Positions 1-64,000 of a DNA stretch of 64,000 nt are shown piece by piece; position 1 is the stretch's first letter, and each line of letters starts with the position of its first letter. Source of the DNA: Polyangium mundeleinium (GTDB taxonomy: Bacteria > Myxococcota_A > Polyangia > Polyangiales > Polyangiaceae); contig NZ_JAQNDO010000001.1 in assembly GCF_028369105.1 (NCBI RefSeq), forward strand, positions 8,898,501 to 8,962,500. Reading direction: 5' to 3'. Both the position numbers and the translations under genes were made by a program. Under the pieces are notes generated by a model. The model was not told where the DNA came from, made no database searches, and saw only the letters and a list, made by a program, of their open reading frames with translations.

Positions 1-555
1 ACGGCGTCGCTCCTCGGGCTCACGTCGCTCCTGCTCGCGCTCGCCGCCGCAGCGACGCGGCGGGCGGGCGAGCGTTTCGTCGCGCACTGGTGGGGGCTCT
101 CCGCGGGCTTCGCGTACATCGCGGTGGACGAGGTCTTCGAGTTTCACGAAATGGCCGGCACGTTCGTGGAGCTCTCGGGCGTCCTCTACTTCAGCTGGGT
201 GATTCCAGCCGTGGTCGTGGTGCTCCTCGTGGGCCTCGTGTACGTCCCATTCCTGCGGCATTTGCCGCTGCGGACGAGGATCCGGTTCCTCGTCGCGGGC
301 GCCATTTACGTGGGCGGCGCCGTCGGGATGGAGCTGCCGCTCGGATACTGGACCGAGCAGAATGGCACGCACAACCTCGGATACGGGCTCCTCGACGCGG
401 TCGAAGAGTCGCTCGAAATGCTCGGGATCAACCTGTTCGTGCTCTGGCTCGTCGATCACCTCGCGGAGAAGGGCGTCACCCTGCGCTTCGCGAACCCGGC
501 GCCCGAAGCGCCAGCCGAGCCCGCGCCCGAGGCCGAGGCCGCAGACGCACCATGA
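1..555 (+). CDS. membrane protein, 5' end outside the window
   Basis: The frame is open from base 1, so the start lies upstream of the window; about 184 C-terminal residues are present. Three or four hydrophobic segments are visible, including a long one with the run AVVVVLLVGLVYVPF, followed by a short acidic, Ala/Pro/Glu-rich cytoplasmic-type tail (APEAPAEPAPEAEAADAP). A His/Glu cluster (DEVFEFHEMAG) lies before one membrane segment. The stop overlaps the next gene's start (ATGA), so the two are translationally coupled and probably work together. I do not recognise the family; function unknown. Confidence 0.75.
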   Translation, partial: TASLLGLTSLLLALAAAATRRAGERFVAHWWGLSAGFAYIAVDEVFEFHEMAGTFVELSGVLYFSWVIPAVVVVLLVGLVYVPFLRHLPLRTRIRFLVAGAIYVGGAVGMELPLGYWTEQNGTHNLGYGLLDAVEESLEMLGINLFVLWLVDHLAEKGVTLRFANPAPEAPAEPAPEAEAADAP

Positions 556-1616
556 CCACGCTCGAAGCGACGAGGCCCGCCGAGAGCGCCAAGAAGGCCC
601 GATCCGTCTACATCGCGGGCCCCGTCTACGATTGGGTGTTTTTCCTGCTGCCGCCGATCGTCTCCGTGCTCGTCGGCGCGCTCGTCTCGGGCACGTGGAT
701 CGCCACGGACCGATTCTGGCTCGCGGGCAAGCGGGTCACCTGGAGCACGCTCCTGCTCGGCGTCGTCGTCAACGCGCACCTCGTCGCGGTGTTCGTCCGC
801 AGCCACCTCAATCCGGACGTGTTCCCGCGCCACAAGGTCCGGTTCCTCGTCGTCCCGATCGCCGCGTTCGCCGCGATGATGACCTCGATGTGGGCCGTGG
901 TGATCGCCACGGTGCTCGTCACGTTCTGGGACGTCTATCATTCGGCGCTCCAGACCTTCGGCCTCGGACGCATTTACGAGCGGAACCAGGGCAACGATCC
1001 CACCACGCTCCGCGGGCTCGATCTAGGCCTGAACCTCTTGCTCTACGCCGGCCCCATCGTCTCAGGCGCCACGATGCTGGCGCATTTCCAGAAGTTCGAG
1101 CTCTTCGAGGACGTCGGCGCCCTCTTCCTCACCGAGATCCCGACCGCGATGTCGTCCCACCAGCGCTCCATCGCCTGGGCCGTGATCGTCGGGGGAGGCC
1201 TCTTCCTCGTGTATTACGTGATCACCTACGTTCGCCTCGCGCGGCGCGGCCACGTGGTGAGCTTTCCCAAAGTGTTTTTGCTCGCCACGACGGGCCTCTG
1301 CTCGATCTGGGCGTGGGGCTGGAACCCGTTCGGGCAAGCCTTTCTCATCATGAACCTCTTTCACGCGGTGCAGTACTTCGGCCTCGTCTGGTGGTCCGAA
1401 CGGCGCGTGCTCGTCCAAAGGTTGCGCCTCCAACAATTCCGGCTCGGCGCGCCCCTCGCCGCCGCCGTGTTCGCCTGCGTGACCCTCGCGTACGGCGCCG
1501 TCGCCGAAATCACCGCCGACGGGAGCCGCGCGCTCTGGAGCCTCGTCCAGACCGTGGCCCTGATGCATTTCTTCTACGACGGCTTCGTTTGGTCCGTCCG
1601 CAAACGACAAATATGA
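552..1616 (+). CDS. polytopic membrane protein, unknown function
   Basis: This 354-residue protein has about seven to eight hydrophobic segments spread over its length. Conserved-looking aromatic/His stretches occur inside or next to membrane segments (NLFHAVQYFGLVWW and MHFFYDGFVW near the C-terminus; VTFWDVYHSALQTFG in the middle). Intramembrane histidines of this kind occur in lipid-modifying and haem enzymes, but no diagnostic motif set is present, so I assign no reaction. The start is the ATG that overlaps the upstream gene's TGA. It forms a two-gene unit with the membrane protein before it. Confidence 0.8.
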   Translation: MTTLEATRPAESAKKARSVYIAGPVYDWVFFLLPPIVSVLVGALVSGTWIATDRFWLAGKRVTWSTLLLGVVVNAHLVAVFVRSHLNPDVFPRHKVRFLVVPIAAFAAMMTSMWAVVIATVLVTFWDVYHSALQTFGLGRIYERNQGNDPTTLRGLDLGLNLLLYAGPIVSGATMLAHFQKFELFEDVGALFLTEIPTAMSSHQRSIAWAVIVGGGLFLVYYVITYVRLARRGHVVSFPKVFLLATTGLCSIWAWGWNPFGQAFLIMNLFHAVQYFGLVWWSERRVLVQRLRLQQFRLGAPLAAAVFACVTLAYGAVAEITADGSRALWSLVQTVALMHFFYDGFVWSVRKRQI

Positions 1617-1750
1617 CGCGTCCACACGTCGAAAGGCCACTGCCCATTCCAGTGACCAGGGGGCATTCCCACCCCGCACGCGCTCCGGAGGCCTAAAAAG
1701 GCAAGGATTCGTCGGGATGGATATCGCGGAGCGGAGCGATTCTGGGTAAG

Positions 1751-2746
1751 ATGTTCGGGATGCGACTCGAAAAGCTCCTGCACTCCACGCTCGTCGCGCT
1801 CTCGCTCGCCGCGGTCGCGGCGCTGCCCGCGTGCTCGAAGACAGACGCCAAGGCCGAGGCCGAGGTGACGGCCGAGAACATCGCGGCCGAAGACGCGATC
1901 ACGGAGCAACACGAAGCTGCCACCGTGACGTGGGCCGTCGCGCCGGAAGGCAAGGTGAAGGCCCGCTTCAAGGCGCCCGACGGGACGCCGCTCGACAACG
2001 ACGTGGCCGGCACGGTCACCGTGAAGCCCGCGCGCAAAGGCGCGGAGCCCGTGACCGCGAAGCTCGTCTTCGACGCGAAAGCCGGCGTCCACACGGCCGA
2101 GATCCCCAAGCTCGAAGACGACCTCACCGAGGTCAGCTACGACGTCCAGGTGAAGGGCAAGCCCCTGAAGAGCACGCTCTACGTGCCCAAGGGCGGCACG
2201 CACGAGCTCGTCGCGACCGCGAAGCTCAACGCCGAGGTGAAGATCCCCGAGGGCAAAAAAGGCCCGAACGGCGGCATCCTGCAGATCGCGGGCGACGATC
2301 TCATCGAGGTCGCGGCCGACGTGAAGACGGGCGAGACACGCGTCTACGTGCTCGACGACGATCTCAAGCCGATCCCCGTCGGCAAGCGGAAGGTGAAGCT
2401 CGGCGTCGTGGCGAGCGGGCCCGAGTTCGTCGAGCTCGACGCAGAGCCGAAGGGCCTCTACTTCACCGGCAAGCTCGGCGTGAAGACAAACCCCCACAAG
2501 CTGACGGTCATGGTCTACCCGGAGGACACGCCGACGCCGGTCGTCGTGCTCTGCGGCTGGCACCCCGGCGCGGTCGTCGTCGTGGGCCCAAGCGCGCCCG
2601 TAGTGGGCCTGTTTGTCGTGGCGAACTGGGCCCCGGTCGTCGTCGTCCCCACCCCCGGCGTCATCGTCGTCGGCAAGGGCAAGGGCAAGGGCAAATGGAA
2701 GTGGAAGAAGAACCGCGGTCACGGCGGCGTCCACATCCACTTCTGA
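1751..2746 (+). CDS. lipoprotein with basic, low-complexity tail
   Basis: 331 residues. The N-terminus has a hydrophobic signal segment ending in LPACSK, a lipobox-like site with Cys about residue 28, so it is probably an exported lipoprotein; an internal ATG at 1760 is an alternative start. The middle (about 50-270) is charged and beta-rich, with possible Ig-like character. The last 70 residues are odd: a Val/Pro/Ala-rich hydrophobic stretch (PGAVVVVGPSAPVV, APVVVVPTPGVIVVG) and then a Lys/Gly/Trp tail (GKGKGKGKWKWKKNRGHGG). The tail could bind a polyanion or serve surface anchoring; that is inference. Family not recognised. An overlapping long reading frame on the other strand looks like a GC-bias shadow. 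Confidence 0.75.
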   Translation: MFGMRLEKLLHSTLVALSLAAVAALPACSKTDAKAEAEVTAENIAAEDAITEQHEAATVTWAVAPEGKVKARFKAPDGTPLDNDVAGTVTVKPARKGAEPVTAKLVFDAKAGVHTAEIPKLEDDLTEVSYDVQVKGKPLKSTLYVPKGGTHELVATAKLNAEVKIPEGKKGPNGGILQIAGDDLIEVAADVKTGETRVYVLDDDLKPIPVGKRKVKLGVVASGPEFVELDAEPKGLYFTGKLGVKTNPHKLTVMVYPEDTPTPVVVLCGWHPGAVVVVGPSAPVVGLFVVANWAPVVVVPTPGVIVVGKGKGKGKWKWKKNRGHGGVHIHF

Positions 2747-2825
2747 GCGTTCGTCCGCCGGGCGAAGCAGGACATCTGCCTCGCCCGCGCCTCCGCGCTC
2801 GCCCGAGCGCGCCGTCCCCCCGCCG

Positions 2826-5477
2826 TCAAGGAAACACGTCGCTGAGGAGCGCGTCGGCCGCGACCGGCTTGACGTAATGCCGGGAAAAACCCGCGTCGAA
2901 CGCGCGGCGTTTGTCGTGCTCCTGGCCGTACCCGGTCACCGCGACGAGCGTGATGCGCTCGCCGTATGCCGCGCGGAGCTCGAGCGCGAGCTCGTAGCCG
3001 TCCATGACCGGCAAGCCGATGTCGAGGATGCCGATCTCGGGTCGGAACGACGCCGCGAGGGCGAGCGCCTGCGGGCCGTCGTGCGCGACCACGACCTCGT
3101 GGCCGTGGCTCGTGAGCACCTCGGCAAGCATCTGCGCCGCGTCGCGGTTGTCGTCGACGACGAGCACGCGCCGCACCTTGCTGAGCCGCGGTGAGACGGG
3201 CGCAGGGAGGTCCGGCGAGGACGCGCGGCGCGGCGAGAGCGCAGGCAAGCGCACCTCGAACTCGCTGCCCCTCCCCGGGCCCTCGCTGCGCGCGCTCACC
3301 GCGCCCCCGTGCAGCTTGACCAGGCTCCGCACGAGCCCGAGCCCGAGCCCGAGCCCGCCGCCCGCACGATCGGCGCCCCGCGCACCCTGCACGAAGAGGT
3401 CGAAGATCACGGGCAGCATCTCGGAGGGGATGCCGCTGCCGTCGTCACGCACGAAGACCACGACCTCGTTTCCCTCGCGCCGCGCGGCGACCGCGATGTG
3501 CCCGCCCGCGTCCGTGTACCGGGCCGCATTCGTGAGCAAATTCGCGAGGACCTGCGCCATGCGGGTCTCGTCCACCTCGACGACGAGCCCCTCGGCCGGC
3601 ACGTCCACGCGGAGCTCGTGCTGCTTCTGCTCGAAGAGCGGGCTCGCGATCTCGATGGCCTGCGAGAAGACACGAGCGATCTCGATGGGCCGCGTGCTGA
3701 GCTGGATCTTGCCGCGCATGATGCGCGAGACGTCGAGCAGGTCGTCGACGAGCGAGACGAGGTGCTGGACCTGGCGCTCGATGACGTCACGCTCGCGCTC
3801 GAGGCCGTCCGTGCGCCCCTTGAGGCGCATCAGGTAGAGCGCCGTGAGGATCGGGGAGAGGGGGTTTCGGAGCTCGTGCCCGAGGAGCGCGAGGAACTCG
3901 TCCTTGCGCCGATCGGCGTCGCGCGCGATCTCGTAGGCGCGGCGCAGCTCGGCCTCGGCCTGCTTGCGATCCCCGATGTCCATGCAGATGGACAGGCACT
4001 GGACGCTGCCGTCTCCATGCACGACGGGCGCCGAGTAGAGGGACATGTCGATGCTGTGGCCGAGCTTGTGCTTGCGCTCGACCTCGACGTCCGAGAGCAC
4101 TTCGCCCTGCGCGACCCGCGCGAGGAACGCCTCGGTCTCATGCGGTTTGTCCGTGATGGGCAAAAAGCGCCCCACGGTCTCGGCCGCGGACCAGCCGAAC
4201 ATACGCTCGGCCGCGGGGTTCCAGACGCGCACGGTGCCGTCGGTGTCGAGGATCATGGCCGCCACGGGGCAAGCCGCGATGAACGCGGTGAGCGTGCGGT
4301 TCTCGTGCTCAAAGGCGGCGTGAAGCATGGCCCGGTCGAGCGCGACCGCGCTCCTGTGCACGAGCTCCTCGGCGATCGAAGCGCCGTCCGCGTCGAGCGC
4401 GCCCTCGGCGCCCCAGCCGAAGAGGAGCACGCCGATCGTACGGCCGCGGGCCACGAGCGGGTGACAGAGCAACGAGCCCGGCGTGACCGCGCCATCCCCG
4501 CTCGCAGGCGGGAAGCGCGCCGCGATCGCGGCCTTCGAGGAGAGCCGCAGGCGCTCGCCCGTGCGAAAGGTGACCGCGAGCGGGCTGTTCGCGTCGACGG
4601 GGAACGACGGGCTCGGCGTGCGGCTCGTCCACGACGCCGCGCCCTCGTGCTCCAGCACCACGAGCCTTTGCCCGTCCGGCGTGGGGATCGCGAGGACCGC
4701 GCGATCGGCCGTGAGGGCCGCGCGGGCGTCGACCACGACGGCACGCGCGACCTCGAGCGGCGTCGTGGCCGCGGCGAGCGCGGCGGTCGTGTGCTGGAGG
4801 CGATCGATCCGCTGGGCGACGAGCGCGAGCTCCGCGCGGGCCTTCCGCTCGGCGTCGAAAAGACGCGCGCGATCGAGGGCGAGCGCGCACTGGCGCCCGA
4901 GCATGACGGCGAGCACCCGATCCTCCTCGGTGAAGCGCACGCTCGCCGGGAAGCTGAAGCCCATCCCGCCGAGGACACGATCTCCCACGAGAAGCGGGAG
5001 CGCGATGCGGGGTCCGCGCGGCCCGAGCGTGGCGCGTGCGGCGTCCGGACAGGTGGCCGCCCACTCCGCCTCGGTCTCGATGAACACGGGCGCTCGTCTT
5101 TGCACGGCCATTGCGATCGGCGTCGATGCGTTGCGCGAGTGCCTTCGCCACTGCGCGAGCGCCTCGTTGGGCATGCCCTTCGCGTCGAGGATCACGAACT
5201 CGTCGCCCTCGACCATCGCGACGACCGCCGCGCTCGCGCCGAGTGCAGCCGCGCCGAGGTCGAGGATCACCTTCGCGACAGCGTCTTCGCCCGTCGCCGT
5301 GAGGAGCGCGATCGTGATCTCTTCGAGGCAAACGAGCCGCCGGAGAGCACTACAAGCATGTGTCTCGCCGGCCCGCACGGCAGCACCACTCTCCTCCCGT
5401 AAAACCGAGGATCGAGCGTCCGAGGTGAAGAAGAGATCACTCCCCGAATCCCCCTCCCAATGTCCAGCACGATCCAT
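2826..5477 (-). CDS. hybrid sensor histidine kinase (GAF-GAF-PAS-HisKA-HATPase-REC)
   Basis: 883 residues, soluble. Domains in order: GAF about 45-205, GAF about 225-390, PAS about 395-510 (VRVWNPAAERMFGWS), HisKA about 520-590 with phospho-acceptor His534 (LLGHELRNPLSP), HATPase about 635-745 with N box (NLLTNAARYT), G1 (VRDDGSGIP) and G2 (GGLGLGLGL), and a C-terminal receiver about 768-883 with acidic pair D775/D776, acceptor D819 (ILDIGLPVMDG) and Lys870 (VKP). All phosphorelay residues are present. It should autophosphorylate and pass phosphate to its own receiver. No DNA-binding response regulator is adjacent, so the output partner is probably encoded elsewhere. The ligand is unknown; lack of membrane segments implies cytoplasmic sensing. 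Confidence 0.95.
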   Translation of the reverse strand: MDRAGHWEGDSGSDLFFTSDARSSVLREESGAAVRAGETHACSALRRLVCLEEITIALLTATGEDAVAKVILDLGAAALGASAAVVAMVEGDEFVILDAKGMPNEALAQWRRHSRNASTPIAMAVQRRAPVFIETEAEWAATCPDAARATLGPRGPRIALPLLVGDRVLGGMGFSFPASVRFTEEDRVLAVMLGRQCALALDRARLFDAERKARAELALVAQRIDRLQHTTAALAAATTPLEVARAVVVDARAALTADRAVLAIPTPDGQRLVVLEHEGAASWTSRTPSPSFPVDANSPLAVTFRTGERLRLSSKAAIAARFPPASGDGAVTPGSLLCHPLVARGRTIGVLLFGWGAEGALDADGASIAEELVHRSAVALDRAMLHAAFEHENRTLTAFIAACPVAAMILDTDGTVRVWNPAAERMFGWSAAETVGRFLPITDKPHETEAFLARVAQGEVLSDVEVERKHKLGHSIDMSLYSAPVVHGDGSVQCLSICMDIGDRKQAEAELRRAYEIARDADRRKDEFLALLGHELRNPLSPILTALYLMRLKGRTDGLERERDVIERQVQHLVSLVDDLLDVSRIMRGKIQLSTRPIEIARVFSQAIEIASPLFEQKQHELRVDVPAEGLVVEVDETRMAQVLANLLTNAARYTDAGGHIAVAARREGNEVVVFVRDDGSGIPSEMLPVIFDLFVQGARGADRAGGGLGLGLGLVRSLVKLHGGAVSARSEGPGRGSEFEVRLPALSPRRASSPDLPAPVSPRLSKVRRVLVVDDNRDAAQMLAEVLTSHGHEVVVAHDGPQALALAASFRPEIGILDIGLPVMDGYELALELRAAYGERITLVAVTGYGQEHDKRRAFDAGFSRHYVKPVAADALLSDVFP

Positions 5478-5583
5478 GATTTGTGGGAAATCTTCCCCGC
5501 TTGGGCCGAGCCGCGAAACCCGTGAAGATCCTGATCCTCCGTCGGGGAATTCCGGAACGAGATGGGCTCGTTCCTGCGCGAAA

Positions 5584-7281
5584 TCACCGGGGAATTGCGT
5601 CCTTCGGCGCCCCGAGGGCCGCCGAGAGATCCCGCACGCAGCGCGGCAAGGCGGCCGGATCGTGGCTCGTCGCGAGCGCCCGCGCGGCCTCCGGCGAAAC
5701 CCCGACGAGCAAGCACTCGGCCCCGACCAGGCGGAGCGCGCGCGAGAGGCGCAGGACGAGCGCGAGGGCTTCGTCGTCGATCAGGCGCGCGCCGGTCACG
5801 TCCACGATCACGCGGCGCGCCGATCGTTCCCAGGCTGCGCGGAGCGCGCGCTCCTCGATGTCCGCCGCGCGCGCTCGATCGATGCGCCCCACGAGCGGCA
5901 GGAGCAAGACGCCCGGGAGCACGGGCGCGAGGGGCGCGCCGAGCTCGCGGATGAGCGCGTGTTGCGCCTCGATCCGCGCCTCTTGCCGCGTGTGCGCCTC
6001 CTCGAGCTCCATGTGCTCGACGAGCGCCTCCTCGGCGAACGCGCGGGCCCGGATGGACTCGTCGAGCGCGCGCTCGAGCTCGCCGAGTTCGTCGTCCTCG
6101 AAGGTCGAACCCCCGAGATCGGGCGCGCCCCACGCCATGTCGGCGAGCCGGTCGAGGATCCGCTGGATGCGATCGACGGCAGGCGCGGGGAGGCTGCACG
6201 GCGGCGACGGAGGGCGCTCGGCGCGATGGGCGCAGAACGGCGCGGCGCGCACCGCGCCGAGCGGATCGTCGAAGGAGAACCCGCGCACGTCGTCGAGGCG
6301 CGGGGCGGCGTCGTTCATGCCGAGGCGCGCTGCGAGCTCGCGCGCCGGCTCGGCTTCGAAGATCTCGCGCGCGGCGGCGAGGTGCTCCACGTCCCCCGCG
6401 AGCTGCCCCCAGCGCTGCATTTGCGCGAGGATCCACACGCCGTATTCGACGAACGGCGTGGGCGCGAAGCCGAGGCGCTCGGGGCCGAGGGGGTCGCCCG
6501 GGCTCATGGGATCGCCGGCGAGGCCTTTTTCCAGGGCGCCGCACACCTCCACGGGCAAATAACCTCGGGCGACGACGAGGCCCGCGGCGGCGCGGCGGCC
6601 TTCGGGATCCATCCGTTCGAGCTCGGCCTGGGCCTCGACGACGGCTTCGAGCAGCGCGCCGGCGCGCTCGGGCCTCTCGCGCCAGAGCCTCGGCCCGAAC
6701 GAGAGCGTACAGCAGGGATGGCCCTGCCAAACCTCGCGGCTCTGCATGCAGTCCACGCCGCCGCCTCGATCCACGACGTGCTGCGCGAACGGCTCGGGGA
6801 ACATCGCGCCGTCGATGCGCCCGAGCGCGAGCCAGCGCGGCATGCGCGGGGGCGGCACCTCGCGGATCGTCACGTCCTGGAGCGGATTCACGCCTCCACG
6901 CGCGAGCCAGTCGCAGAGCAGGTAATACTGCATCGAGAAGCGATGCGGCACGCCGAGGACCTTTCCGGCGAGCTCGCGCGGCGCGGCGATCCGGCCGTGG
7001 GTCTTGGCCACGACGAGCGTGCTGCCGTTCTGGTTCTGCAGGGCGCGCACGCGGATGGGGGCGGCGCGGCCGTCGATCCCGAGGCCGGTGGCGAGGGCGA
7101 GGGGCGCGAGCACGTGCGCCGCGTCGACCTTGTCGTGGGTGAGCAGCCGCCGCACGGCGTCCCAGCTCGGGGCCCGGCGGAGCTCGACGGAGAGCCCCTT
7201 CTGCTCGAAAAAGCCGCGCGCTGCCGCATAAAGAAGCGGCATGCTGCAAGCGATGGGCACGTAGACGATACGAAGGGTCAT
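5584..7281 (-). CDS. NMT1/SsuA-like solute-binding domain fused to STAS domain
   Basis: 565 residues. The start was chosen as the ATG giving MTLRIVYVPIACSMPLL, exactly where an NMT1/SsuA/TauA-type periplasmic binding fold begins. There is no signal peptide, so the binding domain (about 1-320) appears cytoplasmic. After a linker with coiled-coil character (about 390-450, ELEEAHTRQEARIEAQHALI), the C-terminus (about 455-560) is an RsbR-type STAS domain (GVLLLPLVGRIDRARA, RRVIVDVTGARLIDDEALA). The usual phospho-acceptor position holds Asp rather than Ser/Thr in LIDDEA, so phosphorylation is uncertain. No ABC permease or ATPase gene is adjacent. A one-component metabolite sensor feeding an RsbR-like partner switch is the likeliest role (inference). 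Confidence 0.8.
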   Translation of the reverse strand: MTLRIVYVPIACSMPLLYAAARGFFEQKGLSVELRRAPSWDAVRRLLTHDKVDAAHVLAPLALATGLGIDGRAAPIRVRALQNQNGSTLVVAKTHGRIAAPRELAGKVLGVPHRFSMQYYLLCDWLARGGVNPLQDVTIREVPPPRMPRWLALGRIDGAMFPEPFAQHVVDRGGGVDCMQSREVWQGHPCCTLSFGPRLWRERPERAGALLEAVVEAQAELERMDPEGRRAAAGLVVARGYLPVEVCGALEKGLAGDPMSPGDPLGPERLGFAPTPFVEYGVWILAQMQRWGQLAGDVEHLAAAREIFEAEPARELAARLGMNDAAPRLDDVRGFSFDDPLGAVRAAPFCAHRAERPPSPPCSLPAPAVDRIQRILDRLADMAWGAPDLGGSTFEDDELGELERALDESIRARAFAEEALVEHMELEEAHTRQEARIEAQHALIRELGAPLAPVLPGVLLLPLVGRIDRARAADIEERALRAAWERSARRVIVDVTGARLIDDEALALVLRLSRALRLVGAECLLVGVSPEAARALATSHDPAALPRCVRDLSAALGAPKDAIPR

Positions 7282-7424
7282 CCGCCCCCGGTCTCCTCGC
7301 CCCCCCGATCCTCCGCGGACAAAGGTATCACGAGCCGCGCCCGCGGGCAGCCGAGCGAGCAGGAACATCACGTCATCGGGTCACGCCGATGCGAGCTGCG
7401 CGCCGGCGCCCGGGCGGGCCCGGC

Positions 7425-9398
7425 TCAGAACTCGCATTGGTTCGTCGCGGGATTACAATACGAACCTGCCGCGACGAACGGGCAGACGTCGCCGAAGTAC
7501 TGCGTGCAGGGGATGCCGCAGGCGAACGCGGTGTGGGTGTAGCAGATCTGCCCGCCCGAGCAGTCGGCGTTGGAGGCGCAGCGGCAGTTGAAGTCGTCGG
7601 GGATCTGGTTCCCGTTCTCGTCGAGGCCGTCGCAGCACTCGGTGACGTAATAATCGCTCGCGCTGCAGTCCTCGTCGGCGCAGTCGGCGGCGCCGTCGCA
7701 GTCGTCGTCGAGGCCGTTCTTGCAGGCCGACGTGCCGAACTCGGGCTTGCCCGGGCCGCCATTGAGGCAGGTCGCGCAGGCGCCGAAGCTCGCGCAATCC
7801 GGATCGGCGCAGTCGACATAGACGTCGCCGTCGTTGTCCTTGCCGTCGTCGCACTTCTCCTTCGGGTTCGGCTCGATCTCGACGTTGAGCACGAAGGGCC
7901 CCTCGTTCGCGCCTTGCTCCGGATCGACGGTGTACCCGTCGAGGAACACGTAATACGTGCCCGGATAGAGCAGCGTGAAGTCGAGCCGCGCCGACCAGCT
8001 GACGCCCGCGCTGTCGTCGTCGCAGCCGATCTCCTTGCCGGAGTTGCACTTGCCCGTGCGCACGTAGAGCGTCGAGTCGAAGCTCGTCCCGATGGAGTCG
8101 AGGTGGACGCGCGAGGGCTGGTTCAGCACGAAATAAAAGACCGCCTCGCCGGCGTCACCGCCGCAAAAGCCCTTCGTCTCGCTCACGTTGCCCGTGGTGT
8201 CGCCCGTGTACTGGCCCGTGCCGGGGATGAGCTTCGGCGACAGGCAGTTCGCCTGCTGGAGGATGCAGATCGGGTTGTTCGCGCAGTCGGGATCCTGGCA
8301 ATCGACGAGCGTGTCGTTGTCGTCGTCGAGCCCGTTGTTGCAAACCTCGGGCTTGGGCGCGCAGTTCGGCGCGAAGAAACACGCCGGGTCGGCGCAGTCG
8401 ATCTTGTTGTCGCAGTTGTTGTCCTTGCCGTCGTTGCAGACCTCGGCCGTGCAGTTCTGGCAGGCCGGCGCGACGAGGCAGCTCGGATCGGCGCAATCGA
8501 TGAGCTTGTCGCAATCCTCGTCGAGCCCGCCCGTGCAGACCTCCGGCGTGCCCGGCGGCTGGCAGGCGCACGGGAAGATGCCGAAACAATCGGGATCGGC
8601 GCAGTCGACCAGGAGATCGCAGTCCTCGTCGGTCCCGTTGCTGCAGACCTCGGCCTTCGCCTGGCAGGAGCAGGCCGTGGAGCCGAAGCAGTCGGGGTCG
8701 TTGCAGTCGATGCTGCCGTCGCAATCGTCGTCGAACCCATTGTCGCAATCGAGCGCCTCGCTCGGCTTGCAGCCGCACGCCGGCGTGCCTACGCAATCGC
8801 TGTCGAAGCAGTCGACGATGGTGTCGCAGTCGTCGTCCTCGCCGTTCGCGCAAGCTTCGCCGCCCGGCTTCGGCACGCAGCCGCAGGTGGGCGCGAGCTG
8901 GCAGGCGGGATCCGAGCAGTCGGCCACGCCGTTGCAGTCGTTGTCCGCCGCGTCGGTGCAGATCTCGGGGCTGCCCGGAAAGACCTTCGGGTTCAGATCG
9001 TTGCAGTCCGCGCCGCCACACGCGAGCGGAGGAAACCCATCCGCGTCGTCGTCGCGCGGGCCGTTCTGACAAACGCCGTCCACGCAGGTGTCCGTCGTGC
9101 AGGGATCCGCGTCGGTGCAGTCCTGGGCCACGACACACGGGAGCGCGCCGCCCACGCCGCCCTGCCCGCCGCCGCCGGTGCTCGACGTGGAGCTCCCGCC
9201 GCCCACGCCGCCTTGACCGCCCGCGCCGCCCGGCCCCGAGATCGACTCCTCCGGGGGCGTGCCGATGCCGGTGCGGCTGCACGCCGCGAAGGAGAGGCCC
9301 GCGAACGCGAGGGCCGAGACGAACGACAGCGTCCGCGCGTGGCCACGGAACCGAGACGAGCGGGGAGCGGAGGGGAAGGTCGACATCGGGGTGCTCAC
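7425..9398 (-). CDS. MopE-like Cys/Asp repeat surface lipoprotein
   Basis: 657 residues from a GTG; an ATG four codons later is equally possible. The signal segment ends in SFAACSR (lipobox), followed by a Gly/Ser linker (GGAGGQGGVGGG). About ten imperfect repeats follow, each of the form EvCxNGxDeDCDxxvDCaDpdC, the Cu/Ca-binding motif type of methanotroph MopE and many myxobacterial surface proteins. A domain near residues 400-490 (PSRVHLDSIGTSFDSTLYVR) resembles a bacterial pre-peptidase beta-sandwich. The C-terminus is Cys-rich (SNADCSGGQICYTHTAFACG). Likely outer-surface, disulfide- and metal-stabilised; the exact role is unknown. It is divergent from the ABC transporter gene, with about 109 bases between them. 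Confidence 0.85.
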   Translation of the reverse strand: MSTPMSTFPSAPRSSRFRGHARTLSFVSALAFAGLSFAACSRTGIGTPPEESISGPGGAGGQGGVGGGSSTSSTGGGGQGGVGGALPCVVAQDCTDADPCTTDTCVDGVCQNGPRDDDADGFPPLACGGADCNDLNPKVFPGSPEICTDAADNDCNGVADCSDPACQLAPTCGCVPKPGGEACANGEDDDCDTIVDCFDSDCVGTPACGCKPSEALDCDNGFDDDCDGSIDCNDPDCFGSTACSCQAKAEVCSNGTDEDCDLLVDCADPDCFGIFPCACQPPGTPEVCTGGLDEDCDKLIDCADPSCLVAPACQNCTAEVCNDGKDNNCDNKIDCADPACFFAPNCAPKPEVCNNGLDDDNDTLVDCQDPDCANNPICILQQANCLSPKLIPGTGQYTGDTTGNVSETKGFCGGDAGEAVFYFVLNQPSRVHLDSIGTSFDSTLYVRTGKCNSGKEIGCDDDSAGVSWSARLDFTLLYPGTYYVFLDGYTVDPEQGANEGPFVLNVEIEPNPKEKCDDGKDNDGDVYVDCADPDCASFGACATCLNGGPGKPEFGTSACKNGLDDDCDGAADCADEDCSASDYYVTECCDGLDENGNQIPDDFNCRCASNADCSGGQICYTHTAFACGIPCTQYFGDVCPFVAAGSYCNPATNQCEF

Positions 9399-9507
9399 GG
9401 GAAGGCTCGCCCCGGCATCCCCGCGGCGGCTGTGCCGATGCTATCAAGCCGAGACGCCCGCGGGTGAAGTTCATGGCTGAGCTCGCCCGCAAACGTCCTC
9501 GCCGCAC

Positions 9508-11154
9508 GTGTCCCAGCAGGCCCCGATCTCCCCGCGAACCTCCCTCGCCCCCGCGCGCGTGCTGCTGCGCGGGGGCGGGCCGAGCCTCGTGGTCGTGGCG
9601 GCCGCCGCGTGCGCGCAACGCGTGGCCCTGCCGCTCGCGGCCCTTTGGCTCGGCGACCGAGGCCCCCGCGACGCGCTCGTCCTGCTCGCGGCCGCGGCCG
9701 CCTTGAGCTTCGTCCGCGCGCGGGCTGCCGACGCCCTCGCGCGGGAGGTGCGCCTCCGCGTCGTCGACCTCTTCGTCGCGCCCCTCGAACGCGGCGCGGT
9801 CGTGGCGATGCCGCCGGCCGCGGTCATGTCCGCGCGGCTCTCCACGGCGCTGCCCGTGCTCGTGAGCTGGGCCGTGGAGGGCGTGGCCATCCTGTTCGCC
9901 GGCGCGATCGCCGTGCCCGCCGTGACCGCGCTGCTCGTCTCGGCGCTCGGGGCGTCGGCGCTCGCGCCGCTCGTCGCCGCGGGCCTGACGGGCGGGCTCG
10001 TCACGATGCTCGGTGCGTCGCACGTCGAGGCTGCGTGGGACGTGGTGTTCGAGCGGTCGCGCGTGCTGCTCGCGCGGGCGACCGCGGGGTTTGCCGGCGC
10101 GGCCGAGCTCGTCGCACACGGACGCGCGCGGGCCTTCGCCGCGGAGCTCCGGGCCGAGGTGTCGGCGTGGTCCTCCTCGGAGCTCCGTGCTCGCGCCACG
10201 AGCGCGATCGCGGGCTGGGGCGCGCTGCTCGCGACGATCGCGGCGGCGCTCGGCGCGGCGGAGCTCTTCGGCGTGAAGGCGTTCGACGCCGGCGAGGGGC
10301 GCGACGTGCACCGATCACTCCTCCTCGTGCTCGCCGCGATCCCGACGTTGCAGATGACGATCGCGGGCCTCGGGAACTTCGTCCACGCGCGGGGCGAGCT
10401 CGCGTCGCTCGGGGACATGCTCGCGAAGGGCGCGGCGGAGGGCCTTGCTGCGCCGAGGGATGCGTCCGCTCGTACGCTCGATCCCCGCGCGGAGATCCGG
10501 CTCGACGGCGTCGGATACGCGTATCCGCCGCGGCAAGGTGCAGATGGCGCGTCGAAGACCCACGCGCTCCGGAACGTCTCGCTCGTGCTCCCGGCCGGCG
10601 AGAGCCTCGCCGTGCTCGGCTCGAATGGCGCGGGGAAAACCACGCTGCTCTACCTCCTGCTCGGGCTCGTTCGTCCGGACGAAGGGCGTGTCCTCGTCGA
10701 CGGCGCGGAGCCTCCGGGGCCGGGAAACGCGCGGTTCGGCGATCGGGTCGCGTTCGTCTCGCAAGAACCGTTCGAACCCCCCGACGCGACGATCGCCGCG
10801 TCCCTTCGCGCGTTCGACGCGGATGCGCCCGACGAACGCCTCGCCTCTGCGCTCGACGAGGTGGGCCTATGGACCTCGCTCCGGACGCGCGCAGGCTCCG
10901 ATGCGGCGGCGCTGGCGATACGCCTCGGCTCGCTCTCGCGCGGGCAGGCGCGGCGCGTGATGCTCGCGCGGGCGCTCGTGCGCGAGGCGGACCTCGTGGT
11001 GCTCGACGAGCCCGAGGCCCACCTCGATGCGACGAGCGTCGCCGAGCTCGCCGGGCTGCTTCGCCGTCTCGCCGAACGCCGCCGTGTCATCGCCGCGATC
11101 CACGATCCCGCCGTGCTCGGCTTTGCCAACCACGTGCTCCGGCTCTCCCCATGA
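9508..11154 (+). CDS. ABC exporter half-transporter (membrane + ATPase)
   Basis: 548 residues from a GTG. The N-terminal 300 residues hold several Ala/Leu/Val-rich membrane helices. The C-terminal nucleotide-binding domain has Walker A (LGSNGAGKTT, about 370-379), a Q-loop (FVSQEPF), the signature LSRGQ (about 476), Walker B plus catalytic Glu (VVLDEPEAHLD) and the switch His (AIHDP). All catalytic residues are present. The layout resembles CydD/peptide-exporter half transporters that work as dimers. Its stop overlaps the next gene's ATG (ATGA), and that partner is a nucleotidyltransferase-like protein. In RiPP and other peptide loci such pairs occur together, so export of a modified small molecule is possible, but no precursor was found beside it. 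Confidence 0.9.
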   Translation: MSQQAPISPRTSLAPARVLLRGGGPSLVVVAAAACAQRVALPLAALWLGDRGPRDALVLLAAAAALSFVRARAADALAREVRLRVVDLFVAPLERGAVVAMPPAAVMSARLSTALPVLVSWAVEGVAILFAGAIAVPAVTALLVSALGASALAPLVAAGLTGGLVTMLGASHVEAAWDVVFERSRVLLARATAGFAGAAELVAHGRARAFAAELRAEVSAWSSSELRARATSAIAGWGALLATIAAALGAAELFGVKAFDAGEGRDVHRSLLLVLAAIPTLQMTIAGLGNFVHARGELASLGDMLAKGAAEGLAAPRDASARTLDPRAEIRLDGVGYAYPPRQGADGASKTHALRNVSLVLPAGESLAVLGSNGAGKTTLLYLLLGLVRPDEGRVLVDGAEPPGPGNARFGDRVAFVSQEPFEPPDATIAASLRAFDADAPDERLASALDEVGLWTSLRTRAGSDAAALAIRLGSLSRGQARRVMLARALVREADLVVLDEPEAHLDATSVAELAGLLRRLAERRRVIAAIHDPAVLGFANHVLRLSP

Positions 11155-12062
11155 CGCCGCCTTCGACGCCGCGCCTCGACCTGCTGCGTGATCCACGCGC
11201 CGTGATGCCCGCGCCGACGCCGCAGGCCCACGCCGAGGCGATGCTGCGGGCGCACGTGCTCGGGCAGATCTCGCGTGCGCTCGTCGCGCGAGGGGAGCGC
11301 GCCATGCTCGTGAAAGGCGCGGCGCTCGCGCTCACGGTGTACCCCTCGCCTGCCGCGCGGCCGATGTGCGACGTGGACCTGCTCGTGCCGCCGCGGCGGG
11401 AGCGGGCGGTGATCGAGGTGCTCGCGGCGGCGGGGCTCGAGCTGCACGAACATCGCTTTCGTCCCAAGAGCCGCGAGATGCTGGGGGAGACGCAGCTCGT
11501 CGCGCGCGCCGGGGAGATGCGTTTGCTCGTGGAGGTGCACGGGACGCTGGACAAGATCGTCCCGCGGCCGATCGACGTGGAGGCCGTGGAAGCGCGCGCG
11601 AGCGTGGCCCCGGGGCTGCCGGGATTGCTCGTGCCGTCCGTGGAGGATCATGCGCTGCTCGTGGCGCTGCATGCCGCGGGGCACGAGTTTCGGCACGAGG
11701 CTGCGTGGCTCGATCTGGAGCTGCTCTTGCGCGGCGGAATCGACGGGCAGGTGCTCGTGGAGAGGGCACGGGCGTTCCGGCTCGGGACGGTGATGTTCGT
11801 GATGCTGTCGACGTTGCGCGCGCTCGGGGCCGCGAGCGTGGATGCGGAGCTTTTGCGGGCGTTCGAGCCGGGGAGGCTGCGGCGCGCGGCGCTCGTGCCG
11901 TTCTACGATGTGGGCGCGTTTCCGATCGCGCGCAGGAAGGCTGAGCTCGGCGTGCCGTGGGTGCTCGGACAAACGCCGCTGCGGGATGATCTCGGCGCGT
12001 GGGCGCGAGGGCTCGCGCGGTATGCGGCGGCGCGGGTTTCGGATCGGCTCGTGGTGCGGTGA
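11151..12062 (+). CDS. nucleotidyltransferase-fold protein (NTP_transf_5-like)
   Basis: 303 residues. The N-terminal part carries the nucleotidyltransferase pattern: LVKGAALAL (about residues 50-58), then PMCDVDLLVPP (about 68-78) with the paired acidic residues of the palm fold. The C-terminal half is helical. This matches the uncharacterised nucleotidyltransferase family (PF14907) often seen near lasso-peptide and other RiPP genes and in polysaccharide loci; the substrate is unknown. It is translationally coupled to the ABC half-transporter (ATGA). It converges with the STAS gene, and only 12 bases separate the two stops. Confidence 0.75.
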   Translation: MTPPSTPRLDLLRDPRAVMPAPTPQAHAEAMLRAHVLGQISRALVARGERAMLVKGAALALTVYPSPAARPMCDVDLLVPPRRERAVIEVLAAAGLELHEHRFRPKSREMLGETQLVARAGEMRLLVEVHGTLDKIVPRPIDVEAVEARASVAPGLPGLLVPSVEDHALLVALHAAGHEFRHEAAWLDLELLLRGGIDGQVLVERARAFRLGTVMFVMLSTLRALGAASVDAELLRAFEPGRLRRAALVPFYDVGAFPIARRKAELGVPWVLGQTPLRDDLGAWARGLARYAAARVSDRLVVR

Positions 12063-12074
12063 CGAAATGCCCTC

Positions 12075-13136
12075 TCAGCCACCCTTGCGCGTGGGGCCCA
12101 TGCAACGCAAGAGGCCGTCGCGCAGGCTGGCGAGCGTCACGAGCTTCGACAGATCGATGCCAATCGACACCATCGTCTGGGCGACGGCGGGGCGGATGCC
12201 CGTGATCACGCAGTGCGCCCCGAGCAGCTCGGCGGCGCGGACGAGCCGCAGGATGTGATCGGCGGTGGACGTGTCGATCACGTCCACGCCCGTCAAATCG
12301 ATGATTGCGTGACGCGCGTTCTTCTGCACGATCGCGTCGAGCAAGCGCGTCATGGTCTCGGCCGCGCGCTGGCTATCGACGACGCCCATCAACGGCAGGG
12401 TGATCACGCCGTCCCATACCTCGATGATCGGCGTGGACAGGGCGCGAATGGCCTCCTCCTGGCGCGCGATGAGGTCGAGCTTGTCCCGCAGCTCTTTTTC
12501 GGTCGCGGCGCGCTCCTCGACCTCCTTGCGCACCCGTTCGAGGGCCACGGCCAGGTCGGCCTTCGTCGCCTCGTCGCTGCCGAGCAGGCGCTCGACACGG
12601 TCCTCCAGGCTCGCGTCCGAGGGCCGGATGACGAATTCGTCGTATGCATCCCCCTTCGTCGCGAACGTGACCTGCTCGGCCCAGCATTGGGAGACCTTGA
12701 AGAACCGCTGGAAGATTCCCGCGAACTTGCCGCCGAGGTAACTCGAACCCCAGCTCACCCCGAGCGCATTCTGGCAGGTGGCCTCCCAGTGGTTCCAGGA
12801 ACGCACGCGCGCCTCCTTGGCCTTGGGATCGAGCGAGACGAGCTCCCAGCGGCCCCAGCCTGCGGCCGCGGCCACCTTGATGAGCTCGGCGAAGCCCTGT
12901 TCGAACGTGGGATACTGGCAGATGTACACCCAATCTTGCTCGACGCCGTCGCGCCCGCCGCCGTGGAGCGAGAGCCGGATCCGCTCGGTGCCCACCATGC
13001 GGTGCTGCCCCGAGAGCAGCCCTGCCAGGGTGCTCTCGGTCCAGATGAAAATGGCGGGGTTGCCCCCCATGCGTATCGTCTTCTGCTCGGTATCGTATTC
13101 GAATTCCAAGCCGCCCAGGGTCGCGCGCTCGATCAT
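12075..13136 (-). CDS. RsbR-like STAS protein with N-terminal sensory domain
   Basis: 353 residues; the ATG follows a GGGAGA ribosome-binding site. The N-terminal 185 residues contain a ligand-binding-type domain that resembles a V4R/heme-NO-like sensor fold (WEATCQNALGVSWGSSYLGG, VTFATKGDAYDEFVI); this is tentative. A coiled coil follows (about 185-240, ALERVRKEVEERAATEKELR). The C-terminal STAS domain (about 245-350) has the RsbR/RsbS motif IIDLTGVDVIDTSTADHIL, with Ser/Thr at the phospho-switch position. It probably acts in a stressosome-type partner switch. It is one of three STAS-type proteins within 9 kb, the others being 5584-7281 and 14134-14598. Confidence 0.85.
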   Translation of the reverse strand: MIERATLGGLEFEYDTEQKTIRMGGNPAIFIWTESTLAGLLSGQHRMVGTERIRLSLHGGGRDGVEQDWVYICQYPTFEQGFAELIKVAAAAGWGRWELVSLDPKAKEARVRSWNHWEATCQNALGVSWGSSYLGGKFAGIFQRFFKVSQCWAEQVTFATKGDAYDEFVIRPSDASLEDRVERLLGSDEATKADLAVALERVRKEVEERAATEKELRDKLDLIARQEEAIRALSTPIIEVWDGVITLPLMGVVDSQRAAETMTRLLDAIVQKNARHAIIDLTGVDVIDTSTADHILRLVRAAELLGAHCVITGIRPAVAQTMVSIGIDLSKLVTLASLRDGLLRCMGPTRKGG

Positions 13137-13517
13137 CAGCTAGGTCTCCCAACGTGCATCCTACATCGGTCTGGACGGAAGTGCGCACGAATTCCACGGT
13201 GCTTCCGTCTCCTCCCGGCGGCTCGTGGTCCGCCCAAAGCTCACGTTACGGCAGCAATTATGCAGTCGTGGCGAAGGGTCGAGGGCGACCCGTCGCCACG
13301 TAGTGACCTCACCCGCGACAAAGCTCGGGCGGGGGGGACGGCCTGGCAAGCGGTCGCGGTCCAGGAGGAGAGGACGTCCGGCGGCGGGCTCGCCGGAGAT
13401 GCCGCCGCAAAGCTCCTCGAAAAGCGATTCAAAAAAGCTGTTTTCCCACGTCGCCAGCGAGCGCCACCTTCCTGCATCCGTTGACACCTGATTCACCCCC
13501 ATGGTACGGGCTACGGC
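13137..13517. other. intergenic region with a long imperfect hairpin
   Basis: No gene is seen here. At 13268-13299 two 14-base arms (GTGGCGAAGGGTCG and its near complement) form a stem interrupted by one mismatch, with a four-base loop. There is no T-run after it, so it is not a standard intrinsic terminator. It lies between two divergent genes, so it may be an operator or an RNA structure in one of the leaders. Confidence 0.4.
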
Positions 13518-14081
13518 ATGTCCCAAATGAACGATTTTCTGGAGCGCCGGCTGGCTCGACGCTTTCGCGCGCACGACACCAACCAAAATGGCTACCTGGA
13601 GCGACGCGATTTCGATATCTCGGCCGTGCGTATGGCCGAAGAGTTCGGGCACGGGCCCGAATCTCCTGCCCGGCAAAAGCTCGTCGAGATCAGCTTGGGC
13701 TTGTGGGAGCACCTGCGGAAGGTCGCGGACCTCGACACGGACGGGCGCATCAGCTTGGCCGAGTACAAGGCTGCGTTCGCGGCGGGCCTGCTCGAGACCG
13801 CCGAATCGTTCGATGCGGGCTACGTCCCCTACATCAACGCGGTCATGGCTGTCGCCGATCAGGATGGCGACGGCAAGCTCACCGCCTCCGAGCAGATCCG
13901 CTGGATGGGCTCGTTGATGCACGTGCCCGAGCCCGTGGTGCGCGAGGCGTTCCACCGCATCGACAAGGACAACGACGGCTTCATCACCGCCAGCGAGCTG
14001 GTCGAGGCCATTCGCGGTTATTATTTCGACGAATCGCCCGACTCTCCCGCCCACTGGTTGCTCGGCCCGCTCTATCCGTGA
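13518..14081 (+). CDS. four-EF-hand calcium-binding protein (calerythrin-like)
   Basis: 187 residues with four EF-hand loops: DTNQNGYLERRDF (about 19-31), DLDTDGRISLAEY (about 73-85), DQDGDGKLTASEQ (about 115-127) and DKDNDGFITASEL (about 149-161). All have acidic position 1 and Gly6; loops 2-4 have Asp at 1, 3 and 5, while loop 1 has Asn at 3 and 5. Loops 1, 2 and 4 have Glu at position 12, but loop 3 has Glu there only as SEQ. The size and helical spacing match prokaryotic calerythrin/sarcoplasmic calcium-binding proteins, which buffer or sense Ca2+ in the cytoplasm. No signal peptide. It converges with the next gene. Confidence 0.92.
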   Translation: MSQMNDFLERRLARRFRAHDTNQNGYLERRDFDISAVRMAEEFGHGPESPARQKLVEISLGLWEHLRKVADLDTDGRISLAEYKAAFAAGLLETAESFDAGYVPYINAVMAVADQDGDGKLTASEQIRWMGSLMHVPEPVVREAFHRIDKDNDGFITASELVEAIRGYYFDESPDSPAHWLLGPLYP

Positions 14082-14133
14082 TCTCGTCGATCACGTTCGC
14101 GGGTTTACGCGCTCCCATGGCCGCGTGAATCGC

Positions 14134-14598
14134 CTACGGCGCGGCGGAGACGCCGGCCCTGTGCCTGCGGTATTCCTCCAGAAACGCGCGCGCCTCGGCT
14201 TCCGTCTCGACGAACGCCACGGGGCGAATCTTGTGCGGCTCCAGGGAGCGAACGGCGCGTATCAACAGGGTCGCCACGACCCGCGTCGTGAACGAGGCGC
14301 CGACGACCGCCGAGCCGCGCAGCACATTCCGCACATCTGCGAATTCATTCGCCGCCGCCGCGCGCCGCGCCTGCGGCGTGAGGGAGCCCATCTCCGTCAC
14401 GTCCGCGATCCAAAAGATGCCGCCCCCGGTGCGCTCGGCGAGCGCTCGGAGCGCTGCGATCTGCGTGCGCATGTCGTCGTCCAGCACGTTCCCCCGGATG
14501 CGGACGATGTACAGGTCGGGCGACTCGAACCTGTGCAGGTGCGTGCCAAAGGGCTCCCATCGTTTGCTCGGTGGAACGCGCATTCCTTCCCCGGACAC
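14134..14598 (-). CDS. small STAS/SpoIIAA-like protein
   Basis: 154 residues from GTG; an ATG five codons in (14583) is the alternative. An alternating beta/alpha pattern is visible: LYIVRIRGNVLDDD, a long helix, then GGIFWIADVTEMGSL and a C-terminal helix (TEAEARAFLEEYRRHRA). This resembles SpoIIAA-like/STAS single-domain proteins that are common and uncharacterised in myxobacteria. There is no clear phospho-acceptor Ser in the usual loop (DVTEMGSL has Ser two positions later). It may be another component of the local STAS signalling group, though that link is inference. Confidence 0.7.
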   Translation of the reverse strand: MSGEGMRVPPSKRWEPFGTHLHRFESPDLYIVRIRGNVLDDDMRTQIAALRALAERTGGGIFWIADVTEMGSLTPQARRAAAANEFADVRNVLRGSAVVGASFTTRVVATLLIRAVRSLEPHKIRPVAFVETEAEARAFLEEYRRHRAGVSAAP

Positions 14599-14649
14599 GT
14601 TGCCACTCTACGGGAAATCAGCGTAGGTGCGCAGAAAAAAAACGGACCG

Positions 14650-14845
14650 AGGGCGTGGGCGGGAGCGGGAGCGGCGCTTACGCGCGGGAGCGCAAATTCA
14701 ATCGCGCCCGTGCGAGATGGTCGCGGCCATCAGAGGACGGCCGCGACCATCTCGCACCCGTTCGGAAAGAACAGCGCAGCCGAGAACAAATCCCGGGCGC
14801 CCCGCCCCTGCCCCGCTCCTGCTCCCGCTCCCGCCCCCACACCCG
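14650..14845. repeat. nested inverted repeats upstream of the AraC gene
   Basis: The inner pair is a perfect 18-base inverted repeat, TGCGAGATGGTCGCGGCC at 14711-14728 and its complement at 14739-14756, with a 10-base spacer. An outer imperfect pair flanks it: a purine-rich GGGAGC-repeat stretch at about 14651-14674 and its pyrimidine-rich complement at about 14811-14845. The region lies in the roughly 350-base gap between divergent genes. It could be a regulator-binding site or a cruciform; there is no T-run for a terminator. Confidence 0.6.
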
Positions 14846-14952
14846 CCCCCCGCACGTGTCCTCGCAATGGCCCCCATCGTTCGCCCGGCTCCTCGGGCAC
14901 GATCGGCGCGATCGGATGGGTCGTGGCCTCTCGATTCGCTATCTTCCTCGTG

Positions 14953-15921
14953 ATGAACCGTGACCTCGTCCACCTCCCGTCCGCGGTGCGCGCTCGCCTC
15001 GCGCGTGTCGGGGCGAACGTGGCCCATGCGACGGCCGCAGCGCGCGTGCCGTCCAGCGAAGAGCTGAGCACCGAGCAGTTTTTCACCTTCTGGGAAGCGC
15101 TCGGCGCGTCGTCCCCCCACGACGTCGGCCTTCGCTTGGCGACGGAGACGCAGGTGCACGAGTACGACATCTCGTCGCTCGCGGCGCTGCACTCTCCCGA
15201 CCTCGGCACCGCCTTGACCAAGCTCGCCCGCTACAAACGGCTTTGCGGGCTGAAGGACATGGTCATCGACACGAAGGGGAAGGAGGTGGCGATTCACACG
15301 ACCTACCTGCACGCGCCCGGCCCTATGCCCCCGCGTCTGGTCGATGCATCGCTCGCCTCGCTCCTCGTGCTCTTGCAACGAGGCAGCGGGCTCGCGCTTG
15401 CGCCGAAGCGCGTCGAGCTCACGCGTGCGCGTAGCGACGAGCCGATGCTGATGCGCTTCTTCGGCTGCCCGCTGCGGTTCCGCTCGGAGCGCGACACGCT
15501 CGTCCTCGAAGAGCGCCTCCTCGCGACGCCGTTCGTCACGCACAACGCCGACCTTTTGCAGGTGCTCCTCCCCAGCCTCGACCAGAAGCTCGCGCCTCTC
15601 GAACAGGGCTCGTTCGTCGAGCAGGTCCGTGCGGTCGTCGCGCGCCGCATGTCGGGCGAGCGGCCGAGCCTCGCGAAGGTGGCGCGCGAGCTCTCCCTCA
15701 GCACGCGCACACTCCAGCGGCGACTGGGCGAGCTCGGGGTCAGCTATCAGCACGTGCTCGACGACGTTCGGCATCACACCGCGCTGCGCCTCCTGCGCAC
15801 GGACGACGTCGACGTCAACGAGATCGCGTTCCTGCTCGGCTTCGACGAGGTCAATTCCTTCACGCGGGCGTTCCGCGCCTGGGAGGGGACCACCCCGCAC
15901 CGTTGGCGTGATTCGATGTAA
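14953..15921 (+). CDS. AraC-family transcriptional regulator
   Basis: 322 residues. The N-terminal 200 residues match the arabinose-binding-like domain (PF12625 type) found in OruR/ArgR-like AraC proteins. The C-terminal 90 residues hold the double helix-turn-helix: SLAKVARELSLSTRTLQRRL, then IAFLLGFDEVNSFTRAFRAW and the closing GTTPHRWR motif. It should bind DNA as an effector-responsive activator or repressor. The two dehydrogenase genes downstream on the same strand, starting 52 bases later, are its likely targets. The upstream inverted repeats are a possible operator. Confidence 0.9.
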   Translation: MNRDLVHLPSAVRARLARVGANVAHATAAARVPSSEELSTEQFFTFWEALGASSPHDVGLRLATETQVHEYDISSLAALHSPDLGTALTKLARYKRLCGLKDMVIDTKGKEVAIHTTYLHAPGPMPPRLVDASLASLLVLLQRGSGLALAPKRVELTRARSDEPMLMRFFGCPLRFRSERDTLVLEERLLATPFVTHNADLLQVLLPSLDQKLAPLEQGSFVEQVRAVVARRMSGERPSLAKVARELSLSTRTLQRRLGELGVSYQHVLDDVRHHTALRLLRTDDVDVNEIAFLLGFDEVNSFTRAFRAWEGTTPHRWRDSM

Positions 15922-15973
15922 TTGTGGCGCGATCGGATTTGAAGACGGGCGCTCTGGGCACGATGCTTCGTGC

Positions 15974-16876
15974 ATGACAGAGAAACCATCGCAGGTCTGG
16001 TTCATCACTGGAAGCTCGCGGGGCCTCGGCCGCGCCCTCGCTCTTGCCGTGCTCGCCGCCGGGCACCGTGTCGTCGCCACCGCGCGCAAGCCCGCCGATC
16101 TGGATGAGCTCGTGAACCAATACGGCGACCGCGTGAAGGCGGTCGCGCTCGACGTCACCCAGCCCGAGCAGGCGGTGCGCGCGGTCCAGCAAGCGGTCGA
16201 CGCCTTCGGCCGCATCGACGTGCTCGTCAACAATGCGGGCTACGCCAACATCGATTCGGCCGAAGACATCCCGCTCGACGATTTCCGCGCGCAGATCGAC
16301 ACCAACTTCTATGGCGTCGTGCACGTCACGCGCGCCGTGCTGCCCGTCATGCGCGCGCAACGCAGCGGGCGCATCCTGCAGGTAAGCTCCATTGGCGGAC
16401 GGCGCGGGGGCACGCCGGGCCTCTCCGCGTACCAGGCGGCGAAGTTCGCCGTCGCGGGCTTCAGCGAGGTCGTCCTCAACGAAGTCGCGCACCTCGGCAT
16501 TCAGGTCACCATCGTCGAGCCGGGCGGCTTCGGCACCGACTGGGGGGGCAGCTCGATGAAGGTGTACGCGTCTTCGCCCGATTACGAAGCCTCCGTGGGC
16601 GCGACGAACAAGCGTTTCCGGGGCAACCCCGGTACTTCGCGCGGCGTGCCCGAAAAAGCCGCGAAGGCCCTGCTCGCGCTTACGTCGATGGAGAAGCAAC
16701 CGCGACGCCTGCTCCTGGGGAGCGACGCGTACGCGCTCGCCAAGCTGACGCTGCACGAGATGGGTGCCAGCGACGAGGCCCACCGGGCCCTCAGCACGAG
16801 CACCGACGCCGACGGCCTCCCCGACTTCGCCGACACCGACGTGGGCCGAGAGCTGCTGAAGCTGCACCACCCTTGA
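15974..16876 (+). CDS. short-chain dehydrogenase/reductase
   Basis: 300 residues, classical SDR. Motifs in order: cofactor-binding TGSSRGLG (about 13-20), Arg at the end of strand 2 (ATARKPADLD) favouring NADPH, LDVT, NNAGY (about 85), catalytic Ser in VSSIGG (about 138) and Tyr/Lys in SAYQAAKFAV (about 152-156). The substrate cannot be read from sequence. A 22-base gap separates it from the next SDR gene, so the two are probably co-transcribed and may act on related alcohols or ketones. Confidence 0.92.
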   Translation: MTEKPSQVWFITGSSRGLGRALALAVLAAGHRVVATARKPADLDELVNQYGDRVKAVALDVTQPEQAVRAVQQAVDAFGRIDVLVNNAGYANIDSAEDIPLDDFRAQIDTNFYGVVHVTRAVLPVMRAQRSGRILQVSSIGGRRGGTPGLSAYQAAKFAVAGFSEVVLNEVAHLGIQVTIVEPGGFGTDWGGSSMKVYASSPDYEASVGATNKRFRGNPGTSRGVPEKAAKALLALTSMEKQPRRLLLGSDAYALAKLTLHEMGASDEAHRALSTSTDADGLPDFADTDVGRELLKLHHP

Positions 16877-16898
16877 AAGACCGCAAAGGGAGGACACC

Positions 16899-17705
16899 AT
16901 GGATCTGCACCTGAAAGACAAGCGCGCGCTCGTCACCGGGTCGAGCTCGGGCATTGGCGCGGAGGTGGCGCGATTCTTGGCGCGCGAGGGCGTCGAGGTC
17001 GTCGTGCACGGCCGCAATGCCGAACGCGCGCGGGTCGTCGCGGACGAGATCACCACGGCGGGAGGACGCGCGGTCGTTGCCATCGGGGACCTATCGACCG
17101 CCGAGGGTCTCGGCAGCGTCATCGACGCCGCCGCGCGCGCCTTGGGCGGCATCGACATCCTCGTCAACAATGCGGGCGGCGCGACGAACGTCGCCCACGC
17201 CTCGTGGTTCGACGCGCCGCTCGAAGAATGGCTCGACGACTACAAGAGCAACACGCTTCCCGCCGTGCGGCTCGTGCAGGCGTTCGTACCGGGCATGCGG
17301 GAGCGTCGGTGGGGCCGCGTCATCCAGATCTCGTCGCGCAATGCGATCTCCCCGCACGCGCAGCTCGGCGCTTACGGCGCATCGAAGGCGGCGCTCAACA
17401 ACTTCACGCTGAGTTTGTCGAAGGCCCTGGCCGGCACGGGCGTGACGTCGAACGGCATCATGCCCGGCCTCATTTACACGCCCGCCCTCGATGGGTGGTT
17501 CCGCGAGATCGCCGCCAAGCAGGGATTGACGGATCCCGCCGAAGGGCGTGCGTGGGTGTTGAAGAACGCGGTTCATCAGACGGTGGATCGCCTCGGCATG
17601 CCGGCCGATATCGCTGCGGCCGTGTGTTTCCTCGCGAGTCCGCGGACGGACTTCATGACGGGCACGACCTTTCGCATCGACGGAGGGGCCACGCCCACGG
17701 TGTGA
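16899..17705 (+). CDS. short-chain dehydrogenase/reductase (FabG-like)
   Basis: 268 residues; the ATG is preceded by a GGGAGG site. It has TGSSSGIG (about 13-20), a basic residue after strand 2 (VVHGRNAERA) fitting NADPH, NNAGG (about 90), catalytic ISSRN (about 144) and Tyr/Lys in YGASKAALNNF (about 157-161), and the C-terminal RIDGGATPTV typical of FabG-like enzymes. It is probably an oxidoreductase of small metabolites rather than the housekeeping FabG, given its context with another SDR and an AraC regulator. Confidence 0.92.
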   Translation: MDLHLKDKRALVTGSSSGIGAEVARFLAREGVEVVVHGRNAERARVVADEITTAGGRAVVAIGDLSTAEGLGSVIDAAARALGGIDILVNNAGGATNVAHASWFDAPLEEWLDDYKSNTLPAVRLVQAFVPGMRERRWGRVIQISSRNAISPHAQLGAYGASKAALNNFTLSLSKALAGTGVTSNGIMPGLIYTPALDGWFREIAAKQGLTDPAEGRAWVLKNAVHQTVDRLGMPADIAAAVCFLASPRTDFMTGTTFRIDGGATPTV

Positions 17706-17750
17706 CGACGAGGGGCCCCCCTGATTCCGGTGGCACACCGGGAGGTTCGC

Positions 17751-17930
17751 TTTGGGGGCTCCCCAAAGACCCTCCCGACCGCCGGGACCTCACGTTGGGG
17801 CTTCCCCAAAGACCCTCCCGAGCGCCCGGACCTGCCTTTGGGGCCTCCCCAGGACCGAGCCCGAGCGCCCGGACCTGCCTTTGGGGCCTCCCCGCTCCAT
17901 TTTGGAGCACCCAACGCTCCGTTTTGGAGC
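17751..17930. repeat. four ~43-bp tandem hairpin repeats plus two short hairpins
   Basis: Units begin near 17751, 17794, 17837 and 17879. Each opens with TTTGGGGCCTCCCC or close variants, where the first two can fold because CCCCAAAG follows, and then carries GAGCGCCCGGACCTGCC. Two 15-base palindromic hairpins of the form GCTCC-N-TTTTGGAGC follow at 17894-17908 and 17916-17930. The block fills the non-coding gap between the second SDR gene and the cytochrome gene. The remaining bases to 18216 show no gene. Confidence 0.75.
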
Positions 17931-18216
17931 ACCTCACCGGTCCGGGACGCGTCCTCGAATCCACGACACCGTCGCAACGGCAGCGAAATGCGTGCGTCAC
18001 GCCGACCGGCGATGGAAGAGATACGTGATGGCGCGGCGGAACCGCCCCCGCTTCCGCGAGCGGCGGTATTTACCACCCGGAGGAGCCGAATTCTCGGCGG
18101 ATTGAAGTTTTGTTGCACCAACCCGAGCATTTCGCGCACTTCGCCGATGGTTGACGATTGACTCCCTGTCGGACCGCGTCTTAGCTACCTCAATGCATTG
18201 GGGCGCCAGGATCCGC

Positions 18217-19956
18217 ATGCGCACCGCGCTGCTCGGAGGGCTCGCAATGGCGAGCGCCGGGTGCGGCGAGCCCTCGGGCGGAGGTGAGCCCGTGGCCGGA
18301 GCGCGTGCATTCCCGGTCGAGATCCTCGGCCCGCCGGGGACCGAGGTCACGGTCACGCTCGAGGTGCCGGCCTGGCTGGCGGCGCGCCCGGCCCTTTCGC
18401 TCGAGGTGGTGGCGGACAACGTCGTGGCAGGGGAGGCGGCGTGGGTTGTGGTGAACGACGGGGCGCCGATCGACCTCGGCGCGTCGGGCCTGGGGATCCG
18501 CCGCCCCTTCGGCGGGACGGGACGCGGCACGATCCCGCTCGACGCCGGCGTGGTGAAGACGGGCGAAAACCGGATTGCCTTCAGGTATGCCCGCCAGGTG
18601 CCCGACGTCTCGGGCTTCCGCGTCCTCGGCCTTTTGATCCGCGCGCCCGACGACGCGGGGAGCCGGGTCGAGCTCGATCTCCCGTGGGAGGACCCGGCCA
18701 CGTGGACCGCCCCCCTCACCGATCCCGCGGCGGTGGAGCAGGGGCGCGCCTATTTCACGGCCATCTCGCGCGACGGCGGCCCGACCTGCGCCCGCTGCCA
18801 CGCCGACGACGGCGCGGATCTCGCCGTCTTCGCCTTCTCGAACCACAGCATCGAGGCGCGCGCGGAGCACCACCTGTTCTCCCCCGAGGAGGCGGCAGCC
18901 ATTGCGAGTTATATCCGCTCCTTGCCGGTCGCTCCCGCGGGGCGGGTCCATGATCCGCCGTTTCAACCCGGACCCGGCATGCGTGGCGAAGCGGGGGCCG
19001 GGTATGACGCGGTCCTTGCCGACGACGCTGCGCTCGGCGCGGCCCTCTTCCCGGACGGCCTCCCCGCCGAGCCCGCCTGGGAAACGCTCGCCTCGCTCGA
19101 TACCTCGCAGCTCCCGAGCCCGGCCTCCGCGCCGACCTGGCTGCGCTGGCTCCCGCGCAAGATCGATTCAGGCTGGTTCACGCGCGCCGGCGGGCTCCTC
19201 GCCAGCACCGAGGCGGCGCTCGCCGATCCCGGGGCGCTCTCCGACGCGCTCGCCTTCCAGTCGGCGGCGATCCAGATCGGCAAGGAGCTCCTGATCGAGG
19301 AGGGGGACCATCAAGGGCGAATCGAGCTTCTCCGCTACGCCGCGGTGAAGCTGTGGGCCTGGCAGCGCGCGCACGGCGGCTACGAGGGCCCGGACCACGG
19401 CTTCCCCGACGGCGGCCCGGCCTTCCCCTACGAGGTGGGCTTCGCCTTCTTCGAGGCCGGGATCGCCGAAGCGGTGCCGCATGCCATGGCGCAGGCGCTC
19501 TCGTGGTGGGTCGCGCAGATCGCGGTCAATCCGGGGCGAGGGTTTTCGAATGGCGAACGGCCCCTCAACTGGCGCGACGTCCTCCGGGTCGCGGAGGACG
19601 CCGGGCAAGGGCCGTCCACCCTGACCTTCTTCCACCTCCTCGGGAGCTGGGAAGAATCCCGCGGGGCCCTCGCGGACGACTTCGGCACCGCGCAGGGGCC
19701 CGTGCGCCTGCTCGCCGTGCCCCTCCTCCACGTGGACGCGGCGACGTGCGAGGCGCTCCTCCGCCGGTTTTTCCTGCGTGAGGCCGCGTTCCTCGCCGAG
19801 GGCGGCTCGCTTTCGCCCAATCATCACACGCTCCTTGCAAACGCCTGGCAGAGCGTCTGCGGGGAGCTCTCGGCCGCGCAGCGTCAGGGGCTGCGCGCCG
19901 TCGCGCCGGTCGAAATCGCGCCGGACCTCACCGCCTGCCAGGAGAACTCGCCATGA
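18217..19956 (+). CDS. monohaem c-type cytochrome lipoprotein
   Basis: 579 residues from the ATG that gives the lipoprotein signal MRTALLGGLAMASAGCGEP; an upstream in-frame ATG at 18193 is less likely. One haem c site is present (PTCARCHADDGADL, about 190), with a possible Met ligand not identified with confidence. The N-terminal 150 residues are beta-rich, followed by the cytochrome domain and a helical C-terminal half with many Trp and Gly. The protein is exported, lipid-anchored and probably carries electrons at the outer or periplasmic face. It is coupled to the following beta-helix protein gene by an ATGA overlap. Confidence 0.8.
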   Translation: MRTALLGGLAMASAGCGEPSGGGEPVAGARAFPVEILGPPGTEVTVTLEVPAWLAARPALSLEVVADNVVAGEAAWVVVNDGAPIDLGASGLGIRRPFGGTGRGTIPLDAGVVKTGENRIAFRYARQVPDVSGFRVLGLLIRAPDDAGSRVELDLPWEDPATWTAPLTDPAAVEQGRAYFTAISRDGGPTCARCHADDGADLAVFAFSNHSIEARAEHHLFSPEEAAAIASYIRSLPVAPAGRVHDPPFQPGPGMRGEAGAGYDAVLADDAALGAALFPDGLPAEPAWETLASLDTSQLPSPASAPTWLRWLPRKIDSGWFTRAGGLLASTEAALADPGALSDALAFQSAAIQIGKELLIEEGDHQGRIELLRYAAVKLWAWQRAHGGYEGPDHGFPDGGPAFPYEVGFAFFEAGIAEAVPHAMAQALSWWVAQIAVNPGRGFSNGERPLNWRDVLRVAEDAGQGPSTLTFFHLLGSWEESRGALADDFGTAQGPVRLLAVPLLHVDAATCEALLRRFFLREAAFLAEGGSLSPNHHTLLANAWQSVCGELSAAQRQGLRAVAPVEIAPDLTACQENSP

Positions 19957-22001
19957 GAGGACGCCGTCTTGCTTCGCCAGGGCTCCGCACCACGCTGCTC
20001 GTCCTGCCGCTCGCCCTCGTCTCCTGCGGAGGCGGCGGCGACCCCGGCGTCAAAGAGGATCCGCCGGGCATCGCGGCGGCCTGTGAGGGGGGCGCGTGCT
20101 CCTTCTGTGACCCGAAGGTGTGGGGGGGCGTGACACCGGACGCCACGACCGATCTCGTCATCCCCGATAAAAGGGTGGTCGTCGTGGATTGCGCGGCCGA
20201 AGCGCGCACGCTCCGCGTCGAGGCCGGAGGGACGCTCTCCGCCTCGCGCGAGGTCTCGTCGACCCTCACGATGCACGGCAACCTCGTCGTCGCGGGGACC
20301 GTGGACTACGGGACACCGGAGGGGCGGATCCCGGCCGGCGTGACCGCCGAGGTCATCTTCACCGGCATGAAAGACGAGGACTACCAGGGCACCCCGTCCG
20401 TCGAGGCGAGCGATGAGGGGTGGACCTCGGTCGAGACCCCGATTGAAATCGTCAAAGGCGATATCGGGCTCTGGGTGGCGGGGAGCGGTCGCCTGCTGGC
20501 CGCGGGGCAGGAGAAACGCGCCTGGGGACGGCTCGCCGACGGGGCGGGCCCGGCGGACCTGACCTTCACCGTCGACGACGCGTCGGGGTGGCAGGTGGGG
20601 GATCGCGTCACGCTCACGCCGACGGTGCCGCGCAGCGCGGGCGAGACGTGGGTGAGCCAGTTCGACGAGGCGAAGATCGCGGCCGTGGAGGGCAATACGG
20701 TCACCCTCGAAGCCGCGCCGAGCTTCGCACACGACGGCTGCAGCGATTGCATGCGGCGGGGAGAGGCCGCGAACCTGACCCGAAACGTCGTCCTCCGGTC
20801 GGCAGACGACACGAACCACGCGCACATCATGGTCCTCGGGCAGGGGATCGCGCAGCTCGACAGCGTCGAGCTCCGGTGGCTCGGGCCCGAGACATGCGGC
20901 GGCCCCCCGCGCCGGGCGGCCCTTTATTTCGGCGCGCAGAAGGAAGCGTCCGACCCGTCGTTCGTGCGCCACGCCGCGATATGGGGCGGGCAACGGAGCT
21001 TCGTCGTGATCGAGAAATCCCACGGCATCGAGGTCTCGGACGTCGCAGGCTACGACACGTATGGCGCCGGGTTCGCGATGTTCTACGACACGAACGGCTG
21101 CGGGACGCGCTGCGAGGATCGGGCGGAGAACGCGCCCCGCAGCATTGTCTTCGATCACGTCCTCGCGGCGAAGGTGGGCGCGTCGAAGCGCTCCGAGGAA
21201 GGGGATTGCCTGCGCATCGATCATCGCCTGGCCGGGTTCGAGCACAGCGGCGGCGAGGGCTCGGGCGCCCGCGACTGCGTCGCCGTCGGGATTGGCTGGG
21301 ACAGCGGTGGGTCGGACGTCGCCGGGTTTGGCTGGGTCGAGGGGGGGTCGGGGCGCCCGGAGGATTTTACCTTTACCCGCAACGTGACCCATAACAGCGG
21401 CGCGCACGGCGCGATGGTGTGGCACAACGACGACGAGCGCCTCCAGGCCCCGTACACGAACAACGAGTTCTGGTCGAACGCAGGGTACGGCATCCACTGG
21501 GGCGCTTATGGCAACCAGTTCGAGTTCGACGACGTCACGATCGTCGACAACGGGTTCGACAGCATCGCGATCAAAGCCATTCCCATGAGCGAGCGCCCGC
21601 GCATGGTCGACGTCACGCTCGAGAGCATCACCATTCTGTCCTACGTCTTCGTGCAGACGATCCCGGCGACCTTCCGGAACTTGACCTTCACGGGGACACG
21701 CCCGGTCGGCATCGGCCGCACCTTCCAGGAGGCCTGCCCCGACGCGGCCAAGGATGAGGACCCGAACGATCCCGACTGCATCCGTGACTGGCTGCGCTTC
21801 GAGAACGTCTCCTTCGCGGCGGGCATGAATCCCTTCGATTTCGGCCAATCCCCGAACAAGCACTCGGTCTGGGAGATCCGCGGCTTCTCGAGCCCCGACC
21901 ACGCCATGCTCCCCGCGGATTTCGACCTTTATCGCGCCGACAGCCAGGTCCCCGGCGGCTCATACTACGAGCCGTTCGACGCCTGGCTCGTGCCGCGCTG
22001 A
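19953..22001 (+). CDS. G8-domain, right-handed beta-helix lipoprotein
   Basis: 682 residues with a lipoprotein signal (LLVLPLALVSCGGGG). Residues about 50-170 match a G8 domain, the beta-domain of CEMIP/TMEM2 hyaluronan-binding proteins: VWGGVTPDATTDLVIPDKRV, then LRVEAGGTLS and LTMHGNLVVAGTV. A long right-handed beta-helix follows, with the CEMIP-like stretch NLTRNVVLRSADDTNHAHIM (about 270) and repeating short strands to about residue 640. Such proteins bind or cleave polysaccharides at the cell surface. Catalytic residues cannot be assigned by eye. It is co-transcribed with the cytochrome lipoprotein. Confidence 0.8.
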   Translation: MRGRRLASPGLRTTLLVLPLALVSCGGGGDPGVKEDPPGIAAACEGGACSFCDPKVWGGVTPDATTDLVIPDKRVVVVDCAAEARTLRVEAGGTLSASREVSSTLTMHGNLVVAGTVDYGTPEGRIPAGVTAEVIFTGMKDEDYQGTPSVEASDEGWTSVETPIEIVKGDIGLWVAGSGRLLAAGQEKRAWGRLADGAGPADLTFTVDDASGWQVGDRVTLTPTVPRSAGETWVSQFDEAKIAAVEGNTVTLEAAPSFAHDGCSDCMRRGEAANLTRNVVLRSADDTNHAHIMVLGQGIAQLDSVELRWLGPETCGGPPRRAALYFGAQKEASDPSFVRHAAIWGGQRSFVVIEKSHGIEVSDVAGYDTYGAGFAMFYDTNGCGTRCEDRAENAPRSIVFDHVLAAKVGASKRSEEGDCLRIDHRLAGFEHSGGEGSGARDCVAVGIGWDSGGSDVAGFGWVEGGSGRPEDFTFTRNVTHNSGAHGAMVWHNDDERLQAPYTNNEFWSNAGYGIHWGAYGNQFEFDDVTIVDNGFDSIAIKAIPMSERPRMVDVTLESITILSYVFVQTIPATFRNLTFTGTRPVGIGRTFQEACPDAAKDEDPNDPDCIRDWLRFENVSFAAGMNPFDFGQSPNKHSVWEIRGFSSPDHAMLPADFDLYRADSQVPGGSYYEPFDAWLVPR

Positions 22002-22121
22002 GCGCGCCGCTCCCTCTTGTTCGCACGTTGACGCATCGCGCGCGGCCCGCCTAGCATCCGGGCCTCCTTGGGCGACCCCCTCGCCTCCCTCTTTGCTCGA
22101 CACCCGACACGGAGCTTTGCC

Positions 22122-23216
22122 ATGCGCTTCCTTTCGCGATGCCTGTCCCTCGTTCTCCCTCTGCTGCTCACGGCTGCTTGCAGCTCTAGCGGAGGCGCCG
22201 GCGGCGCGTCCTCCTCCACGGACGCGACCGCATCGAGCTCCACCGGGACGGGAGGGAGCGGAGGCGGCGGGGGTGGCGGCGGGGGTGGTGCAGGTGGCAG
22301 TGGAGGTGAAGGAGGTGGGGGTGGGTGCCCGACGCCCGCGGACGGGGTCTTGGCCGACGCCGTCATGCCTGGCGGGTACGGGCTGCCTGCGATTGCCCTC
22401 GACGGAGACAGGGTCGTGTACGCGACCTACGAGGGCGTGTTCCGCGTTCCGCTCGCCGGCGGTTGCCCGACCTCGCTCCATACGTTCGAGAACAAGGACC
22501 TCAATGGCGTGAAGCTCAGCGTGAAGGACGGGGTGGCCTATGTCGGCACCGACGCCAGCGGCCTCGTCAACGGGGTCCTCGGCCGCGTCCCCGTGCAGGG
22601 CGGCGCCTTCACGAAGCTGCTCGATTTCTCGGTCTACGGCCTGTTCGTCACCGATACGGAGGTCGTCGCGACCGGGTTTCAGGGGCAAGACGATCGGCTC
22701 ATGGCGGTCCCCCTCGCGGGCGGCACGCCCAAGGTCGCGGCGACGGGGCTCGACTCGCCCCGTGAGGTCGTGGTGGTCGGAGACAAAGCCTACTGGGCCG
22801 ACGTCCGGACGAACCAGCAGGACACCAAGATCGGGATCTACACCGCGCCGCTCGTGGACGGCGGAAACGAGGCGCTGCTTTATGGCTCGCTCGAGTTCGG
22901 CCTCAACCTCGGCTCCCGCATTCGCACGGACGGAGAGCAGCTCTATGTCCAGACGGGGGCCGGCGACCTTCTGGCCGCCAAGGTCAATGGATCGGGCACG
23001 AGCCTGGTCCTGGAGGACAACAAGCTCGGCTTCTTCACCGTGGATGGAGCTGACATCTATGCACAGACCTCCGCGGGGATCGTCAAGGTCGCGACCTCCG
23101 GAGGCACGCCGACCATCGTCGTCGCCGACGCCAACGCGGCAGCCATCACCGTCGGCGAGAAAGACGTCGTCTGGTTCGACGCCGAGAAGAACCAGCTCCT
23201 CCGCGCCCCGAAATGA
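22122..23216 (+). CDS. lipoprotein with beta-propeller-like repeats
   Basis: 364 residues; the ATG (after GGAG) gives the lipoprotein signal RCLSLVLPLLLTAACSSS. A Gly/Ser/Thr spacer follows (about 22-70), including a run of ten glycines. The rest is made of repeating strand pairs with the pattern VPLAGG...T (FRVPLAGGCPTSL, VPVQGGAFTKLL, VPLAGGTPKVAATG), as in beta-propeller proteins with about six blades. It is probably surface-exposed; function unknown. It stands alone. Confidence 0.75.
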   Translation: MRFLSRCLSLVLPLLLTAACSSSGGAGGASSSTDATASSSTGTGGSGGGGGGGGGGAGGSGGEGGGGGCPTPADGVLADAVMPGGYGLPAIALDGDRVVYATYEGVFRVPLAGGCPTSLHTFENKDLNGVKLSVKDGVAYVGTDASGLVNGVLGRVPVQGGAFTKLLDFSVYGLFVTDTEVVATGFQGQDDRLMAVPLAGGTPKVAATGLDSPREVVVVGDKAYWADVRTNQQDTKIGIYTAPLVDGGNEALLYGSLEFGLNLGSRIRTDGEQLYVQTGAGDLLAAKVNGSGTSLVLEDNKLGFFTVDGADIYAQTSAGIVKVATSGGTPTIVVADANAAAITVGEKDVVWFDAEKNQLLRAPK

Positions 23217-23327
23217 GCCTCTCGGGGGTTCGCTCGTATTCGTTGTCGAGGAAGCGCCCTGGGCCGAGCGCTTCATGATCCTCCCTGGCGGCCGCTCCCG
23301 CTTCCCCCTCCGCGTCCACCAGCTACG

Positions 23328-24191
23328 ATGCCCCCCGTGACGTACAGGATCCCCCCCTGGGTCCGCGCCTTCCTCGCGGCCGACCGCCTCGCGAACCGCT
23401 TTGCCTCCGCCCGCGAAGGCCTGCGCGACGAGCTGCTCCTCGCCTGGATCCCCGAAGCGGATCGCGCCGCCCTCACCGCTGCGCTCTACACGCGCCAGAA
23501 GACCTACCTCCCCGGCGGCCACCGCTTCGAAAGCGGCCTCTTCGCCTGGGAAAAACGCGCCCTCGACGCCCCCGCGTTCCCCCGCGCGGGCCGTGTCCTC
23601 GTCGGCGCGGCGGGCGCCGGTCGTGAAGTCGTCGCGCTGCTCGAACGTGGCTACACGGTCACGGCCTTCGACCCCTGCGACGCCTTCGTCGAGAGCGCGC
23701 GCGCGCTCGTCGAGGGCCGCCCCGCCGACATCCGCCTCGGCGCCTACGACGACCTCGTCGCCGCCTCCCAGGGCCGCGGCGGCCCGCTCGCCTCGCTCGG
23801 CGATCCTCCCTCCTTCGACGCCGTGATCCTCGGCTGGGGCAGCCTCTCGCACGTCTTGCCCGCCTCCAGCCGGCTCGACCTTCTTCGTGCCGTCCGCACG
23901 CTCGCGCCGCGCGCCGTCGTGCTCACGAGCTTCCAGCTCCGCCATGACAGCGAGGCGAAGACCGAGACCAAGGGCCGCCTTCGCGACGCGCTCCGCCGCG
24001 CCTTCACCACGATCGGCGCCCCGGGCCGCAGCGAGCCGGGTGATCACTTCTACCCGGAGGGCGGATTCTTCTCGTACCTCGCGCCCGACGAGATCCCGCG
24101 CGTCGCCTTCGAGGCCGGCTACGAGGTCGTGCTCTTCGAGGAGGGCCCCTATCCGCACGCGCTGCTCGCCCCGCTCACGGGCGCGGCCTGA
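23328..24191 (+). CDS. SAM-dependent methyltransferase-like protein
   Basis: 287 residues. The class I methyltransferase core is visible: motif I GRVLVGAAGAGREVVALL (about 87-104), acidic loop TVTAFDPCD (about 109), and motif IV-like FDAVILGWGSLSHV (about 164). The N-terminal 80 residues are helical. It lies 130 bases upstream of the candidate RiPP precursor on the same strand, so it may methylate the product; that is inference, and it may instead be unrelated. Confidence 0.65.
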   Translation: MPPVTYRIPPWVRAFLAADRLANRFASAREGLRDELLLAWIPEADRAALTAALYTRQKTYLPGGHRFESGLFAWEKRALDAPAFPRAGRVLVGAAGAGREVVALLERGYTVTAFDPCDAFVESARALVEGRPADIRLGAYDDLVAASQGRGGPLASLGDPPSFDAVILGWGSLSHVLPASSRLDLLRAVRTLAPRAVVLTSFQLRHDSEAKTETKGRLRDALRRAFTTIGAPGRSEPGDHFYPEGGFFSYLAPDEIPRVAFEAGYEVVLFEEGPYPHALLAPLTGAA

Positions 24192-24321
24192 ATGCCACGC
24201 CGCACCTACGCAACGAACCCACGGCTGCCCCTCGTTGTGACCTCTGCGCCCCGGTGATACGCTGCGCGGAGTGTCCTCGAGGCGCTCGCCTTCGCGGCGC
24301 GGCAGAAGGAGAACGACGCGC

Positions 24322-24501
24322 ATGGCCGACATCGACGACCGAAACGCAAAGCTCGAAGGCACCGAGGGCGACGCGAGGGAGCCGGGCGAGGATTCGCGCA
24401 AGCCCTACGAGCCGCCGCGCCTCACGAAAAAGCGCTCCGTGGCCCGCGCGACGCTCTTCACGCCGATGACGCCGGCCACGGGCATGACCGTCATGGGCTG
24501 A
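24322..24501 (+). CDS. candidate RiPP precursor peptide (59 aa)
   Basis: Start ATG at 24322 with AAGGAGA nearby. The N-terminal 27 residues are acidic (MADIDDRNAKLEGTEGD), as in many leader peptides. Residues 28-40 contain PYEPPRLTKKRSV, which resembles the leader motif Y-x-x-P-x-L recognised by B1/PqqD-like proteins. The C-terminal 17-19 residues (RATLFTPMTPATGMTVMG) are Thr/Met/Pro-rich and could be the core; the cleavage point is not visible. The usual leader Gly is replaced by Arg (TKKRS). It is followed directly by radical SAM, peptidase-like, PqqD-like and kinase-like genes, which is the main support. Confidence 0.65.
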   Translation: MADIDDRNAKLEGTEGDAREPGEDSRKPYEPPRLTKKRSVARATLFTPMTPATGMTVMG

Positions 24502-24545
24502 GCGGTCTCCCTCCCCGCGCGCCCGCCCCGGAGCCCCCACCCGCC

Positions 24546-25601
24546 ATGGCCGTCAACTGGATCGCCTTCCACCTCACGGATCGCTGCCAGCTCGACTGCC
24601 AGCATTGCCTGCGTGATCCCGGCCAGAAACCGAAGGATCTCTCGCTCGCCACGATCCGGAAGGTCCTCGCCGAGGCCAAGCGGCTCTACCGCACCCGTCA
24701 AGTCGCGCTCACCGGCGGCGAGCCCACGCTCCACCCCGAGCTCGAAGGCGTGCTCGACGCGATCGTGGAGCACGACTTCACATGGCACATCGTCACGAAC
24801 GGCAGGCGTTTCGAGCAGCTCCTCGGGCTCCTGCGCGACGGCCCCGCGCGGCGCGAGCGCCTCACCGCCGTCAACCTGAGCCTCGACGGCGCCGACGAGA
24901 CCACGCACGACGGCATCCGCGGCAAGGGGAGCTTTCGCGATGTCATGAAGGCCGTGACCCTCTGCACCGCGCACGGCCTCCCGTTCACGCTCCAGATGGT
25001 CCTCCACGCGCGCAACGTGCATCAGATCGAGGCGTTTGGCCTCATGGCCGCGCAGCTCGGCGCGGCGCGCGCGTCGCTCTCCATGCTCCAGACGACCGGC
25101 ACGCACCACGACGAGGCGCTGTATCTGCCGCCCCACGCCTGGCAAGACGCGCAGCACCGCATCGAGCGCCTCTCCGCCGCGCTCACCATGCCCGTGACGA
25201 TGCCCGAGGGGTTCTACCGCGAGCAGATCTTCCACGTCTGCGAGGCCATGAAAAGCGAGTCGCTCCACGTCGACGTCGAGGGCCGGCTCAACCTCTGCTG
25301 CCAGCACGCGGGCGTCCCGAGCGAGGGCCCCCCGCGCGACGTCGCCGCCGACCTCGCCACGACGAGCCTGCTCGAAGCCCATGGCCGCCTGCTCGGCATC
25401 ATCCACGAGACGCAGGCCGCGAAGCTCGCCGCCATGGCCCGGGGCCCGCTCGGCGCGTGGGACCACTTCCCCTGCAACTGGTGCATGAAGCACTTCGACA
25501 AGCCCCACTGGACCGACGAAGGCGCGGGCGGCCCGTCGGCGCAGCGGGAGCGGTGGCGCGGCGCGTGGGCGAAGAAGGTCACCTTGCCCGTCGTGCGCTA
25601 G
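24546..25601 (+). CDS. radical SAM enzyme of the RiPP locus
   Basis: 351 residues. The [4Fe-4S] motif is at the very N-terminus: C14-x3-C18-x2-C21 (DRCQLDCQHCLRD), followed by VALTGGEPTLHPEL (about 56-69) as SAM-binding GGE. The C-terminal part contains extra Cys (NLCCQHAG about 255; FPCNWCMKHF about 315), as in SPASM/Twitch-type auxiliary cluster domains. It should reductively cleave SAM and modify the precursor. It begins 44 bases after the precursor and runs on to the peptidase-like gene 20 bases later. Confidence 0.85.
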   Translation: MAVNWIAFHLTDRCQLDCQHCLRDPGQKPKDLSLATIRKVLAEAKRLYRTRQVALTGGEPTLHPELEGVLDAIVEHDFTWHIVTNGRRFEQLLGLLRDGPARRERLTAVNLSLDGADETTHDGIRGKGSFRDVMKAVTLCTAHGLPFTLQMVLHARNVHQIEAFGLMAAQLGAARASLSMLQTTGTHHDEALYLPPHAWQDAQHRIERLSAALTMPVTMPEGFYREQIFHVCEAMKSESLHVDVEGRLNLCCQHAGVPSEGPPRDVAADLATTSLLEAHGRLLGIIHETQAAKLAAMARGPLGAWDHFPCNWCMKHFDKPHWTDEGAGGPSAQRERWRGAWAKKVTLPVVR

Positions 25602-25621
25602 GCGGCCTGGGGGAGCGCGAA

Positions 25622-26068
25622 ATGCCTTCACCCTGGCCCCAGCACCTCCGGCTCTCCGCGACCGCGATCGGCCTGCGCCTGTCGCTGCCCCTGCGGGTCG
25701 CGCAGTCGAGCCTGCCCGCGCTGCTCGACGCGCTCTCGCGGGGCACGATCGATCCCGCGCCGCTCGATGTGATCGACGAGGCGCTCGCGCGCGCGGACGT
25801 GATCACCCATCACCTGCCGTTCGTCCCCGACACGTGCCTCTACCGCTCGCTCGCGCGTTTCTCGCTGCTCCGCCGCGCCGGACACGCCGCTCGGTTCATC
25901 ATGGGCCTCTCGCGGCCCGGGGAGATCGAGGGGCACGCGTGGGTGGAGCTCGACGGCGCGCCGTACGGCGAAGAGCTCGACCCCGACCTCGTCGTGACGT
26001 ACGCCTACCCCCGTTCACGCTCGGACGAGCCGAGCAACCTCCCCTACCCCAAGGAGTCCGCCGCGTGA
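25622..26068 (+). CDS. transglutaminase-fold (lasso B2-like) leader peptidase
   Basis: 148 residues. It matches the PF13471 type of B2 proteins: catalytic Cys72 (PDTCLYRSLARFSLLRRAGH), His105 in EGHAWVELDG, and a following Asp (D111 or D120) completing a Cys-His-Asp triad. In lasso systems this protein cleaves the leader peptide with help from a B1 partner. Here no asparagine-synthetase-like cyclase gene is seen. Its stop overlaps the GTG of the PqqD-like gene, so production is coupled. Confidence 0.85.
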   Translation: MPSPWPQHLRLSATAIGLRLSLPLRVAQSSLPALLDALSRGTIDPAPLDVIDEALARADVITHHLPFVPDTCLYRSLARFSLLRRAGHAARFIMGLSRPGEIEGHAWVELDGAPYGEELDPDLVVTYAYPRSRSDEPSNLPYPKESAA

Positions 26069-26343
26069 CCGAGCCGCGCCTTCCCAGGCCGAACCCCCAG
26101 GTGCTCTTCACCGAGCTCGACGACGGCACCGGCGTCCTGCTCCACCTCGATACGAAGTTCTATTTCACGCTGAACGCGGCCGCCGTGATCGTGTGGAAAT
26201 CCCTCGCCGAGTCGATCGCCGATCCAGGCGTGATCGCCGCGCGGATCACCTCGCTCTTCCGCGTCGATCGGGAGACCGCCGCGCGCGACGTCGACAGCGT
26301 GCTGCGCGAGATGCTCGAAGATGGCCTCGTGCTACCTGCCTGA
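26065..26343 (+). CDS. PqqD-like (B1) precursor recognition protein
   Basis: 92 residues, GTG start overlapping the preceding stop. Its pattern fits the PqqD/B1 winged helix: VLFTELDDGTGVLLHLDT, KFYFTLNAAAVIVWKSL, then a helical arm (DVDSVLREMLEDGLVL). Proteins of this type hold the leader peptide and present it to the modifying enzymes, here probably the radical SAM enzyme and the B2-like peptidase. Confidence 0.85.
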   Translation: MTEPRLPRPNPQVLFTELDDGTGVLLHLDTKFYFTLNAAAVIVWKSLAESIADPGVIAARITSLFRVDRETAARDVDSVLREMLEDGLVLPA

Positions 26344-26349
26344 CGCGTG

Positions 26350-27336
26350 ATGCAATCCGCGGCCCTGCACGGCGTGACGCTCGCGTGGACCACCGAGGGC
26401 GGCGCGCCCGATCTCGTCCGCGAGCTCGGCCTCGACGAAGGCATCGGCCAAGCGGAGGGCCGCGGCCGCATCGAGATCCTTCTCCACCGCGGAAGCGTTT
26501 CGCTCGACGCGGATCCGGCCATCGAGGGATATCGCCCCTCGTTTTTCCACGGCATCGTGCAGGCCTACCGCGAGCCCACGGGCGCGCCGCGGGCCTTCCT
26601 GCTCTGGGATCGCAAGAGCCGTATCCTCGTCCCCGAGGGAGCCTCGCGCATCGAGGCCTTCCTGTCCGGCGAAGAGATCGTGCCCGGCTCGGCCCGCGGC
26701 GCGCTCGAGATCGCGCTCTCGCTCGCCCTCCGCGCGCATGGCCTCTTTCACCTCCACGCCGCGGCCCTCGTCCACCGCACGCATGGCGAGACCGTCCTCG
26801 TCATCGGCGGCGCGGGCGCGGGCAAGACGACCACCACGATCACGCTCGCGTCCGCCGGCTACGATTTCCTCGGCGACGACGCGCTCCTCCTCGAAGACAG
26901 CCCCCTCGGGAAGCCGCGCCTCTGCGCCTTTCCGCGCCCCTTTCACGTCGGCCCGGCCGCGCTCTCGGCCTTCCCGCGTCTCGCGCCCTTCGCAGGCGCC
27001 CCGAAGAGCCACGGCGACAAACGCGACGTCGACCCGAAGCGCGCCTTCCCGGGCCAAGCCCGGCCCACCGGCCTTGCGCCGACCCTCGTGCTTTACCCGC
27101 GCATCGAGCCGGATCAACCGACCCTGCTCGCCCCCCTCGCGAAGGCCGAGGCCCTCGGCCACCTGATCGCGTCGAGCGGCGGCCTCGTGATCGACGACGT
27201 GCCCGGAAAGACCGAACACCTCGCCCTGCTCACCCGCGTCACGAACGGCGCGCGCCACTACGAGCTGCGCATGGGCCGTGATCTGCTCGACGACCCCTCG
27301 ATCCTCCCGCTCGGGATCGATGGCCTCGACTTCTAG
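26350..27336 (+). CDS. HPr-kinase-like P-loop protein
   Basis: 328 residues. A P-loop GGAGAGKTTTTITLASAGY (about 152-170) is followed by FLGDDALLLED, the acidic pair typical of HPr kinase/phosphorylase-like proteins. Related kinases in lasso and other RiPP loci phosphorylate the peptide or its C-terminus. The N-terminal 140 residues form a separate helical/beta region with a possible ligand-binding role. It starts 6 bases after the PqqD-like gene, closing the operon, and is followed by a strong hairpin. Confidence 0.75.
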   Translation: MQSAALHGVTLAWTTEGGAPDLVRELGLDEGIGQAEGRGRIEILLHRGSVSLDADPAIEGYRPSFFHGIVQAYREPTGAPRAFLLWDRKSRILVPEGASRIEAFLSGEEIVPGSARGALEIALSLALRAHGLFHLHAAALVHRTHGETVLVIGGAGAGKTTTTITLASAGYDFLGDDALLLEDSPLGKPRLCAFPRPFHVGPAALSAFPRLAPFAGAPKSHGDKRDVDPKRAFPGQARPTGLAPTLVLYPRIEPDQPTLLAPLAKAEALGHLIASSGGLVIDDVPGKTEHLALLTRVTNGARHYELRMGRDLLDDPSILPLGIDGLDF

Positions 27337-27378
27337 GTCCCGAGGGGGACGCGAGGCGAGCTTGCTTCGCGATCTCGC

Positions 27379-27403
27379 AGAGCGCCGAACGGTTCGGCGC
27401 TCT
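27379..27403. terminator. strong hairpin between convergent genes
   Basis: A perfect 12-base stem (AGAGCGCCGAAC and its complement) has a one-base spacer. It overlaps the last bases of the gene to the right. The A-run AGAAAAA follows on the plus strand, so a T-run precedes it on the minus strand; this makes a bidirectional attenuation or terminator role plausible but not certain. Confidence 0.55.
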
Positions 27404-28043
27404 AGAAAAACTGCGCGCAGCAGCCCTGGTCGACGCTGCACGCGAAGACGCCGAGGCTGGCCTCGCACTTGCCGACGTCCATCCCGTTGACGGAGCACAC
27501 GCAGACCTGCGTGGTGCCCGGCTGCGGGAAACACTGCGTGGTCACCGAGGCCCCGTTGCACTGGCCCGAGCACTCGCACGACCCTTCCGAGCTCTGGGAG
27601 CAAAGCGCGCCGGAGCAGCCGGCGCTCGGGGTCTCGCACGCCTCGACCGCCTCGAGGAACGGGAAGCAGGTCGAGCTGAAGCACTCGCCGTTCAGGCCCG
27701 CGTTCTTGGTGACACACGCGAGCAAAGCGTTGACCTCGCTCCAGCACGGACCGGCCTCGTCCTCGAACTCCTCCACGCATTCGGCGACACAGTCATCCTC
27801 CACGCACCCCGGGACCGCGCTGAAGCTCGCGCACGCCGCCTGGCAGAGGCTCAGCAGATCGCCGCCCCCCGCCCCGCTCGAGCTCGTCGTCGTGTTCGTC
27901 CCGGCACTCCCGCTCCCCGCAGCACCGACGCCGCCCGCGCCGCCCGTGCCATCCGCGTCGATCACCACCTTGCCGCCGCAAGCCCCGGCCCCCACGAGCG
28001 CGAGCGTCATGATCCCCAGGAAGCCAAGCATCGTCCGTTGCAT
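27402..28043 (-). CDS. Cys-rich lipoprotein
   Basis: 213 residues; the start is the ATG giving MQRTMLGFLGIMTLALVG and a lipobox at GAGACGG. A Gly/Ala/Ser/Thr linker follows (GTGGAGGVGAAGSGSAGTN), then about 140 residues with some 20 cysteines in patterns such as CQAACASF and CVEDDCVAECVEEF, so it is probably an exported disulfide-rich surface protein. Family not recognised. It converges with the RiPP operon. Confidence 0.75.
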   Translation of the reverse strand: MQRTMLGFLGIMTLALVGAGACGGKVVIDADGTGGAGGVGAAGSGSAGTNTTTSSSGAGGGDLLSLCQAACASFSAVPGCVEDDCVAECVEEFEDEAGPCWSEVNALLACVTKNAGLNGECFSSTCFPFLEAVEACETPSAGCSGALCSQSSEGSCECSGQCNGASVTTQCFPQPGTTQVCVCSVNGMDVGKCEASLGVFACSVDQGCCAQFF

Positions 28044-28179
28044 GGGCCGCATCGTACCCCGGACGGCTGGGACGGGCGAGAACGTGGACGGCGGGCACGC
28101 TTTCGCCGGGGGGGTTCGTCGCGTCGCACGCGTTGCGCTGCCCGAGGGCGCGGTTTCTGCGCTAGGATGCCCCGCCTCG

Positions 28180-28986
28180 GTGCTCCTTCCGACGCTCCTC
28201 GCCCAGCTCTTCGCCGCGCCGCAGGCCGCGCCTGCCGCGGTGCAGGTCACGCCCCCGGCGGACGTTTGCCCTTCGGGCACGCGGCTCGTTTCGGGCACCC
28301 ATTACGAGCACGTGCAGCGGCTCTGCACGACGTGGCGCCTCGGACACTGCTATTCGTTCCTCCCGGGCATGCTGGCCCAGGAGCCCGTGGCCACGCCGGT
28401 GCACGTGTGCATGGACGAGCACGAGTGGCCGAACCGCGAGGGCAAGCGGCCCGAGGTGATGATGCGGTTCGTCGAGGCGGAAAAGAAATGCGCCTCGGTG
28501 GGCAAGCGCCTCTGCACCGAATTCGAATGGGAGCTCGCGTGCGAGGGCCCCGAGACCACGCCCTGGCCCTACGGCCACACCTTCGACGCGAACGCCTGCA
28601 ATGCCTCGAAGGATTTCATCCCGTACGACGAGGGGAAGCTGAACGCCGACGAGCGCCGCGTGCGCGAGATCGAGACGTGGCGCCTCTACCAGGGCGAGGC
28701 GAGCGGATCCCGCCCGCGCTGCGCGTCGAGCTTCGGCGTGAAGGACCTCGTGGGCAACGTGGAGGAGTGGGTGCGGACGTCACGCAAAGAGTGGCGATAC
28801 CGCTCGTCGCTCAAAGGTGGCTTTTGGGCCAAACCCTGGGCCCATTGCCGCGGGACGAACGACTCGCACGGGCCGATGTTTCGTTATTACGAGATTGGCT
28901 TCCGCTGCTGCAAGGACCCCGAGGAGCCCGTCACGGCGCCGGAGCCTGCGCAGGCGTCGACACCGGAAACGACGCCGTCGCCGTAG
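28180..28986 (+). CDS. formylglycine-generating-enzyme-like (FGE-sulfatase) protein
   Basis: 268 residues from a GTG that gives a signal-like start (LLPTLLAQLFAAPQAAPA); the true start is uncertain. The body fits the FGE/SUMF1 fold: CMDEHEWPNREG, the RLCTEFEWELACEG motif (about 110-123), and the conserved GNVEEWV plus GGFWAKPW and FRYYEIGFRCC endings. Whether it modifies sulfatases or is a non-catalytic binding paralogue is unclear, because the paired catalytic Cys positions are not certain by eye. Its last 56 bases overlap the oppositely oriented vanW-like gene. Confidence 0.75.
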   Translation: MLLPTLLAQLFAAPQAAPAAVQVTPPADVCPSGTRLVSGTHYEHVQRLCTTWRLGHCYSFLPGMLAQEPVATPVHVCMDEHEWPNREGKRPEVMMRFVEAEKKCASVGKRLCTEFEWELACEGPETTPWPYGHTFDANACNASKDFIPYDEGKLNADERRVREIETWRLYQGEASGSRPRCASSFGVKDLVGNVEEWVRTSRKEWRYRSSLKGGFWAKPWAHCRGTNDSHGPMFRYYEIGFRCCKDPEEPVTAPEPAQASTPETTPSP

Positions 28987-30451
28987 AGGCGTCCGCGAGC
29001 CGCCCCTCGATGCCCTTCGCGTGCTCGGGGAGCGGCGGCAGGTTCGCCTCGTCGTAGCCGGGCGCGACCCAGTAGACCTCGGGCGAAGGGCGATAACCGC
29101 TGAACCAGCGCCGCTCCTCGACGCGACCGTCGACGTACGAAATGCGGAGCGTCGAGGTGACGTCGTACCCGCGCACGCCCTTCTGCCGATGAATACGTTT
29201 CCCGGGCGGCAGATGCGATTTCACCGTGATCCGACGGACGAAATCATACGACTGCCCGACCCCGTAGCCATACTCGACCTTCGCGACCGGCTCGCCGCCG
29301 AGGATCTCCACGCGCACCTTGTTCGGCTGCGGGAAATGGGCGTGGATCATGACCGGGAACGGATAGGGGTTCTTGAGCTTGAGGTCGACAACGGGAAAAC
29401 TCACGGTCGCGTCGAGGCCGAGCTTCGTGTAGCTCGACGCGCGCGAATGCCCCTGCCGATGCAGGACCTCGAGCGCGCCATAGACGGCCGCGCCGTGCAG
29501 CGTCGAGGAGAGCTGGCAGGTGCCGCCGCCGATGCCGTCCGTGAGCTCGTCGCCCTGGATCTCGGGCGCGAGGGTAAAACCGTTCTCCCGCGTGCGAGCC
29601 CCGACGCGATCGTTGAAGGAAAAACCGGCGCCCGGCGGCAAGACGACGCCGTCGATCTTGCGCGCGGCGTTGCGGATGTTGACCGCGCGCCCCGCGCCCG
29701 AGCCAAAGAGCGAGAACGAGGTCTCGAACGAGGCGACGACCTTCGTCACGTCGACCTGCGCGAGATCGAGCGCGGTCACCTTCGCCGGCACGCGGCGCGT
29801 GACGAGGCGGATCACGACGCCGTCCTCGAAGCTCGTCGCGCGCATCTCCGCGAGCGAGGCGTCGATGTCGAGCTCACGGCCGGGGACGTCCTCGATCTTG
29901 CGCTTGTTCTCGAGGTCGAGCACCGCGTCGACGGGCGCGAGGATGAAACGCGGCGCGATCGACTCGAGGAAACGACGCGCCTTCGCCTCGTCGATCCAGA
30001 AGGCGAGCGGCACGAAGACCTCACCGTTTCGCGCGAGGCGCGCCTCCTTCATGCGACGCAGGATCGAGCCCGCATGCCCCACCTCGCCAGCGCGATCGAG
30101 CGAGGCCTGCACGTCGATCTCGACGCCGACCGCGCCGAGCGTGGTCTCCACGATCTCGCCGTCGTGATGGAACCGCGCCTCCCAGCCGAGCGCGTCGAGC
30201 TGACGGCGGGCGAGCCACGAGGCGGGCGAGCCTTCGTCGGGCACGCGTTGCTCGCCGAGGAACAGGCCTTCGACGACCGGAGAACGTGGCCCGTACCGAT
30301 AGGCGCCGAGCCCGAGCCCCGCGGCGACCGAGGAGCCGATGCCCAGGACGAGGAGGAGAGTGGACTTTTGCACGGAAGATCGCCGCAATCGTAGCGGAGA
30401 CCTTTCCGTCTTTGGAAGTTTCTCGGTAAGCGATGGAGGGAGATCACGCAT
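28931..30451 (-). CDS. VanW-family protein with N-terminal membrane anchor
   Basis: 506 residues. One transmembrane helix at about 30-50 (STLLLVLGIGSSVAAGLGLG) is followed by a peptidoglycan-binding-type (PG_binding_4) region and the VanW domain: GFSFNDRVGARTRENGF, GDELTDGIGGGTCQLSSTLH (about 310-335). The C-terminus is Ala/Pro/Thr-rich. VanW proteins are linked to glycopeptide-resistance loci and to cell-envelope functions, with unproven activity. The gene overlaps the 3' end of the FGE-like gene by 56 bases, tail to tail. Confidence 0.85.
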   Translation of the reverse strand: MRDLPPSLTEKLPKTERSPLRLRRSSVQKSTLLLVLGIGSSVAAGLGLGAYRYGPRSPVVEGLFLGEQRVPDEGSPASWLARRQLDALGWEARFHHDGEIVETTLGAVGVEIDVQASLDRAGEVGHAGSILRRMKEARLARNGEVFVPLAFWIDEAKARRFLESIAPRFILAPVDAVLDLENKRKIEDVPGRELDIDASLAEMRATSFEDGVVIRLVTRRVPAKVTALDLAQVDVTKVVASFETSFSLFGSGAGRAVNIRNAARKIDGVVLPPGAGFSFNDRVGARTRENGFTLAPEIQGDELTDGIGGGTCQLSSTLHGAAVYGALEVLHRQGHSRASSYTKLGLDATVSFPVVDLKLKNPYPFPVMIHAHFPQPNKVRVEILGGEPVAKVEYGYGVGQSYDFVRRITVKSHLPPGKRIHRQKGVRGYDVTSTLRISYVDGRVEERRWFSGYRPSPEVYWVAPGYDEANLPPLPEHAKGIEGRLADASTATASFPVSTPAQAPAP

Positions 30452-30490
30452 GGCGTGACCAAGAACGCCCGTGCCGCCGGTTCGCTTCGC

Positions 30491-31015
30491 TCAGTCGCCG
30501 CAGATCCCGCGGTACCTCTGCGCATTCAGCACGTAATGCATCGCGCCGGCGAGGCCGAGCTTCGCCTCCTCGTCGGTCACCTCGCGGACGACCTTCGCGG
30601 GGCTGCCTTTCACCATGGATCGAGGCGGGATCACCATCCGCGGCGGCACGAGCGCGCCGGCCGCGATGACCGAGCCCGCGCCGATCACCGCGTTGTCGAG
30701 CACGATGCTGCCCATGCCGATGAGGCAACCGTCCTCGACCGTGCAGCCATGCAGGATCGCGCCGTGGCCGATCGTGACGTCCGCGCCGATCGTCGTCTTC
30801 GAGACGCCGTCCGTGAGGTGCAGGCAGGCGAGATCCTGCACGTTCGTGCGAGGGCCGATGCGGATCGGGCCAATGTCGCCGCGCAGGACGGCGCCGAACC
30901 ACACGCTCGCCTCGTCGCCGAGCTCGACGTCGCCGACGAGCGTCGCGTTCGGCGCGAGGAAGACACCCCGGCCGAGCCGCGGGGCATGGTCCCCGTAAGG
31001 AAGGACGAGCGCCAA
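30491..31015 (-). CDS. gamma-carbonic-anhydrase-family protein (PaaY/YrdA-like)
   Basis: 174 residues made of left-handed beta-helix hexapeptide repeats (RIGPRTNVQDLACLHL, TIGADVTIGHGAILHGC, VIGAGSVIAAGALV). Metal-binding His are visible in HLTDG and IGHGAILHG. The family binds Zn or Co and includes carbonic anhydrases and thioesterase-like paralogues, so the reaction is uncertain. It starts 4 bases after the miaB stop, so it is in one operon with miaB. Confidence 0.9.
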   Translation of the reverse strand: MALVLPYGDHAPRLGRGVFLAPNATLVGDVELGDEASVWFGAVLRGDIGPIRIGPRTNVQDLACLHLTDGVSKTTIGADVTIGHGAILHGCTVEDGCLIGMGSIVLDNAVIGAGSVIAAGALVPPRMVIPPRSMVKGSPAKVVREVTDEEAKLGLAGAMHYVLNAQRYRGICGD

Positions 31016-31019
31016 GCGC

Positions 31020-32546
31020 CTACCCTCCCCCGGCGGCCACGATCGGGAGCGAGCGCCGCTCCCCCGCCGCGCGCGGCTTCGGCGCCTCCACCGGCGCCGC
31101 GGGTGGTGCCGCGGGGAGCGGCTTTGCCGCCGCGCGTGCCTCGTCCGAGAGCTCGGCTTGGAGCGAGTGCTTGTTCGCGCGCGTGATCACGACCTCGACG
31201 ATCGACCCGCGCAGATCGAGCCGCTCGGCCCCGACGACGTGCACGATCTCGTTGCGCTCCGTGCGACCCGTCCAGGCGTTCGTGCCTTCCTTGCCCGCGC
31301 CTTCGACGAGCACGCGCTGGCGGCTCCCGGCGAGCCTTTGCAAATGCGCGCCGAGCAGCTCCTCGCTCACCTCGAAGAGCCGCGCGAGACGCTCGCTCTT
31401 CTCGGCCTCGGGCACGTCGTCCGCGAGCTTGCGGGCCGGCGTGTACGGGCGCTGCGAATATTTGAACCCAAACAGTCCCCGGAAGCCCACCTCCCGCACG
31501 AGCGAGAGCGTGGCGGCGAAGTCCTCCTCGGTCTCGCCCGGGAACCCGACGATGATGTCGGTCGAGAGCGACAGATCGGGCAGCCGCGCCACGAGCGAGC
31601 CCACCCGCGCGACGTACTCGGCCCGCGTGTAGCGCCGGATCATGCGCTTCAGGATGCGATCACTCCCCGACTGCACGGGCATGTGCACGTGGCGGGCGAG
31701 GACCGTGAGCTCCGCGTGCGCCTCGATGAGCGAGGGCGTGAGGTGCCGCGGGTGCGGGCTCGTGTACCGGAGCCGCACGAGCCCGGGGACCTCGGCCGCG
31801 ATGCGCCGCAGGAGCGCGGCGAACTCGCTCTCGTCCGGATCGTCGGGCGAGGCGCCGGGCGCGCGCGAGAGCTCGCTGCTCGGATCCCGGTAGCTGTTCA
31901 CCGTTTGCCCGAGCAACGTCACCTCGCGGACGCCCGCCTCTACGAGCCCCGCGATCTCCGCGACGATCTCCGCGCTCGGCCGGTAGCGCTCGGGCCCCCG
32001 CGTGTACGGGACGATGCAGAAGGAGCAACGCTCGTTGCAGCCCTTCATCGTGGTCACGAACGCCGTGGGCGCACGCGCGGCGACCGGGGGGCTGGCTTCG
32101 CTTGTCGGCGTGGAGCCCCCCTCGTCGAAGAGCGCGGTCAAAAAGCGCGGGGCTTCGAGGTCGAAGACCGTCCGCACGAGCGGCGGCGCGCCGAGGCCGA
32201 TGTCGTCGAGCAGGCGCGGCAGCTCGGGGATGTTGTCGGGGCCGAGGACGAGGTCGATGCCTTGGCTGCGCGTGAGCAGCCGCTCGCCCTCCTGCTGGGC
32301 CACACACCCGGCCACCACGAGGACCATCTCGGGGTGCGTCTGCTTCCACTTCGCGAGGCGGCCGACCTCGCTGAGGAGCTTCTGCTCGGCCTTTTCCCGG
32401 ACGCTGCAGGTGTTCAGCACGACCACGTCCGCGGCCTTCGGGTCTTCCGATTCCGTATAACCGGCGCGACGGAGGACCTCGTGCATCCGCTCGGAGTCGT
32501 GGACGTTCATCTGGCATCCGAACGTCGTGATGGCGTAACGAGGCAT
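31020..32546 (-). CDS. miaB: tRNA-2-methylthio-N6-dimethylallyladenosine synthase
   Basis: 508 residues, longer than usual because of a Pro/Ala-rich C-terminal tail. N-terminal cluster-binding Cys: GCQMNVHDSERM (Cys11), NTCSVREKAEQKL and VAGCVAQQEGERLL. The radical SAM motif is C-x3-C-x2-C in GCNERCSFCIVPYTRG (about 168-183), followed by LLGQTVNSY. A TRAM domain (RVLVEGAGKEG, GRTERNEIVHV) lies near residue 400-460. It methylthiolates A37 of tRNAs that read UNN codons. Co-transcribed with the gamma-carbonic-anhydrase-like gene. Confidence 0.95.
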   Translation of the reverse strand: MPRYAITTFGCQMNVHDSERMHEVLRRAGYTESEDPKAADVVVLNTCSVREKAEQKLLSEVGRLAKWKQTHPEMVLVVAGCVAQQEGERLLTRSQGIDLVLGPDNIPELPRLLDDIGLGAPPLVRTVFDLEAPRFLTALFDEGGSTPTSEASPPVAARAPTAFVTTMKGCNERCSFCIVPYTRGPERYRPSAEIVAEIAGLVEAGVREVTLLGQTVNSYRDPSSELSRAPGASPDDPDESEFAALLRRIAAEVPGLVRLRYTSPHPRHLTPSLIEAHAELTVLARHVHMPVQSGSDRILKRMIRRYTRAEYVARVGSLVARLPDLSLSTDIIVGFPGETEEDFAATLSLVREVGFRGLFGFKYSQRPYTPARKLADDVPEAEKSERLARLFEVSEELLGAHLQRLAGSRQRVLVEGAGKEGTNAWTGRTERNEIVHVVGAERLDLRGSIVEVVITRANKHSLQAELSDEARAAAKPLPAAPPAAPVEAPKPRAAGERRSLPIVAAGGG

Positions 32547-32762
32547 GGGCGCCGCTCATGTAACAAAACGGCGGAGGGGCGGCCAGCGCGTGGACGCGCT
32601 TCTTCACGCCGAGGCTGTTGCAGTGGGCGAAAGGAGCCGCGATGATGGCGGCCGGCGCGAGGAAAAGGCGCTCTTCCGACGTCCCAGCCGCGCGTGGCCC
32701 CTTGCGAGCACGGCGGGCGTGCACGACAAGACGCGGTTCAAGGGACCGACCAAGGAGAGGAC

Positions 32763-34583
<1,821 letters not shown>

Positions 34584-34640
34584 AGCCTCTCGCGGGCGTC
34601 GTTCGTTGACGCCCTGCGCCCCCCCTTCTACGCTCGCTTC

Positions 34641-35423
34641 ATGCACAATCAGGCTCGCGTGGTGGCACTCGCGGCGACGGCGTGGCTCGTGGGTGGCTGC
34701 GCGAGCAGCGCCGCGCGCTCCGCTGGGCCCGAGCCCGTCGTGATGGTCGGCGACGGGGTCAAGGCCAAGGCTGCGGACAAACCCAGCACGGCCGCTACGA
34801 ACGATCCGAATGACGCGCGCAGGAAGGCGCTCGAAGAGGCCGCCGAGTACGGGATGGTCGGCGTGCTCCAAGGCTCGGGGGACAACCTCGCCCCTGTCGA
34901 CGGCGTGGAAGGCGGGGTCTTTGGTGGCGTCGTCGGTGGCGTCGTCGGCGGCCCGAGCAAGGTCTTCGGCAGCGGCGGCCTCGGCCTGAGCGGGATTGGG
35001 ATCGGCGGCGGTGGAACGGGCGAGGGCGTCCTTGGCCTCGGCTCGATCGGCACCATCGGGCACGGCAGCGGCCACGGCGTCGGCAGCAGTCGCCCGGGCG
35101 AGCGCGTCAAAGTCCGCATCGAGGCTGCCACGATCACGGGGCCGCTCACGGACGACGTCGTGCAGCGCATCCTCGCGGATCACCGCGAGGACGTGCAGGA
35201 TTGCTACCTCCTCGAATCCAAGCGCGGCAACCGCGTCCGCGGCCGCATGACCTTGTCGTTCACGATCGACGGCGCCGGCCGCGTGGACGAGGTCTGGGTC
35301 CCCGAATCGACCTTCTGGCAACACGAACTCGCGAGCTGCGTCGCGCAGGTCGTCGGCACGTTCCGCTTCCCCGCGCCCTCACAGGGCTCCCAGGTCAAAG
35401 TCCTCGTCCCCATCATCTTCTGA
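34641..35423 (+). CDS. AgmX/PglI C-terminal domain lipoprotein
   Basis: 260 residues with a lipoprotein signal (ALAATAWLVGGCASS). A Gly/Val-rich low-complexity section (VFGGVVGGVVGGPSKVFGSG, about 95-140) precedes a C-terminal domain (about 165-260, with ADHREDVQDCYLLE and MTLSFTIDGAGRVDEVWV), which is the AgmX/PglI (TonB-C-like) domain common in myxobacterial gliding-motility and envelope proteins. Likely periplasmic or outer-membrane bound. The stop is followed by a strong hairpin. Confidence 0.85.
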   Translation: MHNQARVVALAATAWLVGGCASSAARSAGPEPVVMVGDGVKAKAADKPSTAATNDPNDARRKALEEAAEYGMVGVLQGSGDNLAPVDGVEGGVFGGVVGGVVGGPSKVFGSGGLGLSGIGIGGGGTGEGVLGLGSIGTIGHGSGHGVGSSRPGERVKVRIEAATITGPLTDDVVQRILADHREDVQDCYLLESKRGNRVRGRMTLSFTIDGAGRVDEVWVPESTFWQHELASCVAQVVGTFRFPAPSQGSQVKVLVPIIF

Positions 35424-35426
35424 CCT

Positions 35427-35525
35427 TGCATCGACCGCATCGCGGTCGATGCACCCTCGGTCCAGGCCGTGCCTGGTCCGGGTCCAGGGGCGGACAGCCC
35501 CTGGTAGGGCCCGGGGTGAAACCCC
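35427..35525. repeat. row of hairpins after the AgmX-type gene
   Basis: The first is a perfect 12-base stem (TGCATCGACCGC, 35427-35438, and 35442-35453) with a three-base loop, directly after the stop codon, so it may stop transcription though no T-run follows. More short hairpins follow: CCAGG-CCGTG-CCTGG, CCAGGGGC with GCCCCTGG, and CCCGGGGT with ACCCCGG-type arms. Such hairpin series are typical of intergenic repeats in Sorangium-like genomes. Confidence 0.6.
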
Positions 35526-35537
35526 GGCGCTACGCCC

Positions 35538-35744
35538 TCAAACGTCGTACTCGTCGTCCTGAACGATGGCCTCGGTCCCGAAGCGGGCGCGTGCTTCGAG
35601 CAGCTCCTGGTCGCTGATCCATGTGCGCTCGCACTCGGCCAACGGCGCGACCTGGTAGACGTCCTTGCGGCTTTCTCCGTGTCCGTCTTCGAGAACGCGG
35701 ACGACCTCGTGGTGGAAACCGCAGGACGGACAGAGAGCTCGCAT
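35538..35744 (-). CDS. small zinc-ribbon protein
   Basis: 68 residues. It begins MRALCPSCGFHHEVVRVLED, one CxxC knuckle with two His close by, a likely half zinc ribbon, followed by an acidic C-terminus (IVQDDEYDV). Family not recognised. Upstream on the minus strand lies TATAAAT about 10 bases before the ATG, which would fit a leaderless transcript; this is a weak inference. Confidence 0.55.
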   Translation of the reverse strand: MRALCPSCGFHHEVVRVLEDGHGESRKDVYQVAPLAECERTWISDQELLEARARFGTEAIVQDDEYDV

Positions 35745-35782
35745 CGCCTGATTTATAGTTCGAAGGTGTATCGCTCGCTTCG

Positions 35783-35824
35783 AAAAAGCGAACGCCCTCG
35801 CTCTGCGGGGAGCGAGGGCGTTCG
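35783..35824 (-). terminator. intrinsic terminator of hppA
   Basis: A perfect 15-base stem (CGAACGCCCTCGCTC, 35789-35803, with its complement at 35810-35824) has a six-base loop. Read on the minus strand it is followed by a run of five T. It sits 40 bases after the hppA stop codon, so it fits a Rho-independent terminator for that gene. Confidence 0.85.
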
Positions 35825-35863
35825 ACGGGGACCGCTATTGCCGGTCCGCTCGACGGGACGTGA

Positions 35864-38332
35864 TCAGTGCGCTGCGGGCGCTGCCGACTTCACTTCCGTC
35901 TTGATGCGCATGCCGTAGAACGACCGATACACGAAGATCGTCGACGCGATGAAGAAGATGCCGGCGAGCACGATGCTCGTCTGGTGCGGGATCTTGATCG
36001 CGAGCTCGACGGCGAGGAGGCCGAAGAGCGTGGTGAACTTGATGATCGGGTTCATGGCGACCGACGAGGTGTCCTTGAAGGGATCCCCGACGGTGTCGCC
36101 GACGACGGTCGCTGCGTGGAGGGGGGTGCCCTTCTCCTTCAGCTCGACCTCGACGAGCTTCTTCGCGTTGTCCCAGGCGCCGCCGGCGTTTGCCATGAAG
36201 AGCGCCTGATACAGGCCGAAGAGCGCGATCGAGATCAGGTAGCCGATGAAGAAGAACGGATCGAGGAAGGCGAAGGCGAGGGTGCCGAGGAAGACCGCGA
36301 GGAAGATGTTGATCATCCCGCGCTGCGCGTACTGCGTGCAGATCTCGACGACCTTCTTGCTGTCCTCGATGCTCGCCTTCTCGGCGCCTTCGAGCTTGAT
36401 GTTCGCCTTGATGAACTCGACGGCGCGGTAGGCGCCGGTCACGACGGCCTGGCAGGAGGCGCCGCTGAACCAGTAGATCACCGCGCCGCCGACGATGAGG
36501 CCGAGGAGGAAGGGCGCGTTGATGAGCGAGAGGCGCTGGATCGCCTCCACCACGCCGAACTCCGTCTGCAGCTCCAGGATGATCGAGAAGATCAGGGTCG
36601 TCGCGCCGACGACGGCGGTGCCGATGAGCACCGGCTTTGCCGTCGCCTTGAACGTGTTGCCTGCGCCGTCGTTCTCCTCGAGGTAGTGCTTGGCCTTCTC
36701 GAAGTCGACGTCGAAGCCGTGTTCCTTCTTGATCTCCTCCTTGATGCCGGGGAGCGACTCGATCACGCTGAGCTCGAAGACGCTCTGCGCGTTGTCGGTC
36801 ACCGGACCGTAGGAGTCGACCGCGATGGTCACCGGGCCCATGCCGAGGAAGCCGAAGGCCACGAGGCCGAAGGCGAAGACGGGCGCGGCCATCGTCGACG
36901 TGAAGACGGCGGCGAGGCCCTGGAGCGCGACCAGGTACGCGATGCCCATGAGGCCCGCGATGACCATGCCGAGCCAGTAGGCGCTGAAGTTACCGGCCAC
37001 CATGCCGGAGAGGACGTTCAGCGAGGGGCCACCTTCGCGCGACGAGGTCACGACCTCGCGCACGTGGCTGCTCTCGGTCGAGGTGAAGATCTTGACCGCC
37101 TCGGGGATGATCGCGCCCGCGAGCGTGCCGCAGCTGATGATCAGCGAGAGCTTCCACCAGAGCGTCCCGTCGCCGAGGTTCGGGATGAGCACGTACGACA
37201 CGGCGAACGTGAGGCCGAGCGACACGAACGAGGTCAGCCACACGAGCCAGGTGAGCGGCGCCTCGAAGTTCATCTTGTCGACGGTGCCGAAGCGGGCCTT
37301 CGCGATCGCCTCGTTGACGAGGTAGCTGAAGACGCTGGCCACGACCATCATGATGCGCATCACGAAGATCCAGACGAGGAGCTGGACCTGCGTCTTGACG
37401 TCCGCGACCGCGAGCAGGATGAACGAGATGAGCGCGACGCCGGTGACGCCGTAGGTCTCGAAGCCGTCGGCGCTCGGGCCGACCGAGTCGCCCGCGTTGT
37501 CGCCCGTGCAGTCGGCGATGACGCCGGGGTTACGCGCGTCGTCTTCCTTGATGTTGAAGACGATCTTCATGAGGTCGGAGCCGATGTCGGCGATCTTCGT
37601 GAAGATGCCGCCGGCGATGCGCAGCGCCGAGGCGCCGAGCGACTCGCCGATCGCGAACCCGATGAAGCACGGACCTGCGTACTCGCCGGGGACGAAGAGC
37701 AGGATGATCAGCATGACGAGCAGCTCGACGCTGATCAGCACCGTGCCGATGCTCATGCCTGCCTTGAGCGGGATCGCGTAGGTCGGGAAGGGCTTGCCGC
37801 GGAGGGACGCGAACGCCGTGCGGCTGTTCGCGAACGTGTTGATGCGGATGCCGAACCAGGCGACGCCCGTGCTGCCTGCGATGCCGACGAGGCTGCAGAA
37901 CAGGATGAGCGCGACGCGACCCACGTCGAAGTGCTTGAAATAGCCGTAATACACCGCGATCACGAGGCCGATGAGGACCTCGAGGAGCACGATGAACTTG
38001 ATCTGCGTGATCAGGTACGTCTTGCAGGTCGCGTAGATGAGCTCCGAGATCTCGAGCATCGAGCGATGCACGGCCATCTTCTTGAGCTGCAGGTAGATCG
38101 TCATCCCGAAGATCAAACCGAGCGCACAGACGCCCATGCCCGCGAAGAGCAACGTGCGTCCGTCCACGTTTCCGGCGAAGGAAACAGAGCCCAGATCGGG
38201 AAGCTTGAGCGAAGCCTCGTCCGCGTGCGCGGGACGAGCCAGGGCGATAGCAAACAGCGCGCCTACGACGGCCAAGGCGCGCGCGGGCCACGCTCGCGCC
38301 CAGCTCGGGCGCGAAGAACCCTCTACGTTCAT
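35864..38332 (-). CDS. hppA: membrane-bound H+-translocating pyrophosphatase
   Basis: 822 residues; ATG after GGAGG. A cleavable-signal-like N-terminus (ALAVVGALFAIALARPAHA) precedes about 16 membrane helices. Substrate and metal motifs: EDDARNPGVIADCTGDNAGD (about 275), DSYGPVTDNAQSVFE (about 505), and a C-terminal VVGDTVGDPFKDTSSVAMNP (about 765). At the position that decides K+ dependence the motif reads GNTFKATAK, with Lys where K+-dependent enzymes have Ala, which argues for a K+-independent enzyme. It couples pyrophosphate hydrolysis to cation pumping. The motifs deviate from the commonest H+-PPases (CTGDNAGDSVGPSADGF), so it belongs to a divergent clade; Na+ transport is not excluded. 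Confidence 0.92.
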   Translation of the reverse strand: MNVEGSSRPSWARAWPARALAVVGALFAIALARPAHADEASLKLPDLGSVSFAGNVDGRTLLFAGMGVCALGLIFGMTIYLQLKKMAVHRSMLEISELIYATCKTYLITQIKFIVLLEVLIGLVIAVYYGYFKHFDVGRVALILFCSLVGIAGSTGVAWFGIRINTFANSRTAFASLRGKPFPTYAIPLKAGMSIGTVLISVELLVMLIILLFVPGEYAGPCFIGFAIGESLGASALRIAGGIFTKIADIGSDLMKIVFNIKEDDARNPGVIADCTGDNAGDSVGPSADGFETYGVTGVALISFILLAVADVKTQVQLLVWIFVMRIMMVVASVFSYLVNEAIAKARFGTVDKMNFEAPLTWLVWLTSFVSLGLTFAVSYVLIPNLGDGTLWWKLSLIISCGTLAGAIIPEAVKIFTSTESSHVREVVTSSREGGPSLNVLSGMVAGNFSAYWLGMVIAGLMGIAYLVALQGLAAVFTSTMAAPVFAFGLVAFGFLGMGPVTIAVDSYGPVTDNAQSVFELSVIESLPGIKEEIKKEHGFDVDFEKAKHYLEENDGAGNTFKATAKPVLIGTAVVGATTLIFSIILELQTEFGVVEAIQRLSLINAPFLLGLIVGGAVIYWFSGASCQAVVTGAYRAVEFIKANIKLEGAEKASIEDSKKVVEICTQYAQRGMINIFLAVFLGTLAFAFLDPFFFIGYLISIALFGLYQALFMANAGGAWDNAKKLVEVELKEKGTPLHAATVVGDTVGDPFKDTSSVAMNPIIKFTTLFGLLAVELAIKIPHQTSIVLAGIFFIASTIFVYRSFYGMRIKTEVKSAAPAAH

Positions 38333-38646
38333 GACGGTGTGCCTCCTTCAAACGAGGAGACTGCCGACGTCCGGCTCACGCCGCCGCGGCGATCTCCCAG
38401 GTTCCGAGGGGTTGGCCGCCTGCGTGAGACGCGGATGAGCGGGCACCGACGGGGGAATGTCCCCGCGGCGCAGGCTCCGTCGAAATCGACCCGCTAGCCC
38501 TGACGCCGACGCTTCAGCACAGCCTCGCCCTCGACGGTTTTCCCCGCCGAGGCGCGCGCTGACTACCACAGCACGCCTTCCCCGTCATCCTTCTTTTGTT
38601 GGAGGTGGGGCCGGCCGCGGCCGGCCCCCTGGCGGGATCCGGGAGA
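38333..38646. other. intergenic region with a perfect GC palindrome
   Basis: No gene is seen. A perfect 22-base palindrome sits at 38607-38628 (arms GGGGCCGGCC and its complement with GC between), 19 bases after the kinase stop on the minus strand. It may slow transcription, but no T-run follows on that strand. The rest probably holds the hppA promoter and leader. Confidence 0.5.
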
Positions 38647-40332
<1,686 letters not shown>

Positions 40333-40642
40333 CGGGTCCGCGCTCGCGGTCTTCGGGCCTAACGATGATCGCTGAGAGCGCGCTGATCCATGTTCCTTCG
40401 TGTTCTCCTCGGGTACGGGGCTGGCTCGCGTGACGATCCACGCGCCGCCCGCTCGATCTGCCGCGGATGCGCCCGACGTGGTGTCTTGCGCTCGCGGAGG
40501 CGAGGCCTTTCGGCATCATCGCGGATACTACCAGGGGAGCGCGCGCCGCGTCGACGGGGCTTGATGGCGCCGCCCCAAGGCTGCTAGCGTCCTTTCCTCG
40601 CCCCTGGCCTCACAGCCGCCGCCGAGGGCGACACCGCCAACA
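40333..40642. other. intergenic region, nothing recognised
   Basis: The roughly 310 bases between the divergent kinase gene and the next small gene hold no convincing gene or structured element. They probably carry both promoters. Confidence 0.4.
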
Positions 40643-40984
40643 ATGTCAGGACCGATCGAGAGCTCAGGCGACATCGAGATTTACTGCCACCCGGCCCGCT
40701 CCTCGAACCGCGGCACTGTGCCGTTTTTCGAGAAGATCCCGCAGGGGGAACGGCTCTCGCTCGTCTTTGTCCCCGCCGAGACGGCGGACCCGCCCTACTC
40801 CCTCAAGGTCTTCTCGCCCTCGGGCACGAACATCGTCGACTCCCTCGTGCGGGATCCGCCGACCGGCGCGCCGCAGAGCCCTCCGCCGATCGAGTTCGTC
40901 GTGTCGTCCCTCGGTGTGTACAGGATCGAGATCCGTTCTCGCACCGGCCGGCATCGTGGCGACGCCAAGATCCGCGTCGGCTGA
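40643..40984 (+). CDS. small hypothetical beta-rich protein
   Basis: 113 residues. The sequence alternates strands and turns (DIEIYCHPA, LSLVFVPAET, IEFVVSSLGVYRIEIRSRT), suggesting a small beta-sandwich. No signal peptide, no motif recognised. Start chosen as the first in-frame ATG. Confidence 0.5.
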   Translation: MSGPIESSGDIEIYCHPARSSNRGTVPFFEKIPQGERLSLVFVPAETADPPYSLKVFSPSGTNIVDSLVRDPPTGAPQSPPPIEFVVSSLGVYRIEIRSRTGRHRGDAKIRVG

Positions 40985-41089
40985 ACGACACTCCGCCGAA
41001 CGAACCGAGCACGAACACGACGCGCGAGAGGCGCGCGGGTTCGGCGCGCCCGTCCGATCGTTCCTGGGCAAACGCTCGGTTCGGGATCG

Positions 41090-42193
41090 TCAGAGGAGCA
41101 TCCAGAGCACGAACGGCGTGGCGACGACGCGCGCGGCTTCGAGCGGCTTCGCCCACGCGCGCCCTTCGAGCACGCCCCCGAGCCCGCCGAGCGCCGCCAC
41201 GAACCACGCCGAGAACACGAGCTGCGTGCCGAGCGGCGCCGACGCGCCCTTCACGAGGAAGTGCACCGTGGCGGCGAGCGTGAGGACGAGCATCACGGCC
41301 GCGTAGATCCCCGCGCCGCGCGTCGGCCGCGCATCGTACTTCGGTCGATCCGGCGCGATGTCGATCGCGGCCGGCGTCATCCCGCGGGGCCGCCACTCGG
41401 GGGGCATGAACCAGACCTTGAGTTTGTCGAGGAAGCGCGGCGCGCGAGCGGCGGTCTCCAGGATGTCGCCGAAGGGCGCCCACGCGCAGACGAGCGGGTT
41501 CCACGAGGCGACGGGCTTGACGGTCCCGTAGACCGGCTTCTCCGCCTCGGGCTCGAACGTCCCGAAGAGCCGATCCCAGACGATGAGCATGCCGCCGTGG
41601 TTGCGATCGAGATACCGCCCATTGCAACCGTGATGCACGCGGTGGTGCGAGGGCGTATTCAGCACCCATTCGAGCGGGCCGAGTTTGCCGACGAGCTCGG
41701 TGTGAATCCAGAACTGGTAGACCGTATTGATTCCGAGCGCCGTCGCGAACATGGCGGGTGGGAATCCGAAGAGGGCGAGCGGCAGGTAAAAGAAACGCGA
41801 TACGAGCGGCTGGACGGGCCCCTGGCGGAGCGCGACGGCGAAGTTGTAATCCTCGCTCTGGTGGTGCGGCGCGTGCGCGGCCCACGCGAGGTTCATGCGG
41901 TGCGAGGCGCGGTGGAACCAGTAATAAAGAAAATCGAGCCCGACGAGCAAGGAGGCCCAGGCGAGCGCCGAGTCCGGCGAGACGTCGAAAAAGCGCCGCT
42001 CGTAAAGCAAGAGGTATCCGCCGAGGAGCACGCCCGCCGCGACGACGCCAAAGAGCGTCTGCGCCGAGCCGAGGAGCAGATCCGCGAGCACGTCCGGGCC
42101 GCGGTAGACGTGCCGTTTCTTGATACGCCCCACGGTCCATTCGAGGCCCATGAGGACGAAGAATGCTGGGATCGAGAGGGTGATGACGTTCAC
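41090..42193 (-). CDS. sterol-desaturase/fatty-acid-hydroxylase family protein
   Basis: 367 residues with about five membrane helices. The three His motifs of the di-iron family are present: FHRASHRMN (about 94-102), HAPHHQSEDY (about 107-116) and TPSHHRVHHG (about 183-192). Such enzymes insert oxygen or a double bond into lipid substrates at the membrane; this protein is close in layout to alkylglycerol-monooxygenase-like members. The substrate cannot be read. Extra C-terminal membrane segments (about 300-365) follow the catalytic core. Confidence 0.9.
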   Translation of the reverse strand: MNVITLSIPAFFVLMGLEWTVGRIKKRHVYRGPDVLADLLLGSAQTLFGVVAAGVLLGGYLLLYERRFFDVSPDSALAWASLLVGLDFLYYWFHRASHRMNLAWAAHAPHHQSEDYNFAVALRQGPVQPLVSRFFYLPLALFGFPPAMFATALGINTVYQFWIHTELVGKLGPLEWVLNTPSHHRVHHGCNGRYLDRNHGGMLIVWDRLFGTFEPEAEKPVYGTVKPVASWNPLVCAWAPFGDILETAARAPRFLDKLKVWFMPPEWRPRGMTPAAIDIAPDRPKYDARPTRGAGIYAAVMLVLTLAATVHFLVKGASAPLGTQLVFSAWFVAALGGLGGVLEGRAWAKPLEAARVVATPFVLWMLL

Positions 42194-42260
42194 GGCGGGG
42201 GGAGGATAGCGGGGTGGGAGGGCGGCGTCACGGGAGAGGCGGGGCGTCCGGGCTGTCTCG

Positions 42261-43166
42261 TCATTCCTCCTCGACGACCCGGATGGGCAGCCACTTGAAC
42301 CCGGTCACGCCTGCCTCCTTGAAGATGCGCCAGACCTTGGGGGTGATGAGGAAATAGGGTTGCCCGATGACGGCCGTCTTCAGATCGCCGGTCCACCGAA
42401 AGAATCCGAAATGCTCCCACATGCGGTTGACGTCCTGGGCTCCGACGAGATCCCGGGCGTGGTACGCGAGGCGCAGGGGTTCCTCGGTGGACTGGTTGAA
42501 CTTGCTGCGCCCACAGGATTTGCACACGCGTTTCCGTTCGATCCCGGTCGAGCGCGGGGACATCGGGGGCAACGTGTGCGACGCCCACATCTGCCTCCAT
42601 GGCAGCTTGATTTGCCGCACGTCCTTCTGCCTTGCGTACACGCTCCGGAAGGAGAGCCCCGATAGCTTGGCGTTCTCGAGCGTCTCGGCGAGCCGTTCGT
42701 CGACGAGGATCTCGCTGTAGCTGCCCACGGCGCGAAACTGCCCGAGCTTCGGCATGCTATCCTGGCTTGTGCCATCGAGCACGTACGCCGAAGTTTGACG
42801 GATGCCTGCGCCACACGCCGGGCACGCCGTCGAGATGTCGTAGTCCGTGCCGAACCGGGGGCCTCCGAGGACGAAGATCTCCCAGGTGACGCCCGCAACG
42901 ATGAGGGGTGCGGCCTCGAACTCGTCGTCCGTGTACTCGTCCCAGCGATCCTCGAACCATTCGACCTTGTAGGCGAGGAGGAGCTTTTGCAGGAGGGGCA
43001 GGCAAGGGTCGTCAACGTCCACGATGACGTCGACGAGAACCTGCCGTAGAGCCTTGTAATCGTGTACCGTGACGACATCAGGCCCACAGCCCGCCGGAGC
43101 GAGGATAGTCTGCTCTCCCCCTGGGACATGGTGGCCGTGGAAAGATACTTTTACCTTGGTTTTCAT
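42261..43166 (-). CDS. double-CXXCG immunity protein (SitI6-like)
   Basis: 301 residues. Two CxxCG knuckles are visible: ACPACGAGIRQ (about 115) and RVCKSCGRSKFN (about 215), the hallmark of the Myxococcus double-CXXCG family, which includes immunity partners of Sit polymorphic toxins. It starts 27 bases after the toxin gene's stop on the same strand, the order (toxin, then immunity) seen in Sit pairs. Likely a cytoplasmic protein that neutralises the neighbouring toxin. Confidence 0.8.
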   Translation of the reverse strand: MKTKVKVSFHGHHVPGGEQTILAPAGCGPDVVTVHDYKALRQVLVDVIVDVDDPCLPLLQKLLLAYKVEWFEDRWDEYTDDEFEAAPLIVAGVTWEIFVLGGPRFGTDYDISTACPACGAGIRQTSAYVLDGTSQDSMPKLGQFRAVGSYSEILVDERLAETLENAKLSGLSFRSVYARQKDVRQIKLPWRQMWASHTLPPMSPRSTGIERKRVCKSCGRSKFNQSTEEPLRLAYHARDLVGAQDVNRMWEHFGFFRWTGDLKTAVIGQPYFLITPKVWRIFKEAGVTGFKWLPIRVVEEE

Positions 43167-43193
43167 CGCTCGACGTCCGGTTCACCCAACCAG

Positions 43194-44543
43194 TCAATCG
43201 AAGTAATGTTCGATGGCCTTAAGCCAGTGGGGAGAGTCCGCGTAGACTTTCTGGTATGCCTTCCAGAGCTTGGGTAGTTCATCGGCCATGATACCTTTCG
43301 TAGCCTCGCGCAGCTTGTTCGTCATCACCGTGTGCGCCTCGCTCGACAGGATCACCGATGGTCCATCCAGGGAGTTGAGACCGATGCCCTCCATCTTGGC
43401 CGTCTCGTAGATATGATGCGCTTGACACTTCCGTTCATACCCCTTCGTGAAGTGCCGCATCACCCGAAACGGCCCGATCACCTCCGCCTTGGCGAGCGCC
43501 TGCGTCAACTCCTCGCCAAACTCCTCCGCCAGGTACTTCGCCGCATCTTCCGACAGCTCGCTCACGTCCTTGATGACGACGTTCTCCCCGCGTTTCAAGG
43601 CCTCCGACGTCGCCTTCATGAACCTGTTGCCGAGCGCCATCGCCACGGGCGAGAACATCACGGCCGCGGCCGCCGCCTGGAGCCGCGGGTCGTTCGGCCC
43701 GTCCGCGTTCATCCCGCCGACGATCCCGTATTCCTTCCCGTCGGGGCGATGCAGGTCCTCGTTCATTTGCAGGTTGAAGATCGCCCCCGCGATCACCACC
43801 TGCTCCAGGATCGCCCCCGCCCGCGTCTTCTTCGGCCGCGCCGGGCAGCCCTCCTTCGTCTGCTCGCACGACGTGACGTTCAACGGCTTCCGGTCTGCCG
43901 TGTCCACGCGCTGTGGGAGCGCGCCGCCTCGATCCACGAGCCCGTGCTCCTTGTCCGCCCACTTCGCCTCTCGCTGCGGGAGAATGGGCTCGCTCGATAA
44001 GACGCCTTCCCGCGGCAAGACCGGATCCTGCTGCTTGGCCGGGGCCGAAGCACGCGGAGGCGGCGGGCCCTCCTTCGGCTGCGGAACGCGATGTTTCTCG
44101 ACGCGCTTCTCGACGCTGCCCTCGTCGCCGCCGCCTTTACGTTCCTCGTCGCCGCCGCGCTTGCCGGGCGCTTTGCTCGCGCTCCCGTCTTCCGCTTTCG
44201 TCTCTTCTTTTTTCGGCGCCTCCTTCGCCGGCGCCGGTTTCGGCGGCGGCGGCGGTGGCGGGCATTTCAGCGTGTTGTACGGGATGGGTAAAATTCGCAC
44301 GCTCTCTGGCGGGGCATAGGGATCGTAGCGAAAGATGGCGCGCCCCTCGACCTTCCGCGCGAACTCCACCCGGCTGCGCGTGGTCCACACCTTCGCCGAC
44401 CCATTCTCATAGGCCCACACCGTCAGGCCGGGCGGGACGTCCGGTGGCTTGACGCAGACACGGAACTCCAGCGCGTGCGCGGGCGAAGCGCAGAAAAGAA
44501 GAGTCAGTGCCAGCAGGGGCGAGGTGAAGGAACGAGCGCGCAT
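43194..44543 (-). CDS. Sit-like polymorphic toxin with AHH/HNH-type C-terminus
   Basis: 449 residues; ATG at 44543 gives a signal peptide (RSFTSPLLALTLLFCASPAHA). A Pro/Lys/Glu-rich linker (KCPPPPPPPKPAPAKEAPKK, about 90-190) follows, then a membrane-associated helix-like section (about 260-320) and a C-terminal domain (about 370-449) with GYERKCQAHHIYETAKMEG and SSEAHTVMTNKLREA, a His-rich pattern like AHH/HNH nucleases. This layout fits contact-exchanged SitA-type toxins. The catalytic set is a guess from motif shape. No sitB-like gene is seen beside the pair. Confidence 0.7.
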   Translation of the reverse strand: MRARSFTSPLLALTLLFCASPAHALEFRVCVKPPDVPPGLTVWAYENGSAKVWTTRSRVEFARKVEGRAIFRYDPYAPPESVRILPIPYNTLKCPPPPPPPKPAPAKEAPKKEETKAEDGSASKAPGKRGGDEERKGGGDEGSVEKRVEKHRVPQPKEGPPPPRASAPAKQQDPVLPREGVLSSEPILPQREAKWADKEHGLVDRGGALPQRVDTADRKPLNVTSCEQTKEGCPARPKKTRAGAILEQVVIAGAIFNLQMNEDLHRPDGKEYGIVGGMNADGPNDPRLQAAAAAVMFSPVAMALGNRFMKATSEALKRGENVVIKDVSELSEDAAKYLAEEFGEELTQALAKAEVIGPFRVMRHFTKGYERKCQAHHIYETAKMEGIGLNSLDGPSVILSSEAHTVMTNKLREATKGIMADELPKLWKAYQKVYADSPHWLKAIEHYFD

Positions 44544-44677
44544 ACGACCTCCCACGCCGACGGTACCAGCGCCCCAAATCCGACCGGAAGCTTCTTCACA
44601 AATGCGAAAGCCCCGCAGCCGCCCGGGTCCTCCGCCGCGACCCCTCCCCGCCGAAAATCCCGTGCCCCGTTTCCCGC

Positions 44678-45052
44678 TGTCGGCAAGCTCCGCGACATCG
44701 TCGGCAAGCTCCGCGACATCGTCGACAAGGTCCAACGACATCGTCGGCAAGATCAACGACCACGTCGGAAGGCTCCGCGACATCGTCGGCAAGGTCCAAC
44801 GACATCGTCGGCAAGCTCCGCGACATCGTCGACAAGCTCCAACGACATCGTCGGCAAGATCAACGACCACGTCGGAAAGCTCCGCGACATCGTCGACAAG
44901 CTCCAACGACATCGTCGGCAAGATCAACGACCACGTCGGAAAGCTCCGCGACATCGTCGGAAGGCTCCAACGACATCGTCGGAAGGCTTCGCGACATCGT
45001 CGGAAAGCTCCAACGACATCATCGGCAAGGTCCACGACCTCGTCCGCGCGCT
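44678..45052. repeat. 21/22-bp minisatellite upstream of the toxin gene
   Basis: About 17 tandem units alternate between 21 and 22 bases, of the form GACATCGTCGGCAAGCTCCGC and GACATCGTCGACAAG-GTCCAAC, with higher-order blocks in which GACCACGTCGGAAAG recurs. Because 22-base units break the reading frame, no single frame translates the block, so it is not a protein repeat. It lies between the toxin start and the 3' end of the broken lipoprotein gene. Confidence 0.85.
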
Positions 45053-45087
45053 CCCTCCGGACGCCCAGGGAGCGCCCTCCTTGCACT

Positions 45088-47528
45088 TCAATGCAGCGTG
45101 CAGGCCATCCGGACGAACGATCCGCCGTCGCCCCATTCCATCGCGTGCGCTGTTTTCTTCGCGAAATGGGCGGTCACGAAGCCGAGCGGACGCGGGTGGT
45201 CCGGAAGCGCCTCCTCTTCCAGGCTGACGTCGACGCTCTCGATACACGCCGCGCCCTTGTCGACACGGACCTCGTAATACAACGCGTGGATCCGCGCGTC
45301 GGTCGACGTCACGCCGTCCACTTCGAGGGAGATGCGCGCATTGAGCTCCCGGAGACGAAACAACATCCCCGACGCGCCCGGACGACAGATCGGCAGGGCC
45401 CACAACCCACCGGGCCTCGGTGGTCGGTGCATCGTCCATCCGTGCAAGGGAAGAAGCGCAACCGGATTCGCGCCTGCGCCGAGCGGCAGCGCCTGCACAG
45501 CGGACCACCCGCTGCCATCGAGAAGAACAGGGAACTCCTTGCTCCCGAGAACTCCCGCCTCGGCCACGTTGCGCGGCCCATACAAGGAGGCGACGTTCCG
45601 CAACGAGCCGTCGGCCATCCACGCGAACAGGGATTGCCCGGTATTTCCAACGACCGGATCGTCCTCGTTCGGCCCCAAGGTCGCCTTCAAGAAGTTCCCC
45701 ATCGGGGCGCTTGCTCAGCCGCGTCGTGCGAGCTGGTTTTCCCGGGGTCCCGAGGACGTCCCTTCCTCGTAAAGGTCCGGCTTCGGACGAACCGGCCCGA
45801 CGTCCCCCCCGGGCCCGGACGCGCACAAGACGACGGGCTCCTCCTCCTCGGCGGACGCGTCCTTCGCCCGCGGGGGCGCGCAATGACCATAGAAGACGAG
45901 CGCGCCGCGGGGCCGCCGAATGACCTCGTGAACATGTGTCAGGGAGAGCTTCGGCATCTCGGCGCGCCGCAGGGCGAGCGGGCCCGTCAAATTGAAGACG
46001 GCCGTCTCGACACGTTCGAAATCCATGGGGCAGAAGACGAGCCCTCGATCCGGCAAATGTGCGACGCGACAAGCCAGGATGTCGTGCGAACGGGGATCGG
46101 CCAGCGTGTCCTTCGGGAGCGCCGGGTTCCACGCGACCTCCAGGGCAGCGCCCGTCCTCGGATCCACGCGGGCGGCCATGCGATTCACCGCGATGAAGAC
46201 ACCCCCGCGCGGATCGGGGCTGCCATCCCGAAGGGCGAGCTCGATCGGATCGGTCTCCGTCGCTTCGATCCACGCGAGCGTGGGGTTCGTCCGAGCGACG
46301 TCGACGAGACGGCGCGTGAATGCGCCGACGCGAGAGTCCGCGAAATCGATGGGGGCGCGGAGGTCGCCGCGGACGGCTTCGATCTGCTCTCCGCGCCGCC
46401 GGAGGTCGAAGTCGTCCCCCGTTCCTCGGGCTTGTCGGCGGCGGGCACGTGAAATGTCTTGCCGCCGTCGCGCGTGAGGGCGAGGCCAATCGATTCGAAT
46501 ACGACGGCCCCTTCGGCCATCGATCGAAACAGAATGTCGGTCGGCGGGACGTCGGGCCACCCTGCGAGGGTCCTCGTCGCGCCGGTCTCCACGTCGAGCA
46601 GCAGGGCGGGCGCGCCGCTGCCATAGGAATCCCACACGGCCACGAAGCCGGGCCCCGCGCCGACCTTCGAGATCGCGTTGACCGGCCCCACACGAAACGC
46701 CTCGACGAGCACACGGGGCTCGCCCAGGGGGTCGTCGAAGCGATAAAGGGCCCACGCCAGGACGAGCGTGGTGGTTCCGTCACGACAGCTGTGGTGGCTT
46801 TCGAGGGGCCCTCGCCAAAGCTTCTCCAGGCTCGACATCAGCTCGTCGGCCTCTTCTTTCGGCAGAATCCGTCGCGCTTTGCCGTTGCTCCGAACCGAGA
46901 CGATTCCCTCTCGCACCTCGATGACGACCTCCAAGGTCATGTTCGGCCTCCACGAGTGCTCGAGGATCACGTATCGCTCCGTGCTGTCCCCCGCATCGAC
47001 ACACCACGAGCAGCCCTCGGCCGTTGCCGGCGGTAATGGCAGGACGACCTCGGCGGAGCTCGTGTCGGCCCCCGCGGGGCATTGCTGCACGATGGGCACC
47101 CCAATGCGCGTCCCCGGGGCGAGGTCCTGCATGATCCGGCAGGCATCGTCCGCGCACGGCCACTCGTGGATGTCCGGCGCGAGCTTGTGAGGGAGCATCG
47201 GCGCGCGAGGCTCGGGGACGTCGAAGGCCACTCGGGCTCGGTACAGAAACGTGCCGGCGTCACGCCGCGCCCACGTCACCTCGACGCTCGGCTCGCCCCC
47301 GACGCATTCCACCACATGGAGCGGGACACGCGTCCCGTCCGGCTCGATCAGGACAGTGCGACGAAGCTGCTGACATACGGCAGCCTCGTGCTCCTGAGCC
47401 GTGCAGTACGGATAGCCCGGTGGTCCCGGCTCCGGCGGCGGCGCGGCGGCACACGCCACCAGCATCGAGCCCACGACGACGAGGAAGGCGAGGAGACCAG
47501 CACGAGCAGCGAATGCGGACGACCTCAT
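45088..47528 (-). pseudogene. large lipoprotein gene broken by a frameshift and a stop
   Basis: Three coding segments are in line. Segment one (47528 to about 46411) starts with a lipoprotein signal (LLAFLVVVGSMLVACAAAP). Around 46416-46420 a run of five G (minus strand) precedes a switch of frame; one extra G would join ADKPEERG to DDFDLRRRGEQIEAVRGD. The second segment runs to a TGA at 45715-45717, after ENQLARRG, and the third continues in the same frame with GNFLKATLGPNEDD to the stop at 45088. Intact, the protein would have about 810 residues. Family not recognised. It may be a decayed gene or contain sequencing errors. Confidence 0.7.
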
Positions 47529-47581
47529 CGCCCTTGGACCGATCGAAGCATGCCGCTTTGGCCTCCTCCCGCGCCCCGCCC

Positions 47582-47857
47582 TTACTTCTTCCCGACCTTC
47601 TTCTTCAGCGCCGCGAGCTCCGCGTCGATCTCCGCCTCGGCCTTCTTCCGATCCTTCTCGGCCTGCTTTGCCGCCGCCGCGCGCGCCTTCTCCTCGGCGA
47701 GCGCGCGCTTTTGCGCTTCCTTCGCCGCGGCCTCGCGCTCCTTCGCCGTCGGCTCCCGCGACGCTTCTTCGACCTTCTCCACGGCCTCTTCGAACAACGC
47801 CTTGCCCGCGCTGAACCCGAAGCCGTGCACGATCGCGTCCGTGAGCCGCTTGATCAC
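47582..47857 (-). CDS. small charged coiled-coil protein
   Basis: 91 residues, GTG overlapping the stop of the DUF6065-like gene (GTGA). It is almost entirely helical and charged, rich in Ala, Lys and Glu (KEREAAAKEAQKRALAEEKA, KDRKKAEAEIDAELAALKKK), and likely forms a coiled coil. No family recognised. Its coupling to the DUF6065-like gene suggests a shared complex. Confidence 0.75.
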   Translation of the reverse strand: MIKRLTDAIVHGFGFSAGKALFEEAVEKVEEASREPTAKEREAAAKEAQKRALAEEKARAAAAKQAEKDRKKAEAEIDAELAALKKKVGKK

Positions 47858-48618
47858 CGCTTCTTCCCCTTCTTCCAGGCCTTCAGCGCGAGCTTGCGCT
47901 GGTGGTCCCGCGCCACCGTCCCGTCCGGCGCGCGGCCGTGCACGTAGTCTTTTTGCCACGCCGCCTGGTGCGCGCTCGAGCCCTCGACCGGCAGCTCCTT
48001 GATGAATTGCGAGCGGCTGTTCCGCCATTCGAGGTAACTCTTCGCGACCTCCGGATCGTCGTAGAGCCCGCGTAGCTCCGGCTCGAACGATTCGAGCTCG
48101 CCGCGGCGCATCGGCACGATCATCGCGATGGGCTCGCCCCGCTTCCACGTCACCGGATGCTGCGCCCGCGTGAGCTGCCAGTTCATCGTGAACGTCGCGG
48201 TGCTCCAGTCCGTCTCGACGAGCCCGTCGAGCGGAGAGGCGCCGTCCTTCGGCATGTTCGCAGGGCCCCGGACGAGCAGGTTGTACCCGGGCGGCGTGCG
48301 GAACAGGAACGGAATGGAGAACGTGAGGATCCCGTGCCCGAAATGGCTCATGGCCAGGTACGGCTCGGGCCCCTCGATGTTCTCGATGCACACGCTCTTC
48401 AGGGAGCTCGTCCCGTCCCATATGGCCCGCACCGTGTGCGGCGAGAGGACGAGCCAGCCGGCCTGGTTCGCGATGAGCAGCGGCAGACAGCGGTTCGCGA
48501 ACGCGTCCCGCGTATCGTTCATCCACTCGCGCTGGATGGGCCCCGGGACGATCTCGGGCGGCTCTCCGGTGCTGGTGTGGTAGGCGAGGAAGGGGAGCTT
48601 TTCGGACTTCTCGGACAT
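47854..48618 (-). CDS. DUF6065-like protein
   Basis: 254 residues from the ATG at 48618 (MSEKSEKLPFLAYHTST). Middle section: PGPIQREWMNDTRDAFANRC, LLIANQAGWLVLSPHTVRAI, HFGHGILTFSIPFLFRTPPG, with a basic C-terminus (RKLALKAWKKGKKR). From memory this fits the uncharacterised DUF6065 family; it is soluble with no known activity. It is the last host-type gene before the mobile element. Confidence 0.65.
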   Translation of the reverse strand: MSEKSEKLPFLAYHTSTGEPPEIVPGPIQREWMNDTRDAFANRCLPLLIANQAGWLVLSPHTVRAIWDGTSSLKSVCIENIEGPEPYLAMSHFGHGILTFSIPFLFRTPPGYNLLVRGPANMPKDGASPLDGLVETDWSTATFTMNWQLTRAQHPVTWKRGEPIAMIVPMRRGELESFEPELRGLYDDPEVAKSYLEWRNSRSQFIKELPVEGSSAHQAAWQKDYVHGRAPDGTVARDHQRKLALKAWKKGKKR

Positions 48619-48672
48619 CGGCCGGGACGATCCTAGCAAAGCTCCCCGACCCGGTGGGGACGAAAATTCAGT

Positions 48673-49182
48673 TTGCTTGCCCAATGGGGCGACCTGACGC
48701 CCACCTTCATCGATGAGGCAGTGCAGGTCGCATACGCCGCGCAGCATGAGCGGTCATACAAGATCCCCGTCGGTCTCCCCGCCTCCCGCCGCTGGGCGTA
48801 TCTCACGACGGACCAGCAAAGTGACCTTCGGCAAAATCTCCAATGGCTGGCGGCGTCGCGACAAGCCGCGGACGAGGCAGCGGGGGAGGCGCTCCACCGA
48901 ACGGCGGTCGACGTGATGACCGTGTGGTTTGCCAATCCAGGGCGCGACAACTGGCTGAGGATCCGCAAGCATCCGCTCGCCCGCCTTTGCGAGGACTTCG
49001 CGGATGTCGCCACGTCAATCCTTGGGCGAGACAAGGCAAAGGCGTCGGGGGTGGTCCCGAAACCCGCGTTCGTGCCGACGCTGCGTGAACGGTCGCAAGG
49101 CGAGCAAGAGCAGGTCAAAGCGGGGTTGCAGGGGGTTCTGGCTGTTCTCAAACGCCCGGCGGCGAAAGGAGCGGCGGCATGA
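48673..49182 (+). CDS. helical protein at the element's left border, possibly 5'-truncated
   Basis: About 169 residues from a TTG; the frame is open from 48637, but no ATG or GTG and no ribosome-binding site precede it. Sequence is helical (DQQSDLRQNLQWLAASRQAA; EEQEQVKAGL-like near the end). The gene lies next to the probable integration junction, so it may have lost its 5' end there. Its stop overlaps the next ATG (ATGA). Family not recognised. Confidence 0.45.
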   Translation: MLAQWGDLTPTFIDEAVQVAYAAQHERSYKIPVGLPASRRWAYLTTDQQSDLRQNLQWLAASRQAADEAAGEALHRTAVDVMTVWFANPGRDNWLRIRKHPLARLCEDFADVATSILGRDKAKASGVVPKPAFVPTLRERSQGEQEQVKAGLQGVLAVLKRPAAKGAAA

Positions 49183-50525
49183 GCGCGGAACTCGTTATTG
49201 CGAGCATCGCCGTGTTCCTGTTCGGCACGGGCGCCGTGGTGTTCGGGATCAAGCTCCTCGCGGGGCGGAACCGGCGGCCGGTAGCGCGCGCGGTGTTCAC
49301 GTGTCCGGCCTGCGAGGCGCACGCGTTCGGCTCGAGCGCGCTGTCAGACGGTACGCACACCCGCCATTGCACCGGAGTGCTTTGGGATGGGCGGACGCGC
49401 GTGCCGTGCACATTCCGGTGGCACGAGTCTCAGGACTGCATGCACATGGGCGAAATAGGCGCGCGCCTCGCCGTGGGTGACCCAATGGCGCTCTTCGACG
49501 GGGGCGGGTACGACCTTTGCGCGAACTGCAAAACGTCGCGCGCCATGCATGGCGCGGACGGTCGGCGCTCGCGTTGCCCGGATGGCTGGAAGGAGCCGGG
49601 GCGCGATGCGCTCGAGCTAGGCGCGCGGACAAACGCCGATGGCTCTGGTGACCGCGATCAGCGGGACACGCTCGAGCACGGGCCGGCGTCCGAGGCCCCC
49701 GAGCTCGAGCAGCGCCCGCGGACAAACGCCGATGCTGGCGGTGATGTCGACCAGCGGGACACGCACGCCGATCACGCCAAGCTCGAGCCGGCCCCGACGG
49801 TCCTCCTCGAGCAGTTTGAGGTGGCCGCCGAGACGTTCTGCCACCAGTGCGACCGGCCGCTTGTGCCGCGGTCGCTGGCCTTCGTGTTGGGCGGCGGCGT
49901 GTTCCTGTGTTCGCGACAGTGCACGTTGCACAAGCTGCCGTCTGGGTATGAACTGCGGGAGGAGCGCGACACCGTCGAGGATCCCCCAGGGCCTGACGAG
50001 CTCGAGCAGCGCAACACGCTGGAAAGCGCTGGTGCAATCCTGGACCAGCGCGACATGGTGGCTGACGATGACCCGTACGAATCCCGTACGTGGAGCCGCG
50101 GAGAGCGCGTATGGGTGCTCCCCTGGGGGCATCGGCAATTTCGGGATGCCGTCAAGCTCGGAAAGGGATGGGTCATCGACGGAGGCGACGGATGGGCGCG
50201 GGTGCGTCTGGATGATGGGCGAGAGGTCGATCCGCCGGAATGGGCGCTTGGAGGTCCCTGGGATCCGGGGGACCTTGTGGGTGATCCCGTAACTCCCGAA
50301 GGATTCGCGAAGGAGCGTGAATGCGCGCTCAGCGGACACGTGCCACGTGCGGGGGGTGGAGGATTCGTCCCTGGGAGCCCCGAGGCCTGGCACGAGCTCG
50401 AGCGGCTCGTCGACGACGCGGAGACCTGCGTCACCCTGCGCGGTGGAAGCGTGGAGGGGGCATGCGCACCGCTCGCGCGACGCATCCGCAGCTTGATCTG
50501 GCCGAGACTCGGGGGGGCGCAATGA
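49179..50525 (+). CDS. membrane-anchored zinc-ribbon repeat protein
   Basis: 448 residues. An N-terminal helix (ELVIASIAVFLFGTGAVVFG) anchors it. Three zinc-binding-type regions follow: CPACEAHAFGS with HCTG and CTFRWHESQDCMHMG (about 45-85), LCANCKTSRAMHG with SRCPDGWKE (about 112-140) and FCHQCDRPLV with FLCSRQCTLHK (about 220-250). Between them acidic repeats recur (RTNADGSGDRDQRDT; RTNADAGGDVDQRDT). Function unknown; it may be a membrane or virion component. Confidence 0.65.
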   Translation: MSAELVIASIAVFLFGTGAVVFGIKLLAGRNRRPVARAVFTCPACEAHAFGSSALSDGTHTRHCTGVLWDGRTRVPCTFRWHESQDCMHMGEIGARLAVGDPMALFDGGGYDLCANCKTSRAMHGADGRRSRCPDGWKEPGRDALELGARTNADGSGDRDQRDTLEHGPASEAPELEQRPRTNADAGGDVDQRDTHADHAKLEPAPTVLLEQFEVAAETFCHQCDRPLVPRSLAFVLGGGVFLCSRQCTLHKLPSGYELREERDTVEDPPGPDELEQRNTLESAGAILDQRDMVADDDPYESRTWSRGERVWVLPWGHRQFRDAVKLGKGWVIDGGDGWARVRLDDGREVDPPEWALGGPWDPGDLVGDPVTPEGFAKERECALSGHVPRAGGGGFVPGSPEAWHELERLVDDAETCVTLRGGSVEGACAPLARRIRSLIWPRLGGAQ

Positions 50526-50788
50526 AGCAGGAGGCACTTTTCGGCCGGGCTGTACCGTCGGTCTGCGGCCATCGACATGCGTCTGGCGTTCGGTGCCACC
50601 GCACAGCAACCGCACACGGGGGATGCGACATGGCATTGCCACACATGGCCCTGCGACCGGACGACGATCGCCTCGTGGCGTGGGTCGCAGACGTGTCGCA
50701 GTGGTTCCCGGAGCTCGATAACCCCTGGCGAGGTCCCCCGTGGACAACCTGGTCGCCGGACCAGTTCGGGCCGGAGGTGGAGCCGTGA
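50522..50788 (+). CDS. small Cys/His-rich protein
   Basis: 88 residues; ATG overlaps the preceding stop (ATGA). The stretch VCGHRHASGVRCHRTATAHG followed by GCDM has a Cys-His-Cys-His-Cys order that could hold one zinc ion. The rest is Pro/Trp-rich (WFPELDNPWRGPPWTTW). Family not recognised. Confidence 0.55.
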   Translation: MKQEALFGRAVPSVCGHRHASGVRCHRTATAHGGCDMALPHMALRPDDDRLVAWVADVSQWFPELDNPWRGPPWTTWSPDQFGPEVEP

Positions 50789-50955
50789 ATGCACACGAGC
50801 AGCACCGAATCCGAGCGGCCTTCGCCGAGGTCGCATGGAACGGCAGGCATCTAGCCTACGGCGATCGCCCCTATCCTACCGACGCGCAGAAGGTCCACGT
50901 GCTCGCCTGGCTTCTCGCCTCGCGGATGCCGTGGTGGGCAAAAGGTGGCCGGTGA
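50785..50955 (+). CDS. small protein of the left operon
   Basis: 56 residues from a GTG that overlaps the previous stop (GTGA). Helical, with a basic, Trp-containing end (PTDAQKVHVLAWLLASRMPW). It is too short to assign; the overlapping starts and stops on both sides argue that it is translated. Confidence 0.5.
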   Translation: MNAHEQHRIRAAFAEVAWNGRHLAYGDRPYPTDAQKVHVLAWLLASRMPWWAKGGR

Positions 50956-51275
50956 TGGCCGCCAATTTACTGTGCGAATTGACTGGCGCGCCGTGCTGCA
51001 ATGAGGCCGGCGAGCGTGAGCGCGAAGCGTCGAGCCGCGCGACGAGCTACGCACAACGCCGCTACGTGGTCCGCAGCGAGCGCACGGCGGCGATGGAGGA
51101 CTTCTGCGCGGGGTGGAACGCCTACGAGCCGACGAAGGACTGCGACGACGTGGCATGGTCGCACGTGACGGCGAAGTACGGGTACGAGGGGGATTGGGAG
51201 GTGGGACGATGGGATTTTCGGGCTGGCTGGGATGATCGGTTTGCCTGGGAACAGCGGTATCAGCGTTCAGCGTGA
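50955..51275 (+). CDS. small acidic/aromatic protein
   Basis: 106 residues; ATG overlaps the previous stop by one base (TGATG). Two related Trp/Gly motifs recur: EDFCAGWNAYEPTKD and WDFRAGWDDRFAWEQRY, separated by DDVAWSHVTAKYGY, so an internal duplication is possible. N-terminal CCNEAGE adds Cys. Family not recognised. Confidence 0.55.
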   Translation: MAANLLCELTGAPCCNEAGEREREASSRATSYAQRRYVVRSERTAAMEDFCAGWNAYEPTKDCDDVAWSHVTAKYGYEGDWEVGRWDFRAGWDDRFAWEQRYQRSA

Positions 51276-51316
51276 GCGATGGCCCGCCGCGCCACGCTGA
51301 GTAGGTAGGATAGAAC

Positions 51317-51598
51317 ATGCAAGGCACGTTAAAACTTCGCATCGACGGGCCCGTATTGCTCGATTGTGGGAATTGCGGCGAGGATATTGACGAACACACA
51401 GCCGACACCTTGCGCGGGTGTGCGGACACGCCGTGGGACGATTGGGACGGACCCATCACGAAAGTCAAGGGAGTGCGGATGGGGGTGATTCCTTGTTGTG
51501 TGAATTGCGGCGAGCGCCTGGGGGAGCACACGCTTGAAGACTTGCAGGAGTGCATGAACAGCATCCAGGGTGCAACGCAGGAGCTCCTGATCGCGTGA
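51317..51598 (+). CDS. duplicated zinc-ribbon protein
   Basis: 93 residues. Two copies of a CxxC-containing unit occur: DCGNCGEDIDEHTADTLRGC (about 16-35) and CCVNCGERLGEHTLEDLQEC (about 60-79). Both have CGxCG or CxNCG, then EHT and a Leu-x-x-Cys end. This looks like an internal duplication forming one or two metal sites. Base composition here is lower in G+C than in the host genes. Confidence 0.65.
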   Translation: MQGTLKLRIDGPVLLDCGNCGEDIDEHTADTLRGCADTPWDDWDGPITKVKGVRMGVIPCCVNCGERLGEHTLEDLQECMNSIQGATQELLIA

Positions 51599-51846
51599 AC
51601 CCGGACCGGTGTGATCCGGAGGTCTTCTACAGGGGCAGCGTGCTCATGGGGTTTGACGCAACGACGGCCGAGGCGAATCGGTGGGTGTCCGCCTTGGCCG
51701 AGGAGAGCGGCCAACGTGTCGACTGGCATTACTTGGGCGGGATGGCTTGCGTGCGGTACCTGGGGTCCCAGGATGCCGTGATCGGCGCGGTGGACAAGCT
51801 GCTGCCCACGCTTGCGGGAAGGGTGCTGTTCGTCAGGCGCCCGTAG
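51595..51846 (+). CDS. small protein, end of the left operon
   Basis: 83 residues from GTG, overlapping the previous stop (GTGA). Alternating helix and strand (FDATTAEANRWVSALAEESG, ACVRYLGSQDAVIGAVDKLL, VLFVRRP). Its 3' end overlaps the 3' end of the convergent gene by 14 bases. Family not recognised. Confidence 0.5.
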   Translation: MNPDRCDPEVFYRGSVLMGFDATTAEANRWVSALAEESGQRVDWHYLGGMACVRYLGSQDAVIGAVDKLLPTLAGRVLFVRRP

Positions 51847-52420
51847 GGACGCCGGCCGGGTTCCATTCCACCAAGCGAACGACGGCCTCGAGGAGCTGCT
51901 CGGGGTCGTCGTTCGCGAGGCCGCGCCCGTTTAGGCGGTACTTGAGGGCCTCGACGGCCTTGTACCGCCGGGCGAGCGCGACCATCCCAGGAAACGTCAA
52001 CTCCCCCAGCACCTCGAGCGCCTGGTCGAGCTCGTCGCCGGCGGCGAGCTCCTCATCCGCGAACGGAGACGGCGAGGGAGGCCGCGACCATGCCGGACCA
52101 GGGCACGGGGACGGGGGCGGCGCGACGTCGGACGCTGGCCCCGTCGAAGCACTGCTCGTCGGCGCGCCCGCGGAGCTCGAGCTCGTCGGCGCGCCCGCGG
52201 AGCTCGAGCTCGTCGGCGCGCCCGCGGAGCTCGAGCTCGTCGGCGCGCCCGCGGCCTGGGTGGGCGCGGGGCGGTCGAAGAGCGCCACCATGAAGGTGAC
52301 GATCTCCTCCACCGCGGCGAGGTATTGGCGGCTCGCGTCGGCGTTCAGCAACCGTGCCTCGGCGTCAGCGCGCCTCGCGTTTGCGAGCAGGTAGCAGCGG
52401 AGAGCTTTGAGGGTCTTCAT
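51833..52420 (-). CDS. helical protein with AGAPTSSSS repeats
   Basis: 195 residues; AAGGAG lies upstream of its ATG. N-terminal helical part (ANARRADAEARLLNADASRQ; AVEEIVTFMVALFD), then four copies of the nine-residue unit AGAPTSSSS (27-bp repeats at 52154-52254), a Pro-rich section and a helical C-terminus. It lies at the end of the leftward operon, directly below a copy of the 17-bp palindrome, so it may have its own regulated promoter. Function unknown. Confidence 0.65.
   Translation of the reverse strand: MKTLKALRCYLLANARRADAEARLLNADASRQYLAAVEEIVTFMVALFDRPAPTQAAGAPTSSSSAGAPTSSSSAGAPTSSSSAGAPTSSASTGPASDVAPPPSPCPGPAWSRPPSPSPFADEELAAGDELDQALEVLGELTFPGMVALARRYKAVEALKYRLNGRGLANDDPEQLLEAVVRLVEWNPAGVPTGA
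52154..52254. repeat. 27-bp in-frame repeats
   Basis: Three full and one partial copies of the unit starting GCTCGTCGGCGCGCCCGCGG, at 52154, 52181, 52208 and 52235. They encode AGAPTSSSS (read on the minus strand) and probably change in copy number. Confidence 0.85.
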
Positions 52421-52443
52421 GGGGGCGGCTCCTTTGGGGGTCA

Positions 52444-52460
52444 GTTACGTAGTACGAAAC
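52444..52460. promoter_or_regulatory. second copy of the 17-bp palindrome
   Basis: GTTACGTAGTACGAAAC differs at two positions from the perfect palindrome at 63314-63330. It lies 24 bases upstream of the AGAPTSSSS-repeat gene's start on the minus strand, between that gene and the lipoprotein gene, a normal place for an operator. Confidence 0.65.
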
Positions 52461-52766
52461 TCACTGCGGCGGACACGCCTCACCCGAGCACGAGGAGCGG
52501 CATTCGGGGCCTTCGACGCGCTTGATCACGCAAGCGCCGTTCTCGACGCACCATTCGTGACACTCGAGGGGCGTTCCACGGCAGACGCCGCGCTGGTCGA
52601 CGCCGCACACGTCGCCGACCTTCTGTCCCTCGGCGCAGCAGCTCGGGGCCGAGCCCCCGCTCGCGCTCGCGGCATCGACCTGCGGCTCGGAGCTGCACGC
52701 GGTCGCGAGCGGGAGCAGCACGACACCAAGGGAAAACCCAATAAGTTGAACCTTGACCTCTTGCAT
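52461..52766 (-). CDS. Cys-rich lipoprotein of the element
   Basis: 101 residues. Lipoprotein signal (QLIGFSLGVVLLPLATACSS) followed by about 75 residues with 11 Cys in patterns CCAEGQ, CGVDQRGVCRG, CHEWCVENGACV, CRSSCSGEAC. Exported and disulfide-rich. In lysogenised cells such lipoproteins can block superinfection or form part of lysis systems; here this is only a guess. It follows the transglycosylase gene by 12 bases. Confidence 0.65.
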   Translation of the reverse strand: MQEVKVQLIGFSLGVVLLPLATACSSEPQVDAASASGGSAPSCCAEGQKVGDVCGVDQRGVCRGTPLECHEWCVENGACVIKRVEGPECRSSCSGEACPPQ

Positions 52767-52778
52767 AGGTGGCTCCTT

Positions 52779-53474
52779 TCAGATGAGGATCGGGGGGCGT
52801 TGCTTCGCTGCGAGGTAGACGCGCTTCACGTCGTCGTCGACGTCGCTCGCGGTGACCTTGTCGTCCTTGTTGCGGTCGAGGCCCGCATTCTGCTGGTAAA
52901 TCAGGCGCGAGTAGCGGGCCTTTTTCTTAGCGGCTTCGGAGTCGTCGGCGGGCTTCGCGTTCTTGTCGCCGATCACGTAGCCGCCGGCCTTCCCGACGCT
53001 CGCCGGGTAGAACGTTGCGCGGAGGGCTTGTTCTGGCGTCCAGCGGCCGCGCTGGCTCGGGAAGGTCTTGGCCATGTCGCGCCAATAGAGCAGGATCAGG
53101 GGCACCTGCTCGGCGGCGCTCATTTGCAGGATCTGCGCCGTCGTCGTGCCATACCGGCGCGCCGTGTCCGCGATCCACTGGAGAAGCCCTGCCGCGACGA
53201 GCCGACGTTTGCCGTCGACCATCTGCCAGTTTGCCGCGTCGGGCTTGAAATTGCTCTCGTGCTTCAGGACCGCAAGCACCGCGTTCGGGTCGACGCCGAG
53301 CTCGAGGAGGCCGGCCGAGAGCGGCCGTAGAACCGTCTCCACGGGGAGCCGCTCGAGCCCCTCGAACGCCCACACGTTGTAGCCGATCGGCCGCGAGCGC
53401 GGGCGCCGGAGGTCGGCGTAACGCCGAGCAGCTCCGACGCCCGCACCCAAAGCCGCAGCGAGGAGGAGGATCAA
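52779..53474 (-). CDS. membrane-anchored lytic transglycosylase
   Basis: 231 residues from a TTG overlapping the previous stop. N-terminal hydrophobic anchor (ILLLAAALGAGVGAA). The SLT fold is visible: VLAVLKHESNFKPDAANWQM (catalytic Glu73, about 67-86) and AAGLLQWIADTARRYG (about 94-109). C-terminally DRNKDDKVTASDV (about 200-212) looks like a calcium-binding EF-hand/dockerin loop. It should cleave peptidoglycan glycan strands, fitting entry or release of a virus-like particle, as in membrane-containing phages with a virion transglycosylase. Confidence 0.8.
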   Translation of the reverse strand: MILLLAAALGAGVGAARRYADLRRPRSRPIGYNVWAFEGLERLPVETVLRPLSAGLLELGVDPNAVLAVLKHESNFKPDAANWQMVDGKRRLVAAGLLQWIADTARRYGTTTAQILQMSAAEQVPLILLYWRDMAKTFPSQRGRWTPEQALRATFYPASVGKAGGYVIGDKNAKPADDSEAAKKKARYSRLIYQQNAGLDRNKDDKVTASDVDDDVKRVYLAAKQRPPILI

Positions 53475-54292
53475 CGGTACTTCTCCAGGTACGCGGCCGG
53501 GACGCCCTGCGCTGCGTACCGCTCGAGGAGGTCCAGACGCGCTCCGCCCTTGGTGCGCGCATAGCGGCGCACAGGCTGGAACAGCTGACTGTAGTCGTAG
53601 TGCGTCGGCCCGTGCCGCCCACCGACCGTCTGGATCGGCGCGCCGCTCGCGGCAAACCCCCCGTAGTTGACCGCGCCCTTCTCGCGGATCCGCGAGTGCA
53701 AGATCCAGTATTTCCAGGCCCCGCAGCGCATGCCCGGGTGCGGCGCCTTTGCGAGCTGCCGGTCAATGCCCGTGTTGAACTTCACGGTAAAGTCCAGCGT
53801 CGTCATGTTCGCCTCGTCCTTTTCGTTGTGGACGAGGCCATTGAAGACCAGCCGCCCGTTGCGGCTTGACAGGGCGTACGCGGCATCCACGATCTCCTGG
53901 TTCGGCGCCACGCAGTCGCCCACGACGCGACAGGCCTCGACGGTGTCCGCGTAGGAGACCGGGAGACGCAGCGGCCTCCACGAAGCCACGGGCACGAACG
54001 CCTGGACGGCGTCCGCCGCCATGGTCACCACGAGATCCCCAACGGGCACTTCGAGCCAGCGGATCGCCGCGTACACGTCGTCGCGGAGCCCCTGCATGAG
54101 GTATCCGCCAGCGTGACCCGTCGCGATGGGGCTGAGCAGCCCCACCTTGGGCAGGACCGCGCCCTGAGCCTTCTGCGCGGGTGCCACAGGACGCGCCGGA
54201 ATCGTGGGGGCCTTGCGAGCCTGCTGGACGAGGCGCGCGCCACCGCCGAGCAGCCATGCAGAGGCGGCGATCGCAAGGGTCGCGCCTACCAT
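53471..54292 (-). CDS. membrane-anchored protein of the virion-like operon
   Basis: 273 residues; ATG overlapping the end of the previous gene. One N-terminal hydrophobic helix (ATLAIAASAWLLGGGARLV), a basic linker, then a mixed domain with GRHGPTHYDYSQLFQPVRRY near the C-terminus (His-x4-His-Tyr-Asp). The His/Asp run may be metal-binding, but no peptidase motif set is complete. Family not recognised. Confidence 0.6.
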   Translation of the reverse strand: MVGATLAIAASAWLLGGGARLVQQARKAPTIPARPVAPAQKAQGAVLPKVGLLSPIATGHAGGYLMQGLRDDVYAAIRWLEVPVGDLVVTMAADAVQAFVPVASWRPLRLPVSYADTVEACRVVGDCVAPNQEIVDAAYALSSRNGRLVFNGLVHNEKDEANMTTLDFTVKFNTGIDRQLAKAPHPGMRCGAWKYWILHSRIREKGAVNYGGFAASGAPIQTVGGRHGPTHYDYSQLFQPVRRYARTKGGARLDLLERYAAQGVPAAYLEKYR

Positions 54293-54891
54293 GGGGGGAT
54301 AACCTCAAAGGTCGCAATCTCGCCCGGCGTGAACACGTATTCCTGGAATGGGCCGCATGCGACGAAGCCGCCGTTCGGCGCAGGAATGGACCGGTTGAAA
54401 TTGCCGAGGTGTGCCTGTACCGCGTTCGTGCTGCTGGGGAGCCAGAGGCCCGACGCGCCCAGTGGACGCTGAAAGCGCCCTCCGGTCGTGCCGATTGTGA
54501 GCGTGTGACGAAGGGGGAAGGCTTTGGAAAAGCGCTTCAAATACACCCTGACAACGTAGACCGCCGTCCCCGCGCCTCCCGTGAGGACGATCTTCCCAGC
54601 GACGTTGCAAAAGAACGGCCCGGGATCGAAGCGGAAGACCGGCTTGTCCGCCGTGTTGCCGGTGATGACCCACGGACCGCGGTCCTCTTCGGTCTGCGTG
54701 TATTGCGGCGTGTACTGCAAGTGTGGGAGGTAGCCGTCGTTGTCGAGCTCCACAGTTCCTGCGCGCCGACGGATGTCGACGTACACGAGATCCCAGCGAT
54801 CGAGGAGGTTCGCCGCGAGCTTCTCCCGCAAGCCACATTGCACGGTGTAGATGTGCAGGGGGTCCCCGCCCGCGCTCCAAATAGCGCTCAT
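54286..54891 (-). CDS. beta-rich protein, minor capsid candidate
   Basis: 201 residues; start ATG overlaps the previous stop (ATGA). Strands dominate, with many Gly, Phe and Thr: GKIVLTGGAGTAVYVVRVYL, RHTLTIGTTGGRF, YVFTPGEIATFEVIPPW. Such beta-sandwich proteins are common capsid or penton components of tailless viruses. This is a shape argument, not a family match. Confidence 0.5.
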   Translation of the reverse strand: MSAIWSAGGDPLHIYTVQCGLREKLAANLLDRWDLVYVDIRRRAGTVELDNDGYLPHLQYTPQYTQTEEDRGPWVITGNTADKPVFRFDPGPFFCNVAGKIVLTGGAGTAVYVVRVYLKRFSKAFPLRHTLTIGTTGGRFQRPLGASGLWLPSSTNAVQAHLGNFNRSIPAPNGGFVACGPFQEYVFTPGEIATFEVIPPW

Positions 54892-55607
54892 TGCAATCCC
54901 GCCTCTGCGCTCGCATCGGCGTCCTCGTCGTCGCCGGTATGCTCGCCGGCCGCGTGCGCGAGCAGGAGAATCACCTCGGGGACCTGCTCTTGCAGGGCCG
55001 TGGCCACCTCCGGATGAGCCTCGATCACGTCGAGTGCCGTCCGCGCCGCCTCGGTGCGTTCGAGCCACCCCGTGAAGTCGCCGAACACGCCGCGGATGAG
55101 CTCGATCAGCGAGTCGTCGAGCACCTGGTCGTCGGCTTCCTCGAGCTGCGCCTCGAGCTCCGCGGCGCGGCGCTGGGCGAGACGCATTGCGTCCTCGGCT
55201 TGAAACCGGAGCTTCCGCTCCTCGCCGAGCCGTGTTTCGAGGTCGAGGTTTTCCTGCGCCCGGATCGCGTACTTGTGCTCTAAGGTCTCGATGAGCTCCT
55301 GGTAGCTCCGATCGAGAAAGTTCGCGCGGTTGTGCGCGGTCGTGTCGGCGGCAGCGGTGAACTCGGCCTCCGCTACACGGTCGTCGCCTTTGATGCGGGC
55401 TCTGTATGTGCCGGTCCGCGGCTTTTCGAGCTCCTGGACGTTGATTTGTTCTTCGTATCCGTCACTACGACGGTACGTGAGGAGGAGGAAGTTTTGCCCG
55501 AACGTATTCGCGACGTGCCGGCAATTTTCCGCAAAACGGGTGAAGCTCTGCCGGGGCAGCAAGTTACCGTCGAGCAGCGGATTGGCGAGTTCTGCGCTGG
55601 CGGGCAT
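54888..55607 (-). CDS. coiled-coil protein of the virion-like operon
   Basis: 239 residues; ATG after a GGAGG site. N-terminal globular part to about residue 90, then a long coiled coil about 95-175 (ETLEHKYAIRAQENLDLETR; EAQLEEADDQ), a helical middle and an acidic end (EHTGDDEDADASAEAG). Possible scaffold or assembly protein. Confidence 0.6.
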   Translation of the reverse strand: MPASAELANPLLDGNLLPRQSFTRFAENCRHVANTFGQNFLLLTYRRSDGYEEQINVQELEKPRTGTYRARIKGDDRVAEAEFTAAADTTAHNRANFLDRSYQELIETLEHKYAIRAQENLDLETRLGEERKLRFQAEDAMRLAQRRAAELEAQLEEADDQVLDDSLIELIRGVFGDFTGWLERTEAARTALDVIEAHPEVATALQEQVPEVILLLAHAAGEHTGDDEDADASAEAGLQ

Positions 55608-55694
55608 CGTAGCCTCCGTTTGAGGAAAAGTGCGGGGGCGACCGACACGCCGAGTTGCGCCGGTCACCCCCGCGGCGGCAAACTCATCGCGAGA

Positions 55695-57425
55695 TCAGCA
55701 GGTCGAGCACCCTCCGCCGATCCCGCACGCCCCCCCCTCGCACGGCTGCCCGACGGCACACGCCGTGCAGCACGCCGAATCGGTGCGCCCCACGTCGAGC
55801 TCGTCCGAATCGTCGGCCCACCCGGCCTGGTCGGAGAGCAGCTCGTCGAGGCCCTCGAGCTCGTCCGAATCGTCGGCCCACCCGGCCTGGTCGGAGAGCA
55901 GCTCGTCGAGGCCCTCGAGCTCGTCCGAGTCGTCGGCCCACCCGGCCTGGTCGCCGAAGAGCTGCTCGAGCCCCTCCACGTCCGAGTCGCTCGCCCACCC
56001 GATGCTTTCCGGGGTCCCCGTCGAACCGCCGTGGCCAGCGAGGTTCATGAGCTCCGCCTCGACCAGGGCGTTCGGGTCGTATGGGTCCGCGACGAACTGC
56101 TGACCGTACGGGTCCGCGACGAACTGCTGACCGTACGGGTCCACGACGGGCTGCATGGCGGCCTGCTGCGGCACGAGCTGCGGGCCCACGGGGGTCTGCA
56201 TGTACGCGTAGCCCGGAGGCGCGACGGGCTGCATGGCGGCCTGCTGCGGCACGAGCTGCGGGCCCATGGGGGTCTGCATGTACGCGTAGCCCGGAGGCGC
56301 GACGGGCTGCATGGCGGCCTGCTGCGGCACGAGCTGCGGGCCCATGGGGGTCTGCACGTACGCGTAGCCCGGAGGCGCGGCGTAGGGCTGCGGCTGCGCC
56401 ACGGGCTGCGCCGCCCACGGGTTCTGGAAGTCCGACACCGCGGGGGCCATCGGCGTCATGAACGCGTTGGGGTCGAGGCCGGGCACCGGTTGGGTCTGGA
56501 GCTGCGCCGCGAATGCGTTCAGGGCCTCGAGCAGCTTGTTCGCGTCGAGGTTCGCCGGGACGCCATTCTGCGCCGTCGCCTGGAAAAACGCGGTGAGCGC
56601 CGGCCGGCCTCGCCAGTTGGCGCCGTGGACCTTCGACAGGTTCCCGGCCTTCGTCACGGCTTCCAGCCGCTTCTTGAGCGCGGTCACCTCGTTCTGGCTC
56701 TTCGCGCGGCGGATGTCCTCCTCGATTCGCTTCTTCTCGAGCGTGATCTTCGCGTCGAACGCGACGGCCTCGTTCCACGCCTTGAGCGCCGCGTTGTACG
56801 CGTCGATCTCCTTCTTCCACTGCGCGTCGGACTTCTTCGCCTGGTAATAGCGCTTCTGGCCCGAGGACCAGGCCTTGTAAAACCGGTCCGGCGGCTTCGG
56901 CTTCGGCGGTACGGCGCCCACGCTCGTGAATCCGGTTTCGTCCTGCGGTTTGTCCTGGTCCAGCACCACAACTCCTTTCGGGCAGTCGGAGGCTTCCGCC
57001 TTCCGTGGCGCGTCGTCCTTCTTCGGCTTCGGTGGCGCCGTCTTCTTCGACTTCGGTGGCGCCGCCTTCTTCGACTTCGGCGGCGCCATGAGGTCCTGCA
57101 TCGCTCCCTCGGCGTGAGGGCGAATGACCTTCACGACGGCGGCGTACGGCGCCGCCGGCGTGAACATCGCCGCGTCGAGGGCGCGGTCGAACGCATCCGC
57201 GCCGGTGTCCTCGATCCGCTGGTAATTCTTGCCGGCTGCCGGCGGACCGAGACGACGGAGATCCCGCTGCTGCGAGGGCGACAGGACACCCGACGTCTTG
57301 GTCTCCGGCTTCGGCGGGGGGCTCGGGGGCTTGGGTTTGTCGACGAGCTTGTCGACGGCGAACGCGCCCCCGAGCCCCCCCGCGACCGCGAGGACCGCAG
57401 CGACGAGGATCTGGATAGGGTTCAT
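55695..57425 (-). CDS. membrane-anchored repeat protein
   Basis: 576 residues; start ATG overlaps the stop of the Cys-protease gene (ATGA). N-terminal helix (ILVAAVLAVAGGLGGAFAVD), Lys/Pro-rich section with repeats (KKAAPPKSKKTAPPKPKKDD), a helical coiled-coil section (about 215-330), then three copies of a 26-residue unit with PPGYAYMQTPMGPQLVPQ, two copies of DPYGQQFVA, and three near copies of a 20-residue acidic unit with GLDELLSDQAGWADDSDE. It may be a fibre or spike-like component. C-terminal CCTACAVGQPC ends Cys-rich. Confidence 0.7.
   Translation of the reverse strand: MNPIQILVAAVLAVAGGLGGAFAVDKLVDKPKPPSPPPKPETKTSGVLSPSQQRDLRRLGPPAAGKNYQRIEDTGADAFDRALDAAMFTPAAPYAAVVKVIRPHAEGAMQDLMAPPKSKKAAPPKSKKTAPPKPKKDDAPRKAEASDCPKGVVVLDQDKPQDETGFTSVGAVPPKPKPPDRFYKAWSSGQKRYYQAKKSDAQWKKEIDAYNAALKAWNEAVAFDAKITLEKKRIEEDIRRAKSQNEVTALKKRLEAVTKAGNLSKVHGANWRGRPALTAFFQATAQNGVPANLDANKLLEALNAFAAQLQTQPVPGLDPNAFMTPMAPAVSDFQNPWAAQPVAQPQPYAAPPGYAYVQTPMGPQLVPQQAAMQPVAPPGYAYMQTPMGPQLVPQQAAMQPVAPPGYAYMQTPVGPQLVPQQAAMQPVVDPYGQQFVADPYGQQFVADPYDPNALVEAELMNLAGHGGSTGTPESIGWASDSDVEGLEQLFGDQAGWADDSDELEGLDELLSDQAGWADDSDELEGLDELLSDQAGWADDSDELDVGRTDSACCTACAVGQPCEGGACGIGGGCSTC
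55801..55980. repeat. three 60-bp in-frame repeats
   Basis: Units 55801-55860 and 55861-55920 are identical, and 55921-55980 is a variant copy. They encode the acidic 20-residue repeats at the end of the membrane-anchored repeat protein. Confidence 0.9.
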
Positions 57426-57991
57426 GCGGCCTCCAGGAAATGCGAAAGGGGCTCGATCCTGACCATTCGGGTGTCGTCCTGGTCGTACCAGCCAGGCTTC
57501 GAAGGAGCCTTCATCCCCGCCGGCACCGACGGGTCCCACACGCGCTGGGTGGGCCCGCGTGGGCCGAGCCGCAGGTACGCGTGGGCGACCGTCGTGCCGT
57601 TCGGGTGCGTGATCGCGGCGTAGAGCTCGTCCGGGAACTCCGTGAGGACGAGCGCCGCCAAGTCCATGGCCGTGAGGCCCTCACAGTCGTCAATGACGAC
57701 TGCGTCATCGTCGCCGGGGAGGTACGGGTCATCGCCCCTCCTCGCATTCGGATTCGCACGCACGCATCCGTAACGCGTGGCATTCACGGACCAGGCCGCC
57801 CATTCATCCCGTTTGAATGGGCTGGCCTTTGCATCGTCCGCGTACCGCAGCAAGTCCCGGCGATCCCGACACCGCAGAATCAGCGCACGGCGCAACGTGG
57901 GCGAGCGGAGGCAATCGCGGACGTTGACTCTCACGAGTCCCGCCACGAGCTCCGCCGCCCCCGCCGCATCCGTGTCCACCGAGACGAGCAC
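57422..57991 (-). CDS. transglutaminase-like Cys protease
   Basis: 189 residues from GTG, 3 bases after the capsid-candidate stop. Residues 100-155 hold a transglutaminase-fold triad: Cys103 in VIDDCEGLTAMDLAA, His137 in TVAHAYLRLG and Asp153 in VWDPSVPAG. The N-terminal 90 residues are helical and charged. Such enzymes in phage operons process structural proteins or crosslink. Which of these is done here is unknown. Confidence 0.7.
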   Translation of the reverse strand: MLVSVDTDAAGAAELVAGLVRVNVRDCLRSPTLRRALILRCRDRRDLLRYADDAKASPFKRDEWAAWSVNATRYGCVRANPNARRGDDPYLPGDDDAVVIDDCEGLTAMDLAALVLTEFPDELYAAITHPNGTTVAHAYLRLGPRGPTQRVWDPSVPAGMKAPSKPGWYDQDDTRMVRIEPLSHFLEAA

Positions 57992-57994
57992 GGT

Positions 57995-58771
57995 TCAGCC
58001 GATCCCGTCGAGCGCGTTGATATACGAGGCGCCCATGATCGCGTTTGCGGCCACCTGCTTCGCGGCCCCCTGGTAGTACGCGTTCTTCGCGAACTGGTTG
58101 CCGCAGGGGTTCGAGCGCGTGTAGATCGTCAGCAGGACGGCACCCGTGACGGTGCCGTAGTTGAACGGCGTGACCGTGATCGTCGCGTCGCTCGTGAAGT
58201 CGACGTTCACCCACGGCGACCAGTTGGCATCGATCGGCCGCGTCTTGTCGCGAGCCTTGATCGTCGGGAAGTCCAAGCCGCGGTTCGCCGTGGCCACCGC
58301 TCCGATGGCGCCGTCGTAGCTGACGCGGCTCCGCGACGGCTCGGCGAAATCGATGCCGCCGATATTGAACTCCGTGAACCGGAACGGGACCTGCGTGAGG
58401 CACTCGATCTCGGTCACGCGGAACGGCTGGCCGCTGTAGGGCGCCTTCATCGTCGCCTGCGCGCCCGCCGTATTGGCAGGGACGCCGTCCCAGGAGATCG
58501 TGATCGGCAGGGTCGGCTGGACGGCCCGCTGCATCTTCCGCTCGAGCGAGAACTTGTGGATCTGCGAGAGGCTCGCGGCCGTGCTCGTCGCGAGCCTGCG
58601 GACCTGCGGGACCTGAATGCGTTGCGCCTGGGTCTGGAGCGCCTGAACGTACTTCGGCGCGAGGCTCGCGATTTGGGCGGCGGGCGTCGCGCCGATCTCC
58701 TCCAGGATGCCCGCGAGCTCTTTGATACCGACCAGCGCGATCTTCGGCTGCGTGTGGCTGTGGTGGGTCAT
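57995..58771 (-). CDS. major capsid protein candidate (jelly-roll-like)
   Basis: 258 residues; ATG after an AGGAAGG site, the strongest site of this operon. The N-terminal 75 residues are helical (GIKELAGILEEIGATPAAQI), then come beta-strands: LPITISWDGV, QPFRVTEIECLTQVPFRFTE, WSPWVNVDFTSDATITVTPF and TGAVLLTIYTRS. A strand-rich body of this size fits single-jelly-roll capsid proteins. No known family could be named, so this is a candidate only. Confidence 0.45.
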   Translation of the reverse strand: MTHHSHTQPKIALVGIKELAGILEEIGATPAAQIASLAPKYVQALQTQAQRIQVPQVRRLATSTAASLSQIHKFSLERKMQRAVQPTLPITISWDGVPANTAGAQATMKAPYSGQPFRVTEIECLTQVPFRFTEFNIGGIDFAEPSRSRVSYDGAIGAVATANRGLDFPTIKARDKTRPIDANWSPWVNVDFTSDATITVTPFNYGTVTGAVLLTIYTRSNPCGNQFAKNAYYQGAAKQVAANAIMGASYINALDGIG

Positions 58772-58820
58772 ACCTTCCTATTCGTCTGCATGGGAAAGCG
58801 GTTGGGTTATGGGCGTGCCC

Positions 58821-59495
58821 CTATTCGGGCTCGCCCTCTTCGTCCGGCGGCCCCTCGAGCTCGTCCGGCTCGTCGGGCGCATCCGGCTCGACGCCGCTCA
58901 CGTCGTGGGGCGCCGGTTCGGGCTCGCCCTGGTCGACGCCCGCGACGTCCTCGACTCCGCGCGTCGTCATCTGCGGCACGGCCTCGCGGCCGTTGCCGAA
59001 CCATGCGTGGAGGTTTTCGCCCACCTTGGCGTGCAGCGTCCCGCGGAGGGCCTCGCGGATCGCCTTGCGGACGTTGCCCCTGGTGAGCGCGAGGCCAAGA
59101 CCCTCGAGGGCCACCAGAATGTTGCTGGGCTTCGCGAGCCACTGGAGGATCGGATTGCCTTCGAGGTCGCGAAGGTAAGAGCGGTATGCGGCCCGATCGG
59201 CGAAGAACGTGGCCGTGTGCGCCCCGAAGCCGAGCCCCTCGTTCAAGAGGACCGTCTTCCAGTTCTCCCGGACCTGGCGATAGATCACCCGCGTCGTGGC
59301 CTTGCCAGCGGTGGCGAGCGCTCGCCCGCCAACGACGGCGCCACGAACGATCGCGCGTCCGGCGGTCTTGCCACCCGCGGCCACCTTCCGGCCCGCGGCG
59401 AGGACCATCGCCCGTTTACTGACCTTGCCCGCGCCCGGCGCGCTGGGCTTCGGCGCGGCACGGGCAATCGTTGCTTTCGGAGGAGGCGGAGGCAT
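58821..59495 (-). CDS. first gene of the leftward operon, amphipathic/acidic protein
   Basis: 224 residues. N-terminus Pro-rich (MPPPPPKATIARAAPKPSAP) then a Gly/Ala-rich basic stretch (AGRKVAAGGKTAGRAIVRGA) that could lie in a membrane, a helical middle and a very acidic C-terminus (PDEPDELEGPPDEEGEPE). No clear ribosome-binding site precedes the ATG, so a leaderless start is possible. Likely an assembly or membrane-bound protein. Confidence 0.55.
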   Translation of the reverse strand: MPPPPPKATIARAAPKPSAPGAGKVSKRAMVLAAGRKVAAGGKTAGRAIVRGAVVGGRALATAGKATTRVIYRQVRENWKTVLLNEGLGFGAHTATFFADRAAYRSYLRDLEGNPILQWLAKPSNILVALEGLGLALTRGNVRKAIREALRGTLHAKVGENLHAWFGNGREAVPQMTTRGVEDVAGVDQGEPEPAPHDVSGVEPDAPDEPDELEGPPDEEGEPE

Positions 59496-59513
59496 GGGTC
59501 GAATTTTCCCATG

Positions 59514-59606
59514 CGCAAGCGCTATCGAAGTCCGGCGCGACCCACTTCCGACTTGCAACTGCTAGGCTTGCGCCGCAAGTCGCTTGCGCCCGCAAGTCTG
59601 CAAGCG
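59514..59606. promoter_or_regulatory. cluster of ACTTGC/GCAAGT boxes in the divergent promoter region
   Basis: Between the two divergent operons lie repeated boxes: CGACTTGC (59549-59556), GGCTTGCG (59565-59572), GCAAGTCG (59575-59582), CGCTTGCG (59581-59588) and CGCAAGTCTGCAAGCG (59591-59606), plus GCGCAAGC at 59514-59521. Spacing is about 10-17 bases, which suggests binding of one protein on one face, or an iteron-type origin. Confidence 0.6.
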
Positions 59607-59617
59607 TGAGGTGAGCT

Positions 59618-59983
59618 ATGGCCGTGAATTGCCTTGACGGTCGGTACGATCGGTTCCCCGGGGACGTAACGATTGCGGCTCGTCTTGACACGGTACGTGC
59701 CTGTCTTGAGGGCCCGTTTCTCGCGCGCTGCCGCGCCGTCGCTGCACTGCCGACCGTGCAGTGCGTGCGGCTGTTCCCGACGCCGTCGCACCGCAACAAT
59801 ATCCTCCGGATCGCACGTCGTATGCGTTTGAAGGAGCACGACGGCTCGCACGAGAACTGCGCTCGCTGTGCGGTGATTCAGGTGGTCAACGACGCCTCGT
59901 TTCACACGCTCGTCCGGGTGGCGAAGCATGAGGAGCCCTCGGACCAACTCGCGGCCGCGGCCGCCTTTGCACTGCACGGATGA
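59618..59983 (+). CDS. small protein, first gene of the rightward operon
   Basis: 121 residues; ATG after GAGGTGA. One CxxC near HENCARCAVIQV (about 79-90), plus other Cys. Mixed helix/strand. Family not recognised. Its stop overlaps the next ATG (ATGA). Confidence 0.6.
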   Translation: MAVNCLDGRYDRFPGDVTIAARLDTVRACLEGPFLARCRAVAALPTVQCVRLFPTPSHRNNILRIARRMRLKEHDGSHENCARCAVIQVVNDASFHTLVRVAKHEEPSDQLAAAAAFALHG

Positions 59984-60189
59984 GCGTCATACGTGGACTG
60001 ATCGTGGGTCTGATCGTCTGCGACCGCGCGGTATCCGGGCGCTGTCCTGCCTGTGGCAAGGGCTTCGATCCCCAGTCGGTGCCGTTCTGCGCGTCGTGCG
60101 CTCCGAAGGCGCGCGCGTTTTTTCGGGAGCGCGTGGTCCCGACCGTCGAGCGGTTTGCCCGCGGCGTAGATAAGAAGTCGCCGCGCTAG
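59980..60189 (+). CDS. small zinc-ribbon protein
   Basis: 69 residues. Two CxxC pairs: RCPACGKGFD (about 22-31) and FCASCAPKARAFF (about 37-49), a complete four-Cys zinc ribbon. The N-terminus is hydrophobic (GLIVGLIVC). A basic end (DKKSPR) suggests nucleic-acid contact or regulation. Confidence 0.65.
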   Translation: MSVIRGLIVGLIVCDRAVSGRCPACGKGFDPQSVPFCASCAPKARAFFRERVVPTVERFARGVDKKSPR

Positions 60190-60220
60190 CAAGAGCTACC
60201 AGCCGACCGGAATACGATTG

Positions 60221-60273
60221 CGCTTGCAAGTCGAAGCCGCTGGACACACGGGGGGTTTCGACTTGCGCAAGCG
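60221..60273. promoter_or_regulatory. inverted copy of the ACTTGC boxes
   Basis: CGCTTGCAAGTCGAA (60221-60235) and TTCGACTTGCGCAAGCG (60257-60273) face each other across 21 bases. They carry the same AAGTCGAA core as the boxes in the divergent promoter region, and lie about 75 bases before the next gene's start. The surrounding gap 60190-60347 otherwise shows no gene. Confidence 0.65.
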
Positions 60274-60347
60274 TTACGCCCCGTTTCGCGGGCCATAGTC
60301 GACGCTCCTCGGAACCGAGGCTGACCCCTCACAAGGGAAGGAGCGAT

Positions 60348-60785
60348 ATGGACGCCCAGGCGGAACGGAATGTGGTGGTGGCCGTGGTGGCCTTTTTCAT
60401 GGCAGGTTGGTGCGTGGTCCCCACGGACGGGGTGACCGTCGGGACCTATGCGCAGCAACTCGCCATCGAGTCGGTGCAGGCGATCCGGGCGGCGGCCGCG
60501 ACCGTGGAGCCCGAGACGTTCGGCCGGTGGCTGGCCTCCCACGTGATGCCGAACGACGTGCAGTCCGCGCGGGCGGGGCAGATCGCCAAGGCCATCACGA
60601 TTGCAGGCGTCGCGGAGGTGCGAACGCAGGCCGCGTTCCAGGTGCTCGGGATCGCGATCGAGGTGCTCGCAAAGCATGACGACGCGGCGGCCAAGGCCGA
60701 GCTGCCGAAGCCGACCGAGCACGACGCCGCGGCGGCCAAGGCCGAGCTGCCGAAGCCGACCGAGCACGACGCCGCGAAGTCCTGA
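60348..60785 (+). CDS. membrane protein with AKAELPKPTEHDA repeats
   Basis: 145 residues; ATG after AAGGAG. N-terminal helix (NVVVAVVAFFMAGWCVV) and a helical body, then two copies of AAAKAELPKPTEHDA at the C-terminus (45-bp direct repeat). Possibly a virion membrane protein. Confidence 0.65.
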   Translation: MDAQAERNVVVAVVAFFMAGWCVVPTDGVTVGTYAQQLAIESVQAIRAAAATVEPETFGRWLASHVMPNDVQSARAGQIAKAITIAGVAEVRTQAAFQVLGIAIEVLAKHDDAAAKAELPKPTEHDAAAAKAELPKPTEHDAAKS

Positions 60786-60863
60786 ACCCCACCTCCTGAC
60801 CCTCTCGCCGCGCGGGGCCGGCTCTGTCTGTGGGCCGCGTCGGACCCGTGGTGGAGACCAGCC

Positions 60864-61319
60864 ATGCCCCTCCTGTTCCTATTCCTCCTCGGCGTCGGCG
60901 GCGGTGGATACGTCGTCTATCGCCTCCTCCATGACCGCGAGCGCGAGCGTCCCGAGCTCGCGCGTGGGAGCGGCTCTGGTGACGGCATCGACGCCGCGTT
61001 CCGTGGCGCTCTGCGGGCGACACCGGAGCAAATCGTCCAGGCCACCGAACGCGAGCAGGCCGCCGCGAAGGAGCGGCCCGCGGCGCCCCCGGCGGCCTCG
61101 GCGTCGCCTGGGACAACCCCAGCGCCGCCCCCCAAGCCGGCTCCCGAGCGGCCCCTGGAGATCCACGAGTACCACAGCAGACCCCCGCCGAAGAAAGCGC
61201 AGGGCGGGGCTGGCTCGAGGTTCGGCGACGCCGCGAGGCGCGCCGCCGAGGCCGCGCAGAGCGCGCCGACGACGAGCGGCGTGGACGCGCCGCGGTCCGG
61301 GCGCCGGAGGCGTTCGTGA
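60864..61319 (+). CDS. membrane-anchored Pro/Ala-rich protein
   Basis: 151 residues; ATG after GGAG. N-terminal helix (PLLFLFLLGVGGGGYVVYRL), then a charged Ala/Pro-rich tail (ERPAAPPAASASPGTTPAPP) ending basic (SGRRRRS). Its stop is followed by the CHAP protein start with overlap, so the two are coupled. Confidence 0.6.
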   Translation: MPLLFLFLLGVGGGGYVVYRLLHDRERERPELARGSGSGDGIDAAFRGALRATPEQIVQATEREQAAAKERPAAPPAASASPGTTPAPPPKPAPERPLEIHEYHSRPPPKKAQGGAGSRFGDAARRAAEAAQSAPTTSGVDAPRSGRRRRS

Positions 61320-61963
61320 AGCCGGCCTTGGGGTTCGGCGTGGCCGTCGCGGGCGCCGCCGTCGGCCTGGTCGCCTACAAGCTCCTCGGCGGAACGCGCC
61401 GCCCCCGGCCGGCGGCGGCGCCCTCGTCGCGCAGCTCCTCCCCCACGGCGCCACCGCTCGGAGGTGGTCCCGCTCTGCTCGCGGCCGCGCAACGCGCCCT
61501 GCGGCAGGGCGTCGCTGAGACCTTTGCGAACACGGGGCCGGTCGTCGACCGCTACCTCGCCGCCGTGGGGATCTCCCCACCCGCCAACTGGTGCGCCGCG
61601 GCCGTGACCGCGTGGATGCGCGAGGCGTACATGGGGCTCGGTGGTCCGCCCCCGATCGCCGGTGGCGCCCGCGCGAAGGCCTTCAAAGAGCAGCTCGAGG
61701 CGCGCGGAACCTGGATTCCCGCGGCGAAGCTCACCGCCGCGAAGGTTCGCCCCGGCGATATCGCGGTGTGGCACCGCGGCGACCCGGGCTCGTGGATGGG
61801 CCACATCGGCGTGGTCGAGAGCGTCGACCGCGATGGGAAAGGCTTCCACACGATCGAGGGAAACAGCGGCACGAAAAGCGATCGCGTCGCATTGATGTAC
61901 CGCACGTTCGCGGACCCGCGGCTCCTCGGGATTGGCTCGCTCGACCCTCTGCTTGTGGTGTGA
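61316..61963 (+). CDS. membrane-anchored CHAP-type cell-wall hydrolase
   Basis: 215 residues from GTG. N-terminal anchor (GFGVAVAGAAVGLVAYKLL). CHAP/NlpC-like motifs: Cys93 in PANWCAAAVTAWMREA, His163 in MGHIGVVESVDRDG, and Asn/Glu near TIEGNSG (about 180-184). It probably cleaves peptide bonds of peptidoglycan. With the transglycosylase in the other operon, the element has two wall-degrading enzymes. Confidence 0.8.
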   Translation: MKPALGFGVAVAGAAVGLVAYKLLGGTRRPRPAAAPSSRSSSPTAPPLGGGPALLAAAQRALRQGVAETFANTGPVVDRYLAAVGISPPANWCAAAVTAWMREAYMGLGGPPPIAGGARAKAFKEQLEARGTWIPAAKLTAAKVRPGDIAVWHRGDPGSWMGHIGVVESVDRDGKGFHTIEGNSGTKSDRVALMYRTFADPRLLGIGSLDPLLVV

Positions 61964-61964
61964 C

Positions 61965-62231
61965 ATGGCGAAGCCCAAGAAAACGAAGCGCCGCGTCTTG
62001 ATCCTTTCCGGGCCCGACCGTGGGCGAAAAGCCTATGCGGACCGCGTGAACACGCTCCTCGAATCGTGCCGGGTCTCCCTGGTCGAGAAGGGGGAGGAGC
62101 GCACCTACTTCGTTTCGCTCGATGCCGTCTCGTTCGACGACGAGCTCGAGGCGAAGCCGATAGACTACCCCGGCCTGTCCCCCTCGCAACAACGCGAGCT
62201 CGAGGCGAGCGGGTTCAGGATCATCGAGTGA
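61965..62231 (+). CDS. small hypothetical protein
   Basis: 88 residues; the ATG one base after the previous stop was chosen. Basic N-terminus (KPKKTKRRVLILSGPDRGRK), acidic middle (DDELEAKPIDYPGLSPSQQR). Family not recognised. Confidence 0.55.
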   Translation: MAKPKKTKRRVLILSGPDRGRKAYADRVNTLLESCRVSLVEKGEERTYFVSLDAVSFDDELEAKPIDYPGLSPSQQRELEASGFRIIE

Positions 62232-62232
62232 C

Positions 62233-62511
62233 ATGGGCTCCCACGACGAACCCGAGCCTACGCCGAACCTCGTTCTTGCCGTGCGAAGCATGGGCACCGA
62301 GGCCCCGTGGGAGCACTACCCACTGTCGTTGCCCGCAGTGCCCAGGGCTGGCGACACTGTTCTCGTGCGAAAACACGGCCTGGCCGCCAAAATCAGAACC
62401 GTCGTATTTGACGACGCGGGCTCCTATTGGTTGTGGGCGAGGTTCTCCGCCCCGATCGAGACCTCGAAAGCCTCGCGACGGAAGCAACCTCGGAGCTTCG
62501 CGCCGAGTTGA
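62233..62511 (+). CDS. small hypothetical protein
   Basis: 92 residues, ATG directly after the previous stop. Strand-rich (NLVLAVRSM, DTVLVRKHGLAAKIRTVVFD, YWLWARFSA), with a basic end. Family not recognised. Confidence 0.5.
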   Translation: MGSHDEPEPTPNLVLAVRSMGTEAPWEHYPLSLPAVPRAGDTVLVRKHGLAAKIRTVVFDDAGSYWLWARFSAPIETSKASRRKQPRSFAPS

Positions 62512-62579
62512 GGGCCGCGATGCAAGCTCGACGAGACTGACGTTTTACGAAACCGTTCCGCGACGAAAAGGAGACTCCC

Positions 62580-62876
62580 ATGGCCGATAAATCCGACACC
62601 CCGCTTTTCACCCTCGTGCTCGACGATCCGGAGTGCCTGATCCTGCTCGACACCGTCACGCGACTCGCGCAGCTCGATAGCGACGGCGTCAAGTTCCCGC
62701 CCGGCGTCAAGCCCGCGACCCACCACAATGTCGCCGTGGCCGCGCTCCGCCAGGGGCTCAAGGCGTTGGCGACCAATGCTGTGTCCAAGCAGCGCGCCGG
62801 TGTGCTGGTCGTGGACAGGACGCCGAGGATGGGCATGCCGTTCGCGCCCGATTGGGTCTCGGGCGTCGACTCGTGA
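62580..62876 (+). CDS. small hypothetical protein
   Basis: 98 residues; ATG after AAAAGGAGA. N-terminal strand then helix (TLVLDDPECLILLDTVTRLA), basic Arg/Gln middle. Its stop overlaps the next GTG. Family not recognised. Confidence 0.55.
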   Translation: MADKSDTPLFTLVLDDPECLILLDTVTRLAQLDSDGVKFPPGVKPATHHNVAVAALRQGLKALATNAVSKQRAGVLVVDRTPRMGMPFAPDWVSGVDS

Positions 62877-63070
62877 CCAAGACTGCTCCCCAGCCCAAGA
62901 AACCGTCGCCGTATGGGTTCCTCGCCCTCTGCGCGCTCGCGCTCGTGCTCATCAACCCAATCGGCCTCGTCTCGGGCTTGGTCGACCGGGATCCCGAGGT
63001 CGGCATTCTGGTCGGCCTGACGATGATGCTGGGTGGGTTGGTCGTCGCCTGGTTCAACACGGAGGACTGA
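62873..63070 (+). CDS. small membrane protein with two helices
   Basis: 65 residues from GTG overlapping the previous stop (GTGA). Two hydrophobic segments (FLALCALALVLINPIGLVSG; GILVGLTMMLGGLVVAWF) with a short acidic loop between them (VDRDPEV). A holin-like or virion membrane protein is possible; it lies after a hydrolase gene, as holins do. Confidence 0.6.
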   Translation: MTKTAPQPKKPSPYGFLALCALALVLINPIGLVSGLVDRDPEVGILVGLTMMLGGLVVAWFNTED

Positions 63071-63073
63071 ACG

Positions 63074-63289
63074 GTGCGCTACCAGAAAGACGACCGCGTG
63101 CGACTGCGCCACAACGGCAAGGTGGGGCGGGTGCTGGTCGACAACCGCGACGAGCCGGGCTGTCACGCCCTCGTGTGGGTCGCCCTCGACCACCTGCAAA
63201 AGGATGACGGTCTCGGGAAAATTCTCTGCAACGGGGAGTTCGTGCATTCTGCACTCCCATTCACCGGAGCTCAGCTCGAGCCCGAATAG
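63074..63289 (+). CDS. small beta-rich (KOW-like) protein
   Basis: 71 residues from GTG after GGAGG. N-terminus KDDRVRLRHNGKVGRVLVDN looks like a small KOW/SH3-type barrel, followed by VWVALDHLQKDDG. Such folds bind RNA or proteins. Tentative. Confidence 0.5.
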   Translation: MRYQKDDRVRLRHNGKVGRVLVDNRDEPGCHALVWVALDHLQKDDGLGKILCNGEFVHSALPFTGAQLEPE

Positions 63290-63313
63290 AGAGCGCTCGA
63301 CAGGCGGCCCGTG

Positions 63314-63330
63314 GTTACGTATTACGTAAC
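63314..63330. promoter_or_regulatory. perfect 17-bp palindrome at the regulator's start
   Basis: GTTACGTATTACGTAAC has arms GTTACGTA and TACGTAAC around one central T. It ends 2 bases before the ribbon-helix-helix gene's ATG, so binding there should block translation or transcription of that gene (autoregulation). A near copy is at 52444-52460. Confidence 0.75.
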
Positions 63331-63332
63331 GC

Positions 63333-63563
63333 ATGGGCCGCCCTCACCGCGTCGGGATGCTGGATACCAAGGTCACCGCCGTCCGCTTCACGGAGGCCGA
63401 GCTCCGCGAGCTCGAGGCGTTCCGCTCGTGGGTCGGCAGAACCTTCGGGCAAAACCCCCCAAGCCGCTCGGCGCTCCTCCGCCTCGCGGCCTCCGTCCTC
63501 TACGAGCTGCGCGACGATGATGCGGTCCAGCGGGTGATCAGCGCCGAGCTCGACACGCTCTAG
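63333..63563 (+). CDS. ribbon-helix-helix-like regulator
   Basis: 76 residues. N-terminal basic strand (KVTAVRFTEAELRELEAFRS, with the strand VTAVRF) then helices and SRSALLRLAASVLYEL, the strand-helix-helix layout of MetJ/Arc-type repressors. It probably binds as a dimer to the palindrome overlapping its own start. It converges with the integrase, whose stop overlaps its own. Confidence 0.7.
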   Translation: MGRPHRVGMLDTKVTAVRFTEAELRELEAFRSWVGRTFGQNPPSRSALLRLAASVLYELRDDDAVQRVISAELDTL

Positions 63564-64000
63564 GTCTCTTCATCAGGCCTGCCAAACGGCATCGGCAACT
63601 TGTCCACCGCCTGCTCCTTAGCCCTCTCCCCTCGCCGGTCGTAGCGCAGGGTCGTCGTCACGTTCGCGTGGCCGGCGAGCTTCTGGATAGCCGACACGTC
63701 ACCGCTTTCGTCGAGAAGCGTCGAGATGAAGGTGTACCGGAAGAAGTGGGGGTTCACGTGCTCAATGCCAGCGCGCTTGACGAGTTTGACGACAATCTTC
63801 CACACCGAGGTTCCGCGCATGGGGCGCCCCCGCACGTCCTGCCCTCGCCTCGACCTCCCGGGGAACAACGGCCCGGCCTTCCGGCCCCGAACGTCCAGCC
63901 ACTCGTCCACGATGGGCTTCGCCTCGCGCGGCAATGGCACCCTCCGCCGCTTGTTTCCCTTCCCTAGGACGTCGAGGAAGACGCGCCCGTTCTCCTCCAC
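63560..64000 (-). CDS. tyrosine recombinase, 5' part outside the window
   Basis: The C-terminal 146 residues are visible, and the frame is open to the window edge. Catalytic positions: Lys in GKGNKRRRVPL, HFFRYTFISTLL (His and Arg of box II, with Tyr replacing the usual second His), and LAGHANVTTTLRYDRR with His and nucleophile Tyr. The first Arg lies beyond the edge. It should insert and excise the element at an attachment site by strand exchange. Confidence 0.9.
   Translation of the reverse strand: MEENGRVFLDVLGKGNKRRRVPLPREAKPIVDEWLDVRGRKAGPLFPGRSRRGQDVRGRPMRGTSVWKIVVKLVKRAGIEHVNPHFFRYTFISTLLDESGDVSAIQKLAGHANVTTTLRYDRRGERAKEQAVDKLPMPFGRPDEET

Follow-up and report, generated by a model that had tools for sequence, protein, structure and literature searches.

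A RiPP-like locus of Polyangium mundeleinium that combines a lasso-type leader, B2 peptidase and HprK-like kinase with a radical SAM enzyme but has no linked cyclase

The window analysed in this study is a stretch of 64,000 nucleotides from Polyangium mundeleinium, a soil myxobacterium. At 23328-27336, the genes for a methyltransferase, a precursor peptide, a radical SAM enzyme, a B2 peptidase, a PqqD-type protein, and an HprK-like kinase form one gene run (Table 1). A preliminary description of this DNA had listed a precursor with YEPPRL, a radical SAM enzyme, a peptidase with Cys72, a PqqD-like protein, and an HPr-kinase-like protein in one run, and each of them was indeed found in its place. 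Two further parts of the cluster, an ABC exporter and a nucleotidyltransferase, had been overlooked; they lie 11 kb upstream of the main run and are contiguous with it in two other genera (loci L049 and L058). Five proteins encoded between 13518 and 23216 had no match in nine stretches of seven other genomes, and because the methyltransferase and ABC controls did match there, the five are taken to be unrelated or variable; the STAS-domain gene at 12075-13136 was left out of this comparison.

Table 1. Features of the cluster in the window (positions within the 64,000 nucleotides).
Feature	Position	Strand	Basis
ABC exporter, CydD-like half-transporter	9508..11154	+	PF00005 E 2e-28
Nucleotidyltransferase NTP_transf_5	11151..12062	+	PF14907 E 1.5e-24
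SAM-dependent methyltransferase, weakly daptide-MTase-like	23328..24191	+	NF041820 E 7.4e-9, below cut-off
Precursor peptide, 59 aa, carries YEPPRL	24322..24501	+	ORF and precursor family in related loci
YEPPRL, predicted RRE-binding leader motif, Tyr at -17	24406..24423	+	Conserved register in 25 distinct precursors
Predicted core FTPMTPATGMTVMG, after Thr(-2)-Leu(-1)	24457..24498	+	Cut inferred from lasso/LPP precedents
Core Thr +2, predicted phosphorylation site	24460-24462	+	Analogy with lasso/LPP precedents
Radical SAM enzyme, one predicted auxiliary cluster	24546..25601	+	PF04055 E 1.5e-24
Lasso-type B2 leader peptidase, Cys72 and His105	25622..26068	+	PF13471 and NF033537, both over cut-off
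PqqD-type discrete RRE, B1-like	26065..26343	+	PF05402 E 5e-13, over cut-off
HprK-like kinase	26350..27336	+	TIGR04352 E 1.9e-8; PEPCK/HprK fold in model

The module was present in 25 of 183 genomes of Polyangiales, that of P. mundeleinium included, with the gene order shuffled. A set of 30 related loci (29 genomes) was compared, from which the two weak and incomplete radical SAM matches L013 and L014 were excluded. A distance of 6 kb or less from the radical SAM gene was found for the B2 gene in 27 of these loci, for the PqqD gene in 29, and for the kinase gene in 28, and a precursor ORF lay at about 2 kb or less from it in 29. Because the B2, PqqD, and kinase genes stay near the radical SAM gene despite rearranged order and strand, their co-occurrence is not attributed to chance. 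Locus L068 starts within its radical SAM gene, and the radical SAM frame of L058 is divided between two ORFs. Beyond Myxococcota, relatives were sought solely via a plasmid collection, in which six proteins matched the radical SAM enzyme at 24-34% identity, and via an exact short-peptide-pattern scan of genome contigs, which gave 9 loci, 8 labelled as myxobacteria or Myxococcota and 1 as 'Proteobacteria bacterium'. P. fumosum DSM 14668 encodes a radical SAM protein 96% identical to that of the window, which puts a named strain at hand. The cluster lies among capsule-type genes in at least some relatives.

The precursors of these homologous loci were aligned, as the preliminary description had proposed, and the precursor proved to be kept. 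Tyr(-17), Pro(-14), and Leu/Ile/Val(-12) occurred in 24, 25, and 24 of 25 distinct precursors, respectively; because Tyr, Pro, -12, and -1 belonged to the pattern selecting the candidates, the conservation at these positions is partly built in. Thr(-2) (21/25) and Ser/Thr(+2) (23/25) were not used in the selection. A lasso-type leader is thus supported by a YxxPxL motif with a Thr(-2) register common to the related precursors. Ser/Thr(+2), which sits at Tyr+18 and is Thr in the window precursor, was the most conserved core position, the exceptions being Pro in the L066/L067 precursor and Phe in L073. Codons were also compared pairwise among six Polyangium precursors. Totalled over all pairs, differences in the 17-residue leader numbered 15 synonymous and 0 non-synonymous; in the core, totalled over pairs of equal length, they numbered 13 synonymous and 8 non-synonymous. 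The cores, small, hydrophobic, and Gly/Thr/Met-rich in character, are variable in sequence, 8-30 residues long, and without a conserved residue pair to fuse. The first residue is Phe, Leu, or Val in 20 of the 25, and beyond position 1 an aromatic residue is present in 8 cores and absent in 17. Asp/Glu at core positions 7-9 and Cys were each found in 2 of 25 cores (two Cys each in L063 and L064), and the window core has neither.

The kinase matched TIGR04352 with 33.7 bits (cut-off 200), and its best NCBIfam match was HprK_rel_A. Its model, made with 9 sequences, was good (mean pLDDT 89) and had the PEPCK/HprK fold. Furthermore, H136, D176, and D177 were found in 29/29 sequences and K159 in 28/29; His-Lys-Asp-Asp is described as the motif of the HprK-like kinases of phosphorylated lasso peptides (PMC9266682). 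In YxxPxVLxHQxIxFETxxS, the motif of the linear polyphosphorylated peptides (LPPs), the phosphorylated Ser is reported at Tyr+18 (PMC13381572), and we likened Ser/Thr(+2) to this site because both are at Tyr+18. As to the residue itself, LppK is described as refusing Thr at its site (PMC13381572). BsfK of Bradymonas, which phosphorylates Ser3 of a YxxPxL precursor and is aided, like B2, by the RRE, is described as accepting Thr; in its own numbering, the BsfA site falls one residue beyond Tyr+18, at Tyr+19 (PMC10368454). The preliminary description had suggested phosphorylation and the Thr/Met-rich C-terminus as the place to look; that place is not favoured here, and Ser/Thr at core +2 appears the likelier kinase target.

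Methylation had also been suggested. A methyltransferase gene does stand in the window run, but it is not universal: 12 of the 30 related loci have one (13 of 31 with the window) and 18 do not. Its best NCBIfam match was daptide_MTase (E 7.4e-9), far below the cut-off. This weak match was the one resemblance to a daptide, and that reading was not taken up. As counted from coordinates, 17 of 29 related genomes have a PF14907 match at 8 kb or less from the radical SAM gene; none was found in G371 and G338, and no nearby one in some other related genomes. Exporter orthologues with 50% and 52% identity lie upstream of the nucleotidyltransferase and methyltransferase in L049 and L058, and the exporter was strongly matched in 5/5 other genomes of the genus; of the ABC matches in the 30 related loci, those other than L049 and L058 could be generic ABC domains, so they were not counted as orthologues.

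The affinity of the kinase to HprK_rel_A raises another reading, namely that two systems are merely adjacent: a radical-SAM/B2 RiPP, and an HprK/PqqD/nucleotidyltransferase set of the HPr-rel-A type with another target. This would also fit the match of the L066 PqqD protein to PqqD_rel_X and locus L056, which has the precursor and the radical SAM gene without the other parts on its 13.5-kb contig. However, in 8 of 30 loci no more than 134 bp separate the kinase gene from the radical SAM gene, and the best conserved core position is Ser/Thr(+2). The pairwise distances of the radical SAM, kinase, B2, and PqqD proteins also correlate, with r of 0.56-0.81 that 0 of 500 label shuffles equalled, in a set in which 17 of 31 loci were hand-chosen and shared species history adds to r. 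We therefore regard two separate systems as quite unlikely.

The B2 protein matched NF033537 (lasso_biosyn_B2) with 54.1 bits against a cut-off of 33, and its C72 and H105 were invariant (28/28). The PqqD-type protein scored 50.3 bits with the lasso-specific NF033530, below the cut-off of 70, and its best solved relative was TbiB1 (E 2e-6). The absence of an Asn-synthetase-like cyclase from the locus, as first described, was borne out. In the 29 related genomes, some with short contigs, no contig was found to carry an Asn-synthase match less than 9 kb from its radical SAM gene; five genomes have linked Asn synthases 9-36 kb off, and these begin with MCG like AsnB. A cyclase gene elsewhere, whose co-regulation with the locus the preliminary description had named as contrary evidence, was sought by sequence, and the genome of P. 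mundeleinium matched PF00733 at two places only, 4.98 and 11.20 Mb. The homologue at 4.98 Mb has no MCG start and weakly resembles a macrolactam cyclase model; together with the lasso-type B2 and leader register, this would be consistent with a true lasso peptide whose cyclase is supplied from elsewhere in the genome. This sole cyclase-like homologue examined, however, has no B2 nearby (the genome has a single PF13471 match), has strong orthologues in 2 of the 29 genomes with the module and weak matches in 2 more, and has neighbours that by eye resemble sugar and glycosyltransferase genes. The hydrophobic first residues and the lack of Asp/Glu at 7-9 in 23 cores also argue against it. A lasso cyclase acting in trans was accordingly judged unlikely, as the linked Asn synthases checked look AsnB-like and the 4.98 Mb gene is in few module genomes, and a true lasso peptide very improbable.

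In the radical SAM enzyme, C14, C18, and C21 were found in 29/31 sequences, and the remaining two (L058 and L068) start downstream of these positions; C232, C251, C252, C310, and C313 were invariant (31/31). The enzyme probably carries one auxiliary cluster, although the cluster ligation is a guess because its model, made with 10 sequences, is weak (pLDDT <50 at 304-351, in the C-terminal part, and elsewhere). The closest folds were SkfB, BlsE, and SuiB, and the epimerase EpeE came no higher than rank 50 among the fold matches. Because nearly all cores lack Cys and, in addition to four likely cluster ligands, one further Cys of the enzyme is invariant, the reaction is perhaps an epimerisation, as a first guess from the sequences. 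Within the same pathway, the enzyme might instead form a C-C, C-O, or thioether cross-link and hence a macrocycle. SkfB (thioether) and SuiB (C-C cyclase) among the closest folds, the two Cys in the L063 and L064 cores, and the aromatic residue in 8 cores would suit such a reaction, and the 23 cores without Cys and the 17 without the aromatic residue would not. Provided that the pathway holds, a cross-link has a substantial, though less than even, chance. Thioether chemistry as a general rule was rejected on the count of Cys.

By sequence, the radical SAM protein matched ScmF (SynChlorMet; E 4e-24), mycofactocin (E 5e-24), and PqqE (E 6e-20) models, all far below the cut-offs, and PqqE was its best solved relative. 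With the PqqD-type RRE and a leader motif described in PQQ precursors as well (PMC13381572), these matches could point to a PQQ- or mycofactocin-style route to a small redox cofactor or signal, the precursor being mostly discarded. The variable cores without a pair to fuse speak against such a product, which we consider unlikely. To our knowledge, neither B2, the kinase, nor the nucleotidyltransferase is part of the PQQ or mycofactocin pathways.

Taken together, the gene content, the conserved register, the conserved catalytic residues, and the lack of a linked lasso cyclase lead us to infer a pathway of which every reaction, the reaction order, and the product are predicted. The PqqD-type RRE would bind the YxxPxL leader and hand the precursor over to the enzymes that modify it. 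The kinase would phosphorylate the conserved Ser/Thr at core +2, Thr in this precursor, and the nucleotidyltransferase would probably add a group to that phosphate. The radical SAM enzyme would alter the hydrophobic core, the B2 cut would fall after Thr(-2)-Leu(-1), and export of the product would be the task of the ABC protein. That the locus is such a cyclase-free relative of phosphorylated lasso peptides, RRE-guided, B2-cleaved, kinase-phosphorylated, and radical-SAM-modified, seems to us reasonably probable for the pathway as a whole, whichever the radical SAM reaction. Against it stand the PqqD score below the lasso-specific cut-off and the kinase score below the HprK-specific one, as well as the methyltransferase and PF14907 missing from part of the related loci or genomes.

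These findings suggest that the product is a modified peptide of a so far uncharacterised type; this gene set was not found described in the open-access literature, among the matches listed. The lasso leader/RRE/B2 platform is seen here in the company of a radical SAM enzyme, a linked cyclase being absent, and the kinase and nucleotidyltransferase of the set are of types that decorate some lasso peptides. Such a combination therefore offers one system in which the action of HprK-like kinases and PF14907 proteins on RiPPs, B2 function without a cyclase, and adjacency to polysaccharide genes, seen in Bacillota and some of these myxobacteria, could be tested. A bolder and fairly unlikely version is a separate Myxococcota RiPP class, in which the nucleotidyltransferase would use the core-2 phosphate of an epimerised or cross-linked hydrophobic peptide for joining to sugar. 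The product would then be a cell-surface peptide-polysaccharide conjugate.

Among known systems, epipeptides (EpeE) and sactipeptides (SkfB) likewise have, as described, a radical SAM RiPP maturase, here probably with one auxiliary cluster (PMC8326336), but their tailoring partners differ, and the present cores, unlike those of sactipeptides, are nearly Cys-free. PQQ and mycofactocin systems share the PqqD-type RRE and the SPASM/twitch-type radical SAM enzyme and, as far as PQQ precursors are described, a similar leader motif; B2, the kinase, the nucleotidyltransferase, and the variable cores set the present loci apart. The LPP systems of Bacillota, according to their description, have a discrete RRE, a YxxP leader, an HprK-like kinase, an NTP transferase, an MsbA-like exporter, no cyclase, a modified Ser at Tyr+18 (here Ser/Thr, predicted), and frequently a polysaccharide neighbourhood (PMC13381572). 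This gene set is matched, but the NTP transferase and exporter of the window are 11 kb from the other parts. LPP systems differ in using a SipW-like signal peptidase, the place of which is taken by B2 in the present loci, and the term 'radical SAM' is absent from the main text of the LPP paper (PMC13381572). No linked macrolactam cyclase, the radical SAM enzyme, and hydrophobic-first cores mostly lacking Asp/Glu at 7-9 distinguish the present loci from phosphorylated lasso peptides. With these (paeninodin, pseudomycoidin, and Bradymonas bsf), as their reports describe them, the loci share the RRE, B2, and HprK-like kinase, the nucleotidyltransferase of the psm and bsf clusters, and YxxPxL at -17 to -12 with Thr(-2) in most lasso precursors (Ile in bsf) (PMC9266682, PMC10368454).

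The window belongs to a genome of 13.25 Mb, and the closest named relative by the radical SAM protein was Polyangium fumosum DSM 14668 (96% identity). The preliminary description had placed a precursor, a radical SAM enzyme, the lasso-type leader peptidase B2, a PqqD-type discrete RRE (PqqD) and an HprK-like kinase in one run. All of these were present at 23328-27336, where the six genes from the methyltransferase (MTase) to the kinase were on the + strand with short gaps between them.

Features of the radical SAM operon and of the exporter half in the window
Feature	Position	Strand	Remark
ABC exporter	9508-11154		immediately upstream of PF14907 gene
Nucleotidyltransferase	11151-12062		PF14907 match
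Methyltransferase (MTase)	23328-24191	+	
Precursor	24322-24501	+	
Radical SAM enzyme	24546-25601	+	
B2	25622-26068	+	
PqqD	26065-26343	+	
Kinase	26350-27336	+	

When the radical SAM protein of the window (P0002) was used as the query, matches were found in 25 of 183 genomes of the order (E <= 1e-35) and in 12 of 282 genomes of the phylum (E <= 1e-20; two rows were weak partial matches), and a profile matched in 18 of 377 genomes (E <= 1e-30), the own genome being counted each time. For comparison, 30 loci were fetched out of 29 genomes. Counting genes no more than 6 kb away from the radical SAM gene, B2 was found in 27, PqqD in 29, the kinase in 28 and the MTase in 12 of the 30 loci. B2 was missing in L068 (contig start) and L073, the kinase in L072 (contig end), and B2, PqqD and the kinase were all absent from the 13.5-kb contig of L056. 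This last locus carried a precursor and a radical SAM gene (5229-6683), and a fuller set was seen on another contig of the same genome (L059). Pairwise sequence distances of the radical SAM enzyme, kinase, B2 and PqqD correlated (r 0.56 to 0.81; reached by 0 of 500 label shuffles) over 17 hand-chosen loci of 31, from which near-duplicates, incomplete loci and L073 were left out; shared species descent contributes to these correlations.

A conserved precursor, for which the preliminary description had proposed a search in homologous loci, was indeed found: 29 of 30 loci had an ORF for it no more than about 2 kb away from the radical SAM gene, and alignment showed a common leader register. Of these ORFs, 27 came from a sequence search or a pattern, and those of L064 and L073, each deviating from the motif at one residue, were recognised by eye. 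The region from the Tyr on gave 25 distinct sequences. Numbered back from the proposed B2 cut, Y(-17) occurred in 24 of them, P(-14) in 25, L/I/V(-12) in 24, T(-2) in 21 and L(-1) in 24; the Tyr, the Pro and the hydrophobic character of -12 and -1 belonged to the picking pattern, T(-2) and Ser/Thr at core +2 did not. Ser/Thr stood at core +2 in 23 of the 25, and in 16 of about 18 groups formed by eye from these precursors, many of which are close relatives; at core 1, 3, 4, 5, 6 and 7 the counts were 1, 3, 4, 2, 5 and 9. The cores (8-30 residues) were rich in Gly, Thr, Met, Ser and Val, with Asp/Glu at core 7-9 in 2 and Cys in 2 of 25. The precursors of L063 and L064 had two-Cys cores, VSGEECVFAPPPC and VSGEQCVFDPPPC, unlike the other cores, and these might be cross-linked. 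In the six Polyangium sequences, leaders showed 15 synonymous and 0 non-synonymous codon differences (summed over pairs), whereas cores showed 13 and 8 (summed over equal-length pairs); the leader is therefore constrained and the core variable, as expected of a RiPP.

The enzymes were likewise conserved. CxxxCxxC of the radical SAM enzyme was present in all 29 rows covering that region, and five more Cys (C232, C251, C252, C310 and C313) were invariant in 31/31. We take C232-x13-G-x4-C251 to be like the beginning of a SPASM/twitch motif; four cluster ligands among the five would leave one Cys spare. B2 scored above the cut-off of the lasso B2 model and kept Cys72 and His105 in 28/28, and the nearest solved relative of PqqD was the lasso RRE TbiB1. 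The structure model of the kinase had a PEPCK/HprK fold, and H136, D176 and D177 (29/29) and K159 (28/29) form the His-Lys-Asp-Asp motif described for lasso kinases (PMC9266682).

The own genome held two PF14907 (NTP_transf_5) matches, the better one being the nucleotidyltransferase gene listed in the table. In L049 and L058, the order ABC, nucleotidyltransferase, MTase, precursor, radical SAM, B2, PqqD, kinase was consecutive (ABC 50% and 52% identical, respectively); L058 had one extra gene ahead of the precursor and a radical SAM frame split across two ORFs. The ABC gene was found in all five other Polyangium genomes, on the operon contig in two (roughly 8 and 16 kb away from the radical SAM gene) and on a different contig in three. 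Counted from coordinates, a PF14907 match was at most 8 kb away from the radical SAM gene in 17 of 29 related genomes; it lay on another contig or more distant in 10, and 2 had no match. In the window, the 11 kb separating the two halves of the cluster contained five genes without counterpart in the nine compared stretches. At 18193-22001, this separating stretch encodes a protein that has, by eye, a haem-type CxxCH motif and, after it, a G8/CEMIP beta-helix protein.

The preliminary description had stated that the locus has no cyclase, and this held: PF00733 matched in the own genome at 4.98 and 11.20 Mb only, outside the run. The 4.98-Mb protein (L074 883-2598 and L094, stretches of G000 contig 1) was Asn-synthase-related without an MCG start and showed weak likeness to albusnodin/ikarugamycin macrolactam cyclases. 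Its gene was surrounded by glycosyltransferase- and sugar-type genes (by eye) with no B2 nearby, and had strong orthologues in 2 of 29 related genomes plus two weak matches. None of the 29 related genomes had a PF00733 match closer than 9 kb to the radical SAM gene on the same contig; several of these contigs are short, so that a cyclase could lie just past a contig end there. The PF00733 proteins read at 9-36 kb (G286, G159, G177, G420 and G421) start with MCG, like AsnB.

At least two related loci lay among polysaccharide-type genes: L053 (Wzz/GNVR, GFO/IDH/MocA and sugar-epimerase families) and L067 (UDP-glucose dehydrogenase and sugar nucleotidyltransferase families). Such neighbourhoods are reported for linear polyphosphorylated peptides (LPP) in PMC13381572; no polysaccharide-type family was found among the window genes scanned with Pfam. 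In seven loci (L050-L055 and L058), a secreted-looking protein of 450-490 aa was encoded upstream of the precursor, and the one member tested had no Pfam match. Other loci encoded a large protein of secreted appearance close to the precursor; the two that were tested, from L066 and L069, matched the PD40 beta-propeller repeat.

Two published systems are close to this one. In a lasso cluster of Bradymonas, the kinase is reported to phosphorylate core Ser3, sped up by the cluster RRE, which also assists B2 cleavage (PMC10368454). For LPP, a cyclase-free system of an RRE, an HprK-like kinase, an NTP transferase and an exporter is reported, with LPP Ser3, at leader Tyr + 18 residues, bearing several phosphates (PMC13381572). 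The latter spacing equals that from Tyr to core +2 in the Polyangium family; in Bradymonas the phosphorylated position comes one residue later. Because of these precedents and the LPP spacing, we propose by analogy that the precursor would dock to the RRE and be phosphorylated at core +2, that the radical SAM enzyme would change the core, that the nucleotidyltransferase would add a further group, and that B2 cleavage and then export would follow. Our first guess for the radical SAM reaction is epimerisation, and cross-linking comes second.

Two of the features that define lasso peptides, a linked macrolactam cyclase and a core Asp/Glu at 7-9, were tested and did not hold for the system, which is therefore not classifiable as one. 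It was not assigned to LPP either: B2 was found here where LPP are reported to use a signal peptidase. We conclude that this system of Myxococcota is real and conserved, and that it represents a cyclase-free variant of the lasso/LPP-type RiPP systems that includes a radical SAM enzyme.
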